Shown here: positions 1 through 64,000 of the stretch, piece after piece
Numbering within the stretch: the stretch's first letter is position 1
How the letters are laid out: each line of letters starts with the position of its first letter
NCBI GenBank assembly: GCA_009746045.1
Contig: RPFO01000156.1
Coordinates: 4,240,591 to 4,304,590 of the forward strand
Source: Mesostigma viride
Taxonomy: Eukaryota > Streptophyta > Mesostigmatophyceae > Mesostigmatales > Mesostigmataceae
Reading direction: 5' to 3'
DNA length: 64,000 nt
Position numbers and translations under genes: made by a program
Notes under the pieces: model-generated
Told to the model about the DNA's origin: nothing
What the model saw: only the letters and a program-made list of their open reading frames with translations
Database searches by the model: none

Positions 1-3000
1 GAAGGATTCATGGTGGCATGGTGAAGGATTCATGGTGGCATGGTGAAGGATTCGTGGTGGCATGGTGAAGGATTCATGGTGGCATGGTGAAGGATTCATG
101 GTGGCATGGTGAAGGATTCATGGTGGCATGGTGAAGGATTCATGGTGGCATGCATGGTGAAGGATTCATGGTGGCATGGTGAAGGATTCATGGTGGCATG
201 GTGAAGGATTCATGGTGGCATGGTGAAGGATTCATGGTGGCATGGTGAAGGATTCATGGTGGCATGCATGGTGAAGGATTCATGGTGGCATGGTGAAGGA
301 TTCATGGTGGCATGGTGAAGGATTCATGGTGGCATGGTGAAGGATTCATGGCGGCATGCATGGTGAAGGATTCATGGTGGCATGGTGAAGGATTCATGGT
401 GGCATGGTGAAGGATTCATGGTGGCATGGTGAAGGATTCATGGTGGCATGGTGAAGGATTCATGGTGGCATGCATGGTGAAGGATTCATGGTGGCATGGT
501 GAAGGATTCATGGTGGCATGGTGAAGGATTCATGGTGGCATGGTGAAGGATTCATGGTGGCATGGTGAAGGATTCATGGTGGCATGGTGAAGGATTCATG
601 GTGGCATGGTGAAGGATTCATGGTGGCATGGTGAAGGATTCATGGTGGCATGGTGAAGGATTCATGGCGGCATGCATGGTGAAGGATTCATGGTGGCATG
701 GTGAAGGATTCATGGTGGCATGGTGAAGGATTCATGGCGGCATGGTGAAGGATTCATGGTGGCATGGTGAAGGATTCATGGTGGCATGGTGAAGGATTCA
801 TGGTGGCATGCATGGTGAAGGATTCATGGTGGCATGCATGGTGAAGGATTCGTGGTGGCATGGTGAAGGATTCATGGTGGCATGCATGGTGAAGGATTCG
901 TGGTGGCATGGTGAAGGATTCATGGTGGCATGGTGAAGGATTCATGGTGGCATGGTGAAGGATTCATGGCGGCATGGTGAAGGATTCATGGTGGCATGGT
1001 GAAGGATTCATGGTGGCATGGTGAAGGATTCATGGTGGCATGGTGAAGGATTCATGGTGGCATGGTGAAGGATTCATGGTGGCATGGTGAAGGATTCATG
1101 GTGGCATGGTGAAGGATTCGTGGTGGCATGGTGAAGGATTCATGGTGGCATGGTGAAGGATTCATGGTGGCATGGTGAAGGATTCATGGTGGCATGGTGA
1201 AGGATTCATGGTGGCATGGTGAAGGATTCATGGTGGCATGGTGAAGGATTCATGGTGGCATGGTGAAGGATTCATGGTGGCATGGTGAAGGATTCATGGT
1301 GGCATGGTGAAGGATTCATGGTGGCATGGTGAAGGATTCGTGGTGGCATGGTGAAGGATTCATGGTGGCATGGTGAAGGATTCATGGTGGCATGGTGAAG
1401 GATTCATGGTGGCATGGTGAAGGATTCATGGTGGCATGGTGAAGGATTCATGGTGGCATGGTGAAGGATCCATGGTGGCATGGTGAAGGATTCATGGTGG
1501 CATGGTGAAGGATTCGTGGTGGCATGGTGAAGGATTCATGGTGGCATGGTGAAGGATTCATGGTGGCATGGTGAAGGATTCATGGTGGCATGCATGGTGA
1601 AGGATTCATGGTGGCATGGTGAAGGATTCATGGTGGCATGGTGAAGGATTCATGGTGGCATGGTGAAGGATTCATGGCGGCATGGTGAAGGATTCATGGT
1701 GGCATGGTGAAGGATTCATGGTGGCATGGTGAAGGATTCATGGTGGCATGGTGAAGGATTCGTGGTGGCATGGTGAAGGATTCATGGTGGCATGGTGAAG
1801 GATTCATGGTGGCATGGTGAAGGATTCGTGGTGGCATGGTGAAGGATTCATGGTGGCATGGTGAAGGATTCGTGGTGGCATGGTGAAGGATTCATGGTGG
1901 CATGGTGAAGGATTCATGGTGGCATGGTGAAGGATTCATGGTGGCATGGTGAAGGATTCGTGGTGGCATGGTGAAGGATTCATGGTGGCATGGTGAAGGA
2001 TTCATGGTGGCATGGTGAAGGATTCATGGTGGCATGCATGGTGAAGGATTCATGGTGGCATGGTGAAGGATTCATGGTGGCATGGTGAAGGATTCATGGT
2101 GGCATGGTGAAGGATTCATGGCGGCATGGTGAAGGATTCATGGTGGCATGGTGAAGGATTCATGGTGGCATGGTGAAGGATTCATGGTGGCATGGTGAAG
2201 GATTCGTGGTGGCATGGTGAAGGATTCATGGTGGCATGGTGAAGGATTCATGGTGGCATGGTGAAGGATTCATGGTGGCATGGTGAAGGATTCATGGTGG
2301 CATGGTGAAGGATTCATGGTGGCATGGTGAAGGATTCATGGTGGCATGGTGAAGGATTCATGGTGGCATGGTGAAGGATTCATGGTGGCATGGTGAAGGA
2401 TTCATGGTGGCATGGTGAAGGATTCGTGGTGGCATGGTGAAGGATTCATGGTGGCATGGTGAAGGATTCATGGTGGCATGGTGAAGGATTCATGGTGGCA
2501 TGGTGAAGGATTCATGGTGGCATGGTGAAGGATTCATGGTGGCATGGTGAAGGATTCATGGTGGCATGGTGAAGGATTCATGGTGGCATGGTGAAGGATT
2601 CGTGGTGGCATGGTGAAGGATTCATGGTGGCATGGTGAAGGATTCATGGTGGCATGGTGAAGGATTCATGGTGGCATGCATGGTGAAGGATTCATGGTGG
2701 CATGGTGAAGGATTCATGGTGGCATGGTGAAGGATTCATGGTGGCATGGTGAAGGATTCATGGTGGCATGGTGAAGGATTCATGGTGGCATGGTGAAGGA
2801 TTCATGGTGGCATGGTGAAGGATTCATGGTGGCATGGTGAAGGATTCGTGGTGGCATGGTGAAGGATTCATGGTGGCATGGTGAAGGATTCATGGTGGCA
2901 TGGTGAAGGATTCGTGGTGGCATGGTGAAGGATTCATGGTGGCATGGTGAAGGATTCGTGGTGGCATGGTGAAGGATTCATGGTGGCATGGTGAAGGATT

Positions 3001-6000
3001 CATGGTGGCATGGTGAAGGATTCATGGTGGCATGGTGAAGGATTCATGGTGGCATGGTGAAGGATTCGTGGTGGCATGGTGAAGGATTCATGGTGGCATG
3101 GTGAAGGATTCATGGTGGCATGGTGAAGGATTCATGGTGGCATGGTGAAGGATTCATGGTGGCATGGTGAAGGATTCATGGCGGCATGGTGAAGGATTCA
3201 TGGTGGCATGGTGAAGGATTCATGGTGGCATGGATGGTGAAGGATTCATGGTGGCATGGTGAAGGATTCATGGTGGCATGGTGAAGGATTCATGGTGGCA
3301 TGGTGAAGGATTCGTGGTGGCATGGTGAAGGATTCATGGTGGCATGGTGAAGGATTCATGGTGGCATGGTGAAGGATTCGTGGTGGCATGGTGAAGGATT
3401 CATGGTGGCATGGTGAAGGATTCATGGTGGCATGGTGAAGGATTCATGGTGGCATGGTGAAGGATTCATGGTGGCATGGTGAAGGATTCATGGTGGCATG
3501 GTGAAGGATTCATGGTGGCATGGTGAAGGATTCATGGTGGCATGGTGAAGGATTCGTGGTGGCATGGTGAAGGATTCATGGTGGCATGGTGAAGGATTCA
3601 TGGTGGCATGGTGAAGGATTCATGGTGGCATGGTGAAGGATTCATGGTGGCATGGTGAAGGATTCATGGTGGCATGGTGAAGGATTCATGGTGGCATGGT
3701 GAAGGATTCATGGTGGCATGGTGAAGGATTCATGGTGGCATGGTGAAGGATTCGTGGTGGCATGGTGAAGGATTCATGGTGGCATGGTGAAGGATTCATG
3801 GTGGCATGGTGAAGGATTCATGGTGGCATGGTGAAGGATTCATGGTGGCATGGTGAAGGATTCATGGTGGCATGGTGAAGGATTCATGGTGGCATGGTGA
3901 AGGATTCATGGTGGCATGGATGGTGAAGGATTCATGGTGGCATGGTGAAGGATTCATGGTGGCATGGTGAAGGATTCATGGTGGCATGGTGAAGGATTCG
4001 TGGTGGCATGGTGAAGGATTCATGGTGGCATGGTGAAGGATTCATGGTGGCATGGTGAAGGATTCGTGGTGGCATGGTGAAGGATTCATGGTGGCATGGT
4101 GAAGGATTCATGGTGGCATGGTGAAGGATTCATGGTGGCATGGTGAAGGATTCATGGTGGCATGGTGAAGGATTCATGGTGGCATGGTGAAGGATTCGTG
4201 GTGGCATGGTGAAGGATTCATGGTGGCATGGTGAAGGATTCATGGTGGCATGGTGAAGGATTCATGGTGGCATGGTGAAGGATTCATGGTGGCATGGTGA
4301 AGGATTCATGGTGGCATGGTGAAGGATTCATGGTGGCATGGTGAAGGATTCATGGTGGCATGGTGAAGGATTCATGGTGGCATGGTGAAGGATTCATGGT
4401 GGCATGGTGAAGGATTCATGGTGGCATGGTGAAGGATTCATGGTGGCATGGTGAAGGATTCATGGTGGCATGGTGAAGGATTCATGGTGGCATGGTGAAG
4501 GATTCGTGGTGGCATGGTGAAGGATTCATGGTGGCATGGTGAAGGATTCGTGGTGGCATGGTGAAGGATTCATGGTGGCATGGTGAAGGATTCATGGTGG
4601 CATGGTGAAGGATTCATGGTGGCATGGTGAAGGATTCATGGTGGCATGGTGAAGGATTCATGGTGGCATGGTGAAGGATTCATGGTGGCATGGTGAAGGA
4701 TTCATGGTGGCATGGTGAAGGATTCATGGTGGCATGGTGAAGGATTCATGGTGGCATGGTGAAGGATTCATGGTGGCATGGTGAAGGATTCATGGTGGCA
4801 TGGTGAAGGATTCATGGTGGCATGGTGAAGGATTCATGGTGGCATGGTGAAGGATTCGTGGTGGCATGGTGAAGGATTCATGGTGGCATGGTGAAGGATT
4901 CATGGTGGCATGGTGAAGGATTCATGGTGGCATGGTGAAGGATTCATGGTGGCATGGTGAAGGATTCATGGTGGCATGGTGAAGGATTCATGGTGGCATG
5001 GTGAAGGATTCATGGTGGCATGGTGAAGGATTCATGGTGGCATGGTGAAGGATTCATGGTGGCATGGTGAAGGATTCATGGTGGCATGGTGAAGGATTCA
5101 TGGTGGCATGGTGAAGGATTCATGGTGGCATGGTGAAGGATTCATGGTGGCATGGTGAAGGATTCATGGTGGCATGGTGAAGGATTCATGGTGGCATGGT
5201 GAAGGATTCATGGTGGCATGGTGAAGGATTCATGGTGGCATGGTGAAGGATTCATGGTGGCATGGTGAAGGATTCATGGTGGCATGGTGAAGGATTCATG
5301 GTGGCATGGTGAAGGATTCATGGTGGCATGGTGAAGGATTCGTGGTGGCATGGTGAAGGATTCATGGTGGCATGGTGAAGGATTCATGGTGGCATGGTGA
5401 AGGATTCATGGTGGCATGGTGAAGGATTCATGGTGGCATGGTGAAGGATTCATGGTGGCATGGTGAAGGATTCATGGTGGCATGGTGAAGGATTCATGGT
5501 GGCATGGTGAAGGATTCATGGTGGCATGCATGGTGACGGATTCATGGTGGCATGGTGAAGGATTCATGGTGGCATGGTGAAGGATTCATGGTGGCATGGT
5601 GAAGGATTCATGGTGGCATGGTGAAGGATTCATGGTGGCATGGTGAAGGATTCATGGTGGCATGGTGAAGGATTCATGGTGGCATGGTGAAGGATTCATG
5701 GTGGCATGGTGAAGGATTCATGGTGGCATGCATGGTGAAGGATTCATGGTGGCATGGTGAAGGATTCGTGGTGGCATGGTGAAGGATTCATGGTGGCATG
5801 GTGAAGGATTCATGGTGGCATGGTGAAGGATTCATGGTGGCATGCATGGTGAAGGATTCATGGTGGCATGGTGAAGGATTCATGGTGGCATGGTGAAGGA
5901 TTCATGGTGGCATGGTGAAGGATTCATGGTGGCATGCATGGTGAAGGATTCATGGTGGCATGGTGAAGGATTCATGGTGGCATGCATGGTGAAGGATTCA

Positions 6001-7216
6001 TGGTGGCATGGTGAAGGATTCATGGCGGCATGGTGAAGGATTCATGGTGGCATGGTGAAGGATTCATGGTGGCATGGTGAAGGATTCATGGTGGCATGGT
6101 GAAGGATTCATGGTGGCATGGTGAAGGATTCATGGCGGCATGGTGAAGGATTCATGGTGGCATGGTGAAGGATTCATGGCGGCATGCATGGTGAAGGATT
6201 CATGGTGGCATGCATGGTGAAGGATTCATGGTGGCATGCATGGTGAAGGATTCATGGTGGCATGGTGAAGGATTCATGGTGGCATGGTGAAGGATTCATG
6301 GTGGCATGGTGAAGGATTCATGGTGGCATGGTGAAGGATTCATGGTGGCATGGTGAAGGATTCATGGTGGCATGGTGAAGGATTCATGGTGGCATGGTGA
6401 AGGATTCATGGTGGCATGCATGGTGACGGATTCATGGTGGCATGGTGAAGGATTCATGGTGGCATGGTGAAGGATTCATGGTGGCATGGTGAAGGATTCA
6501 TGGTGGCATGGTGAAGGATTCATGGTGGCATGGTGAAGGATTCATGGCGGCATGGTGAAGGATTCATGGTGGCATGGTGAAGGATTCATGGTGGCATGGT
6601 GAAGGATTCATGGTGGCATGGTGAAGGATTCATGGTGGCATGGTGAAGGATTCATGGTGGCATGGTGAAGGATTCATGGTGGCATGCATGGTGAAGGATT
6701 CATGGTAGCATGGTGAAGGATTCATGGTGGCATGGTGAAGGATTCATGGTGGCATGGTGAAGGATTCATGGTGGCATGGTGAAGGATTCATGGTGGCATG
6801 GTGAAGGATTCATGGCGGCATGGTGAAGGATTCATGGCGGCATGGTGAAGGATTCATGGTGGCATGGTGAAGGATTCATGGTGGCATGGTGAAGGATTCA
6901 TGGTGGCATGGTGAAGGATTCGTGGCGGCATGGTGAAGGATTCATGGTGGCATGGTGAAGGATTCATGGTGGCATGGTGAAGGATTCATGGTGGCATGGT
7001 GAAGGATTCATGGTGGCATGGTGAAGGATTCATGGTGGCATGGTGAAGGATTCATGGTGGCATGGTGAAGGATTCATGGTGGCATGGTGAAGGATTCATG
7101 GTGGCATGGTGAAGGATTCATGGTGGCATGGTGAAGGATTCATGGTGGCATGGTGAAGGATTCATGGTGGCATGGTGAAGGATTCATGGTGGCATGGTGA
7201 AGGATTCATGGCGGCA
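1..7216. repeat. 22-bp minisatellite array, ~325 copies
   Basis: Head-to-tail copies of a 22-bp unit (GAAGGATTCATGGTGGCAT plus GGT) fill the first 7.2 kb and run off the left edge. Variants are: a 26-bp unit with an extra CATG (spelling CATGCATGG), common before ~900 and again between 5500 and 6700; an A-to-G change (TTCGTGG); and a T-to-C change (CATGGCGG). Because 22 is not a multiple of 3 and stops recur, no long reading frame survives, so the array is not coding. The G-variant positions repeat with an offset of 1086 bp (1120/2206, 1340/2426, 1516/2602, 1762/2848, 1828/2914, 1872/2958), which shows higher-order duplication. The array ends at a GGCGGCATTC junction. Confidence 0.97.
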
Positions 7217-7478
7217 TTCATACCTGTGAGACAGCCATGTAGCATGCTGTTGCCTTCAACAATCGCGAGTACTTTCTTGCATGTAAGGACAACTTCTGGG
7301 GTATTCTTACTTAACCCACTTCTGTGTGTCCAGGGAGGCGTTAAATTTTTGTGGTCGGCAACATCGGATGATCTAAGTGTCACCGGTGTGGCTGCAAACA
7401 TCTGGTGGGCCAACATAGTATTAATTCCGCGTTTTAAAACCTGTTCGCTTCTTTTTGGGATGAACCGGCCCTTGAAAC

Positions 7479-9209
7479 GTGCCGTGCATTCGATTGAGGG
7501 GACTGGCTTGCTTGCCGCGTTTCCAAAACGACACTCCCACCTTTATGACTTGCTGCTGCCCTCCTCCCCTGGCTGGCATGGCCGCCCCTCTGCCATCCTC
7601 CATGGTGGTGCGCTGTTTGCCAGAGTGTAACTTTGCGCAGGACGTTGGGGATGCGGTGCTCGCGTGCCCCACCAGCTTTGCGTGCGTGATCTCGGCTACG
7701 GTGGCGCTCAGCTGCGCAAGCAACGACGAGGTTCCCCTCACGCCCGCCGACCTGCAGGCCGACATTGCCGCCGCACTGGGCCAGCCGCCCTGCGCGGTGC
7801 AGCTGTCGCTGGAGGAGGCCAACACGGCCAACGACATCTACACGCTGGACGTCACCGTCTACCAGGCGTCGGCGGCGGATGCGGACCAGCTCAAGGGCTT
7901 GATCGAGGCGCCCAGCTTCACCACCGTGCTGCAGCTGTCCTTCCTCTCCGCGGGCATCCCCTCGGCGCAAGTCACCTCGCTCACGGGCGCGTGCGCGGCC
8001 CCGGGGGCCACCTCCGACCCGCACTTCACCACCGGGTCGGGCGCCCGCTTTGACTTTATGGGCGTGCCGGGCGAGAGCTACTGCGTGCTGACCAGCCCGC
8101 AGGTGCACGTGAACACGCGCATGACAAGTGGCGCCGGAGCGGTGGCCGGTGCCAGCGGTGCCAGCTCCCTGCCCTTGCCCACCTGGATGGACGCTGTGTC
8201 GGTGCGACACCTGTCAGACGTTGTGGTGGTGACGGCGGACGGCCCCGCAGGGACACCGTTTGCTCAGTCGTACGGCACCATCATGGTCAACGGGGTATGT
8301 CAGCCTCCCTGCCGCGCAACAAAAAATTTCTTGGTGGCTGGGCCCAGCTAATCTGCATACATTCTTTGCCTCCCTGTTTGCCTGCTTCTTCCCCTTTTCT
8401 CCTAGCTGAGAGCACAGTCACCTCTGTTTCCTTCTACTTCCCCAAAGTTTTCTCAATGTCTGGCCCTTGTTGCTGCAAAGATACCCTCTAGGCAGTAACC
8501 GATAGCCCCTGTAGTTGGATGCAGTAGTACGCGTCGCAGCACACCTGTAGCCTGCCACAGGTCATCTACACAGCGTGCTTTTCTTTGGTGCACCCCAAGC
8601 CATGCACATGGTGTAGATCAAATGCTGGCCAGGTGCTAGCCAGGTTCTAGACACGTGCGGGCAGAGGAAGACACATGGGTCGTTGTGATGCAGCGTTGTG
8701 CATTTGCCAGGTTCTCCATCAGCTCTCTCCCTTGGTCATGGTGTTGACACGCTTGGTTGCTGTTAATCGAATGATGGACGTGCGCGTGCCAAGTCCCCGT
8801 CGTGTACCTTTGATGTGTGCTGCTGGGTCTACTCCTGCCCTGTTGGTCTATTTACTGCATGCAATTGCAGGTGGAGTCAATGGCTGGTTTGAGAAGCATT
8901 GAGCGGCTGTCGTCCGGCGCCACAATTCAACGCAAGAAGATGCGCACGACCATCACCATACCGGGAGTCATCACCCTCGAGATTGAGGTGGTGCGTGCCG
9001 CGTTCTGGGAGACGGGCAAGGGGCCGGGGAAGAACTTCCTCAACTTTGTGGTCAAGGACCACAACGCTGCGCTGGACATGCACGGCGTCCTGGGCCAGAG
9101 CCTGGGTGCCAATAGCCCGGCTGGCACCCCGTTTGCTGGCAGTGTCGAGGATTACAAGACGACCAGCATTCTGGCCACCGATTGCGCCAACACCAAGTTT
9201 TTCATGTAG
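7479..9209 (+). CDS. Root-cap/vWD-like secreted-type protein gene (two visible exons)
   Basis: Exon A ends at 8294 (donor GTATGT at 8295) and exon B starts at 8871 after TTGCAG. Both junctions are phase 0 in the same frame and the stop is TAG 9207-9209. The protein contains SDPHFTTGSGARFDFMGVPG followed by YCVLTSPQVHVNTRM, the hallmark of the plant root-cap/vWD-like family. Exon B ends with MHGVLGQSLG and ILATDCANTKFFM, matching the family's C-terminal HGVLGQTY and final Cys regions. The first ~80 residues before this domain resemble the degenerate repeats of algal extracellular proteins and are unassigned. The 5' end is uncertain: the first in-frame ATG is 7479, but a possible acceptor (TTTGCGCAG, ending 7640) suggests an upstream exon may be missing, and no signal peptide is visible. 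The family is structural/extracellular with no defined enzymatic role; location is inferred only from the family. Confidence 0.7.
8295..8870 (+). other. Intron of the root-cap-like gene
   Basis: A 576-bp GT-AG intron with donor GTATGT and acceptor CAATTGCAG after a pyrimidine-containing stretch. Removing it joins two phase-0 exons and unites the two halves of the root-cap domain. No repeat or ORF of note inside. Confidence 0.75.
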
Positions 9210-9819
9210 AATATACTAAGCGTCAGAACGGGAGAATGTGGCAGCTGGTCATTTGTTGCTGCCAAAGACAGCGCGATAAGCTGCGGCTGGAAATGGAATC
9301 TTCCAGCACGCCAACCCGCCCTGCTCTCGGCGTCGCTTTGCTAATTACTCTTTCTTTTAAGTCTGCTTCTCACTTGTTACTTCCATTCCCAGTGGCGATC
9401 ACTTTGGTACTCGACGCTTTGTTTCTCCGAGGTACTACTCCTTCGGATACCAGCTCCGCCAAACCAATGCCTTTCTTGTGTTATGCCTGTTGTCCTGCTC
9501 TCTTATTTGTCACGATCGTCAGATCACTCAGATGGCTGTCAGGTGTGCAAGCTTTCCTTAACGCGGTGTTTTATTAGCAGTAATATATGGCTGATATCTT
9601 GCTCCGCCCCCCCGCGGGCTGACTTTGCGGCGCAGCCCGGTTATTAGGCTGTTTTACTTCATTCCGCGGTGTGGATCGGGTGTCCCATGCCGGCTGTAGT
9701 TACTTTGTCGTGGTATCTCTTGTTAGCGTTGGCTTTGTTTATTTTTAAGTGGGTGCCTTCACTCTGATAATATATGTTTTGTCAATTGTAGAATTTTTTT
9801 TTAGCAACTACTTAGTAAG

Positions 9820-9870
9820 TAAGTACGTGCGTGTCATGCGCATAGGCATGCCACGGAGTACTATGCTGAT
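9820..9870 (+). repeat. Dispersed ~50-bp repeat, copy 1
   Basis: AGTAAGTACGTGCGTGTCAT through CACGGAGTACTATGCT recurs with few differences at 22510-22563, where it abuts a 5'-truncated Penelope-like RT fragment. It is probably part of an unidentified element. The surrounding 9210-10058 stretch, 3' of the root-cap-like gene, shows no supportable gene. Confidence 0.6.
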
Positions 9871-9889
9871 AGATCTCATTGGAAAAATA

Positions 9890-9985
9890 AATACACAGAG
9901 AAGCAGACAAACATCAAAGAGACAAGCAACGCAGGCCAGAAATCTGGAAGAATCCGACCATGGTAGCTCGGCTGTCCGCCTTCCC
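9890..9985 (+). repeat. Dispersed repeat shared with 30995-31095
   Basis: GCAGGCCAGAAATCTGG and the following AATCCGACCATGGTAGCTCG recur as GCAGGCCAGAAATCGGG and AATCCGGACCATGGTAGCTC inside the CACTA-type element at about 31035-31080. The similarity covers roughly 100 bp. The source family is not recognised. Confidence 0.5.
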
Positions 9986-10099
9986 CGCGCGCGGGGCAGG
10001 GCTGGACCGGCTCCCCTGCTCCTCACCTTTGATTACATGGCGGATCAGCTGTTGTTTCTCAAATGCCGCAAGAAGCTCGTAGGATAGCATTTGTAGGAC

Positions 10100-10508
10100 A
10101 TCTTGCTCGCACCATCAAGGTCGACACCGCCCTTGGTCTGTGTGGAGATGGAGGCACAGGTCGTAAAGCGAGGCGTAGTCCCCGAAGAAGATGCAACGCA
10201 GGGCAGCATGCCGGGGACATGTTGGTCCAGTCGTGATCATCGACCTTGAAAGGTTCAGGCCGAAAGCGGGGTTCTGAGGGGCGTGAAGACCCTCCTGGTT
10301 TGTCGGCGGAGCGGGTGCGTTTAGGGTCAGGCGATGCCGATGGCGAGGCATTGAGCCCGGGAGGGTGCGGGGCGACCACCAGTGCGCGACTAGTGTCACC
10401 GCTGCCTGCCGGACCTGAGGGCGAAGCTGCAGCCGGAGCTGCAGACGTATTTTCATGGCCGAGCGCATCCGCCAAACTGCGTTGCGTCGAGGAGCGTTTG
10501 CTCGTCAT
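10100..10508 (-). pseudogene. Minus-strand ORF fragment, possibly element-derived
   Basis: The minus strand reads MTSKRSSTQRSLADALGHEN from 10508, through a Ser/Pro/Ala-rich stretch (about residues 20-100), to KVDDHDWTNMS near 10215. After this the sensible frame shifts to one reading RHAALRCIFFGDYASLYDLC. The low-complexity head followed by a more conserved tail, and the frame break, look like an ORF1/gag-type remnant, but I do not recognise the family. It could also be a decayed host exon. Confidence 0.3.
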
Positions 10509-10638
10509 ATATTGCGTAATAGCTTCGGAAAATTATATCAGCATGTGCGTCTTAGAAAGACGAAGCGATAGTTATGTTCACAGCTGAATTCGGGGCTCAA
10601 ACGTGAAAGTTATGAGCTCCGCCGTCAGCCATGGCTAT

Positions 10639-10672
10639 CTCGTGGCTCGTGGCTCGTGGCTCGTGGCTCGGG
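10639..10672 (+). repeat. 7-bp tandem repeat (CTCGTGG)
   Basis: Four perfect copies and one degenerate copy of CTCGTGG. Simple sequence with no associated gene. Confidence 0.85.
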
Positions 10673-10899
10673 AAAAAGGACCATGGCTCTCTACTGCCAG
10701 AGTAAATTCTGTTAGCCCTACACAATAGAAACGACTACACGGTCAGTGGTATTCCTGGATGATACAAGGAATTTCCCCTGTCTCTAGGGGTTGATAGTAT
10801 TAAGTGAGATAAGTCCGATTTGGAGGTAAACGATCTTGCTATTAATGGCAGCAGAAGCCACCAGTTCATTCCAGGTTATACAAGGGCGCGAGCTAGTGA

Positions 10900-10995
10900 G
10901 GGTGGGGCCTCCCTCTGTCTCATTGTCTACAGGGATTCAAGGGACCTTTATTGGTACGGTCCACGTGACGCAGTCACATGTTTTAAGTAAGCTAT
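10900..10995 (+). repeat. Dispersed repeat with CACGTGAC/GTCACGTG palindrome, copy 1
   Basis: CCACGTGACGCAGTCACATG, preceded by GGGATTCAAGGGACCTTTA, resembles 40852-40915 (GGGGTTCGGAAGGTTCCTTT, then CCACGTGACGCAGTCACGTG). In the second copy the motif is a perfect 8-bp inverted repeat around GCA. It may be the end of an unrecognised element. 11000-12150 otherwise shows no supportable gene. Confidence 0.45.
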
Positions 10996-11238
10996 TCGTT
11001 TTGGTCAATAATGCAGGTACCGTACTTTAGAAACATTAAATTGGCCAGGCACTTCCTTTTGTATGTCGTGCAGAACATCGCACAGTTGTCTAATGCATGA
11101 GACAAAGACAATGAGAAACAGGTCAGAATGGTAAGATGAGTTGTCTTGCATTATGATGTCGGTCCTGTCCTGGAGCTGATTCCCATAATAAAGGGAAGAA
11201 GATAAGACATGAAAAGGTATTTACTGAAAACTGGGTAT

Positions 11239-11308
11239 ATATGCTGGTTGTCTCATTGATATGCTGATGGATCAGAATATGCTGGTTGTCTCATTGATAT
11301 GCTGATGT
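11239..11308 (+). repeat. 38-bp tandem duplication
   Basis: ATATGCTGGTTGTCTCATTG and the following ATATGCTGATG occur twice, offset by 38 bp. It is a local duplication without coding support. Confidence 0.8.
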
Positions 11309-12156
11309 GTTGGCATTCACAAGCATGTCTGCGGGGTCTATTGTATGCTAATACGTTGTCTACTAGTCAATACAAAAGCACTAGGGTGCATCATTTACGC
11401 ACATCGCCGGCACTTCTGAGCCACAAGCAACTTCAGGCCGCCTCTGCCATTAGAAACATCTTTATACAGGTGGACTCTGCTATGATGGAGAGCTATTGAT
11501 GCAAATTCGGCATGAACACACTTGCATCCATATCCATCGCCACTACGGCCATCAATCATTCTCCCCTGAGGCGGGCATCGTGACTGACAAGTCATGTACA
11601 TTAAGCTAAAGTACTCTATCATTCAGACGAATCCGTTAACAAATGCCAAAAAGCATGAGGCCATGACTGCCACAGGTATTTTAGGTCATGGTAGATTTGA
11701 CATAATGCCTAACCATAAATCATCTGCCCATCTGGTTGTTCATCCTGCCATCCAGACAAGCACTCCAGCTCCCTGGCCATTGCTGGCGCATAGCATAGCC
11801 CCGTACACTCGGACAGCCACCAGCCAAGGGCATCCACCTCCTGCACCACAGCACGACATGTGGCGTGCACACACGGACCACCCACTCGAGCCGCAATGAG
11901 ACGCGCGGTGGCCCCATGGTGGGCGGTGGCGTGCAGTGGGCGTGCACCATGGATGGGAGGACCGCACGTAGGAACGCTTCAACACGCAAGCTACACGGTC
12001 ACTCGCACCCGCCACATCACCACCCCTGCATTGCGCGCAACCGCCCCTTGCCTTGCTCGCGCTTTGTAGCAAGCCACAAATGTCAGCAGAGGGCAGGCGT
12101 TCTGCCCTAGCGTGCATCGTCCAACAGCCAGCTATGTCTGTGGGGAGGCCACCCAT

Positions 12157-12262
12157 GGCTAGTGTACGGGTACGGGTACGGTCAAATACGGTACAGCATG
12201 TCTGGGCAGTGAATACGGCATGAATACGGAAAAAATACAGTGAACATACTGTAAATACGTAG
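12157..12262 (+). repeat. Dispersed repeat with TCAAATACGG core, copy 1
   Basis: GCTAGTGTACGGGTACGG, then TCAAATACGG, then CATGTCTG and GGCAGTGAATACGG match the reverse complement of 33665-33775 over about 105 bp with small gaps. The two copies share an end near CTAGTGTA. Two diverged copies of an unidentified element end are the simplest reading. Confidence 0.55.
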
Positions 12263-12340
12263 AAAATATTGGTGGGCACCCACAGCATCTCAGTAAATAC
12301 GCCAAAAATAGACAGTAGCGCGCAGTACCGGGATGCACTA

Positions 12341-13275
12341 CCCATGGCTACCGCCACCTTGTTGCCGACAACACGCGCTACCGCCACCTTGTTGCCGACA
12401 ACAAGCGCTACCGCCACCTTGTTGCCGACAACAAGCGCTACCGCCACCTTGTTGCCGACAACAAGCGCTACCGCCACCTTGTTGCCGACAACAAGCGCTA
12501 CCGCCGCCTTGTTGCCGACAGCAAGCGCTACCGCCACCTCGTTGCCGACAACAAGCGCTACCGCCACCTTGTTGCCGACAGCACGCGCTACCGCCACCTT
12601 GTTGCCGACAGCACGCGCTACCGCCACCTTGTTGCCGACCGCACGCGCTACCAGCACCTTGTTGCCGGCAGCACGCGCTACCGCCACCTTGTTGCCGGCA
12701 GCACGCGCTACCGCCACCTTGTTGCCGACCACAAGCGCTACCGCCACCTTGTTGCCGACAGCACGCGCTACCGCCACCTTGTTGCCGACAGCACGCGCTA
12801 CCGCCACCTTGTTGCCGACAACAAGCGCTACCGCCACCTTGTTGCCGACAACAAGCGCTACCGCCACCTTGTTGCCGACAACAAGCGCTACCGCCACCTT
12901 GTTGCCGACAACAAGCGCTACCAGCACCTTGTTGCCGACAGCACGCGCTACCGCCACCTTGTTGCCGACAGCATGCGCTACCGTCACCTTGTTGCCGACA
13001 GCACGCGCTACCGCCACCTTGTTGCCGACAGCATGCGCTACCGCCACCTTGTTGCCGGCAGCACGCGCTACCGCCACCTTGTTGCCGACAGCACGTGCTA
13101 CCGCCACCTTGTTGCCGACAGCACGCGCTACCGCCACCTTGTTGCCGACAGCACGCGCTACCGCCACCTTGTTGCCGACACCATGCGCTACCGCCACCTT
13201 GTTGCCGACAGCATGCGCTACCGCCACCTTGTTGCCGACAGCACGCGCTACCGTCACCTTGTTGCCGACAGCATG
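12341..13275. repeat. 30-bp tandem array, ~31 copies
   Basis: The unit contains CGCTACCGCCACCTTGTTGC plus CGACARCAMG and keeps strict 30-bp spacing across 935 bp. Because 30 is divisible by three, several frames on both strands stay open for hundreds of codons (for example Leu-Pro-Thr/Ala-Thr or Val-Gly-Asn-Lys repeats). Base changes cluster at the same unit positions (A/G at one site, C/A or T at another) with no visible bias toward synonymous change in any frame, so I treat it as non-coding minisatellite. Confidence 0.9.
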
Positions 13276-13486
13276 CGCACCAGCCGAGGCCTGCAATGCG
13301 GCGAGGGTACAGCGGCGCCCGTGCCTGTCTTGCCTTGCCGTGCCCACGCATTCTGCAACACGGGCCCCTGCCCCACCGGCGCCATGATGCCCGTTCAGGG
13401 GCACATGGCCAACAAACCAATGCATTCCACGGTGGCGGGGCAGGAGGGGACAAGCCATGAAGCGCCCAACCCTTGTTGGCACCAGC

Positions 13487-14055
13487 ATCCAGGCCTTGTT
13501 CCGTTAGCCAGCATCCAGGCCTTGTTCCATTAGCCAGCATCCAGGCCTTGTTCCATGAGCCAGCATCCAGGCCTTGTTCCATTAGCCAGCATCCAGGCCT
13601 TGTTCCATGAGCCAGCATCCAGGCCTTGTTCCATGAGCCAGCATCCAGGCCTTGTTCCATTAGCCAGCATCCAGGCCTTGTTCCATTAGCCAGCATCCAG
13701 GCCTTGTTCCATTAGCCAGCATCCAGGCCTTGCTCCATTAGCCAGCATCCAGGCCTTGCTCCATTAGCCAGCATCCAGGCCTTGCTCCATTAGCCAGCAT
13801 CCAGGCCTTGTTCCATTAGCCAGCATCCAGGCCTTGTTCCATGAGCCAGCATCCAGGCCTTGTTCCGTTAGCCAGCATCCAGGCCTTGTTCCATTAGCCA
13901 GCATCCAGGCCTTGTTCCATGAGCCAGCATCCAGGCCTTGTTCCATTAGCCAGCATCCAGGCCTTGTTCCATTAGCCAGCATCCAGGCCTTGTTCCATTA
14001 GCCAGCATCCAGGCCTTGTTCCATTAGCCAGCATCCAGGCCTTGTTCCATTAGCC
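13487..14055. repeat. 26-bp tandem array, ~22 copies
   Basis: The unit is TAGCCAGCATCCAGGCCTTG plus TTCCAT. Variants alternate TTAGCC/TGAGCC/GTTAGCC and CTTGTTCC/CTTGCTCC. It follows the 30-bp array after a ~200-bp GC-rich spacer. The period is not a multiple of three and stop codons recur, so it is not coding. Confidence 0.92.
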
Positions 14056-16430
14056 AACCAACAACAGCACACCCTGCCAGGCAATACAGCCCCCCGCCCC
14101 CCCCCCCCACCCAAACTCATGTCGCAGGGCCCCGCCCGCGCAGCGCCCTACCTCCAGCGCGCTGGCTGCTGGCGCGCCACGGCGGTTGCTACCACGCGGT
14201 GTGTGGCCCGGAGCGATGACGCAGGCGCCCGATTGGCCGGAGGCCCGCGCGAGGTGTACGAGGGAGGCCAAGAAGCTGTCTGGGATGGGCGTTGGCGGGT
14301 CTAGTGCTGGCAATGTGTCGCATGCAACGAGTTGCATGTGGCAGTGGTCAGCACCTTGCAGGCGCAGGTGGCACAGGCCACGTGTGGGTGCGCCGTGGCC
14401 CACATGCATGGCCGCCACCACCAGCAGGGTAGGCGGCGCGCGTCCCTGGCGCCTTTCCTCCACAAGCGACAAGAGAGCGTGTGCCACGTGGATACTGCGA
14501 CTGGCTGGTATGGAGGCGTTGAAAATGATCATTGAAATCTGCGATTACAGGGTCCAGTAATTAACAGAAACAACATCTCATTTTCAACATTGTCAATGGA
14601 TGCCACAAAAACACACCAAGACGGGAAAATGGATGAAAAGCTCCGCATCAGTCACACGTTAAATATCGAAGAACATGCGCTTGTAAAGCTTGGAGAATGC
14701 AGGAAAGGAAAACATGTGGCAAGTAGCGCCAAATAGCTACACAAAGCAAACAAAAATACCTGCGTGCTCTCCGTGCTGTTTATTTTGCGGGAAATGTTCA
14801 CAAGTTGCACGGCGACATTGCATTCTGTCGCCTCATGTCTTGAAAACACTTGCTTGTGTTCCACCCCGACAAGGCGAAGTGTAAATGCACTGCGAGCAAA
14901 AATTCGCGAAGTCCGAAGGTTGCAAACAGTGACATGTATGCATGATTTCACGAGATCAGCCCCGGTGTGCAACCAAGCCGTGGCAGGCACAGCCATGTCG
15001 CCCACAACGTCATTGGGCTCTATGCGTACTCACTGCAGGTAGCTGGTTACCTCAAAGAAGTATCAGAAGAGCTTTGCATGGACATGAGGGCTCGGCAACC
15101 AGCAGCCGATGCATCACAGAAGCCAACAATAACTACATCACCAAGAAACACTCCTTCTTCCAGAACAAGTCGGACAACGCTACTCTTGGCATCGGCCATC
15201 ATTTGGGACATTTTTATTTGGATACCATCTTCGGAACTAAGGTAAATATGGATGCTTTGCTGAACATATTACTTGTGGTCTTCCGGTCTGCAGTAGAAGA
15301 AACCTGCTAGTGATCAACCCTTCGACATCATCGCGCTTTTGTATTTTCATTGGACGATTTCCGCTGACTGAAGGCATTTTCCTTGGGCATGACTGTCACG
15401 TCTTTATGGACGTCAAGGAAAGCAGTCGCCACAGGACGGGCACGTTAGTGACACAACTCACACTGCTGTTTGTGAGTTGTGACTGACTGCCCGCGGTCCC
15501 CGCCTTTTTAGTTAGTAAGGTCCGTGTACCTAGTTATTATGTCCGCCGTTCCGCGCTATGAAGTAATGAAGTATTAACCCTAGGCCCTAGCCTACTTATG
15601 CACGTGAGCGACGTGCGCGGGCATATCCTGCCCCTGATCCTGACAACCGGACGGCTAGCTACAGGCCTACAGCGGCTAGCTAGAGTACTACTAGCATACT
15701 ATTTGCGCAGACTTGTACTCCTGGCTGGTTGAAGTCGAACTAAATAAGTAGGTGCTTGTTGTTGTGCGGCGTGGGCAAACATCGACAACAACGCGCCCTC
15801 TCCACCTGTCACCTCCACACGTGTGTGTGCCCACCTTTAATTAGGATTCGCTGATACTTATTTCCCCTCTCACCTCTTTGGTCCATAATTGGCTAATAAA
15901 AATATACCCATTTCCCCGAAACAACGACAACAACAACAACAACACTTTCTAAACCTTTCACCTATCACACTACCCTCAGAGGGTAACCAGCTGGTCGATA
16001 CGTGGTACCTCTTAACCTAATGATATTCCTATTGGTTAATAAAAATACCCATTTACCCGGAAAACAACAACAACAACATGTGCGGCAACATGTGCGGCGT
16101 GGGATACATGTGCGGCGCAGTGCCGTAAGCGGAACCACCCACACATGTGCGGCGTGGGATACAACTGAACTGAACTGAACTGAGGTGCTTGTTGTTTTTG
16201 TTGTTGGTTCCCAATCCCACGCCGCTGATGGCCTGATGTGCAGCAGAGGAGAGTAATTATTGGTGCGTGGATTTCGGCCTACCTGCTATGCCAGTTGTCC
16301 CGCGCGCACTTGGCTTGGTTAATACATCTACTGCTGGTACCTGCTGAACTTATATCCCCACCCTCGTCCCCACGCTCCTTAGGCTAGAGATCCAATGTCC
16401 ACCGCAGTCAGCTAAGCCCGAGCCCAAGCC
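14056..16430. other. Gene-poor interval
   Basis: The first ~450 bases are GC-rich with a minus-strand open frame (14532 down to 14050) that has no recognisable domain. 14580-15310 has short open frames without support. 15883-15950 and 16028-16078 are a partial duplication (AATAAAAATA..CCCATTT followed by CAA repeats), and 16078-16220 holds repeated TGTGCGGCGTGGGATAC words. No gene is supported. Confidence 0.55.
15452..15481. other. Perfect 11-bp hairpin
   Basis: CACAACTCACA at 15452-15462 and TGTGAGTTGTG at 15471-15481 are exact inverted copies around an 8-base loop. No U-tract or gene lies next to it; function unknown. Confidence 0.7.
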
Positions 16431-16555
16431 CGGGGTGCTAAAGAATCAATGGAGGTATCAATTCGCAGAGGATGTGAGAACGACAATCCTGTGGTGTCAA
16501 TTGCGTAGTTCTTGTGGTTACCCCGCCATTTCATCATTGCGTGTATCTTCTAGGC

Positions 16556-22294
<5,739 letters not shown>

Positions 22295-22363
22295 TTTGAA
22301 TGGGACATGTGCCAGCCAAAGTATTTTTAGCCCTCCTTTTCGCCATCGCTAGAACTTTGCCAG

Positions 22364-22368
22364 TGTAA
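22364..22368 (+). terminator. TGTAA polyadenylation motif of the YY1-type gene
   Basis: TGTAA lies 70 bases after the stop codon. This pentamer is the usual polyadenylation signal in chlamydomonadalean algae, and the spacing fits a short 3' UTR. Confidence 0.6.
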
Positions 22369-22509
22369 CTCGATTGGATCGGGCTAGCTTCTATTGCATG
22401 GTGCCACGGTGGGAAGCCATATGTGCATAGTGGAGGCAACTTTCACGACAATGCCTTCCTGCTCACGGGGTATCAGCTCACTGAAATGATGCGTTTAGAG
22501 TCACATGTG

Positions 22510-22563
22510 CGTAAGTAAGTACTTGCGTGCCATGCACTGAGGCATGCCACGAGTACTATGCTA
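22510..22563 (+). repeat. Dispersed ~50-bp repeat, copy 2
   Basis: GTAAGTAAGTACTTGCGTGC through GGCATGCCACGAGTACTATG matches 9820-9870. It lies immediately before the truncated RT fragment and may be part of the same inserted element. Confidence 0.6.
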
Positions 22564-22579
22564 CCTCATAGTAGTACAA

Positions 22580-23045
22580 TCTTATCTTGTTGATTGTTTT
22601 GCGGGTGACGTACACCAACAAGCTTTTGGCATCCCTATGGGCACTTGCTGTGCCGGGCTGCTTGCAAACCTTCATCTATACACTTCTGAGCTTGCATTCA
22701 TGGAGAATCTCATTGCCTCAAATGATGATGTTCTCATCAGGCGCTTTATCCACACATGCCGATATATTGATGATGTCATTGCTTTCTACAACCCTGATTT
22801 TGCAACCCATTTGTATATCACAACTGGTCTGCCTGGCATCCACCCGCAAGCGTACCTCACAATAAAGCTCACGTCGGAGGATAGTAGTTGCAATTACCTT
22901 GATCTTAGCATGACACAAAACAAGATGGGCTGGCGCACGGCTATCTATGATAAGCGCACGGATCCTAATTACCAGCGAATTCCTTTTATTCGCTACCCTG
23001 ATGTTCAGTCTCCGCTCCCAAGTGATCAGCGAAATATGGTGTTGT
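22580..23045 (+). pseudogene. Penelope-like reverse transcriptase fragment (5'- and 3'-truncated)
   Basis: Codes for QQAFGIPMGTCCAGLLANLH, then RRFIHTCRYIDDVIAF, then SSCNYLDLSMTQNKMGWRTA and IYDKRTDPNYQRIPF. GIPMGT..LLA and RYIDD are RT palm motifs, and the downstream YLDL..YDKR block is typical of a family I associate with Penelope-like elements, possibly the Naiad/Chlamys type known from green algae. Only the second half of the RT is present, and no endonuclease domain can be seen. It stops near 23042 just before the AT-rich edge of the HUH-Rep element. A second, longer copy is at 59425-62105. Confidence 0.75.
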
Positions 23046-23154
23046 TCTTAGTCGGGGTAAAATTGGCTCTTTTTTAGCAAATTTAGCAAATTAGCAAATT
23101 AGCAGAAGGCGGGGGCCGAGATTAATTAAGAGGTACCTTGAAATTAAATAAGAC

Positions 23155-23205
23155 GCATACCTCTATCGAGATATATTCTGATCGCATACCTCTATCGAGA
23201 TATAT
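23155..23205 (+). promoter_or_regulatory. Iteron-like direct repeats upstream of the HUH-Rep gene
   Basis: GCATACCTCTATCGAGATAT plus AT occurs at 23155-23176 and again at 23184-23205, identical over 22 bases with 29-base spacing. Tandem direct repeats of this size are typical binding sites (iterons) of rolling-circle Rep proteins. That role is inferred only from proximity to the Rep-like gene. Confidence 0.45.
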
Positions 23206-23354
23206 GTTCGGAGGCGAATTTCTATTGGCGTTAATTTGTACTATTGTACGACAGCTGTCAAGGGTGACGGCATGTACTGAAATCGCGGATACTTTCTAGA
23301 TCGATTGCGCATTCGACGGTTAAAAGGCAGAGCTGCGGTTGAAAGTACTGTACA

Positions 23355-23560
23355 GTACGTGGGGGGGACGGTGTTACAACGGCCGGGGGGGGGACGCAGT
23401 TATGGGGGGGGGGACGGTGTTACAACGGGGGGGGAACGCACTTATGGGGGGGGGGAACGGTGTTATCGGGGAAATGGACCAAAGAGGTGAGAGGGGAAAT
23501 GAGTATCAGCGAATCGTTAATGGGGGGAACGGTGTTACACCGGGGGGGAGTCGCAGTTGT
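23355..23560 (+). repeat. G-run tandem repeat upstream of the HUH-Rep gene
   Basis: About four imperfect copies of a ~37-bp unit combine runs of 6-10 G with ACGGTGTTACAACGG and ACGCAGTTATG. The spacing of the G runs would allow G-quadruplex formation on the plus strand. It lies about 350-550 bases before the Rep start codon. Confidence 0.75.
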
Positions 23561-23906
23561 CAGTTTCAAACCGAATATCTATTGGACCGTAGTTCTAGGA
23601 AATTGTAGATGGCGATTAGTTCGGCACTTCCGGGCGTCAGGCCCAGTAAGGTCCAGGTGGAAGTTTAGACACCTTGCAATCACAGAATAGCGGTTACAGG
23701 GATATTATTTAATGGAAATGGCCGACACGTTGGAAACTGATTGCGGTTACAAACCTTACGTCGTGTGTGATTGGCTGGATACTAACGGGGCACGAAGACC
23801 AAAGGCAGAAGGAGCGGCCACGCGTCACGATTCGTGTGATTGACAGGATACACGCGAATATAGGTGTGTGAACGAAGGGACCAAAAGAAAACGAAAGGCC
23901 GACACC

Positions 23907-26380
23907 ATGGCGGCGATGAAAAATCTGGTACAACAAGACCTCTTCAAGGACCTCGTTGGAAAAGTAAACAAGCAGAGAGTCGACTTAACTAACGCCATCA
24001 GGGACAAAAAGCTTAATCTGGACCGTGCTAACGAAGGAGTACAAGTACAAACAAAGAATGTAAATGCGGCTAAGGCAAGGTATCATGAACTCAAGACAAG
24101 GGAGGAAAAGCTCTGCGAGGAGAAAGTGAAAAAGGCGTACGAGACAACCGTAGAACCCCAACTCAAGACGCTAGAGCGGCTGAAAGTCGCGTTATGCAAA
24201 AAGGAACAACTGTGGGAGGGGGTGGTCAAACATGCAACAAATGAGGTGCTGTCGACACTTGAGACAATAGGGCCCCTTCTCTCCAACGCAATCAATAAAG
24301 GGGCAGCGGTGGATAGCGTGGATCTGACGGGGTCCCAGGCGGACGAGGATGAATTATTGAACTCCGTTTTGTCTGCTGCCGGCAAGCTTGCTGGGGGGTC
24401 ATCTGTAACCCCATCATCATCAACACAAACGTCCACAAAACAACATGGCCAAGACCAAAACGCCGGCAAGTCGCCCTGGCCCGGCAAGGGACTAAACGAA
24501 CCCTCGATTTTGACGAACGCAATGAGGAAACGCCTGCTTTTGAGCCGTCGCCAGATGACGACCCCGTCCATGACGACCACGCCGGCCCAGCACCCGCCAA
24601 CGACGCCGGACCACCTAGTTCATCCCAAAGAACGGGACTCGATGGATCCAGCACATGCGAACCTCCAGATTCTTGAGGACGACGTTGTGCCTGAGTTAAA
24701 CTGTGAAACAAGGCACCGGCGGCGCGGGCGGCATGCTATTTTAGACGATGCCTCCGAGGATGACGATGAAAACAATGTCGACAAGGAAGACGAACCAGAA
24801 GCAGAGCAAGAAGAGGATGAAGAAGTAGCAGAAGAGGAGGAAGGGGATGAGGTTGACGAAGAGGATCCCCCTCCACGTCGGGCCAAAAGATGTAAATTCA
24901 TAGATGATGAAGCTGGTGTTTCCGGTGATGACGAGGACAGCGATGGCGAAGGGGCCATTAAAAATCAGAATTTCATGTGCAACTGTTGCGAGCCGCCTTT
25001 CGTTGCCAGGAGCCAAGCTGGTCTCACCCGTCACGTAACATGCAAGATAAAGCGTGGACGGTAAGCCGCCGAATCCTTTCTAGGGTTTTTTTTTCCAACT
25101 TGTATTCTTGCCAAACTTGTCCACGTGAGTTTTTCTTTGAAAATTAATCATGTCTTTAAACCAATCTTGACCACAATCCTTGCAAAAAATCTGCATTTTT
25201 TTTTTTTAATGTACCCTTCTCGTCACAGCCAAGCAAGACAGCAACTACAAGAGCGTGAGGCTACCGCAACGGATGAGCAAGTCAACGTCGAAAAACAGCA
25301 CCAAGATCAAGCACACGAAACTGACGATTACATCCCATTGCGTCAACCCAAGCGCGCACGTGGGCCTACGGCGCTAAAAAATATGACACTCCACATCTCC
25401 ATTTCAGGGGGGGCTCGCGATCTTGACGATGATGAGCTTGGCAAGATAGAGGCCTTCCACCTAGCCAATGGCGGCAAGGGCATGTCAATTGTGGAGGAAG
25501 GAATACTCGAAATGCACAAGCACGTCCACATGCTCATTGACGTTGAGGCTACATCGGCCCATGCTGTGAAACTCAAGCTCAAGAAAGAACTTGGGTGGGG
25601 TGAACCAATAGATGAAAAGGGAAAACATGACAAAACCAAACCGAGCCTTGTGGCACGCCAAGTGAAGTCCAGCCACAAATTGAATTATTCAGGGATGATA
25701 GGCTATTTGCTTAAATCGGAAGAGCAGGAGGGGTTTCAGATTTTGTATTGCCATGGCATTGATGAGGATGAAAAGAAGAGGGGCGTATAGAATATTTATT
25801 ACACGGATCCCCCACTCTCAAGGGACGGTGCTCCTTGACCGCCTACAACTTACTTGAGCGTGCGGCGGTATACTGGTTTAAGCACCACAATAGTATTAGC
25901 TTGCGTCCAAACTTGATTAAAACCCTCGCCCACATGTTCAAGACGGGGCGATACTCGCTAGATGCTAGATTTCTTGCAGGTAGGGGCCTTGATTACCCAC
26001 GTGTACAAGCTGCATTCGAGATCATGGTTGAACCTAGGCTTGGTGAACATTCTTTGTCAGCTATAGCACGCGGCCTTGAAAGAGCCCTGTTTAATCCGCG
26101 TGAGCGGTACTTTGAATCAGACGATGTAGATGCAGTTTTTCCAGATGCACGCGCGGCTCAACGCCAAGAACGCGCTGCACGCACAACTGAGGAGCCACCG
26201 GCCTCTGGGTATTTTGACATAGATGCCATCATCGAAGAGGTGCGTAAGCCCCTTCGTGATGATGACGAATTGACAGATGAGCAACTCCTTGACAAAGTCC
26301 TGCGTGACGAACGAAATAAGGATGCCCCAGATATCTTGTTGTCATCGGACTCCGACTCTGACATAGCATTCTATGAGTGA
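23907..26380 (+). CDS. HUH (Y1) Rep endonuclease gene of a Replitron-like transposon
   Basis: The start ATG at 23907 has an excellent context (ACACCATGG). Exon 1 runs to 25060; donor GTAAGC at 25061, acceptor CGTCACAG ending 25228, a phase-2 junction that restores the frame used by the Rep domain. The N-terminal ~380 residues are a predicted coiled coil (residues ~10-130), a low-complexity linker, an acidic Glu/Asp run and a C2HC finger (CNCCEPPF..GLTRHVTC). Exon 2 has a basic PLRQPKRARGP patch and three rolling-circle motifs in order: MTLHISIS (motif I), HKHVHMLIDV (HUH, motif II) and IGYLLKSEE (YxxK, motif III, single tyrosine). Near 25775-25790 the frame shifts at a GGGG run; the downstream frame continues with IEYLLHGSP and a helical, acidic tail ending IAFYE at 26380. 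The likely role is nicking and joining single strands during rolling-circle transposition. No helicase domain is seen, which argues against a Helitron. The family name is inference from motif layout and algal context. Confidence 0.68.
25061..25228 (+). other. Intron joining zinc-finger and HUH exons
   Basis: 168-bp, T-rich GT-AG intron. The in-frame TAA that appears to end the first reading frame overlaps the donor (G|GTAAGC), and splicing joins phase 2 to phase 2 without a stop. The decayed second copy has the same arrangement, with donor-like GTGAGC at 28799 and acceptor-like GCGGCGCAG near 29359. Confidence 0.72.
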
Positions 26381-26383
26381 ATT

Positions 26384-27274
26384 TTCATGATATGGTATAT
26401 ATGATTCTCATAATTAAATGGCACTATGTTGCTTTCTTGTGATTTGTGTAAATTTGTTAATTTTGGTAATTTTGTTAATTTTGTTAATTTGTAAACTGGG
26501 GACAACCTAGTCAGTAAAAAAAGTCTTAGTCAGTTGCATCGTTTTTCCCGTCTTTGTTCTTCTCTTGTAGATTTCATCTAGACTCTGGTTGAACTCTTGC
26601 ATCGTTTGTTGGTCAAAGACTATGACCGAGACACTATGCTCCATCAAGTGAGTTGTTTTTTGCAACGTCACCCACATGTGTTCGGTGCTCCCCCTTGGCA
26701 CAAGCTCTACCAACAGGTCGTGGACCGGCTGGATCGCGTAGTATCTCCGAGCATCTAAAACCTGTGATGCCAGATTTCCTTTGCGGCCGTTCCGGGCTTG
26801 GCATGCACTGTCCAGATTCGTTGTCCCCACCATCGCTTCGCTACAGTATACATGATGTTTTCTGGCATACGTGGGCGTTTAGTTCACGCTAAACATTGAA
26901 AGTGATGTCCTCCGGATTTTTGCCTTAGCGCCGTGTGCAGTTTTCTTGGACGTTTGGAAACATGGCATGGCTGGCGTACTGACTGACTAGCTAGACCATT
27001 TCGGTGGTTTTCCATTTGCGGGTATTTCCTCCTAAATGGTGGGAGAGCGATCGCAGCGATGGTGCTCACCAAGTACACTCCCGGCCATGTAGGCTCGAAA
27101 CACATACCCTGACTCAAGCATGAGCTGTTTCCGGCCCCACCGTCTAGGTCATGTAGTCGGTGAAAAAATGGTGCCGTGGAAGCCGGTGAAAAAATGGCTT
27201 TGTGTTTCCAATTTCAAAGTTTCGCGCAAAGCTAGGCAAAAGGAGGGTCGCGGGTCCGGGGAACAGCGGAAAGG
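26384..27274. other. Interval without supported gene between the two Rep copies
   Basis: 26450-26500 is a run of AATTTTGTT-type words; 23075-23103, before the gene, has AGCAAATT words that are loosely their inverted counterpart, so these may mark the element edges. Minus-strand open frames at 26833-26507 and 27117-26884 look protein-like in part but have no recognisable domain. 26898-26968 matches 31752-31832 inside the CACTA-type element (GGATTTTTGC and CCGTGTGCAGTT..GGACGTTTGGAAACATG). Confidence 0.5.
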
Positions 27275-27284
27275 TGACCAATAA

Positions 27285-27401
27285 TTAATTAATTAATTAG
27301 ACTCGTGCTCCCGTTGGGGAGTCACGGAGCATTAACCCCGATGAATGGATGGATGGGTGCACACATTCCTACCGGTCTAATCTATCTACATTGGCTACAT
27401 A
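27285..27401 (-). mobile_element. Very short LINE-tail insertion
   Basis: Tail ATTAATTAATTAATTAG is followed by ACTCGTGCTCCCGTTGGGGA and GTCACGGAGCATTAA, the 3' end of the LINE family seen elsewhere here. GTGACCAATA occurs on both sides (27275-27284 and 27402-27411), so the insertion is only ~117 bp. The distal ~65 bases do not match the other LINE copies. Confidence 0.7.
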
Positions 27402-27699
27402 GTGACCAATAAGGGTGCGGAATACGGCGCGGCGCTCTTTCCAGCTGGCGTTGGACGTTTTCAGAGTGGTTGGGCATTGGACAGAATTGCCTGTCAGAAA
27501 AGCGGTTTCGGCGTCTCACGTTACATGGAAAAGGGGGCAACGCGGCGCATCTCGAATGTTCATCATGAATGCGAAATCGGTAACGCGGTTACGAACCGGA
27601 CATTCTCTTTTATTGGCTGGCTGCCGACAGGGCTCCATGGGCAGCGCACAACGGCAGGGGTTGCACGGTAAAGGCCAATCGGAGCGATGCACGGTAAAT

Positions 27700-29698
27700 G
27701 CCAAAAAGAAATGGCGATAAAAAAAGCTTGCGCAGCAAGACCTCGTTAGAGCCTGGTTGAAGAACTGAACAAAGAGCGCGTAGAGCTTGCAGACGCGATC
27801 AGAGATCGAAAGAACCAATTTGCGCGTGCCGCGGAGGGCATCACGGCACAACAAGGCAACGTGGTTAGCGCCAAAAAATATATCTCGACATTAAAGAAAC
27901 ATAAGAGAAAGCCTGCGCCGGAGAGAGTGGGGAAAGTGTACACTAACTGCATCTTGAAGTCCCCTTACATACCCTTGAGCGGCTCAAAGTCGCGCAGCAG
28001 AGACAAGAAGATCTCTGGAATGGCGTGGTGGCGCAGAAAACGCAAGAGGTGCTATCGTTGCTGGAGACTGGCGATTGGCCCGTTGTTATCTTGAAAACGC
28101 GTTGTCAACCCAAGCAACGTTGACGCCCACCGTTGGCCTGACGGATTCTCAGGCGGACGACAATCCGCTCTTCGATTCGGTCCTGTCAGCCGCGCGCTGA
28201 AAAAACGGGTTTCGGTCAGCTGCCAGTGAACACCACCCCGTCGTCAACCCAAACCACTTACCATGGCAAAGGGAAAGAAGGCGGTTGGAACCTCTTCAGG
28301 AAAGAAGCGGAAATTGGACGTCGGGGCGGCCGGCAACGAAAAGCCCACTGTGGCCGTCGAGCCCAACCCCGACGATGACTCTGGTGGATGAACGACCTGA
28401 TTCTTCCCGGCGCTGGAACGGGACCCAGTGGATCCACCGGAGCCGGACCCTCGCAGTCTGGAGGACCAGTTGACGCCTGAATTGCCGCGCCTGAGGCGTG
28501 GGCCGGCGACATGGGCGGGGCGCTGTTATATTTTTTATGAAGTCCTCCTCGGAAGAGGAAGAGGAGGTCAGAAAAATGACAGCATGCACCCCCGGCTCAG
28601 AAAAATTAAGTCAGATTTCAATTTGTGGATGACAAGGCAACTGTTGGTGGGTGACAACGACGACGACGAAGAAGATGATTCTGAAGGGGCGGTCGATCAA
28701 TATGTGAGGGGGGAAATCACGTGTAATTGCTGCGAGCCCCCAGCTTTTGGAGCAAAAAGCAAGCGAGGTCTCTCCACACATGTGACACGGAAGGCCAAGT
28801 GAGCTCAGTACAGTGATATGACATTTTAAAATCAGTTTTATTTATTATGACATTTTTTAATCAGCTGAAAAGAGGCCTCCCTACGTCACCTACACCACTC
28901 TAAGTACTGACTATCATTTACATTGCGCCACGCAGGCCTGCCGGCTGGCGCAGGTACAAGGTGTAGTGACTGCATGCCCATCACAGTTGCGCCACGCCTG
29001 GCGGCTGGCGCATAACAAGGTCTAGTGACGTATGTTAGAAGCTACCTAGGCCTGCACTCCGGAACCACACTCAGCCTCGGCACAAAAAGGGCCGGCCGGT
29101 GCAGTACCCTTGTGACAAGCGCTAGTCTCACGCTACCTCCGGCAGGTCAGTCCCCTTTGAGCCCGTCCACGCGTCATGTATGAAATGAGCAAAGCTCAGC
29201 AATTTTTGTTAAGTTTGGAATACCAGTTCGATGCCCCCTTTTTGCAAGGAGCAAATAATTATTCTACAATTAAGTGGTAACATTGTTTTATCTATTTTGC
29301 TGCCATCTTTGGTCACGTTCTATTCCACCTCAAATGGCTGGGGTACATAGAGCGGCGCAGGCTACAAGAATGTGAGCCGGCTGCAAACATGAATGACCCT
29401 GATGAGGCGCGCAAAAATGATGACGTCAACGATGAAGGAGAAGAAGAAACGCAAGATTTTGTGCCCTTGCGCCAAAAGCGCAAACGCGGCCCGGCCGGCT
29501 GTGATGAAGAACTTCACCGGGGCTGCACATCACGGTTCAAGGATCGGCAGTCGCGATCTAGATATGCTGAAGACTGACTGGGCAAGATTGCGGCCTTTCA
29601 TTTGGCCAATCAACGGGGGGAAACGGGAATGTCAATTGTAGAAGAGGGGCCTCTTGAGATATGCACAAGCATGTACACATGGACGTTCAAGACATATT
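27700..29698 (+). pseudogene. Decayed second copy of the HUH-Rep gene
   Basis: Fragments in different frames align with the first copy: ATGGCGATAAAAAAAGC then CAGCAAGACCTCGTTAGAGC near 27703 (copy 1 has MAAMKNLVQQDLFKDLV); a coiled-coil part to ~27900; EITCNCCEPPAFGAKSKRGL then STHVTRKAK near 28710-28802 (zinc finger, last Cys lost); and FVPLRQKRKRGPA at 29458. The HUH motif region survives near 29660 as ATGCACAAGCATGTACACAT. Several frameshifts and stops are present. The intron position holds the repeat at 28863-29203. The gene ends just past the HUH motif at the LINE insertion (target duplication 29699-29713), so motif III is absent. Confidence 0.72.
28863..29203 (+). repeat. ~340-bp dispersed element R, copy 1
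   Basis: Starts AGCTGAAAAGAGGCCTCCC and ends GAGCAAAGCTCAGCAA. Copies 2 and 3 are at 34621-34961 and 36191-36531, about 90 percent or more alike by eye. Inside are two ~50-bp sub-repeats, each able to fold (GCGCCA..TGGCGC), and the 3' end has a small hairpin (TGAGC, 3-base loop, GCTCA, intact in copies 2 and 3). No ORF. This copy sits in the intron of the decayed Rep gene. Confidence 0.8.
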
Positions 29699-30311
29699 TA
29701 GTGAGCTATTCATTAATTAATTAAACACGTGCTCCCGTTGGGGAGTCACGGAGCATCGAAGTGCTTTTAATCCCTGTGTGTGCACAACAGGACACTAGGA
29801 ACTCGGCTTTGAGAATGGGTGAGAAATGGTGAGAAAAAGGGTGAGAAAGGTGAGAAAAAGGGTGAGAAATGGGTGAGAATGGGTGAGAAAGGTGAGAAAA
29901 AAGGGTGAGAATGGGGTGAGAATGGGTGAGAAAACACGTTTCTCACCCGGGTGAGATTGCCCCAAAAAGGTGAAAAAAGGGGGAAAACGTGAGAAAAATC
30001 TCAAAAAACAGGACGTGAGATAAGTGAGAAAAACGGGAGGTGTGAAACGTGAGAAAAGTGAGAAAATCAGGACGTGAGAAAAGTGAGAAAAGTGAGAAAA
30101 ACAGGACGTGAGAAAAGTGAGAAAAGTGAGAAAACACAGCGCTGAAAAACACACCCATAATAATGCAATATGCTGGCAGCAGACACATGCATGCAGTGCC
30201 AGTAACAACCGCTGTTCAAAACAGCACGAACAATAATGATTTTTTCATTAAATGTTTGAATAATTTTAATGTTTACAGCTGCAAGAACCCGTTGATTCAA
30301 CTATTCAACAC

Positions 30312-30450
30312 TGTTATGGCGTTATGTACATCTTCGGCATTCAAATATGCCTGTTCAACACAGTCTGTTATGGCGTTATGACATCTTCGGCATTCAATGC
30401 CTGTTCAACACAGTCTGTTATGGCGTTATGACATCTTCCGCATTCAATGC
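30312..30450 (+). repeat. 51-54-bp tandem repeat inside the CACTA-type element
   Basis: TGTTATGGCGTTATG starts at 30312, 30366 and 30417, followed each time by ACATCTTCSGCATTCAA. About 2.7 copies. Another 50-bp duplication lies at 31597-31690 (CTGCTWTGGCGGTG..GGGCCCGCATCAGA). Confidence 0.85.
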
Positions 30451-31844
30451 CTATCATCAAATACTATATGGTAGCTACTGGCTAACAAAGCGGGCCGGTC
30501 GACAGGGCGTCACATGCTGACTTGAAAGTGGAACCGCTTGCATTTTACTCTCGTGGTCCCTGCAAGAAATAAAGCAAACCGACACAATATACGCAAGAGG
30601 AAAAGAAATCAGATCCTTGACATAGATGTAAGCGTTCTACAAGGAAGAGCTCACCAGCACCTAACGGTCCATGCAGCAAATGTGTAGAACCCAACACTCA
30701 CTCTTATGGCAAAGCAGCCCCATGTGGCAAGGCAGCACCATACACATGAATCACACCATGCGCCAGATGTCACACGAGCAAGGCACAACGTTGTCGTCGG
30801 ATCAGAAAGCAACAAACGTGAAAACGCTAGCGGCCCAAATCTGAGATTCCGCGGAACACAGAAAATAAGAAAGCTCAGAAGCTACCAGCAAGGGATCGAA
30901 CATATGACCTTTGGCATGATTTCGCGGCTGTGTGAGTCTCCTGATCCGAAGGCATCTCACTTAATTAACGTTTCGAAACAGCCAAACTGCGGAAAATCTC
31001 TTACCGGAGAGAGTTGCCAATATCAAGGAGACAACCAGCGCAGGCCAGAAATCGGGAGAATCCGGACCATGGTAGCTCGAGCCTGCCGTTATCTTGTCCG
31101 CGTTTTCGAGTCGTGCAGGATTATGAATATGAATGGAGATGGAAATGTGTAGCCTTGTGCATTGAAATTACGGCTGGCTGACGTGAAGAGCGACTACATG
31201 ACCTACACGGTGGGGCCGGAAACGGCTTGCTTGATTGTGTTTCATCGTGGGCAACGAGTCCAACAACTACTTTCTCTGGGCGGCAAACTGCGGCAAATTG
31301 AACGCAAACCTCATCATGAAATCTTGACCGTCGAAATGTAACAATCCGACGACTTATGCAGTATGCCGCGTAATTTTCTGTTGTGGGAGAGCCGTTGGGC
31401 CGGTTCCCGACGCGGGCGACCAGTGGTTTGCGTTAAGTTAACTTAGCTGAAGTTCCCCAAGCCGCATGATGGCTCTCATCGACGGCCTCAGTCTATTGAC
31501 GCGTCGGCCCGATTTTGGCGGCACCCAATTTGACCCCAACGGCACCTACCGACAAAGGGCATACGTACGTTTCACGCGCACCACGACCTTCGAGCTCTGC
31601 TATGGCGGTGGTGCCGTGGGGCCCGCATCAGACTGCGGGCCCTTATCTGCTTTGGCGGTGCTGCCGTTGGGCCCGCATCAGAATTCAGGCCCTTTATGCA
31701 TGCGGGCCATGCATGTTACTTTTTTAGTCTTCTGCATACAAATATGAAGCAATGAGGTCGTGTCCTCTGGATTTTTGCACTGCAAATGGCATTTGCACCG
31801 TGTGCAGTTCCTGGACGTTTGGAAACATGCATGATGGCATGTGG

Positions 31845-32373
31845 CTACGCGGACCTGCTGCGGTCAGCGACCGCCTCCACCACCGACGCCATCGCCACGA
31901 AGCTCCAGGAGCTGGAGGACCACCGCCAGGCCCAGCAACGGGAGGTCACCGACCGCGCTCGCCGCGAGTGCCGAGTGGTGCTACGTCGCTTCCCCCAGAA
32001 GCCAGGTGAGACGTCAACCTCTCTTGCTGACGAGCTCAAGAACCAGCTTCTTACCCTCATGGGCCTGGTAGGTGAGGTAGAACTGCGTGGGTGCCACCGC
32101 CTTCCCCACTCACGGGACAAGGCGGCTCCCCCACCAGTCCTACTCACCTTCCCCTCCCCTGAGGATAAGCAGCGGTTCCTCTCTCGTCGCAAGCGGTTGC
32201 ACGACCTCACCTGGACGCTGGATGACGACCTCACCCCCGCTCAGCAACAGCAGCGACGCGACCTGTGGCCGGAATACCTCCGCCATAAGCAGGACCCCCA
32301 GAAGCCCAAGGTGTACTGGAGGGGCGGGGACCTGATGATCAACCACAAGATGTGGACGCCCCCAGCGGGCTAG
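31845..32373 (+). pseudogene. LINE ORF1 C-terminal fragment
   Basis: Open from the truncation to TAG at 32371-32373, ~175 codons. Lys/Arg-rich PEDKQRFLSRRKRLHDL and the terminal WRGGDLMINHKMW block recur on the minus strand at 61201-60910 and in diverged form at 38010-38100 ([15 protein letters not shown]). It lacks the N-terminal coiled coil that the 61-kb copy retains. Confidence 0.7.
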
Positions 32374-32795
32374 AGTAGCAATAGCCCTAGCTTGTAACCA
32401 TTGGCGTCACTGCCGCTAAGGCAGCCATGCCTAGAATGTTGCCTAGCTGTGCCAACACACCTAGTCACGTGCCGCCAACGCACGGTACACAACCAGCCAT
32501 AGCCTTAGCCTAGTCCTAGTACAGCCATGCTACGCCCTGGCTATGTTCAGATTACTTGCCCACGCTCCTTGCTATGATATGCTCACATGGGTCTTATTGC
32601 ACCCACAGTTTGCCGGATCGTTAGCCTGTCCTTTTAGCTAGCCGCGCCCGATTGCAGCTGTGGCATGCCTTTGGCATGAAGGAGACTGGGGGTCTCTGCC
32701 CTTTCTCCTGTAGTGCACACACAGGGATTAAAAGCACTTCGGTGCTCCGTGACTCCCCAACGGGAGCACGAGTTTAATTAATTAATTAATTAATT
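31845..32795 (+). mobile_element. L1-like LINE, 5'-truncated, with ORF1 C-terminal part
   Basis: Begins in ORF1 at the GCGGACCTGCTGCGG word that is also present in the copy at 60442-61840. It encodes a short helical stretch, then RRFPQKPGETSTSLADELKN, then LLTFPSPEDKQRFLSRRKRL and KVYWRGGDLMINHKMWTPPAG ending TAG at 32371-32373, which fits an RRM-like nucleic-acid chaperone domain of L1-type ORF1. A 3' UTR of ~400 bases follows, ending ACTCCCCAACGGGAGCACGA and a TTAA-repeat tail (32773-32795). No endonuclease or RT remains. The clade assignment rests only on ORF1 style and is tentative. Confidence 0.7.
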
Positions 32796-33664
32796 TGTGC
32801 ACTATAATGCATATCAAAGTGGTTGAGTTTTTTTTCACGTTACAGCTTAATGAAATAAAGCTCATGATTTTTCTCGTGTTACACTCTTGATGAGAAATTT
32901 CTCACCACGTTGACTTGTGATTTTTCTCGTGTTAGTGATTTTTCTCGTGTTGGTGAGAAACTTCTCAATTTTCTCACTTTTTCTCACTTTTTCTCACCCA
33001 TTCTCACCTTTTTTCTCACTTTAGGGTTTTTTCTCACCCCAATCTCACCAAAACCCCCTTTTTCTCACCAAAATCTCACCCTGGTGAGATTTTTTGCCTA
33101 GCGTTTGCGGAAAAAAATCGAGATTTTTCTCAATTTTCTCAAAAAATTCTCACAAAGGGTGAGAAAATTGAGGGTTTTGAGAAAATTCTCAGAATCTGAG
33201 TTCCTAGTGGAGAAAGGGCAGAGACCCCCAGTCTCCTTCATGCCTATTAGGCATGCCACAGCTGCACTCGGGCACGCTAGCTAAAGGGAAATGCTAACAA
33301 TCCGGCAATCTGTGGGTGCAATAAGACCCATGTGAGCATGGCATAACAAGGAGCGTGGGCAAGTAAGTAGTGAGCTATACTCATTTTATATATGACTAAC
33401 CTGCTGAGCGGAGAATGCAACGCCGTATAGCAAAAAAAGAAAAAATATAATTCAGTTCAGAGAAAATATTTTGATGCTGGCACCTGTACCCCAGCCACCC
33501 TGTACTACAGCCACCCTGTGTAGGCCGGCTTGGCTGGACAGGTGGTTGCTATAAAAGGTGGGCTTCCATTCTAGGGAAGCAGGTTGTTTCTTTTGCCTGA
33601 GAACCTCACGTGACCACATCACAAAAATCAAAACGCAAGGCAACACGTCAAGCATTATAACTCC

Positions 33665-33775
33665 CCATGTGCATGTCAGGCCACGTATTTTTGCCGTATT
33701 TATCACCGTATATTCACTGCCCTGCAGACATCCCGAACCGTATTTGACTGTACCGGCGTATTGGGATACACTAGC
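33665..33775 (-). repeat. Dispersed repeat with TCAAATACGG core, copy 2
   Basis: Reverse complement matches 12157-12262 (TCAAATACGG, TGTCTG, GGGCAGTGAATA, then ATACGG words). The rest of 33368-33912 shows no gene. Confidence 0.55.
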
Positions 33776-33796
33776 GACCGCTGGCTTGCATGATCA

Positions 33797-33821
33797 GGCG
33801 GAGCCAATTTTCGGAAGAACC
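33797..33821 (+). repeat. Inverted repeat flank, left arm
   Basis: GGCGGAGCCAATTTTCGGAA plus GAACC is the inverse, with one mismatch, of 37862-37886. The two arms bracket both CATC arrays and the R/A modules, so they may be the ends of a ~4.1-kb composite. Confidence 0.5.
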
Positions 33822-33912
33822 GTTAGGTTCGCCAGAATTGGCGAGGCTTATTATAAGGCCGTACGCGTGAGAAAGTACATGTATAGGAATAGGGGATACA
33901 TAAAATCCGTCA

Positions 33913-34407
33913 ATCCATCCATCCATCCATCCATCATCCATCCATCCATCCATCCATGATTCCATCCATCCATCCATCCATGATTCCATCCATCCATCCA
34001 TCCATCCATCCATCCATCCATCCATCCATCCATCCATCCATCCATCCATCCATCCATCCATCCATCCATCCATCCATCCATCCATCCATCCATCCATCCA
34101 TCCATCCATCCATCCATCCATCCATCCATCCATCCATCCATCCATCCATCCATCCATCCATCCATCCATCCATCCATCCATCCATCCATCCATCCATCCA
34201 TCCATCCATCCATCCATCCATCCATCCATCCATCCATCCATCCATCCATCCATCCATCCATCCATCCATCCATCCATCCATCCATCCATCCATCCATCCA
34301 TCCATCCATCCATCCATCCATCCATCCATCCATCCATCCATCCATCCATCCATCCATCCATCCATCCATCCATCCATCCATCCATCCATCCATCCATCCA
34401 TCCATCC
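33913..34407. repeat. (CATC)n microsatellite, ~0.5 kb
   Basis: Nearly pure tetranucleotide with a few CCATGATTCCATCC interruptions near the left end. Because the period is 4, the translation is a repeating Ile-His-Pro-Ser or Trp-Met-Asp-Gly frame on either strand; these are not proteins. Confidence 0.97.
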
Positions 34408-34592
34408 ATTTCTTGTTTTTGGTCCATTGGAGTTCCTTCCCACCAAGAGAAACATTTATTTTACATTTTTGTGTGCTAGGCTTTATACGGACAGCCTATA
34501 CCACACCTTCAAACTCAGTGCACATCATTATCAAGTTGGTTATTGTAGCACCATGCTGGGGGCCCAGCATACTCGAACACAAGGTGTTGCCC
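34408..34592 (+). repeat. ~185-bp module A, copy 1
   Basis: TTCTTGTTTTTGGTCCATTG to CACAAGGTGTTGCCCC. An identical-looking copy lies at 34965-35149. This copy follows a (CATC)n array; the other follows element R directly with only a short AAATACAT stub. Confidence 0.88.
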
Positions 34593-34620
34593 CTCTTAGC
34601 AGCGTGGGTGGGTGGGTGGG

Positions 34621-34961
34621 AGCTGAAAAGAGGCCTCCCTACGTCCCCTACACCACTCTAAGTACTGACTATCATTCACATTGCGCCACGCAGGCCTGCC
34701 GGCTGGCGCAGGTACAAGGTGTACTGACTGCCAATCACAGTTGCGCCACGCCTGGCGGCTGGCGCAGGTAACAAGGTCTAGTGACGTACGTTAGAAGCTA
34801 CCTAGGCCTGCACTCCGGAACCACACTCAGCCTAGGCACAAAAAGGGCCGGCCGGTGCAGTTCCCTCGTGACAAGCGCTAGTCTTACGCTACCTACGGCA
34901 GGTCGGTCCCCTTTGAGCCCGTCCACGCGTCATATATAAAATGAGCGAAGCTCAGCAAATA
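34621..34961 (+). repeat. Element R, copy 2
   Basis: Same boundaries as copy 1 (AGCTGAAAAGAGGCCTCCC to GCGAAGCTCAGCAA). Lies between the two A modules. Confidence 0.85.
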
Positions 34962-34964
34962 CAT

Positions 34965-35149
34965 TTCTTGTTTTTGGTCCATTGGAGTTCCTTCCCACCA
35001 AGAGAAACATTTATTTTACATTTTTGTGTGCTAGGCTTTATACGGACAGCCTATACCACACCTTCAAACTCAGTGCACATCATTATCAAGTTGGTTATTG
35101 TAGCACCATGCTGGGGGCCCAGCATACTCGAACACAAGGTGTTGCCCCC
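34965..35149 (+). repeat. ~185-bp module A, copy 2
   Basis: Direct repeat of 34408-34592, immediately after element R copy 2 and immediately before the hairpin-rich cassette. Confidence 0.88.
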
Positions 35150-36190
35150 ACACCTCCTTCTTGGCCACCAAGGCTGTCTCCAACCTTGGTGCCGATTTTC
35201 TTTCCGCCCATGGCCCCCCTCCTGCACGCTGCCACGGCTGTACTGCCGCCCCCGTGTGGCCGCTACGGTTTCCCGGCGGACGCAGGGCGGCACCCATGTC
35301 GTTCCCCCCGTTAGGGGGGCGGTTTCCAGCGGCTGCTCATTAGGCCTTACGCCCCCGGACCGTCTCTCACAAGCCCAGGACCCATCACCAGCCCCACCCC
35401 CGAGGCTGGGATTTCCCGGCATTGAAACCTTTGTGGCGATAGGCCCTCTACCCTACCAAGGCCTTGGCTTGGAAACTGCTTAGCCAAGGCCCTGACCAGG
35501 GCTTGTGTTGTTTTAGGAAATTTTTTATGGCATAGATATGCCCCCCTGGCTGAACCGAACTCTTTATCGCTTTTCCTATAATGCATCATACAGGATAAAA
35601 ACAAGGCGATAAAACAGCAAGAATTTCAGCCCCGCCAGGCGAACATTCTTTGCTGAAAAACTGGGCAATGATGAAGAGCGCGCTCCTCCCACCAAGATTC
35701 GCTCCAGCCCCGCATCCTCCCCGAAACTCCCGTCTGGCCACAGGCCGAAAGATCGGGTCCGCTGTCAGGCTCCTGGCAGTTATGGGCTACCCTGGCACCC
35801 CGCGCTAGCCATCTCCACGTTTAAGGCAGATTCGCCTCCACCTGTGATTCTTTCCACCGTAGCCGCTGGCCCTGGCCTGTATGGCTCCTTCCCTGACGTT
35901 GTCCGACTAAAATCGCAGCTTCCCCAGTGTCAGGAAGCCGCTTGCCGCACCCAGGGGTAGAGGGGAATCGTCAGTGGGCCCAGCGCCGGAAATCACACCA
36001 TTTTACTCAAAACGTAGAGCCCCCCACCCAACAACCATTACCGTGGCCTGTAACGGTGGGTGGCGAACATAAAGAATTTTATTCCAGGCCTCTCCACGCC
36101 CGGAGAGGCCGATAGCATCGTCTTACATTCAGCGCAGCCGCCATAGCGGCCAGCCGACCTTGCCAGCAAATGCTGGGATCAAGTTGCGAA
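35150..36190. other. Hairpin-rich ~1-kb cassette
   Basis: No supportable ORF, but at least ten perfect inverted repeats with short loops: 35304-35319 (CCCCCC/GGGGGG), 35460-35491 (GGCCTTGGCT/AGCCAAGGCC), 35489-35502 (GCCCT/AGGGC), 35563-35613 (TTTATCGC/GCGATAAA), 35676-35685 (GAGCGCGCTC), 35918-35938 (GCTTCC/GGAAGC), 36040-36057 (ACCGT/ACGGT), 36087-36110 (GGCCTCTCC/GGAGAGGCC), 36137-36150 (GCCGC/GCGGC) and 36163-36176 (CCAGC/GCTGG). This density suggests a structured RNA, or palindrome-rich organelle DNA of the kind found in volvocine algae. Base composition differs from the AT-rich flanks. Confidence 0.6.
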
Positions 36191-36531
36191 GCTGAAAAGA
36201 GGCCTCCCTACGTCCCCTACACCACTCTAAGTACTGACTATCATTCACATTGCGCCACGCAGGCCTGCCGGCTGGCGCAGGTACAAGGTGTATACTGACT
36301 GCCAATCACAGTTGCGCCACGCCTGGCGGCTGGCGCAGGTAACAAGGTCTAGTGACGTACGTTAGAAGCTACCTAGGCCTGCACTCCGGAACCACACTCA
36401 GCCTAGGCACAAAAAGGGCCGCCCGGTGCAGTTCCCTCGTGACAAGCGCTAGTCTTACGCTACCTACGGCAGGTCGGTCCCCTTTGAGCCCGTCCACGCG
36501 TCATATATAAAATGAGCGAAGCTCAGCAAAT
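36191..36531 (+). repeat. Element R, copy 3
   Basis: AGCTGAAAAGAGGCCTCCC to GCGAAGCTCAGCAAA, running straight into the second (CATC)n array. Confidence 0.85.
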
Positions 36532-37820
36532 CCATCCATCCATCCATCCATCCATCCATCCATCCATCCATCCATCCATGATTCCATCCATGATTCCATC
36601 CATGATTCCATCCGTCCATCCATCCATCCATCCATCCATCCATCCATCCATCCATCCATCCATCCATCCATCCATCCATCCATCCATCCATCCATCCATC
36701 CATCCATCCATCCATCCATCCATCCATCCATCCATCCATCCATCCATCCATCCATCCATCCATCCATCCATCCATCCATCCATCCATCCATCCATCCATC
36801 CATCCATCCATCCATCCATCCATCCATCCATCCATCCATCCATCCATCCATCCATCCATCCATCCATCCATCCATCCATCCATCCATCCATCCATCCATC
36901 CATCCATCCATCCATCCATCCATCCATCCATCCATCCATCCATCCATCCATCCATCCATCCATCCATCCATCCATCCATCCATCCATCCATCCATCCATC
37001 CATCCATCCATCCATCCATCCATCCATCCATCCATCCATCCATCCATCCATCCATCCATCCATCCATCCATCCATCCATCCATCCATCCATCCATCCATC
37101 CATCCATCCATCCATCCATCCATCCATCCATCCATCCATCCATCCATCCATCCATCCATCCATCCATCCATCCATCCATCCATCCATCCATCCATCCATC
37201 CATCCATCCATCCATCCATCCATCCATCCATCCATCCATCCATCCATCCATCCATCCATCCATCCATCCATCCATGATTCCATCCGTCCATCCATCCATG
37301 ATTCCATCCATCCATCCATCCATGATTCCATCCATCCATCCATCCATCCATCCATCCATCCATCCATCCATCCATCCATCCATCCATCCATCCATCCATC
37401 CATCCATCCATCCATCCATCCATCCATCCATCCATCCATCCATCCATCCATCCATCCATCCATCCATCCATCCATCCATCCATCCATCCATCCATCCATC
37501 CATCCATCCATCCATCCATCCATCCATCCATCCATCCATCCATCCATCCATCCATCCATCCATCCATCCATCCATCCATCCATCCATCCATCCATCCATC
37601 CATCCATCCATCCATCCATCCATCCATCCATCCATCCATCCATCCATCCATCCATCCATCCATCCATCCATCCATCCATCCATCCATCCATCCATCCATC
37701 CATCCATCCATCCATCCATCCATCCATCCATCCATCCATCCATCCATCCATCCATCCATCCATCCATCCATCCATCCATCCATCCATCCATCCATCCATC
37801 CATCCATCCATCCATCCATC
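36530..37820. repeat. (CATC)n microsatellite, ~1.3 kb
   Basis: Tetranucleotide array with CCATGATTCCATCC interruptions near 36580-36615 and 37272-37335. It starts exactly at the end of element R copy 3. No coding potential. Confidence 0.97.
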
Positions 37821-37861
37821 CGCCGAATTCGTCCAGAATTTGCAAGCGTACATAAGGGTGA

Positions 37862-37886
37862 GGTTCTTCCAAAAATTGGCTCCGCC
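37862..37886 (-). repeat. Inverted repeat flank, right arm
   Basis: GGTTCTTCCAAAAATTGGCT plus CCGCC, inverse of 33797-33821 with one mismatch. Confidence 0.5.
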
Positions 37887-37999
37887 GTAGAGTTTCAACG
37901 CGCAAGTTTGAAACACGCACGTTACTTGATGATATATGCAGTTTTCTTCGCCAGCTCGGCCGCATCATAGATAGCCAACACTTGAGTTGCCGGAGTATT

Positions 38000-38475
38000 C
38001 CTCCGCTACAAGCAAGACCACAAGAAGCCCAAGAAGGTGTTCTGGTGCCGCGGGGACCTGATCGTCAACAACCAGCTGTGGAAGCCCCCTAGTCGGGCTA
38101 GATTAGCCATTTAATAGCACCTGAATGCTCGGGTGACGCAACCTTGACATCGCCATCCCATAGCGCAATGCCAACGCACAGGGTAGAACGTAGCCATGCA
38201 CCGCCTAACCAGCCGTAGCCAACAAACATCAGCCAGCCTAGCTGTGCGCTTCGCAAAGCACTGCTTATTTGCTCACGTCTTCATCGCAATGCAATGCTCA
38301 CACGGGACATATTGCACCCACAGGGGATGCCCCGGATCGTTTAGTTATAGACGGGTCCGATTGAGCACCCTGTGGCATGCCTGTGGCGTGATCGAGGGAG
38401 GGGGGGGCCGGTCTCTGGCCCCCTACCCGTTTTGCACACTCAGGGATCAGTACTCAGGGATTAAAAGCACTTAGT
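38000..38475 (+). mobile_element. Diverged LINE 3' fragment
   Basis: Encodes the end of ORF1 ([15 protein letters not shown]) and then the family's 3' UTR words (CACACGGGACATATTGCACC, GGGATTAAAAGCACTT). It lacks the TTAA tail and the standard last ~30 bases, and is more diverged than the other copies. 38476-38664 shows nothing further. Confidence 0.6.
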
Positions 38476-38664
38476 TGTGCTCCCGAGGTGGCACGGCGGT
38501 GGCCGGCAGTTACCGGCACGGACGCCTTAGTAGTTAGGCGGGCATTCAGTGTTGGTGCCTAGTTGCCAGTTGGCACCTCAGGTAGTAACGGCCGCCAGCA
38601 TGCGCCGTGACGGTCAGCCAACCGTCGCCCTCGGTAGCCCAAGATTTTTAGCTGAGGACTGGCA

Positions 38665-39829
38665 TGTCACGTCCGTGATTATTTACGTCCGTGCACTCGA
38701 GAAACGGCTGTTCACCGAATCATGTACGTCCGGTTCAGTTCCGTTGGTTTGTTTCCGCGGTACCGTTTGGCTTGGATTTGTTCAAGTCTGGGTACCGCGC
38801 CGGCGGCCGGAGGGAAGCGCCGCGCCGGATGCTAGTACCCAACTCTACGACGCTTGCATGTGGCTGAATATTTACTTTTGTAGTATGTTCAGTCTACCGT
38901 TGGTAGATATCGGACGGCACAGTCATTATGTCATGATGACTGAGCGTCGCGCGACCCGTAATCATTATTGTATTGCTGTCGTGCAGACTGATTTGATTGA
39001 TGCGCACACGCGTCGCTCATAGCCTGAGCGCGCCAAAGCCTGAAATGTGTCGTGACAAGCAGGCAGGATTCAGGATTGGCAGCACATACGATTTGCTGTA
39101 TAATTGCTGGGAAATGCGCACATAGTTTGGCGCGCACGTAGCCAGGTTTGACAGCTAGTGCTATGGCGCGGGATTTGCTTGCGTCAGCAGCACTTTTGGA
39201 AATAGCTTAAGGGAATGAGCCTCGGCCATGGAGGTCGTTGTTCGCTCGTTTCTCTCCCTCACAACTGGTTTGTTGTCTTCACATTGGGGATATGAAATAG
39301 TTCGAGCAGCCCGGAGCAGCCCCCGTGAGTGGTTGCATCCAGTCCCTTGCCATGCACAAGAATGGATTGACGGAAACGACAATAATGTGTTTTGTTAAGC
39401 ATGTGTGTAACATTGGGAACGATCAACATGGAGGGAATGGGACAGCCCCGTAATGCCCTATAGGCCTGTCATCGGTGGCTCAGGCGAGCCAGTAGCTCGA
39501 ACAGCGGGATGGAATTCCTGAGTACAGCTGCTCTTATATAATTGCAACATTACAACTCGAAAGTCTTTCGGTAATTCGTCATTGATCTTATTGGAATGGA
39601 AACTGGTCTTTTGCTTGCTTTGATGAAAAAAGCATTATTATCTAAATGTGAAATCGGCTGGCGGGATTGTCTGTCATGAATGTGGCGGTGCCATGACTAT
39701 AGGACCGCAGTCCTATATCATTTTTCACCCTTTTACATAAGTGAGATCACACACATAAGTGCTCCATTAATTGCTGTGGATATCTCTTCCAAATGATAGT
39801 CTAGGACCTAATGGCACGCAAACGCGACA
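38665..39829 (+). mobile_element. TGTCRCGT-ended element C, copy 1 (~1.17 kb)
   Basis: Starts TGTCACGTCCGTGATTA and ends GGCACGCAAACGCGACA. The interior matches copy 2 (54421-57206) in blocks, notably 39228-39420 (CACAACTGGTTTGTTGTCTT, AGTTCGAGCAGCCCGGAGCA) and 39530-39600. No ORF is recognised. Short inverted ends beginning TG and ending CA, with no coding capacity, fit a solo LTR or a TIR element. I see no target duplication for this copy. Confidence 0.6.
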
Positions 39830-41107
39830 GGTTAAGTCGATCTCGATCCAGCGGCTCGAGGTCACGTCATCGGTTAGCGCCGCGCCGCAGCTACTGTAGA
39901 GCTCCTGGCTGGACTGGCCCGCCGCCAGGAGCGCACTGATAAGCAATCATGCAGTGGCGGCTTGCGGGCTCAGCCTCCCTCGTCGGTTCCCCACAGTCTC
40001 GTTCTCGTCGTGTCACTCCAGCTGCGTGGCGTTCAACTTGTATTCACAGTAATTGCCGTCGCATCATTAACTCAATGATGATCATTAATTTCATCATGAT
40101 GATTTCTCTCCCAGGCCATGGCTTTGAGCCCACGGCTGAGAGCCCAGATTCTGAATCACTAAAATCTCGGAGCGGACCAATCCGGGAAATTCGGCTGGTA
40201 GCGGCAGGCCGGCGCCGGGGAATCAGGTTGGCCCAGCTGCCCGCTGGGTCTTCAAGAAGGAGGAGCTGCCAAATCAGCTCCCCGAAATTCTTACTCCGTC
40301 CGCGGTCAAGGAGTTCCTCATTACGGTCTTCAGGAGCTCCGGCAGGACTACAACGACCTGATCGACAGATGCAATATTCCTTGCCAAGCTGCGCCGGTCA
40401 GAGGTGTGCAACGAACGCACGGGCAATGCAGACGTGCGTGGAGTCATTATCAACACATGCAAGGAAAAGCTGGCATGGCCAAGACGCGTTGCAGTCCTTG
40501 AAGGACGTTCTCGACACCTCCAGTTTTCCGTTGGGGAAACCGAGAGGCATGGGCTGGTGCGGATCGAGCTGCCATTTCTGTGGACCCGAATCACCTGAGC
40601 ACGGATATATGGGCAGATTTGCGGCCCGGGTACGCAACAAGGGCATTTTGCGTCACATGAGCAGCGAGTATTTGCTAAACTGAGTCCTCGATGCTTTGGG
40701 GCTGACGCCAGAAAGCCGAGCCAACGTTGTGGCAGGGCTTAGTCTGAAGATTGCATGGTCCGGCCTCTGCTGTGGTAGTGGGCACCCCGGATGACAAGAG
40801 ACGGTTCCACGGCTTGGGCGCCCTCCTTACTTCTCGTTGTATATATACAGGGGTTCGGAAGGTTCCTTTACTCTGTATTGGCACCCACGTGACGCAGTCA
40901 CGTGCTTCATTAACACGCCGTTCGTACAAACTGCATAGGACTGAGTATACCATCTTTGAGATCATGTGGCGGTAACGGTAGGGGGGTACCCCATATATGT
41001 ATGTTTGATATCCATCATAGCACTCAATATCATGCTTATGCTTGGGCATATGCTTAAAAGATCATATGTTGACCAAATCATGTTCAATTATACATGAGTC
41101 TCAACCC
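39830..41107. other. Interval with an element-derived remnant, no supported gene
   Basis: 40240-40450 contains a plus-strand stretch reading VFKKEELPNQLPEILTPSAV then KEFLI, continuing after a frameshift with LQELRQDYNDLIDRC; it looks like an old retroelement gag-type remnant. 40852-40915 is the second copy of the CACGTGAC/GTCACGTG repeat. GGGGTACCCC at 40984-40993 is a palindrome. Confidence 0.4.
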
Positions 41108-41112
41108 TTACT

Positions 41113-41634
41113 AGTTATTCTAGGGCTTCAGGCCTAGACTATCAGTACACGTGGCGTTGTCCCCGTCTCCCAAGTGGGATACGGACATGGACGGTAGTGT
41201 AGTACACTGGACATATCTCTACTAGGATTTAGATCCGCACGTGCCAGGATGGGCACGTGGGTGCTAGATATTAGCACTGAGATATGTAGTGCACACGCAC
41301 GTGGGTATTCACGTGGTAGGGTTTATGAGCTGTGATGCAGACCACAAGGTGGTTGCAGTGCTAGTCCTGTACGGAGGTCCTAGGGGAGGTCCAGGACCGT
41401 CCACGTAGTGCTGTTAGGCAGTCGTTGCCTGTGGGCATCGTATCAGTCCTAGCTGGAGTAGATCTAGCTGGACGGAGCCAGCACCTCATTGGTTAGCACT
41501 AGTACAGGATAGCTAGGTTACCCTAACCTACGTGCCCATGCAATCCAGCTTGGCAAGCTTGCATGGGTTGATATTATGCCAGCCATTGCATAATCCAACA
41601 CACGTTCGCATCCATTTGCACGAGTGCATTAACT
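41113..41634 (+). repeat. Copia 5' LTR
   Basis: Starts AGTTATTCTAGGGCTTCAGG and ends GTGCATTAACT; the ends are inverted (AGTTA/TAACT). By eye it matches the 3' LTR throughout except for one single-base length difference. A tRNA-matching primer site is not obvious in the following TTGCATTTATAAAAC-like stretch. Confidence 0.92.
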
Positions 41635-41678
41635 TGCATTTATAAAACTCTCACAGTTTTCATCTTTATCATTCCAAA

Positions 41679-44082
41679 ATGTCGAACGTTTCTGATCGTG
41701 AGGGCTCTTCGGAGTCAAGCCTGTCCCCATCGTCCGAAGATTTGGACTACCGGGCGGCAGTGCGGGGCCGGCAGGGGAGGGATGATCACGCTGGCAGCGA
41801 TGCCGGCAGTGGTCGCTCGTCTTCGGACGAGGACCCGCGGTTCCTGGATCAGTTGGCGGCAAGGCCGCTGCTGTACAATGTATGGCGTCCCAACGCACCA
41901 CCGGCGGAGGGGCAGCCCACGGCACCCGAGCTGGTTACGGGGCCGGGGAGGGTGGTGCCGATAGTGGGGGACATCCCGTCAGACGGCTACGACGAGGACG
42001 AGGACCTCGTGGACCTCGAGCTGCCGGAGGACAAGGCGAAACGCGAGGAGCTGCTCCGCCGAGAGGCAGAGCGCATTCGGCAGGAGGCCCAGCTTCGCAA
42101 GGAGCTGGAGCAGCAGCGCGAGCTGGAGGCTCAGCGCGAGGCTCAGCTGCGGGCGGAGACTGAGATTGACAGAATAGCCCGGGAGCTCGCGGAGCGGCAG
42201 CTGGAGAGGGATCGAGTGGCGAGGGCGGGGCTGCGCGCGGGGCCGACAGGCGCGCGAGAGGCGCCCCCATACGTTCTCCGCAAGAAGAACGAGCTGTACA
42301 CCTTTGCGCACAGGCGCACAGCGCGCTCCTTCAGGCGCATGGCTGGAGATGTGCTGCAGGAGACCGACTCGTCGGTGGAAATGCAGCCAGGAGCGCGTGG
42401 AGAGGAGCTTGTTTTGATGGACCCGGCCATGGTGGAGGCAGAGCGTCTGGCCAAGATAGAGTACGCCAGGCATTGCCAGCGGAAGGCCAAGAGGGCAATG
42501 GTGCGGTCCATGGCGGAGAACAGTCTGGCCAGGGAGCGCGCAGCACGGGAGGCGCAGCATCGGGAGATGAAGCGACTCCGTGCGAAGGCGCACGACGCAG
42601 CAGAGAAGACCCGGCGTCACCAGGCGAGGCTGGACGCAGCCATGAAGAGGTCAGAGGCGACACTGGCAACGATGGTGGGCCCGGCGAGGGAGCAGGAGGC
42701 TCGGTTGGCAAGGAAGAGCAGGAGGAATGCTCGTGCCTTAGACAGGCGCATGCGCAAGGAGGAGCGGGCTCTGCGCAGGTATCAGGAGGCGGCCAGGACC
42801 TGGGCTCTGCAGGGAGAATTCGGAGACGCAATCCGGTTTGAGCGTGGTCTGGCGCCACATGAGCCGCTGCCGGAGGACGCGGTATTGGACTTTATGCGCA
42901 CCCCACAGCCAGCAAGGGCCCAGCGAGGAACGGCCTTGTTAAACGCGCGTGAGCGTGTGCGTACTGGCGCAGACACACCCCACCCCCCACCCCCCACACC
43001 CAAACACACCATGCAGACCGACACGGACCTGGAGCTGGACCGCATCGCTGCACTTCTCCACCAGGAGCTGGACGCAGCGGAGGCCAACCCGGCCAAGCGG
43101 ACGCGGGCAGCAGAGGCAATCGAGCAACTGCTGAGGGCCGCCAAGCGGGTCCGCCAAGGAAAGTGGCAGGAGGGGTGTGGACCATCGTCTACGCCCCAGC
43201 GGTCGCATCCAGAGGAGGATGGTGACGAGGGGAAGGACGGGGGAGCACCAGGGGGAGGGGCACCAGCAAGCACCGGGGGTATGGCGGGCGGCAGCAACGC
43301 TGGAGCGACAACCCAGCAGCAGCAGCAGCAGCCACAGCATCAGCAACAGCAGCAGCAGCAGCAGCAGCCGCGGCAGCAACAGCAACAGCAACCGCAGCAG
43401 CAGCAGCAGCAGCAGCAACCTCAACCACAAGCGACTGTCGCTGTACCACAGCGACCCAGGTTTGATGCATCCCGTAGGGAAGATAGGATTACCTTCCCAG
43501 GTCTAGCTGAGGGATTTGTGCAGGAGGATGCACTTGAGTTTCTTTTCAAGATAGAACACTCATGGTCCCATGATAATATCCGTGATTGGTTTCCTGCTCT
43601 TAGGGTGTCTAACACGATCCACCAATCTGCACCTAGCATAAAACAAATGGTGCAGATGTATGAGAGGAGGGCCAGCACGCCTGGGGCAGGAGGTGCAAAT
43701 CTTCACAGAATTCATAGCAGACCTAAAAGGGCTGTTGACCAAGGGGGAACACCTGCAGGCTCTCAAGGGGTTCACATGGTTGGCTTCATACAAAGTCAAC
43801 AAGTCTGACTACGTACGGGACAACAAACAGTATGTCCTGTACATAGACAGGGACGAAGAGTTGAAGAAGCTCAACTCTAAGTACCTGATCCATCAGTGGC
43901 TCACCAAAGCCGAGTTAGACAAGAACACCAATGCAGTTCTGCTGGCTGGCCTTAAAGACAAGTGGGATGATTTTAGGGGGGCCATGTTGTTCATTCAGCA
44001 GAGCCTAGAACCCTTCTCCACTGTCAAGGAACCCAAGGTTAACAAAGTCCAAGGGGGGGTAGTCAGGACGGTGCAGGCCTAG
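41679..44082 (+). CDS. gag: Copia gag (frameshifted)
   Basis: ATG at 41679 (AAAATGTCGAAC). The first ~420 residues are strongly charged, coiled-coil-like (Arg/Glu/Ala-rich), and are followed by a Gln-rich tract (43315-43430). The capsid-like part begins DRITFPGLAEGFVQEDALEF and continues, after a frame shift near 43675-43690, as EVQIFTEFIADLKGLLTKGE and KWDDFRGAMLFIQQSLEP to 44082. A further Lys-rich stretch (44090-44250) lies in a third frame before the zinc knuckle. The product would be the structural particle protein. The frame breaks may be sequence errors or decay. Confidence 0.72.
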
Positions 44083-44262
44083 CAGGAAGAAGCTCATCAA
44101 GGAGGTGGTAGCTCAGGTCAAGGCGGTGTTCAAGGGTCCCCAGCAAGGTAAGAAGGCAGGGGGGTCATCCAAGCAGCAGGGGAAATCAGACAAGGGGGGA
44201 AAGGGGAACCAGGCAGTAAGGCAGGGCCCTCTCAGGGGCCTAGTCAAAAGGTAAGCCTCACG

Positions 44263-46241
44263 ACTCCACCCTGTACTGCACCAGGTGCTCATGCAAGGGG
44301 CATGAGAGGGATGATTGCTGGAAGGGCAAACCCGAACTTGGATCTGATGTGGATGTGTGCCCAGGTTGCTGGGAGCCCCGCCACCCGTTACCTGCAGGGG
44401 GACGCTGCAACAAGCCCAGGAAGGGAGCCTCGACGGGGCGCACCCCAAAACAAGCCAGCACTCAGGACGACTGTAAGTCTCCTGTACCCTGGTTTCTTAA
44501 TGGCCGTGTACCCTCTATTTGCTCTGTATTGCCTGACAGTGAGGACGTGGATTGGGACCTGGCTTATGACATGACGTTAGCACAGGTGGCCCAAGATCCC
44601 ACTATAGCCTCCTTAGATGCAGCAGCAGATAAGGTTATATCCTATGCCAGGTTAGCCCAGCAGCTACACAAGGCAATGGGGCATGAGGCAGTGGCAGAAA
44701 GGCTGGCCAATAAAATTGATGGCCGTGACCTGGAACAGATGTGCAGGCATGTCAGGAAGCACTGTGAAGCGTGCCAACTGCATGCACCTAAACCCAAGAG
44801 ATGGCATGTGGCCACCCCACCACTGGCTAGAGGAAAGCTAGTAGGGGATGTGATACACCTGGTGAAGGACACGGTGTATTACTTGGTCCTAAAAGATGCC
44901 TGGTCTAGGTTTGTGGTGATAGAACCCTTGCCAGGCATGGCCAATGAACAACTGCACAGAGCCCTGCTGATTGCACTAGCACGGTATCATCCTCAGGAAA
45001 AACTAATGCTGGATCAGCAGTTCACGTGGATACAAGATTATCCTGATCTGCCCAAGATAGACATTGCTGGGGCTCAAGATCATGAACGCCAGGGGATGAT
45101 TGAACGTACCATGCGTGCTATCAGGGACCTCATAAAGAAAAATGAGTCCAGGACAGCAGAGTCTGGGAGCTATGCTGATAGGACAGCGTGGGCAGCTGAG
45201 GTGTGCAGAACTCTGAACACCAAACCCCTCATGTCTTCTCCTTTTGGTGAAATCACATCAATTGGCCTGCAATCAGGTAGCTACTCTCAGGAGGTACTAG
45301 ACCACTACAACACGCAAAGGCAACACTTGGCCAAGTTGCTGGCAAAAAAGGATAAAAGTAATGCCAGGCCTGTGTTTGAAGTGGGGGATCAGGTACTCTA
45401 CTATAGGGAGGGGGAAGGGAACAAAGCCCACTCTGGTAGATGGCATGGTCCAGCTGAAATCATCAGGTTGTCAGAAACAGGTGACACGGTGACTATTCAG
45501 CATCACAGAGAGCGAATGGTTGGCAAGCATAGACTGAAGCTTTATTACCCTCCTTTGGCAGACGTGTCAGGGGTAGAATTCTTGGACATGGATTCAGAGC
45601 CTCAGTCTGGTGGGTTGGTCTCACCCAGTGAACTGGCCAGGGACATAGCTGATGCAAGCAACACAACCATAGACGCTCCTGTGTTCCTCAGTGGTGCAGC
45701 CCCACCACAGCCCACTGGTCCAACTGGGCAGGAGGAACGTGCACTGGATGAGCAGCAGGTCGCTCCTCCCTCATCTCAGGAACAGCCACACGAAGCAGCA
45801 GATCCTGTTGTCCCCAGGAATAAATTTGCTGAGGCTCTAAAAGCTCTACATAGAGCACACACTGCCAAGGCACAAATGGCAGCAGGTGCAGCACAAGTCA
45901 ATGCTGTGGGTGAATCTAACCAGGATCCCAGTATTCTGGCAGTAGACACACAGGCACAGGTGAGCATCATCAGTGCACAAGCTGTATCTGGCCTAAGTCT
46001 GCAACGCTCGCCCTGGGCTAGAGTGTCAGATTTTTCAGGCAAAACAAAAATGGCAGTCAAAGGCCAAGTGCTAATTCCCATTCTGGGTGTGCCCACTCCC
46101 TTCCAGGTAGTAGAGGGCTACAAGGGGAATGCACTGCTGGGGGAACCATTTGTCTCATACCCTGGAGTAGTCATCTCAGCTGGGAGGTTGAGTGTGACTG
46201 GGGTGGGGCAGGTCACCCTGGACCATTTAAAATTCCTTTAA
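44263..46241 (+). CDS. pol: Copia CCHC knuckle, integrase and protease ORF
   Basis: One continuous frame. CTRCSCKGHERDDC (44275-44316) is a CCHC knuckle, followed by a second Cys/His cluster. Integrase: zinc-binding LHKAMGHEAV..HCEACQLHAPK, core GDVIHLVKDT..KDAWSRFVVIE, then LMLDQQFTWIQ (an altered second Asp block) and HERQGMIERTMRAIRDL carrying the catalytic Glu; a GRWHGPAEII region follows as a C-terminal DNA-binding fold. After a Pro/Gln linker an aspartic protease is read: LAVDTQAQVSIISAQAV (DTxA active site, Gln in place of Gly) and NALLGEPFVSYPG (LLG flap partner). The order integrase then protease is opposite to standard Copia. The stop at 46239-46241 follows a slippery heptamer. Confidence 0.8.
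46226..46232 (+). promoter_or_regulatory. -1 ribosomal frameshift heptamer (T TTA AAA)
   Basis: In the integrase-protease frame the codons are CAT TTA AAA TTC CTT TAA, so T TTA AAA fits X XXY YYZ exactly and lies two codons before the stop. Slipping by -1 continues as IPLTQISDGLEAAIN into the reverse transcriptase frame without a stop. This would set the ratio of protease-integrase to RT. No pseudoknot was evaluated. Confidence 0.65.
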
Positions 46242-47407
46242 CACAGATCAGTGATGGCCTGGAAGCAGCCATCAATGCTGTCAACATAAAATACCTCCCA
46301 GGTCAGGAACCCTGTGTTGATTCCCTCATTCATTCTCAGAAGCTACACCCCTCTGCGTTTGGGCTTGGTAGATGGGACATAGCGTCCATGTCTCCCTTGT
46401 CCTATGATGATGTGGTCAAAGACTGTCAAACGCAGATTGGTTTTCTGAAATGGATGGAAGCCTTTAACAGGGCTAGAGAGGAATGGGTTTGTCCTGATCC
46501 ACGTAGCAAGTCCCAGGTACCACCTGTAACACCGATTGAGGCACTGCCACAAGGGGCCAGAAAGCTCAGACTGAAGTTTGTCTGCAAGCATAAACCCCAG
46601 GCAGATGGGACACCTCCCATTTTTCATGCCAGACCTTGTGTCACGGAGTTCAGGGGCTCCACTGAGCTAACAGAGGCTGAACTGTATACCCCTGGTATTC
46701 AGCAGACGTCTCTTAAGGTCCTGTTGGCCACTTTCCTTCACCATCTGAATGCTGGTAAGGACTACGTGTGTAAAGCCACTGACATTAAACGAGCCTTCCT
46801 TAAAGGCAACCCTGACATAGCCCAAAAGGTGTGGAGGGGTCAAGTCTATGTGGTCAACACTCCCAAAGTCTGGTCTGGGGACATCAAGGAACCTCATTAA
46901 GGCCTAACTTGGGGGTAGAAGGGCTTCAGTCAGCACCTAAAATTTTCAGGCTGTCTGCCCAAGAGGTCTTCCTGAAGCTGGGGGCCCAGTATGATGATAT
47001 TGACCCTTGTTTCTTCACCATCCCTCATCCTGCTGGTATGATGATGTTTGTGTGGCATGGGGATGATCAGCTCATTACTGGTCCCAGGGCAGCTGTGGAG
47101 GATTTCATTGCTCAAGTGTCTGCTAGCTTTGAATTAGGCAAGCAGCTGGAGCTGGGGAAAGACCCTGTCAAGTTCTGTGGCATCATTCTGAACCTGTTTA
47201 AGGAGCAGAAGGAGTGGGTGTGTTCTCTCAAAGCATCCCCTGAGTATGTCATGTCTTGCAAGGATGTTCTTCCCTCTGACATCACTCCTGATCTCTGTCC
47301 CACTATTAGGGGTAAGCTAGGTTGGCTGTGTGCCACTTGTGCTCCTCACCTGGCCGTGGTCAGCAGAGTGGATGATGATGTCCTCATGGAGGTAGGGTCT
47401 CGGGCTA
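46232..47407 (+). CDS. pol: Copia reverse transcriptase (5' part of RT-RNase H)
   Basis: Reads AVNIKYLPGQEPCVDSLIHS, then GARKLRLKFVCKHKPQADGT, AELYTPGIQQTSLKVLLATF and CKATDIKRAFLKGNPD, the standard Copia RT blocks. Near 46885-46920 the frame breaks (one frame ends IKEPH; the next resumes NLGVEGLQSAPKIF, the YGLKQAPR equivalent). The catalytic block is MFVWHGDDQLITG (GDD where Copia normally has VDD). It then runs to VVSRVDDDVLMEVGSRAI where the TTAA element is inserted. Confidence 0.8.
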
Positions 47408-47411
47408 TTAA

Positions 47412-49131
47412 CTCGTCGTCTGTCCCAACTCAGTCCTCACAGGAGGACTGAGTTGACAATTTTCAACCGCGTGTAGCGACTAGGTGGGGGGTCCATCCCA
47501 AATGTTTTGATGTGGATCGGGGGTGTACTAGATGTCATTTTGTTGGCAAAAATACTGCATATGTGAAAACTTGACCCGAACACCTGAAAATTACACGGAC
47601 GATGGGCACCCCTCGCGAATTTGCATTTTTCGGGATAAGAACGAGTGGGAAAAATTCAATCAAATCCTCGTGCATGAAGAAAAAATATAGGCATGTAAAC
47701 AATATAGTTCCTGAAACGTGGAAAAAAACTGGGCTCGATTTGGCCACTGCAACTGCCTGAAACAATTAAAAAACTCTCAGTCCTCAGGAGAGGAATGGGG
47801 CTTTTGCTAACTTTGCTAGCATGTAAGTGCGGTCATACTACACACCACCGTGGCCACCAACCATCCCAATCAACTCATTTCCCTTCAAGCATTACAGGAC
47901 AACACACTTGCATCATCATACTTCAGGTATATCATACCTTATCATGTAGTGAGAGCCTATGCATGCATGTAGGGAATGGGCTTGGATACCCTACCAACAA
48001 AGGGTTATGTTATAAGTGTCAACCACCAATATAATGGGTAGGTTAAGCATATTTCCATTGTTTCTAACAACAATAGATATGGCTATAACTGTTTTGCCTT
48101 GCCATGATGTGGCCAACATAGTTGCTGGCACATGATGGCAGTGGTTTGTCACCAAGACTTTTCACTCACCCGTAAAAGCTTGAATGCACCCTTGACGCGG
48201 CCCGTGGCCTCAAAATCATGCAGTATGAACGTAGCAAAAGAATAACTAACATCTATGAAGGTGTTTAAACCTGCACAGCTCCTAAAACCCTGCACAACTA
48301 CACTGGGTCAAGGCAAATGCCTGATAACATCATCTGAAAAGGGGGTTTTAGAGAGGGCAGGCAACGGTCAAGAAAGAGCATCAAGACTTGAACCTGACAA
48401 CGCCTCGCAAGCTTAAACTCATGTACGAACATCAAGAAACGAAGAGGCAACGATTATCCGGCTTTACCTGGCACGGCTAGCGTTACCTTGGCCCAGGCGG
48501 TGCCCGCAAAAGTGGCACTTTGCGGCACATAGACCATGACGTGACAGAATGGTCGAAATACTCAAATCTATACTGTCACTCAATTTATTCTAATACAATG
48601 CATGTTAAAATGTAGAAAGAATCCTATCAGCCATGGAAATTTCGCCGGAAAGCAAGCGCAGTCATCAATTCCGTCGACCTGCCTTATCGCAGTTTTTTCC
48701 AGCAAGAACAGTGCCGACACCGGGTAAATCGCATCCCCGCGAGCTAAAAATGTATTTTTATCATCTTTAGGGCATTTAAAATCTATTTCCTGAGTTTGGA
48801 CAGCTAACTCGTCCGCAAACGTAAACTGCATGCATGGGCGCGAGCCGCCATGGCTAGGTCGTGCATTTCCGGAACTCGCGTTTCACGTGGAAAAGTACCC
48901 TTACCACCTGTACTTTGACCGTACATTTAGCCGCTCATACCAAATCAAAAAAAATCCCAAAAATATGTCCAAGAAAGATCTTTTCACGTAGTATTTGAAT
49001 AAATTTTGAGAGAATTTTTTTGTCAAACATTCTGACCGGGGCGAATTTTCTACGAAACCCAAAAACTCGGTCCTCTAGAGAGGACTGAGTTCAACTCAGT
49101 CCTCCGTAGAGGACCAGGGACAGACGACGAG
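47412..49131. mobile_element. TTAA-flanked DNA element D1 in Copia pol
   Basis: TTAA at 47408-47411 and 49132-49135 bracket 15-bp inverted ends CTCGTCGTCTGTCCC and GGGACAGACGACGAG. A perfect 12-bp hairpin (AACTCAGTCCTC/GAGGACTGAGTT, 47427-47454) lies just inside the left end and similar hairpins lie inside the right end. TTAA duplication fits piggyBac (or Kolobok) superfamily elements. No transposase ORF is seen, so it is non-autonomous, 1720 bp. Its interior (47800-48930) is homologous to the element at 55309-57008 and to 58917-59424. Confidence 0.85.
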
Positions 49132-49135
49132 TTAA

Positions 49136-49694
49136 ACAGGTGTTACATGATGGTCCTCCCCTTATCCTTCATGCTTTGGATCTGTTCCAACCCATCCACA
49201 TCACATGCATGATGGACAGTTCCATGGAGTCACGGGTAGTCACTAAGGTACAAGCCAGAGAGGCAGGTCTCTTCATGTTGTCTAACCCCACTGGCAAGCA
49301 GTCTTTGGTTTCCTGGTTCAGCAGACTCCACAAGCGCAAGGCAGTCAGCAGCAATGTAGCTGAATGCCGTGCTGTGGTATCTGCTGTGTTACATGCCCGG
49401 TACTTGAACCATCTGCTGGTGTGGTTGCAGCATCAGGCTGGTAGTTATGCTGGTGTCAAATCCCATCTGCTGACTGACAGCCAATCCCTTCTCTCTTTCC
49501 TGGACAACCCCTTGGCTGTGCACACCGACTTGGACTGGATTGTCCTCAAGCAGGAGTGTACCTATCTGGAGTCCAAGACTCACATCCGAGACCCTGACAA
49601 TGCAGCAGACGCACTCACAAAAGTGCCACAGGCTGCAGGGCCTCAGTACAGAGTCCTATACATGCTGATGAACCCTTACAATGGCAGAGGGTGA
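49136..49694 (+). CDS. pol: Copia RNase H (3' part, after the insertion)
   Basis: Continues RT in the same frame across the TTAA. Motifs: SRVVTKVQAREAGLFMLSNP, WFSRLHKRKAVSSNVAECRA (SS.xEAE-type block), LLTDSQSLLSFLDN and DPDNAADALTKVP (N.AD.LTK block), ending stop TGA at 49692-49694. This is the normal Copia RNase H order. Confidence 0.85.
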
Positions 49695-50049
49695 AGTGCC
49701 TCAGCCTAGGGCTATTAGCACCAGATAGGAGGGTGGTCATGGGGTGACAGGGTCTGAAGTGTCCCACCCGTAAGGCTTTCTTTGCGTCATTAAAGCTTGA
49801 GGTCAGAAGGGTCCTCCTTTATTGATGGCTTGTTCTTTGTCAATAAAACGTGTGGTCATATTTTTCTGGCAATGGTTTTTCCCAAACACAGGCACCCAAT
49901 CAGTGAGGATGTTGTATCCAACACGGAGGAGCTATGGGCGCTTTTATAAATGCATCTCTTTCAGTGTCCTGGTTGTCCCTGTGGGAAACCTTGCTTATCA
50001 GTAGTGGTTGGCATATGAGTGGGTTGTGGGAAGAGTCTTCCCCTCACTC

Positions 50050-50072
50050 CCCAAAGAAAAGTAATAATGGGA
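50050..50072 (+). promoter_or_regulatory. Polypurine-tract candidate
   Basis: AAAGAAAAGTAATAATGGG directly precedes the 3' LTR, the expected position of the plus-strand primer. It is interrupted by T residues, so the assignment is tentative. Confidence 0.45.
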
Positions 50073-50593
50073 GTTATTCTAGGGCTTCAGGCCTAGACTA
50101 TCAGTACACGTGGCGTTGTCCCCGTCTCCCAAGTGGGATACGGACATGGACGGTAGTGTAGTACACTGGACATATCTCTACTAGGATTTAGATCCGCACG
50201 TGCCAGGATGGGCACGTGGGTGCTAGATATTAGCACTGAGATATGTAGTGCACACGCACGTGGGTATTCACGTGGTAGGGTTTATGAGCTGTGATGCAGA
50301 CCACAAGGTGGTTGCAGTGCTAGTCCTGTACGGAGGTCCTAGGGGAGGTCCAGGACCGTCCACGTAGTGCTGTTAGGCAGTCGTTGCCTGTGGGCATCGT
50401 ATCAGTCCTAGCTGGAGTAGATCTAGCTGGACGGAGCCAGCACCTCATTGGTTAGCACTAGTACAGGATAGCTAGGTTACCCTAACCTACGTGCCCATGC
50501 AATCCAGCTTGGCAAGCTTGCATGGGTTGATATTATGCCAGCCATTGCATAATCCAACACACGTTCGCATCCATTTGCACGAGTGCATTAACT
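50073..50593 (+). repeat. Copia 3' LTR
   Basis: AGTTATTCTAGGGCTTCAGG to GTGCATTAACT, matching the 5' LTR with one base difference in length. Followed by the target duplication TTACT. Confidence 0.92.
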
Positions 50594-50647
50594 TTACTCG
50601 CTAATTTTCTGTGGAAGCACGAGTGTGTAAATGCAACAAAATTCAAT

Positions 50648-50778
50648 TTCTATTAACCGTGGAACTCCAAGGTAACCAGACTCTTTATTAAAACAATAAG
50701 TAGAGCACATCGGGAAGTGGCCCTCATGCAACAGGCCATCCTTACCCATGGGAACACCCAAAAAGGCTAGCCTTACCC
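50648..50778 (-). repeat. DIRS split repeat B2
   Basis: TTCTATTAACCGTGGAACTC to GGCTAGCCTTACCC; matches 51194-51327 apart from small indels (for example TGCAACAGG versus ACTGG). Confidence 0.85.
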
Positions 50779-50812
50779 CCAAACATGCAACACACAGGGA
50801 GGGCGGGTGGGA

Positions 50813-51193
50813 AAACAAAAGAGACCGCCATGAGCTAGGTGAGCAAGCTTTTATCGTGTTTCAAGGCCTGGCAACGGCTCTCTACCAACGGCCAAATTCC
50901 GGCAACGGCCTCTAAACATTTTTAGCCTCAAGTTTTACTTCAGATATTGCATGTTGCAAACCCGTCCGCAATCACAGATCTGTTATAGGAGAACCTAGAC
51001 GCAAAAATCCGTCAAGGTACTCAGCACACCGTCAAGGTATGGGCCGCAACAATTAGGCCATATCATCCGTAATACTCGTACACTAGAAGCCTAATCAACC
51101 TTATTACGATCACATCACCCAGCTCTATTTCATCTAGCATCAGCGGCTCCCCTTCCGTATCACTATAAAGAAACTATGTTCAGAGAACCCCGA
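50813..51193 (-). repeat. DIRS split repeat A2
   Basis: AAACAAAAGAGACCGCCATG to GAGAACCCCGA; matches 58531-58898 with a few small indels. It directly abuts repeat B1. Confidence 0.87.
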
Positions 51194-51327
51194 TTCTATT
51201 AACCGTGGAACTCCAAGGTAACCAGACTCTTTATTAAAACAATAAGTAGAGCACATCGGGAAGTGGCCCTCAACTGGCCATCCTTACCCATGGGAACACT
51301 TAATGTCCAAAAAGGCTAGCCTTACCC
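51194..51327 (-). repeat. DIRS split repeat B1
   Basis: Direct copy of 50648-50778, lying between repeat A2 and the recombinase gene. Confidence 0.85.
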
Positions 51328-51403
51328 TTACATCCCTCCCTGGCGACCCAAGCCAGGGGCAAAACAAAAACCGGTGGACGCATAAGACAAGAATGAAGGG
51401 AAC

Positions 51404-52330
51404 TTAATTAGAGGAGGGCAGAGAAAAGACGCTCTGCCAAATGCGCGGGGGGCAGGCGGCGATAGCCCGAACCAGGGCGTCAGGAAGTGTGAGGGCCAAG
51501 CTCCGGTGCAATCCCACATAGTGGGCGACAGTTTTGCTGCTGCGCCAGCGACCCCGATGCTGAATATCAGCCATGCTGCGCTGCCGCAAAAAATCATAGG
51601 TAGCCCCCCCATCATGCCGCAGCCCGTGAATGGTAAACACCGTGTCGACCCCCAAAGCCTGCGTGGCCTGATGCCAAACCCGGCTGAACTGGGCATAATC
51701 GTAAGGGAACACCCGCTCCCATGCCGCCTTGCCAAGCATACTAGCCCGCAAGAGGGTCTTAGACATGACATCCTCGACCACCACAGACTGCACCTCCCCC
51801 TTAGCCGTCTTAGCTGCATGACATCAACAACAAGGCGCCCCGCTGCGAACCCCGCAACCGAACATCAGGCTGCAAGCGCACATGGCCGACCAACCAACAG
51901 CTAGGTTGAGCGCCTCCGATACCCGCAGGTATTGTTGGAAAATAACGATGACCATCATAGCCGCACGAGGCTGCCTCTGGAGCACCATAGTACAAGCAAG
52001 CGCAAACGCAGCCTCCCATGGAATGGGGGGGGGCACGAGGGGGTGCCAACGTGCGCCAGCCAGCCAAAACACTTCGTGCCAAGGCCCAATCCCGCACCTC
52101 CCGGGGAAAGTACAAATTCAGGCCCATAAGCGCATTGACACACAACTGGCGGCTGTAACACCGTGAGTGCGCCCAAGCGACATACTCGCAATAGTATTCC
52201 TCAATCGTCAAGGCGCGCAACAAGCTGCCAGCCCGACCCCGCCGGCTCGCCCACCATGCGAAAAAGGACCTAAGGCCCCGATGGTAAACCATCAAAGTAG
52301 CCGGCTTCACCTTGCCCTCAAGAAGGGTCA
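51404..52330 (-). pseudogene. DIRS tyrosine recombinase (frameshifted)
   Basis: N-terminal SAM-like part: KVKPATLMVYHRGLRSFFAW, then LTIEEYYCEYVAWAHSRCYS. The frame breaks at a G/C run of eight near 52026 and resumes as PWEAAFALACTMVLQRQPRA and QQYLRVSEALNLA, holding the first catalytic Arg. The C-terminal part in a further frame has HGLRHDGGATYDFLRQRS (HxxR), then HRGRWRSSKTVAHYVGLH (His and nucleophile Tyr). All R-H-R-H-Y landmarks are present. Its role is integration of circular cDNA. Confidence 0.82.
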
Positions 52331-52582
52331 AGTAGCTAGCGCCAAGTCGAGGCCCGGGCTTGGGATGAACACCCAGTCGCGAGTCAAATCGCGGACCCAC
52401 CCGGCCACCGAGGCAGCCATGGGAAGCCCCCGCGAAGGCCCATCCGCTGAGGCTGAAGCTCACTTGGCATCCAGACCCATTGTGAGCGGCTGCCGGTGAC
52501 CAACGTAAGAGCGCACATTTGAACCGGCGGCATTGCTTGTTTAACCGGTATAAGAAGAGGAACGCCCTAAATAGCCCAGCAG

Positions 52583-54233
52583 CTAGCCCAAAGCGGCAGT
52601 GGAGTCCACTAAACTCACCACCCGCTTCCCCCAGGTCCCGAGGTTCCGGGCCGAGCGCTCCACCCCCTTCACAGCTGCCCGCACTTCCTTCTCGTTGATG
52701 TGCATGGTCGAATCGCGCCAGCGACTCTTGATCCCTACGCGCCATCGCCCGTGGATGATGGCTCTTACCGCGGCCTTGGTCAAGGGTCTAGGCCCGGCAT
52801 ACATGGCCTCACCTGGGGTGAGGAGGGTTGGATAACCCCGCACCTCCCGGCCCCGAGCTAATTCCGTCACCTCAGCTGGGGCCATCTCAGCGTAGACAAC
52901 CCCCTGCCCAAAACTAGACGCATCCGAAGCCACCACCACCGGAGCCAGGGCAGCCCCCCGGTCCACACGGAGCATGGGGGCCAACGCCATGCCCACACTC
53001 GAGCTCATCGCGCACACCTTGCCACAAGGGTCGCGTTCGCTGGCCCCACCCCTTGAGGTTGATGAACTGAAAACTCTGCTGCCATATGGACAAGCAAGTG
53101 CGGCTGAGCATCTGCAGCCACACCCACCGGCCCACAACGGCCGCCAGCGCCTCAGCGGTAGCGCGTCCCCTCTCGATGAGTACACGAGTGTGCTCAACCA
53201 CAAGGTTGAGCTGCTTAGCTGTCGGCTCCAACACCCCATCCCGCCGGTGAACAACACCCAGCTGAGCTTCTAGCTCATCCTCCCCCTCCGGGCTAGCCAT
53301 GATCGTCTTGTCCTTGGAGGGCACAAGGTTGTTAGGCGCGTACCCGTCTTCAATAGCACTCGTGATTAAGCGATTCACCGCCTCGCACGTGCGCCCATTG
53401 CTGACCACCAGGTCATCAATAGTGATGGATACCATAGGCCGGGTAGGGGGGTCCTCTAGGTTGATTTGCATCTCCCTCGCTCGTGCTCTCCTCCTTGTAC
53501 TCGATGGCTAGGGCGGTTGGGTTACCCCATGCATTCCGAAGCACGGTCAGCTCCCCTACACTTGTGAGGCGGTTCACCTGCCGTCTAGGATCCAAAGCGC
53601 CTGTGGCATATATAGAGGACCATCTCATGGATGGCTTCCCCTAGCGCTACAGCGTGGGAGTGCCCCATGGCCAGCACTTTCAGCACTGGCCACACCCTCC
53701 TCCGCCGCCCCGGCAGCCCGACATCGGTGGACCACACATCAGGTAGCCCTTGATAATCCCACCACCACTCCGGCACTTGGATGGTATAGTAATACGAGAC
53801 AAGATTGCTCTTGGCCGTGTAGCACCGACCCTTGATATAGACCTCCGAGTATATGCCCAGGTGGGGTAACACCGTCTTAGGGGGGTCCACCCACAGTGCG
53901 TTGCCCAACTTCTTATTCACAATGAGCCTTAGCTCCCCCACTCCTTTGGCCACCCCAAAACATCCGTCTACCCACTTTGGCCGCGTCTCTCGGAACTCCA
54001 CCATCCCCACGTCCGCTGCCCTCCCCATCAACTTGCCCCACTCCGCCATGGTGCACCCTCGGCTGGGGGCAGGTACATTCCAATACCTCGCACTGGCAGC
54101 CACCTCCGGCTTGACTGATGCAGTTGGCCTCGCTGGCGTACACCTCTCGCCAACTAGGTCGTAGCGCCAGCAAGTCCAGCAGCTTCGCCTTTCCTGCCAC
54201 CTCGCGCTTCGGCAGACTCACCCGCTCCGCCAC
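52583..54233 (-). pseudogene. DIRS reverse transcriptase-RNase H (frameshifted)
   Basis: On the minus strand from ~54233: ELRLIVNKKLGNALWVDPPK, SNLVSYYYTIQVPE (motif A region), VLAMGHSHAVALGEAIHEMV (motif B region), then in another frame VSITIDDLVVSNG (motif C, IDD) near 53430. RNase H follows: VVASDASSFGQGVVYAE, then DSTMHINEKEVRAAVKGVER and VVSLVDSTAALG. The order and motif style are DIRS-type. Two or more frame changes break the ORF, and the first Asp of motif A is replaced (SNL). Confidence 0.8.
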
Positions 54234-54420
54234 AAGTTGTTCATACTTTTTCTGTTTCCCATAGATTAAATCTGCACTTCCCTTTGCGGGGCCTGTCGCA
54301 ACGCCTACGCGGCGACTGTACCACTCACAGTGCTTCTTGACCCTTTTCAGGGCCTCCGCCGTTCCCCTGGAGCATGCGCCTCCAGATTTAGGCGGAGGGT
54401 CTGCCCCCCCGTGCCATAGC

Positions 54421-57206
54421 TGTCGCGTCCGTGATCTATCACGTCCGCAATTCAGATTTTAGCGTAATTCTGACGTCCGCAGCCTTGTGCGGGTTGCTAT
54501 ACCGCGGCCCGGTACTGACGCCGCGGATCTCAATTGTACTCACGCGCCAAGTCCGCTGAATTTGCTGACGGAACTTTTGGGCGGACCTGAATTTCGCTGA
54601 CATTCGTCACAAGGGCAGTTTGCCGAATGCTGGTACGCAGCAAGCCGGCGAGGCACTGAGCAGATGTGCAATTTCAGGATTTCAACGTGGGACACCAGAC
54701 ACAAATGCAAGGAAGCCCCAGGCGGTGCCTGGCATAGCCGATAGATTTGCCCTTGTATATTTGTGTTCGCTTGACAGATAAAGCGTGAAGTTTAGCTTGT
54801 CGGAAATTAGACAATGTTATGATTGGCTGATGTCTAAAGTGGCGCTAGTGGCGCCAGCCGCCAGGCTTGAGCTTTGAGCAGTATAGAAGGATGAGCAACG
54901 AACCATGGTGGTCGTTGTTCGTCCGTTTCTCTCCCTCACAACTGGTTTGTTGTCTTCATGGGGTGAAATAGTTCGAGCAGCCCGGAGCAGCCCCCGTGAG
55001 TGGTTGCATGCAGTCAGTTGCCATGAGGATGGACTGACGGATATGACAATGTATTGGTTTTGTTAAGAATGTGTGTAAGACTGAGAACGAGACAAGGGAC
55101 AGGGCCTTCGGGCACCCTGGTCGTCGTTGGCAAGAATGCCAGTAGGAACTAGGTCGGGAACACACGCGCACTGCCGCCACAAGGGGCCTGCAGTGGCGTC
55201 AACCAAGGGACCTCACAGCTGCTCTTATAACTACAACATTACAACTCGACACTCTTTGTAATTCGTCATGTATCTCATTGGAATTGAAATGTCTTTTGGT
55301 TGCTTTAACCCCTAAATGGGCAGAAATACTGCCGATGCATCGGCTGTAACTTCACAATTTTGCAAACCAGATGCCATCCAACCCACCCATATCCAATGGC
55401 TGTCCTTGGGGGCCAAGCATGTCCATGAGTTGCCCTTCGGGTTGGTATATCACAACCTTACATATATGCAGGGTAGGCCATGTATAACTGCCGTCAAAGT
55501 CAGGGGGGTCAAGACGAGCGTTTTCATTTTTGGTAGAATGTGCATTTTGAATTATGTTGTAAGAGCTAGGCACCTACAACTTCAGGGATGATAAACAATT
55601 AGTTGCTGAACAGTTTGAGCCATTGGGGTCATCATTTGGGTGGGTATACCAGCAGTTACACCCAGTACAGCCCATAGGGGTACCGTTGGTAAAAAGCAAC
55701 CAAGGGGGTAGGGGTGGGCATACTACCTACTAATACCTACTAAAAATGTCCCCCAACCATGCCACACAATACATTTCCCTTCCACAATGATGGGGAAACA
55801 TAACTGCATCATCACACTGCCCTTACATGGCACCTATGTGCAGGTGCCACCTTGTCCATGCACGTAGGTAACGTGGTACGGATACCCTACGCAAGGCATG
55901 CATTCTAGGAGGCAGCCACCAACAAACTAGTGATTTTAAGCCTATTTCAGCTTGCCCTAGCAAGGATAAACTAGGCCTAAGCTGCTATAGCTTGCCAGGT
56001 GATGGCCAGCACACCTGGTGGCACATGCTGACAATGGGAAGCTTCTACTCACCGGGTACATGCTTGATGATGCCACAGAGACCAGCCAACTGCCTCACAC
56101 TCATGCAATATGTGTGTGGGAAATGTATAACAAACATATATGGAGGTATTCAAACCCATACAGCCTCTAAAACTTATCACCATCACCCTGTGGCAGGTCA
56201 ACTGACTGAGGGAAGCATCTAAGAATGGTGTTTTAGGAAGGGGCCAGGCCATGGTCAAGAAAGAGCATGAATAATGAAGAAAGAATGTGCTACACAAGCT
56301 AGAACGTATATATAAACGTCAAACATCGACAAGAAAACGATAACTCAGCTTTACCTGGCATGGCTGGCATTACCTTGTCCCAGGCGGTGGCCGTAAAATG
56401 GCGCATTTCGGCACACCAAAGTTGTGCAGCATGGTCGCTAGATTCGACGATTTCTGGCCACCCTTGCACGTTTACGACTACAAATCATCATAAAAAGTAC
56501 AAAGAAACCGATATATCCTTTAAAATACGCCGGAAAGTTATTGCTGTCAACGTTTCTATCGTCCGGCCTGATCGCAGTTTTTTCCAGCAAGAACGCTGCC
56601 GACACCTATCAAATGGCATTCCCGCGAACCAAAAATTGGCCTGTATCATCTTTAGGACGTATAAAATCAATTTCCTGAGTTTGGTCAGAAAATTCGAACG
56701 AAAACGTAAATGCCATGCGTGTGCGCAAGCCGCCATGGCCAGGTCGTCGTTTTCCGGAATGCACGTTCTACGTGAAAAAGTACCCTGACCCCTTGTACTT
56801 TGACCGGCCAGAACACCTCTATAACTTTGTCAGAAGTATGCAAACCCTAGTACCATGCTGTGAGGAAAATTATAAACTTTCGATCTTCTCAGCTAAACTT
56901 TTCCTAATTCTCAATAGTTTTCGCGGCATTTGGTCCCCCGAGAAGGGGCCGACGTGTCGGCTGTAACTCAGTTTTAGGCGGAAAATCGGCAGCCAGACCA
57001 TTTAGGGGTTAATGATAAAGCATGGTCTCAAGAATCGGCTGGTTGGGCCGGATTGCCTGTCATGAAGGTGGCGGTGCCATAAAGGACCGCACCTTTCATT
57101 CTCATTTTCAAGGTGGCATATCTCACACATGATTACTGCTGATAGTGGATGCATTCCAAGTAGCGGTAATGACCAGTCCAGGATGATATGGCACGCAAAC
57201 GCGACA
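54421..57206. mobile_element. TGTCRCGT-ended element C, copy 2, inserted in the DIRS
   Basis: Starts TGTCGCGTCCGTGATC and ends GGCACGCAAACGCGACA (8-bp inverted ends TGTCGCGT/ACGCGACA). TAGC flanks both sides (54417-54420 and 57207-57210). It is homologous to 38665-39829. Excluding the nested TTAA element it is ~1.09 kb without a recognised ORF. A solo LTR (TG..CA ends, 4-5-bp duplication) or TIR element are both possible. Confidence 0.72.
55309..57008. mobile_element. TTAA-flanked DNA element D2 inside element C
   Basis: TTAA at 55305-55308 and 57009-57012; inverted ends CCCCTAAATGG with a shared inner GCCGAT. The related element C copy 1 shows the uninterrupted site (GCTTTGATGAAAAAAGC at ~39608). 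CCC-starting ends with TTAA fit piggyBac. No transposase is recognised; a plus frame at 56360-56788 covers the block shared with D1 and is probably not a gene. 1700 bp. Confidence 0.83.
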
Positions 57207-57210
57207 TAGC

Positions 57211-58361
57211 CAATTCAACCACGTAATCACCTTGTGTTGTAGAGTGAAGGTCCGGCGGCGGCGAGTTGCACGCTGGCGTCTGTGTGCTGACCTCACTCTT
57301 CCCCACGTAGTGCTTAGAGGCATTGTAGGAAGAGGCAGTGGGAAGGGGGACTGGCGGTTTACCCTTTCGGTGTTTACTTGGTTTGCTGGGCCTTGCCCAG
57401 CTTCTCCATCATCGTGGCGCTTTGCAGCTAGGGCCATCTTCATGGCCGGGTTGCTCACCAAGGAGGCATCCTCCTTGAGAGCTAGGAGGTACAGGCCAGC
57501 CACCTAGCTTCCACCCTCCTGACCCCTGGCTCTCCACTAGGAGCATTGCTGCCACCACCCTCATGAGATACTCTACCCCAGCCAACTCCCCGGCTGCCGG
57601 CCCCAACTCCTTGAAGAGTGCGTCCATATGGCCAGGGCGATGTTCATGACCACCTTCCTGCTTTCCTGGTTCCTCCACCCTCCTTGGCGAGTAGCCATGA
57701 TCCAAGTCTTTATCCCCCCTCCATTGTCGTAGGCATCCTCGAGCACCTCGGGGAGCACTCTCTCTTGCACCCTCCCGAATTCACCACTTGTGCTCGAGTG
57801 GGCAGCGTCACCCCTTTGGTCTTTTTCGGCTTCCTGGAAGCCCCATCTGCCCCTGCCAGCGCATCCTTCAATTTCGTCAGGAAATCCTCTTCCTCGGACT
57901 CCTCCTCCTCCTCCTCTACTTTGCCCGCCTGCCCCTGCTTGCCAATAATGGCCGCCAGCTCCAAGAGCTGCTCCCTCACATCCCCCGCGGCCTTTCCCTT
58001 AATTGCTCGGGGCTGGGCTTCCGACTTTTTTCGTCCCCTTTTTCGCCCCTTTCGAGGGCCGGCGTGGTGGCTGCATCTCCTCTTCGTCCGAGTCCGCCAA
58101 GTCCCGGGCGCTTTGGAGGGCTGCCACCAGCGCTTCGTTTGGGTCCGCTGCTGCCAGAATTTCAGGCCCGTCCACGTGGTCGACCAGCAGCCCCCCGACG
58201 GACTCCAGCTGGGCCGCAGACCACCGGCTGACAGTAGTTACCCAGTCGGTCCCGAGGACCGCCGGCCTCAAAGGCAGCGAGCACTTCAGGCAGGCCCGAG
58301 CAAGTGGAGAGCTCCTGATGGAGCCTTTTCTTCTGCGTCGGCCAGTTTTATAGTCGGCCAC
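57211..58361 (-). pseudogene. DIRS gag-like ORF1 (frameshifted)
   Basis: From 58361: MADYKTGRRRRKGSIRSSPL, VTTVSRWSAAQLESVGGLLV, a Ser/Glu acidic-basic linker (EEEEEESEEEDFLTKLKDAL), then MDALFKELGPAAGELAGVEY, and LALKEDASLVSNPAMKMALA near 57490. The frame changes at ~57990 and ~57705. The position directly after repeat A1, and a charged protein without enzymatic motifs, fit the DIRS gag. The 3' end is cut by element C. Confidence 0.65.
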
Positions 58362-58530
58362 CTCCCGTTTGTTTAGTAGCTGTCGGCACCTCGGGATTAG
58401 CTGTCGCTAATTGCTTCCCAGCACCTGTCGAACCTGGCTTCCGCCCGGGCTTCGGCATCCCAGCCGCTTTGCAGAAAGGAATTCCGGGCGTCAGCTACGC
58501 TGCCCCTGACCCCTGTCGCCGCCTTCGTTA

Positions 58531-58898
58531 AAACAAAAGAGACCGCCATGAGCAAGCTTTTATCGTGTTTCAAGGCCTGGCAACGGCTCTCTACCAACGG
58601 CCAAATTCCGGCAACGGCCTCTAAACATTTTTAGCCTCAAGTTTTACTTCAGATATTGCTTGTTGCAAACCCGTCCGCAATCACAGATCTGTTACAGAAC
58701 CTAGACGCAAAAATCCGTCAAGGTACTCAGCACACCGTCAAGGTATGGGCCGCAACAATTAGGCCATATCATCCGTAATACTCGTACACTAGAAGCCTAA
58801 TCAACCTTATTACGATCACATCACCCAGCTCTATTTCATCTAGCATCAGCGGCTCCCTCTGTATCACTATAAAGAAACTATGTTCATGAGAACCCCGA
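58531..58898 (-). repeat. DIRS split repeat A1 (5' terminus)
   Basis: AAACAAAAGAGACCGCCATG to GAGAACCCCGA, direct copy of 50813-51193. It marks the 5' end of the minus-strand DIRS. Confidence 0.87.
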
Positions 58899-58916
58899 AC
58901 AATCCAGATTCACTAT

Positions 58917-59424
58917 TACAAATTATAGGCATGTAGATGATAGAGTAACTCTTGAACTGCAAAAAAAAAACTGGACTCAATTCGGCCACTGGCACTGCCT
59001 GAAACATGCCCAAAACCCACCAGCCCTAAGAATGGGATTGGTTGGAGGTTGCTAGCAATTTGCGAAAATGTGTAAGTGCGGTCATGCATACTCGGCACAC
59101 CACAGTGGCCACCAACCCGGCCAATCAACTCATTTCCTTTCAGGCATGATAGGAAAACATGCAAGTTGCATAAACATATTGCAGTTATATTATACCTTAG
59201 TATGTGTGAGAGCCTATGCATGCACGTATAGATAGGGAATGGCGTTGCATGGATACCTACCCACACAAGGGTTGTATAGTATTGGTGTTAACCACCAATA
59301 TACTGGTTACTAGGTTAAGCATATTTGAATCGTTTCTAACAAGAATAGACATGGCTTAAACTGTTTAATTGCCTTGCCATGACATGGGCAACATACTTGC
59401 TGGCACATGTTGACAGTGGTTTAT
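58917..59424 (+). mobile_element. TTAA-element family D, truncated copy D3
   Basis: Matches D1 47681-48155 in order: AATATAGGCATGTA-type start, TTCGGCCACTG, AAGTGCGGTCAT, CCAATCAACTCATTTCC, GAGAGCCTATGCATGC, ACCACCAATATA. Both ends are missing: the left edge meets the DIRS terminus and the right edge meets the Penelope-like RT at ATCACCAATTGTAGAGC. Confidence 0.72.
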
Positions 59425-60441
59425 CACCAATTGTAGAGCTTCTTGACCACTTCAAGCAGGACTTTATCATCACGTGTGTTGACAAGAGTGCCAACAACTT
59501 TGCTTTTATCTGCAAGAAGCACTACCTTACTACTTTGCAACCCGAGTTGGTGTCCAGCCCTACCTATGTTCAGCGTGCACAGTCCACCGCCAGTATCACG
59601 GCTGCTCATCGGGCTTTTCTGCACAGCCAAAGCATTGTTGCTCGGGCATTCCTTAAGCGGCAGCGACGCGCCACCACCACTACGTTCCCATATCTGTACC
59701 TCATTAAGCTGCACAAAACTCCTGTTGCTTTGCGCACCATAATTTGCTGCGTCGCATTCCGCCCCATGCACTGATGCCTCTATCGAAACTCATTTGCCAT
59801 GCTTTGAATGCTCTTCTCCCCGAAGCCAACAATGCATTATGGGTGGAGGTGCTGTCGAATGCCGTGTGTGAATGCGCTGGTAGTTGGATCGCCATAGACT
59901 CTGCCCAATTAAGTACGCCTACGCCTTGCCGCCCTTAGCCGTTCTAAGACAGCAGCAGAGAAGCGTATACCTATGTCCATAGCCACGTATGATTTCACCA
60001 CACTGTATACCAGAAGTAGATTTGCACGATTTGAAAGCTCGTTTATAGATAACCTCCTTACTCGTCTGTATGCACATACGCCTCACGGGCGCAACCACCT
60101 GCACATGTGTGTTTCTCAGACCAAGCCCACGGCAATGTGGCTCTCAGGGATTGTGGCAGGTGCTATCGTGCGGGATGCTTATAATTATTTTATCACGAAG
60201 GCTCAGGACCTTGTTCATTGGATCTCTTATCTTGTTGATAACACCTTCATTTGTTTTGCGGGAAATGTAGTATACCAACAAGCTATCGGCATCCCTATAT
60301 GGGCACTATAACTGGGCCGGGCTCCTTGCAAACCTCTATCTATACACTTATGAGCTTGCATTCAGGGAGAATCTCATTGCATGCCTCAAATGATGATATA
60401 TTCTCATGATCAGGCGTTTTATCCACACATGTCGATACATT

Positions 60442-61840
60442 AATTAATTAATTAGTTAATTAATTAATTAATTAATTAATTAATTAATTAAACTCGTGCT
60501 CCCGTTGGGGAGTCACGGAGCACCGAAGTGCTTTTAATCCCTGTGTGTGCACAACAGGAAGATCGAAAGGGCAGAGACCCCCTTTCTCCTTCATGCCACA
60601 AAGGCATGCCACAGCTGCAATCGGACTCGGTAAACGATCGATCCGGCAAGATCTGTGGGTGCAATAAGACCCATGTGAGCATATCATTACAAGGAGCATG
60701 GGCAAGTAATCTGAGCATAGCCAGGACGTAGCATGGCTGTACAAGGACTAAGCTAAGGCTATGGCTGGCTGTGTTCCGTGTGTTAGCGGTGCACGTGACT
60801 AGGTATGGTGGCACAGCTGGACAAACATTCTAAGCATGGCTGCCATGGCGGCAGTGACTACCAATGGATACTGAAGCTAGGGCTATTATTAGCTATTCTA
60901 GCCCGGCCGCAGGGGGTGTCCACATCTTGTGGTTGATCATCAGGTCCCCGCCCCTCCAATAGGCGCCAATACACCTTGGGCTTCTGGGGGTCCTGCTTGT
61001 GGCGGAGGTAAATTCCGGCCACAGGTCGCGTCGCTGCTGCTGCTGAGCGGGGGTCAGGTCGTCGTCCAGCGTCCAGGTGAGGTCGTGCAGCCTCTTGCGA
61101 CGAGAAAGGAACCGCTGCTTGTCCTCACGGGAGGGGAAGCGGTGAGCAGGACTGGGGGGGGAGCCGCCTAGTTGTCCCGTGAGTGGGGAAGGCGGTGGCA
61201 CCCACGCAGTTCTACCTCACCTACCAGGCCCATGAGGTAAGGAGTTGGTCCTTGAGCTCGTCGGCAAGGGTGGTTGACGTCTCACCGCTGGCTTAATTCT
61301 GGGGGAAACGACGCAGCACCACCCGGCAGTCGCGGCGGGCGCGCGGTCGGAGGCCTCCCGTTGTTGTGCCTGGTGAAGGTCTTCAAGCTCCTGGAGTTTC
61401 GTAGCGATGGCGTCGGTGGTGGAGGCGGTCGCTGTCCGCAGCAGGTCCGCATACTAGGAGAGGGGCGGGAGGTCGCCAGCATCCTGCCGGGGTGCATGGC
61501 TGGGATACGATGGTGGCCGTCTGCTCCGCTATCTTTGGGACCTGTGAGACCAGGGCCTCGGTGTGGGCGGTGATGGCTTCAAGCTTCTTCATGAGCACGC
61601 CGCACTTGCCCTCCACCTGGTTTAGGCGAGAGACAAGTGCAGCGTGTGTCTCAGATGCCTGCGCCGCGGTGTGCAGCGCCGTGAGCTGTGGTTGGGGCTT
61701 GTGGACGACCTTGGTTTCCACATTGGAGACCCGGGCCTCCACCGTGTTGAGCGTCGTGTTTAGCGAGGTCAGCTTCTCGGCTAACGGCCAGGTCACGTGC
61801 TCCTCCAGGACTGCTCGGAGGTCATCCTTACCGCTCGGAG
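60442..61840 (-). mobile_element. L1-like LINE copy with 11-bp target duplication
   Basis: GTCGATACATT at 60431-60441 and 61841-61851 flanks it exactly and restores the RT reading (CGATACATTGATGATGTCAT). The minus strand, from 61840, encodes an ORF1 coiled coil (LRAVLEEHVTWPLAEKLTSL, RVSNVETKV, LVSRLNQVEGKCGVLMKKLE), then, after frame breaks, the RRM-like end (SREDKQRFLSRRKRLHDL, WRGGDLMINHKMW) to ~60910. The 3' UTR and a TTAA-repeat tail (60442-60492) follow. It is 5'-truncated within ORF1, the longest ORF1 copy in the window. Confidence 0.85.
60893..61840 (-). pseudogene. LINE ORF1 (coiled coil plus RRM-like, frameshifted)
   Basis: N-terminal helical heptads span about 61835-61500, followed by at least two frame changes (near 61490 and 61200) before the conserved C-terminal block. 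ORF1 proteins of L1-type LINEs form trimers through the coiled coil and bind RNA. The copy at 31845-32373 keeps only the second half but has it in one frame. Confidence 0.65.
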
Positions 61841-62105
61841 GTCGATACATTGATGATGTCATTGCTTTTCGACAACCCTGATTTCGCAACCCATTTGTAT
61901 ATCACAGCTGGTCTGCCTGGCATCTACCCGCAAGCGTCCCTCACAGCTCACGTCGGAGGATACTAGTTGCAATTACCTCGATCTTAAGATCACCCATAAC
62001 AAGAAGGGCGCTGGCGTACGGCTGTCTATGATAAGCGCAAGGATCCTAAATATCAGCAAATTCCTTTTCTTCTTCGTGCCTCCCAGCCCCAGTTAAGAAC
62101 ACGCC

Positions 62106-62889
62106 GCCCATCATTGATAAACATCGTGCATTATATATGATCTGGCCAAGGAAAGAGGTTGAAATACTTACCAATGATTCCGCTACTTAGTGGGGCCCCT
62201 GCACTGAGCATGCAGCGTGTTTGATATGGCCTGTTAGAGCTCCAGATAAACTTCAGCCGGTTGCAAATCAACACCTGTGCTGACTAATGACTAGAGGACA
62301 TGTACCTTCTGTTTGTTGCCCTTCAGGCTCAGCTTCCTACGCCATGAATTTCACTTGGAAGCATGAACACGTGGACACGTGTGTAGTACTCATACACACA
62401 CAGATCTCGAATGATTTATCTAGTACAAAATCCGAATGGCTTGCATCACTCCCCGGAAAGGAGAACTTTTGCGGTTGGACTGTAGGTGTCAGTTGGCGAT
62501 GCCTCAGGATCAGGAGACGTCCGTCCTATATAGTCAGCAAAAGTGGGTGCGAGAGGTCCCCAGTTCGATTGCGGCCTGGATTCATTTGCAGATCGCGTTT
62601 TCCGCAGACCGGCACTGAACGCACATGGTTTTCACCTTTGCGGCGTGCCAAATCATAATAAAATCATAATGAACAGGTGCACATCACGCTGTTTGCGTAG
62701 GCTGGCCATGGCTTACGTCTCCCTCTCGAGCAGCGATGCTTGATGAGGCGTTCGTCGAACGGCGCAACAATTGAACGAGGCCGGCGCAGTTTCATGAGGC
62801 TTTGGGAAAGAGTCAGGCAGAAAATCTGGATGGCAATCAGGGCTGCCTTCACTTACCTATAATCGGGATGCCGAAAAAGCAGGTTCCAC
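62106..62889. other. Interval without supported gene
   Basis: Short plus-strand frames (62287-62658 and others) have no recognisable domain. A tRNA-like pair of words (GTGTCAGTTGG at 62486 and AGTTCGATTGC at 62562) is too degenerate to call. Nothing else stands out. Confidence 0.5.
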
Positions 62890-62891
62890 TA

Positions 62892-63763
62892 CAGTCATTC
62901 CCGCGTTAAGTTGCGATCGCCCCCTAAAATTTGGCGCCGCAACTTAACGCGGGAACGCAACTTAACGGTAGAATTAGGGTAGCAGCCCACCACCTCCTCC
63001 TCTGACGGACTTCTATACGGCATTCGACAGCTCTCGTCAAGCCCGATCCATCTGCAGCGTCAAAGCCGGCCAAAGCCATTTTCCAGGCCAGATAGTATTT
63101 TGGACAAAGGCGGGCTGCAAAACACGCCGTGGGCAGCCACGCAGTGGCTGCATTTTATACCACAAATCGGTGTGTCATTTTAACCCTCTGACCGGACTTC
63201 GGCTCTCTTTTTGGCGGGTTACTTAGTTGCCAGCCCGGCCGGCTTCACGTTTGACTGTGACAAAACATGGGAACAGTCGTGAGGGAGGCTTCATTTACTG
63301 TCAATGGCCTGCATGTAAAGAATAATAACACTGTGGCCTCAACGACCTTGTCTTTGCCCTTCTGTGGTGCCGTGCATTCGGCATGAGGGTGGTAATTTCC
63401 GGCAAGATGTCTCAATTACAGACGCTGCATGGTCGTGGATTCTTATGTCCCGCAGCCCGCAGGCTGCAAAACTGAGTTTGTAAGGTTGCATTCGCGCTTT
63501 TCACCTAAGCCAGCAGGCGGGGAAATTTGCGCGCCAGTGGGGCTTGCGTATTTTGCCGCCTAAAATCACGTAGCGGGTCCGGACTTGGCAAAAAATGGCC
63601 TCTTGTGCGGCCAAAAATGGCCTGACACCTACAAATCGAGTCATTACCGCGTTAAGTTGCGATGGCCTCCATGCTTAAGTTGCGGTCGCCCCCCAAACTT
63701 CGGCGCCGCAACTTAACGCGGGAACGCAACCTTAAGAAACGCAACTTAACGCGGGAATGACTG
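62892..63763. mobile_element. Tc1/mariner-like MITE
   Basis: TA at 62890-62891 and 63764-63765. Inverted ends begin CAGTCATTCCCGCGTTAA and continue GTTGCG (24 bp, perfect). Inside each end the GCAACTTAACGCGGGA word is repeated in both orientations, making nested hairpins (62899-62967 and 63649-63758). No ORF of note in 872 bp. TA duplication and CAGT-type ends fit Tc1/mariner/pogo. Confidence 0.85.
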
Positions 63764-63765
63764 TA

Positions 63766-64000
63766 TGTACAACGTCAACTCAACCAGCGCATATTTTGCG
63801 TATTCATGCTTCATTCCGCAACCGCGATCGCAGGTGATATTCAGTAATGCACGCAGGTCTACACTACATACATGTGAGAGCCAGCAAAAAATCAGCCCTG
63901 CGCCGAATGGGACGACAAAAATGAAAGTAACAAAGAAGTTGCATATTTTTACGTGTGTTGCCATTATCAGCATTCAGCCCTGCACACGCCCTCCTGGCAT
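63766..64000. other. Right edge, nothing recognised
   Basis: A minus-strand open frame of 75 codons (63973-63746) begins in this stretch and overlaps the mariner-like end; it has no support as a gene. Confidence 0.5.

Follow-up and report, generated by a model that had tools for sequence, protein, structure and literature searches.

The window, a stretch of 64,000 nucleotides from Mesostigma viride (genome paper PMC6947507), contains on its plus strand a transposable element with two overlapping reading frames (Table 1). ORF1 encodes a charged, coiled-coil-like protein, and ORF2 encodes the Rep, in two exons. Both ORFs are broken in this copy, and intact relatives exist in the same genome. 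The element is a copy, with broken reading frames, of a Replitron that was recently active, apparently in this green alga. We give a probability of about 0.88 to the reading of the family as a Replitron, that is, a copy-and-paste DNA transposon with a Y1 HUH endonuclease (the ORF2 Rep) and no helicase, accompanied by an overlapping accessory ORF1. That would place it in a known kind of transposon, in a form with two ORFs.

Table 1. Coordinates of the element, its parts and a decayed neighbouring copy in the window.
Feature	Position	Strand	Remarks
Left copy of TCTTAGTC	23046..23053	.	Probable target-site duplication, 4 (TCTT) to 8 bp
Whole element, about 3.47 kb	23049..26522	+	blastn boundaries common to other copies; two frame breaks
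Left terminal repeat TAGTCGGGGTAAAA	23049..23062	+	AGTCGG opens all 12 other left ends examined
Three TTAGCAAA repeats near left end	23074..23098	+	
G-rich direct repeats, 5' region	23358..23558	+	
ORF1, charged coiled-coil-like protein	23907..24676	+	256 aa in most intact copies; break near 24490 here
ORF2 (Rep) exon 1	24445..25060	+	MAK start within ORF1, acidic stretch, C.CC..H finger; break near 24490
Finger C.CC..H	24978..25060	+	In ORF2 exon 1
ORF2 intron (predicted), GT-AG, phase 2	25061..25228	+	
ORF2 exon 2: HUH Y1 domain and C-terminal domain	25229..26380	+	Break between about 25770 and 25790
Motif I, MTLHISIS	25383..25406	+	
Motif II, HKHVHMLIDV (HUH)	25515..25544	+	
Motif III, IGYLLKSEE	25698..25724	+	Predicted catalytic Tyr
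Rep C-terminal domain	25772..26377	+	94.5% identical to P0001; frame differs from HUH exon here
Three TTAACAAA repeats near right end	26453..26487	-	Inverted relative to left-end repeats
Right terminal repeat TAGTCAGTAAAA plus A-run	26508..26522	+	Invariant in 12 of the 15 right ends examined; L033, L037 and L039 vary
Right copy of TCTTAGTC	26524..26531	.	
Second, decayed copy, diverged subfamily	27720..29690	+	ORF1 pieces 27753-28194; MAK ATG 28263
Decayed copy, continued	28716 to about 29690	+	Finger 28716-28799, then partial HUH domain

A satellite array of about 324 copies of a 22-bp unit occupies window positions 1-7217, and long ATCC microsatellite arrays lie at 33905-34409 and 36530-37821. 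The element splits pieces (22541-23053 and 26532-26800) that, by their motifs, resemble a Penelope-like reverse-transcriptase element; a second such place (59349-62072) is split by a reversed LINE-like insert. The two places share DNA that is 82-88% identical in part, and the Penelope-like flank had no Pfam match. Four copies of a repeat that ends in a TTAA-repeat tail (27282-27331, 29708-29792, 32706-32790 and 60475-60559) are perhaps the 3' tails of a LINE-like element, whose ORF1-like frame at 31756-32373 has no Pfam match. Frames at 44244-46897 resemble those of a Copia-like LTR retrotransposon; their matches to rve (E 3.3e-4) and RVT_2 (E 0.0016) fall short of the cut-off. A tyrosine recombinase match on the minus strand at 51407-51823 (Phage_integrase, E 3.5e-4, 20.8 bits, below the cut-off) perhaps belongs to a DIRS-like element, and the adjoining minus-strand frames, to 54458, have no Pfam match. 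A frame with a long glutamine run at 17296-18324, possibly of a host transcription factor, matched TFIIA just below the cut-off (E 1.6e-8), probably through composition, and one C2H2 finger at E 0.012, also below the cut-off.

The Rep endonuclease

When residues 340-571 of the protein spliced from the window served as query, a protein search returned two gene models, P0001 (599 aa, 85% identical) and P0002, which has 412 aa and is 63% identical; we took their label, jgi/Mesvir1, as Mesostigma viride. A protein search with an alignment as query found P0002 again and nothing further. Both models carry a precomputed annotation with Replitron_HUH (PF21859), which was also the only Pfam family listed for window exon 2 in Pfam-A up to E 10. 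The window exon scored 25.3 bits (E 2.1e-5), just under the curated cut-off of 28.5, and P0001 (26.6 bits) and P0002 (26.0 bits) also lay under it, with E values from 8e-6 to 2e-5 across the three. Diverged relatives in the same genome passed the cut-off: L055 with 37.7 bits, L056 with 30.0 and L057 with 29.3.

The motifs that the earlier note had recognised as rolling-circle Rep motifs I, II and III are present and follow one another as described. All six aligned sequences, down to 32-35% identity, share GYLLK and the H.H core of motif II, and the first His of HKHVH is variable (K in L056 and L057). The Tyr of GYLLK is likewise kept in six of six, and the Tyr six residues upstream is Phe in L056 and L057. 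Motif III therefore has a single conserved Tyr (Y1), for which a catalytic role is predicted. An AF2 model of the HUH domain, built from 3 sequences (pLDDT 73.7, pTM 0.70), has the order strand-helix-strand-strand-helix-strand-helix-strand, in keeping with the HUH assignment. The full-length AF2 model was poor (mean pLDDT 39.1), and its fold matches were set aside.

The earlier remark that no helicase is visible held as well: Pfam searches of the window, the gene models and the diverged relatives yielded no significant helicase match, the lone UvrD match (E 0.17) falling on ORF1 of L055. PDB sequence searches gave no significant match for the Rep, PHROGs none below E 0.07, and Rfam none within the window. 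Among viral contigs and bacterial and archaeal genomes, pattern candidates for relatives appeared and 0 were confirmed by tblastn. A Foldseek search against viral models did list proteins named as viral Reps, and GYLLK resembles motif III of CRESS Reps, as might be expected if an endogenous CRESS-DNA virus or plasmid Rep had been captured in the genome. We regard such a capture as very unlikely, given that neither ORF1 nor ORF2 has a Pfam match to a superfamily-3 helicase or capsid family (although a missing profile match does not prove absence), that the Pfam family is Replitron and not viral Rep, and that many copies have common ends and an intron.

Exon 1 carries the putative zinc finger, earlier described as C2HC. 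Its C.CC and one His are kept, but the fourth ligand is not, the position reading HVTA in P0002 and HVTR in the decayed copy and being without a counterpart in L055 and L056. The phase-2 intron of the earlier note is supported by the gene models P0001 and P0002, from which it is missing, as expected if spliced, and by a conserved GTAAG donor directly after the finger in 12 of the 13 copies examined; L055 has no GTRAG there.

ORF1 and the apparent fusion

One frame of the window runs without a stop between 23907 and the intron, and the earlier note had read it as a single gene in which an N-terminal acidic, coiled-coil and zinc-finger extension is fused to the endonuclease. With the coiled-coil stretch as query, however, separate gene models were recovered, P0003 (256 aa, 98%) and P0004 (204 aa, 92%), and P0001 begins with MAKKKTLASRPGLARG, corresponding to the ATG at 24445, in a frame other than that of the ORF from 23907. 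The window still encodes the last ~60 residues of P0003, in another frame, to a stop at 24674-24676. ORF1 and the Rep thus appear fused here because a frame break near 24490 joins the two frames. Past the second break, the C-terminal 200 residues are read in another frame than the HUH exon, so the earlier placement of both in one chain fails for this copy and applies to P0001, where they are in frame. This shows how, in a single broken copy, a pair of overlapping genes can pass for a new fusion.

The arrangement in other copies points the same way. In L034a, where ORF1 spans 824-1594, the start of ORF2 at 1362 makes the two overlap by 233 nt. The scan covered 16 copies: the one in the window and 15 others, drawn from 14 of 20 loci (L033, L038, L039, L044, L046 and L050 were left out); the loci were picked mostly among the best matches and are not a random sample. 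Both ORFs are open in nine of the 16 (L032, L034a, L034b, L035, L036, L037, L040, L047 and L048). Their ORF1 has 253-263 aa and their ORF2 exon 1 has 206-218 codons, and exon 2 carries no break before its end. The remaining seven comprise five broken copies (the window, L031, L042, L043 and L045) and two without an ORF1 start by the pattern used (L041 and L049).

A single chain running from the coiled coil through the acidic part and the finger to the HUH domain was therefore rejected: in those nine copies ORF1 ends at a stop of its own within the Rep gene, the Rep begins at its own ATG, and the gene models hold the two apart. Intact copies could in principle still make such a protein by programmed frameshifting, since the two ORFs lie in different, overlapping frames, as do genes joined in that way, and the window frame itself is open up to the intron; we consider this unlikely. 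With ORF1 and the Rep as separate genes, the acidic stretch and the finger of the proposed extension do belong to the Rep, and the coiled-coil-like part is ORF1. ORF1 shows weak heptad periodicity (the lowest counts among 15 segments were 51 and 71 of 2000 shuffles, uncorrected), and its coiled coil is therefore only likely. The PDB sequence search gave no significant match for ORF1. ORF1 of L055 (L055:1010-1963) matched GrpE weakly (E 0.0012, 19.0 bits, cut-off 25.8), and P0003 and P0004 matched it at E 0.06-0.07.

Selection was assessed by a simple Nei-Gojobori count on four non-independent pairs, given without a significance test (L034a-L048, L034a-L047, L034a-L042 and L047-L048). Outside the overlap, dN/dS for ORF1 was 0.17, 0.14, 0.20 and 0.14, which looks like purifying selection, and from motif I onward ORF2 gave 0.05, 0.06, 0.15 and 0.07. 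ORF2 exon 1 past the overlap gave 0.33-0.60. Within the overlap, ORF1 gave 0.60-1.27 and ORF2 gave 0.50-0.75, so that strong conservation is seen in neither frame there. Comparison with the decayed copy gave the following differences at codon positions 1/2/3: 33/28/39 in the first ORF1 block, 22/19/38 and 12/9/22 in two further ORF1 blocks, 10/10/20 in the tail and 6/7/17 in a HUH block.

The layout extends to diverged families. L055, whose HUH domain is ~60% identical, has an ORF1 that is 34-35% identical to P0003 and aligns well with the L034-type ORF1 (34%), an overlapping MAK start, the C.CC..H finger and exon 2. L056 and L057 (HUH ~35%) have the MAK start, the finger and exon 2; L056 also has an overlapping upstream ORF at the place of ORF1, which is broken in L057. 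The L056-type ORF1 gave a weak hhalign match to the ORF1 described here (P 7.7e-5, probability 62%), a kind of score that coiled coils bias, and is only suggestive of homology.

Copies, ends and target sites

Across the 440 Mb genome (2,243 contigs), 121 matches were obtained with the HUH query, of which 30, counting the window, are nearly full-length and 96-100% identical, and the ORF1 query gave 90; these matches are pieces and lower bounds, not copy counts. Blastn matches to the window element begin at 23048-23050 in 12 other copies and finish at 26520-26525 in 14. After AGTCGG the left ends of L031, L035, L043, L045 and L047 vary, and a T precedes AGTCGG in some copies. On the right, CCTAGTCAG is present in all 15 ends examined (the window included), followed by TAAAA in 12. 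The terminal direct repeats, TAGTCGGGGTAAAA and TAGTCAGTAAAA, are imperfect, TAGTC and GTAAAA being exact. Inverted arms were found in the window, but away from the element ends, so there are no terminal inverted repeats. The Pfam family, direct-repeat ends, size and many copies bear out the Replitron-like transposon that had been proposed.

A target duplication is credible in two of the six copies or arrays compared (the window, L032, L034, L036, L040 and L043; L035 was left out). It measures 4-8 bp in the window, where it may be 4 bp because AGTC is also the element's start, and 24 of 2,000 end-zone shuffles shared a word of at least 8. In L034 it measures 5 bp; none is clear in L032, L040 or L043, and another element end follows L036. 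L034 consists of two complete copies head to tail, at 1255-4695 and 4697-8135. Its joined flanks (89 letters left, 35 right) align to an element-free site at window positions 30791-30909, and their 124 letters against 119 at this empty-site paralogue fit a 5-bp duplication, TCAGA. Beyond the right end of L036 lie further left ends, the first one 5 letters behind. L038/L039 is a tandem array of a truncated Replitron unit at 2,825-bp spacing; the two junctions examined are identical and internal, and the array need not be of rolling-circle origin.

The five intact copies L032, L034a, L034b, L036 and L040 differ from one another by only 0-7 mismatches and 2-8 gap columns over ~3,436 positions, and for this reason we conclude that the family moved recently; the window copy stands further off, with 28-35 mismatches and 40-43 gap columns against them. 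Near-identical dispersed copies with defined ends, together with the broken state of the window copy, make it extremely unlikely that a host gene has been domesticated from a Replitron, an idea to which the low dN/dS would otherwise lend itself.

TTARCAAA repeats occur 14 times in the window against 2.5 expected, with three at each element end, inverted, and these subterminal repeats are candidate binding sites. Single-strand folding of the element ends gave no unusual hairpin (z -0.70 to 1.43).

Proposed mechanism and comparison with known systems

To our knowledge, Replitrons were reported in 2023 and their mechanism is little known; a 2023 PNAS paper by Craig is reportedly the founding one. 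By analogy with the HUH family, a Replitron of the present type probably moves as follows. The finger and/or ORF1, bound to the subterminal repeats, would bring the Rep to the element ends, where it would nick at the short terminal direct repeat and hold the 5' phosphate via the Tyr of GYLLK. The free 3' end would be extended by a host polymerase with displacement of one strand, the displaced strand would be joined to a new site, and fill-in would leave a few duplicated bases. Failed termination at the second end would read through into head-to-tail copies. What the computation itself shows is family membership by profile, shared ends, near-identical dispersed copies, two copies arranged head to tail, and a low dN/dS for each ORF.

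Our best guess, from dN/dS and position, is that ORF1 is a DNA-binding or oligomerising partner. We tentatively suggest, at a little under even odds, that Mesostigma Replitrons are two-component elements in which ORF1 is an accessory needed with the Rep for movement and substitutes for a helicase or host factor, its place being kept between families ~35% identical in the HUH domain. In a unicellular streptophyte alga, the family would offer a way to learn how an HUH transposon without a helicase replicates and whether a partner protein is needed.

CRESS-DNA virus Reps combine an HUH fold and a Y..K motif III with a superfamily-3 helicase, and the virus carries a capsid gene. The Rep described here shares the fold and the motif, but its element has transposon ends and an intron, and Pfam searches found no helicase or capsid family. 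Helitrons have two catalytic Tyr and a fused helicase, and tandem copies of them are known. They resemble the present family as eukaryotic HUH transposons that form tandem copies, and differ in that here one motif III Tyr is kept in six of six sequences and no helicase family matches ORF2. According to the available text of PMC10741241, Helitrons also insert between A and T with no target duplication, which does not seem to fit the present family.

In the same text, Replitrons have direct terminal repeats of 5-11 bp, no terminal inverted repeats, a size of 0.9-4 kb and target duplications of 2-8 bp (PMC10741241). In the portions available, PMC13231165 and PMC13253262 merely name or cite Replitrons, and literature searches gave no further paper on Replitrons in Mesostigma among the matches listed. 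The element agrees with Replitrons in its Replitron_HUH domain, its one invariant motif III Tyr, a helicase not having been found, its 3.47 kb, which falls within the Replitron range, and its short direct terminal repeats; small target duplications are credible in some copies. What sets it apart from that description, which in the text available mentions only the HUH endonuclease (PMC10741241), is the overlapping ORF1 with its low dN/dS.
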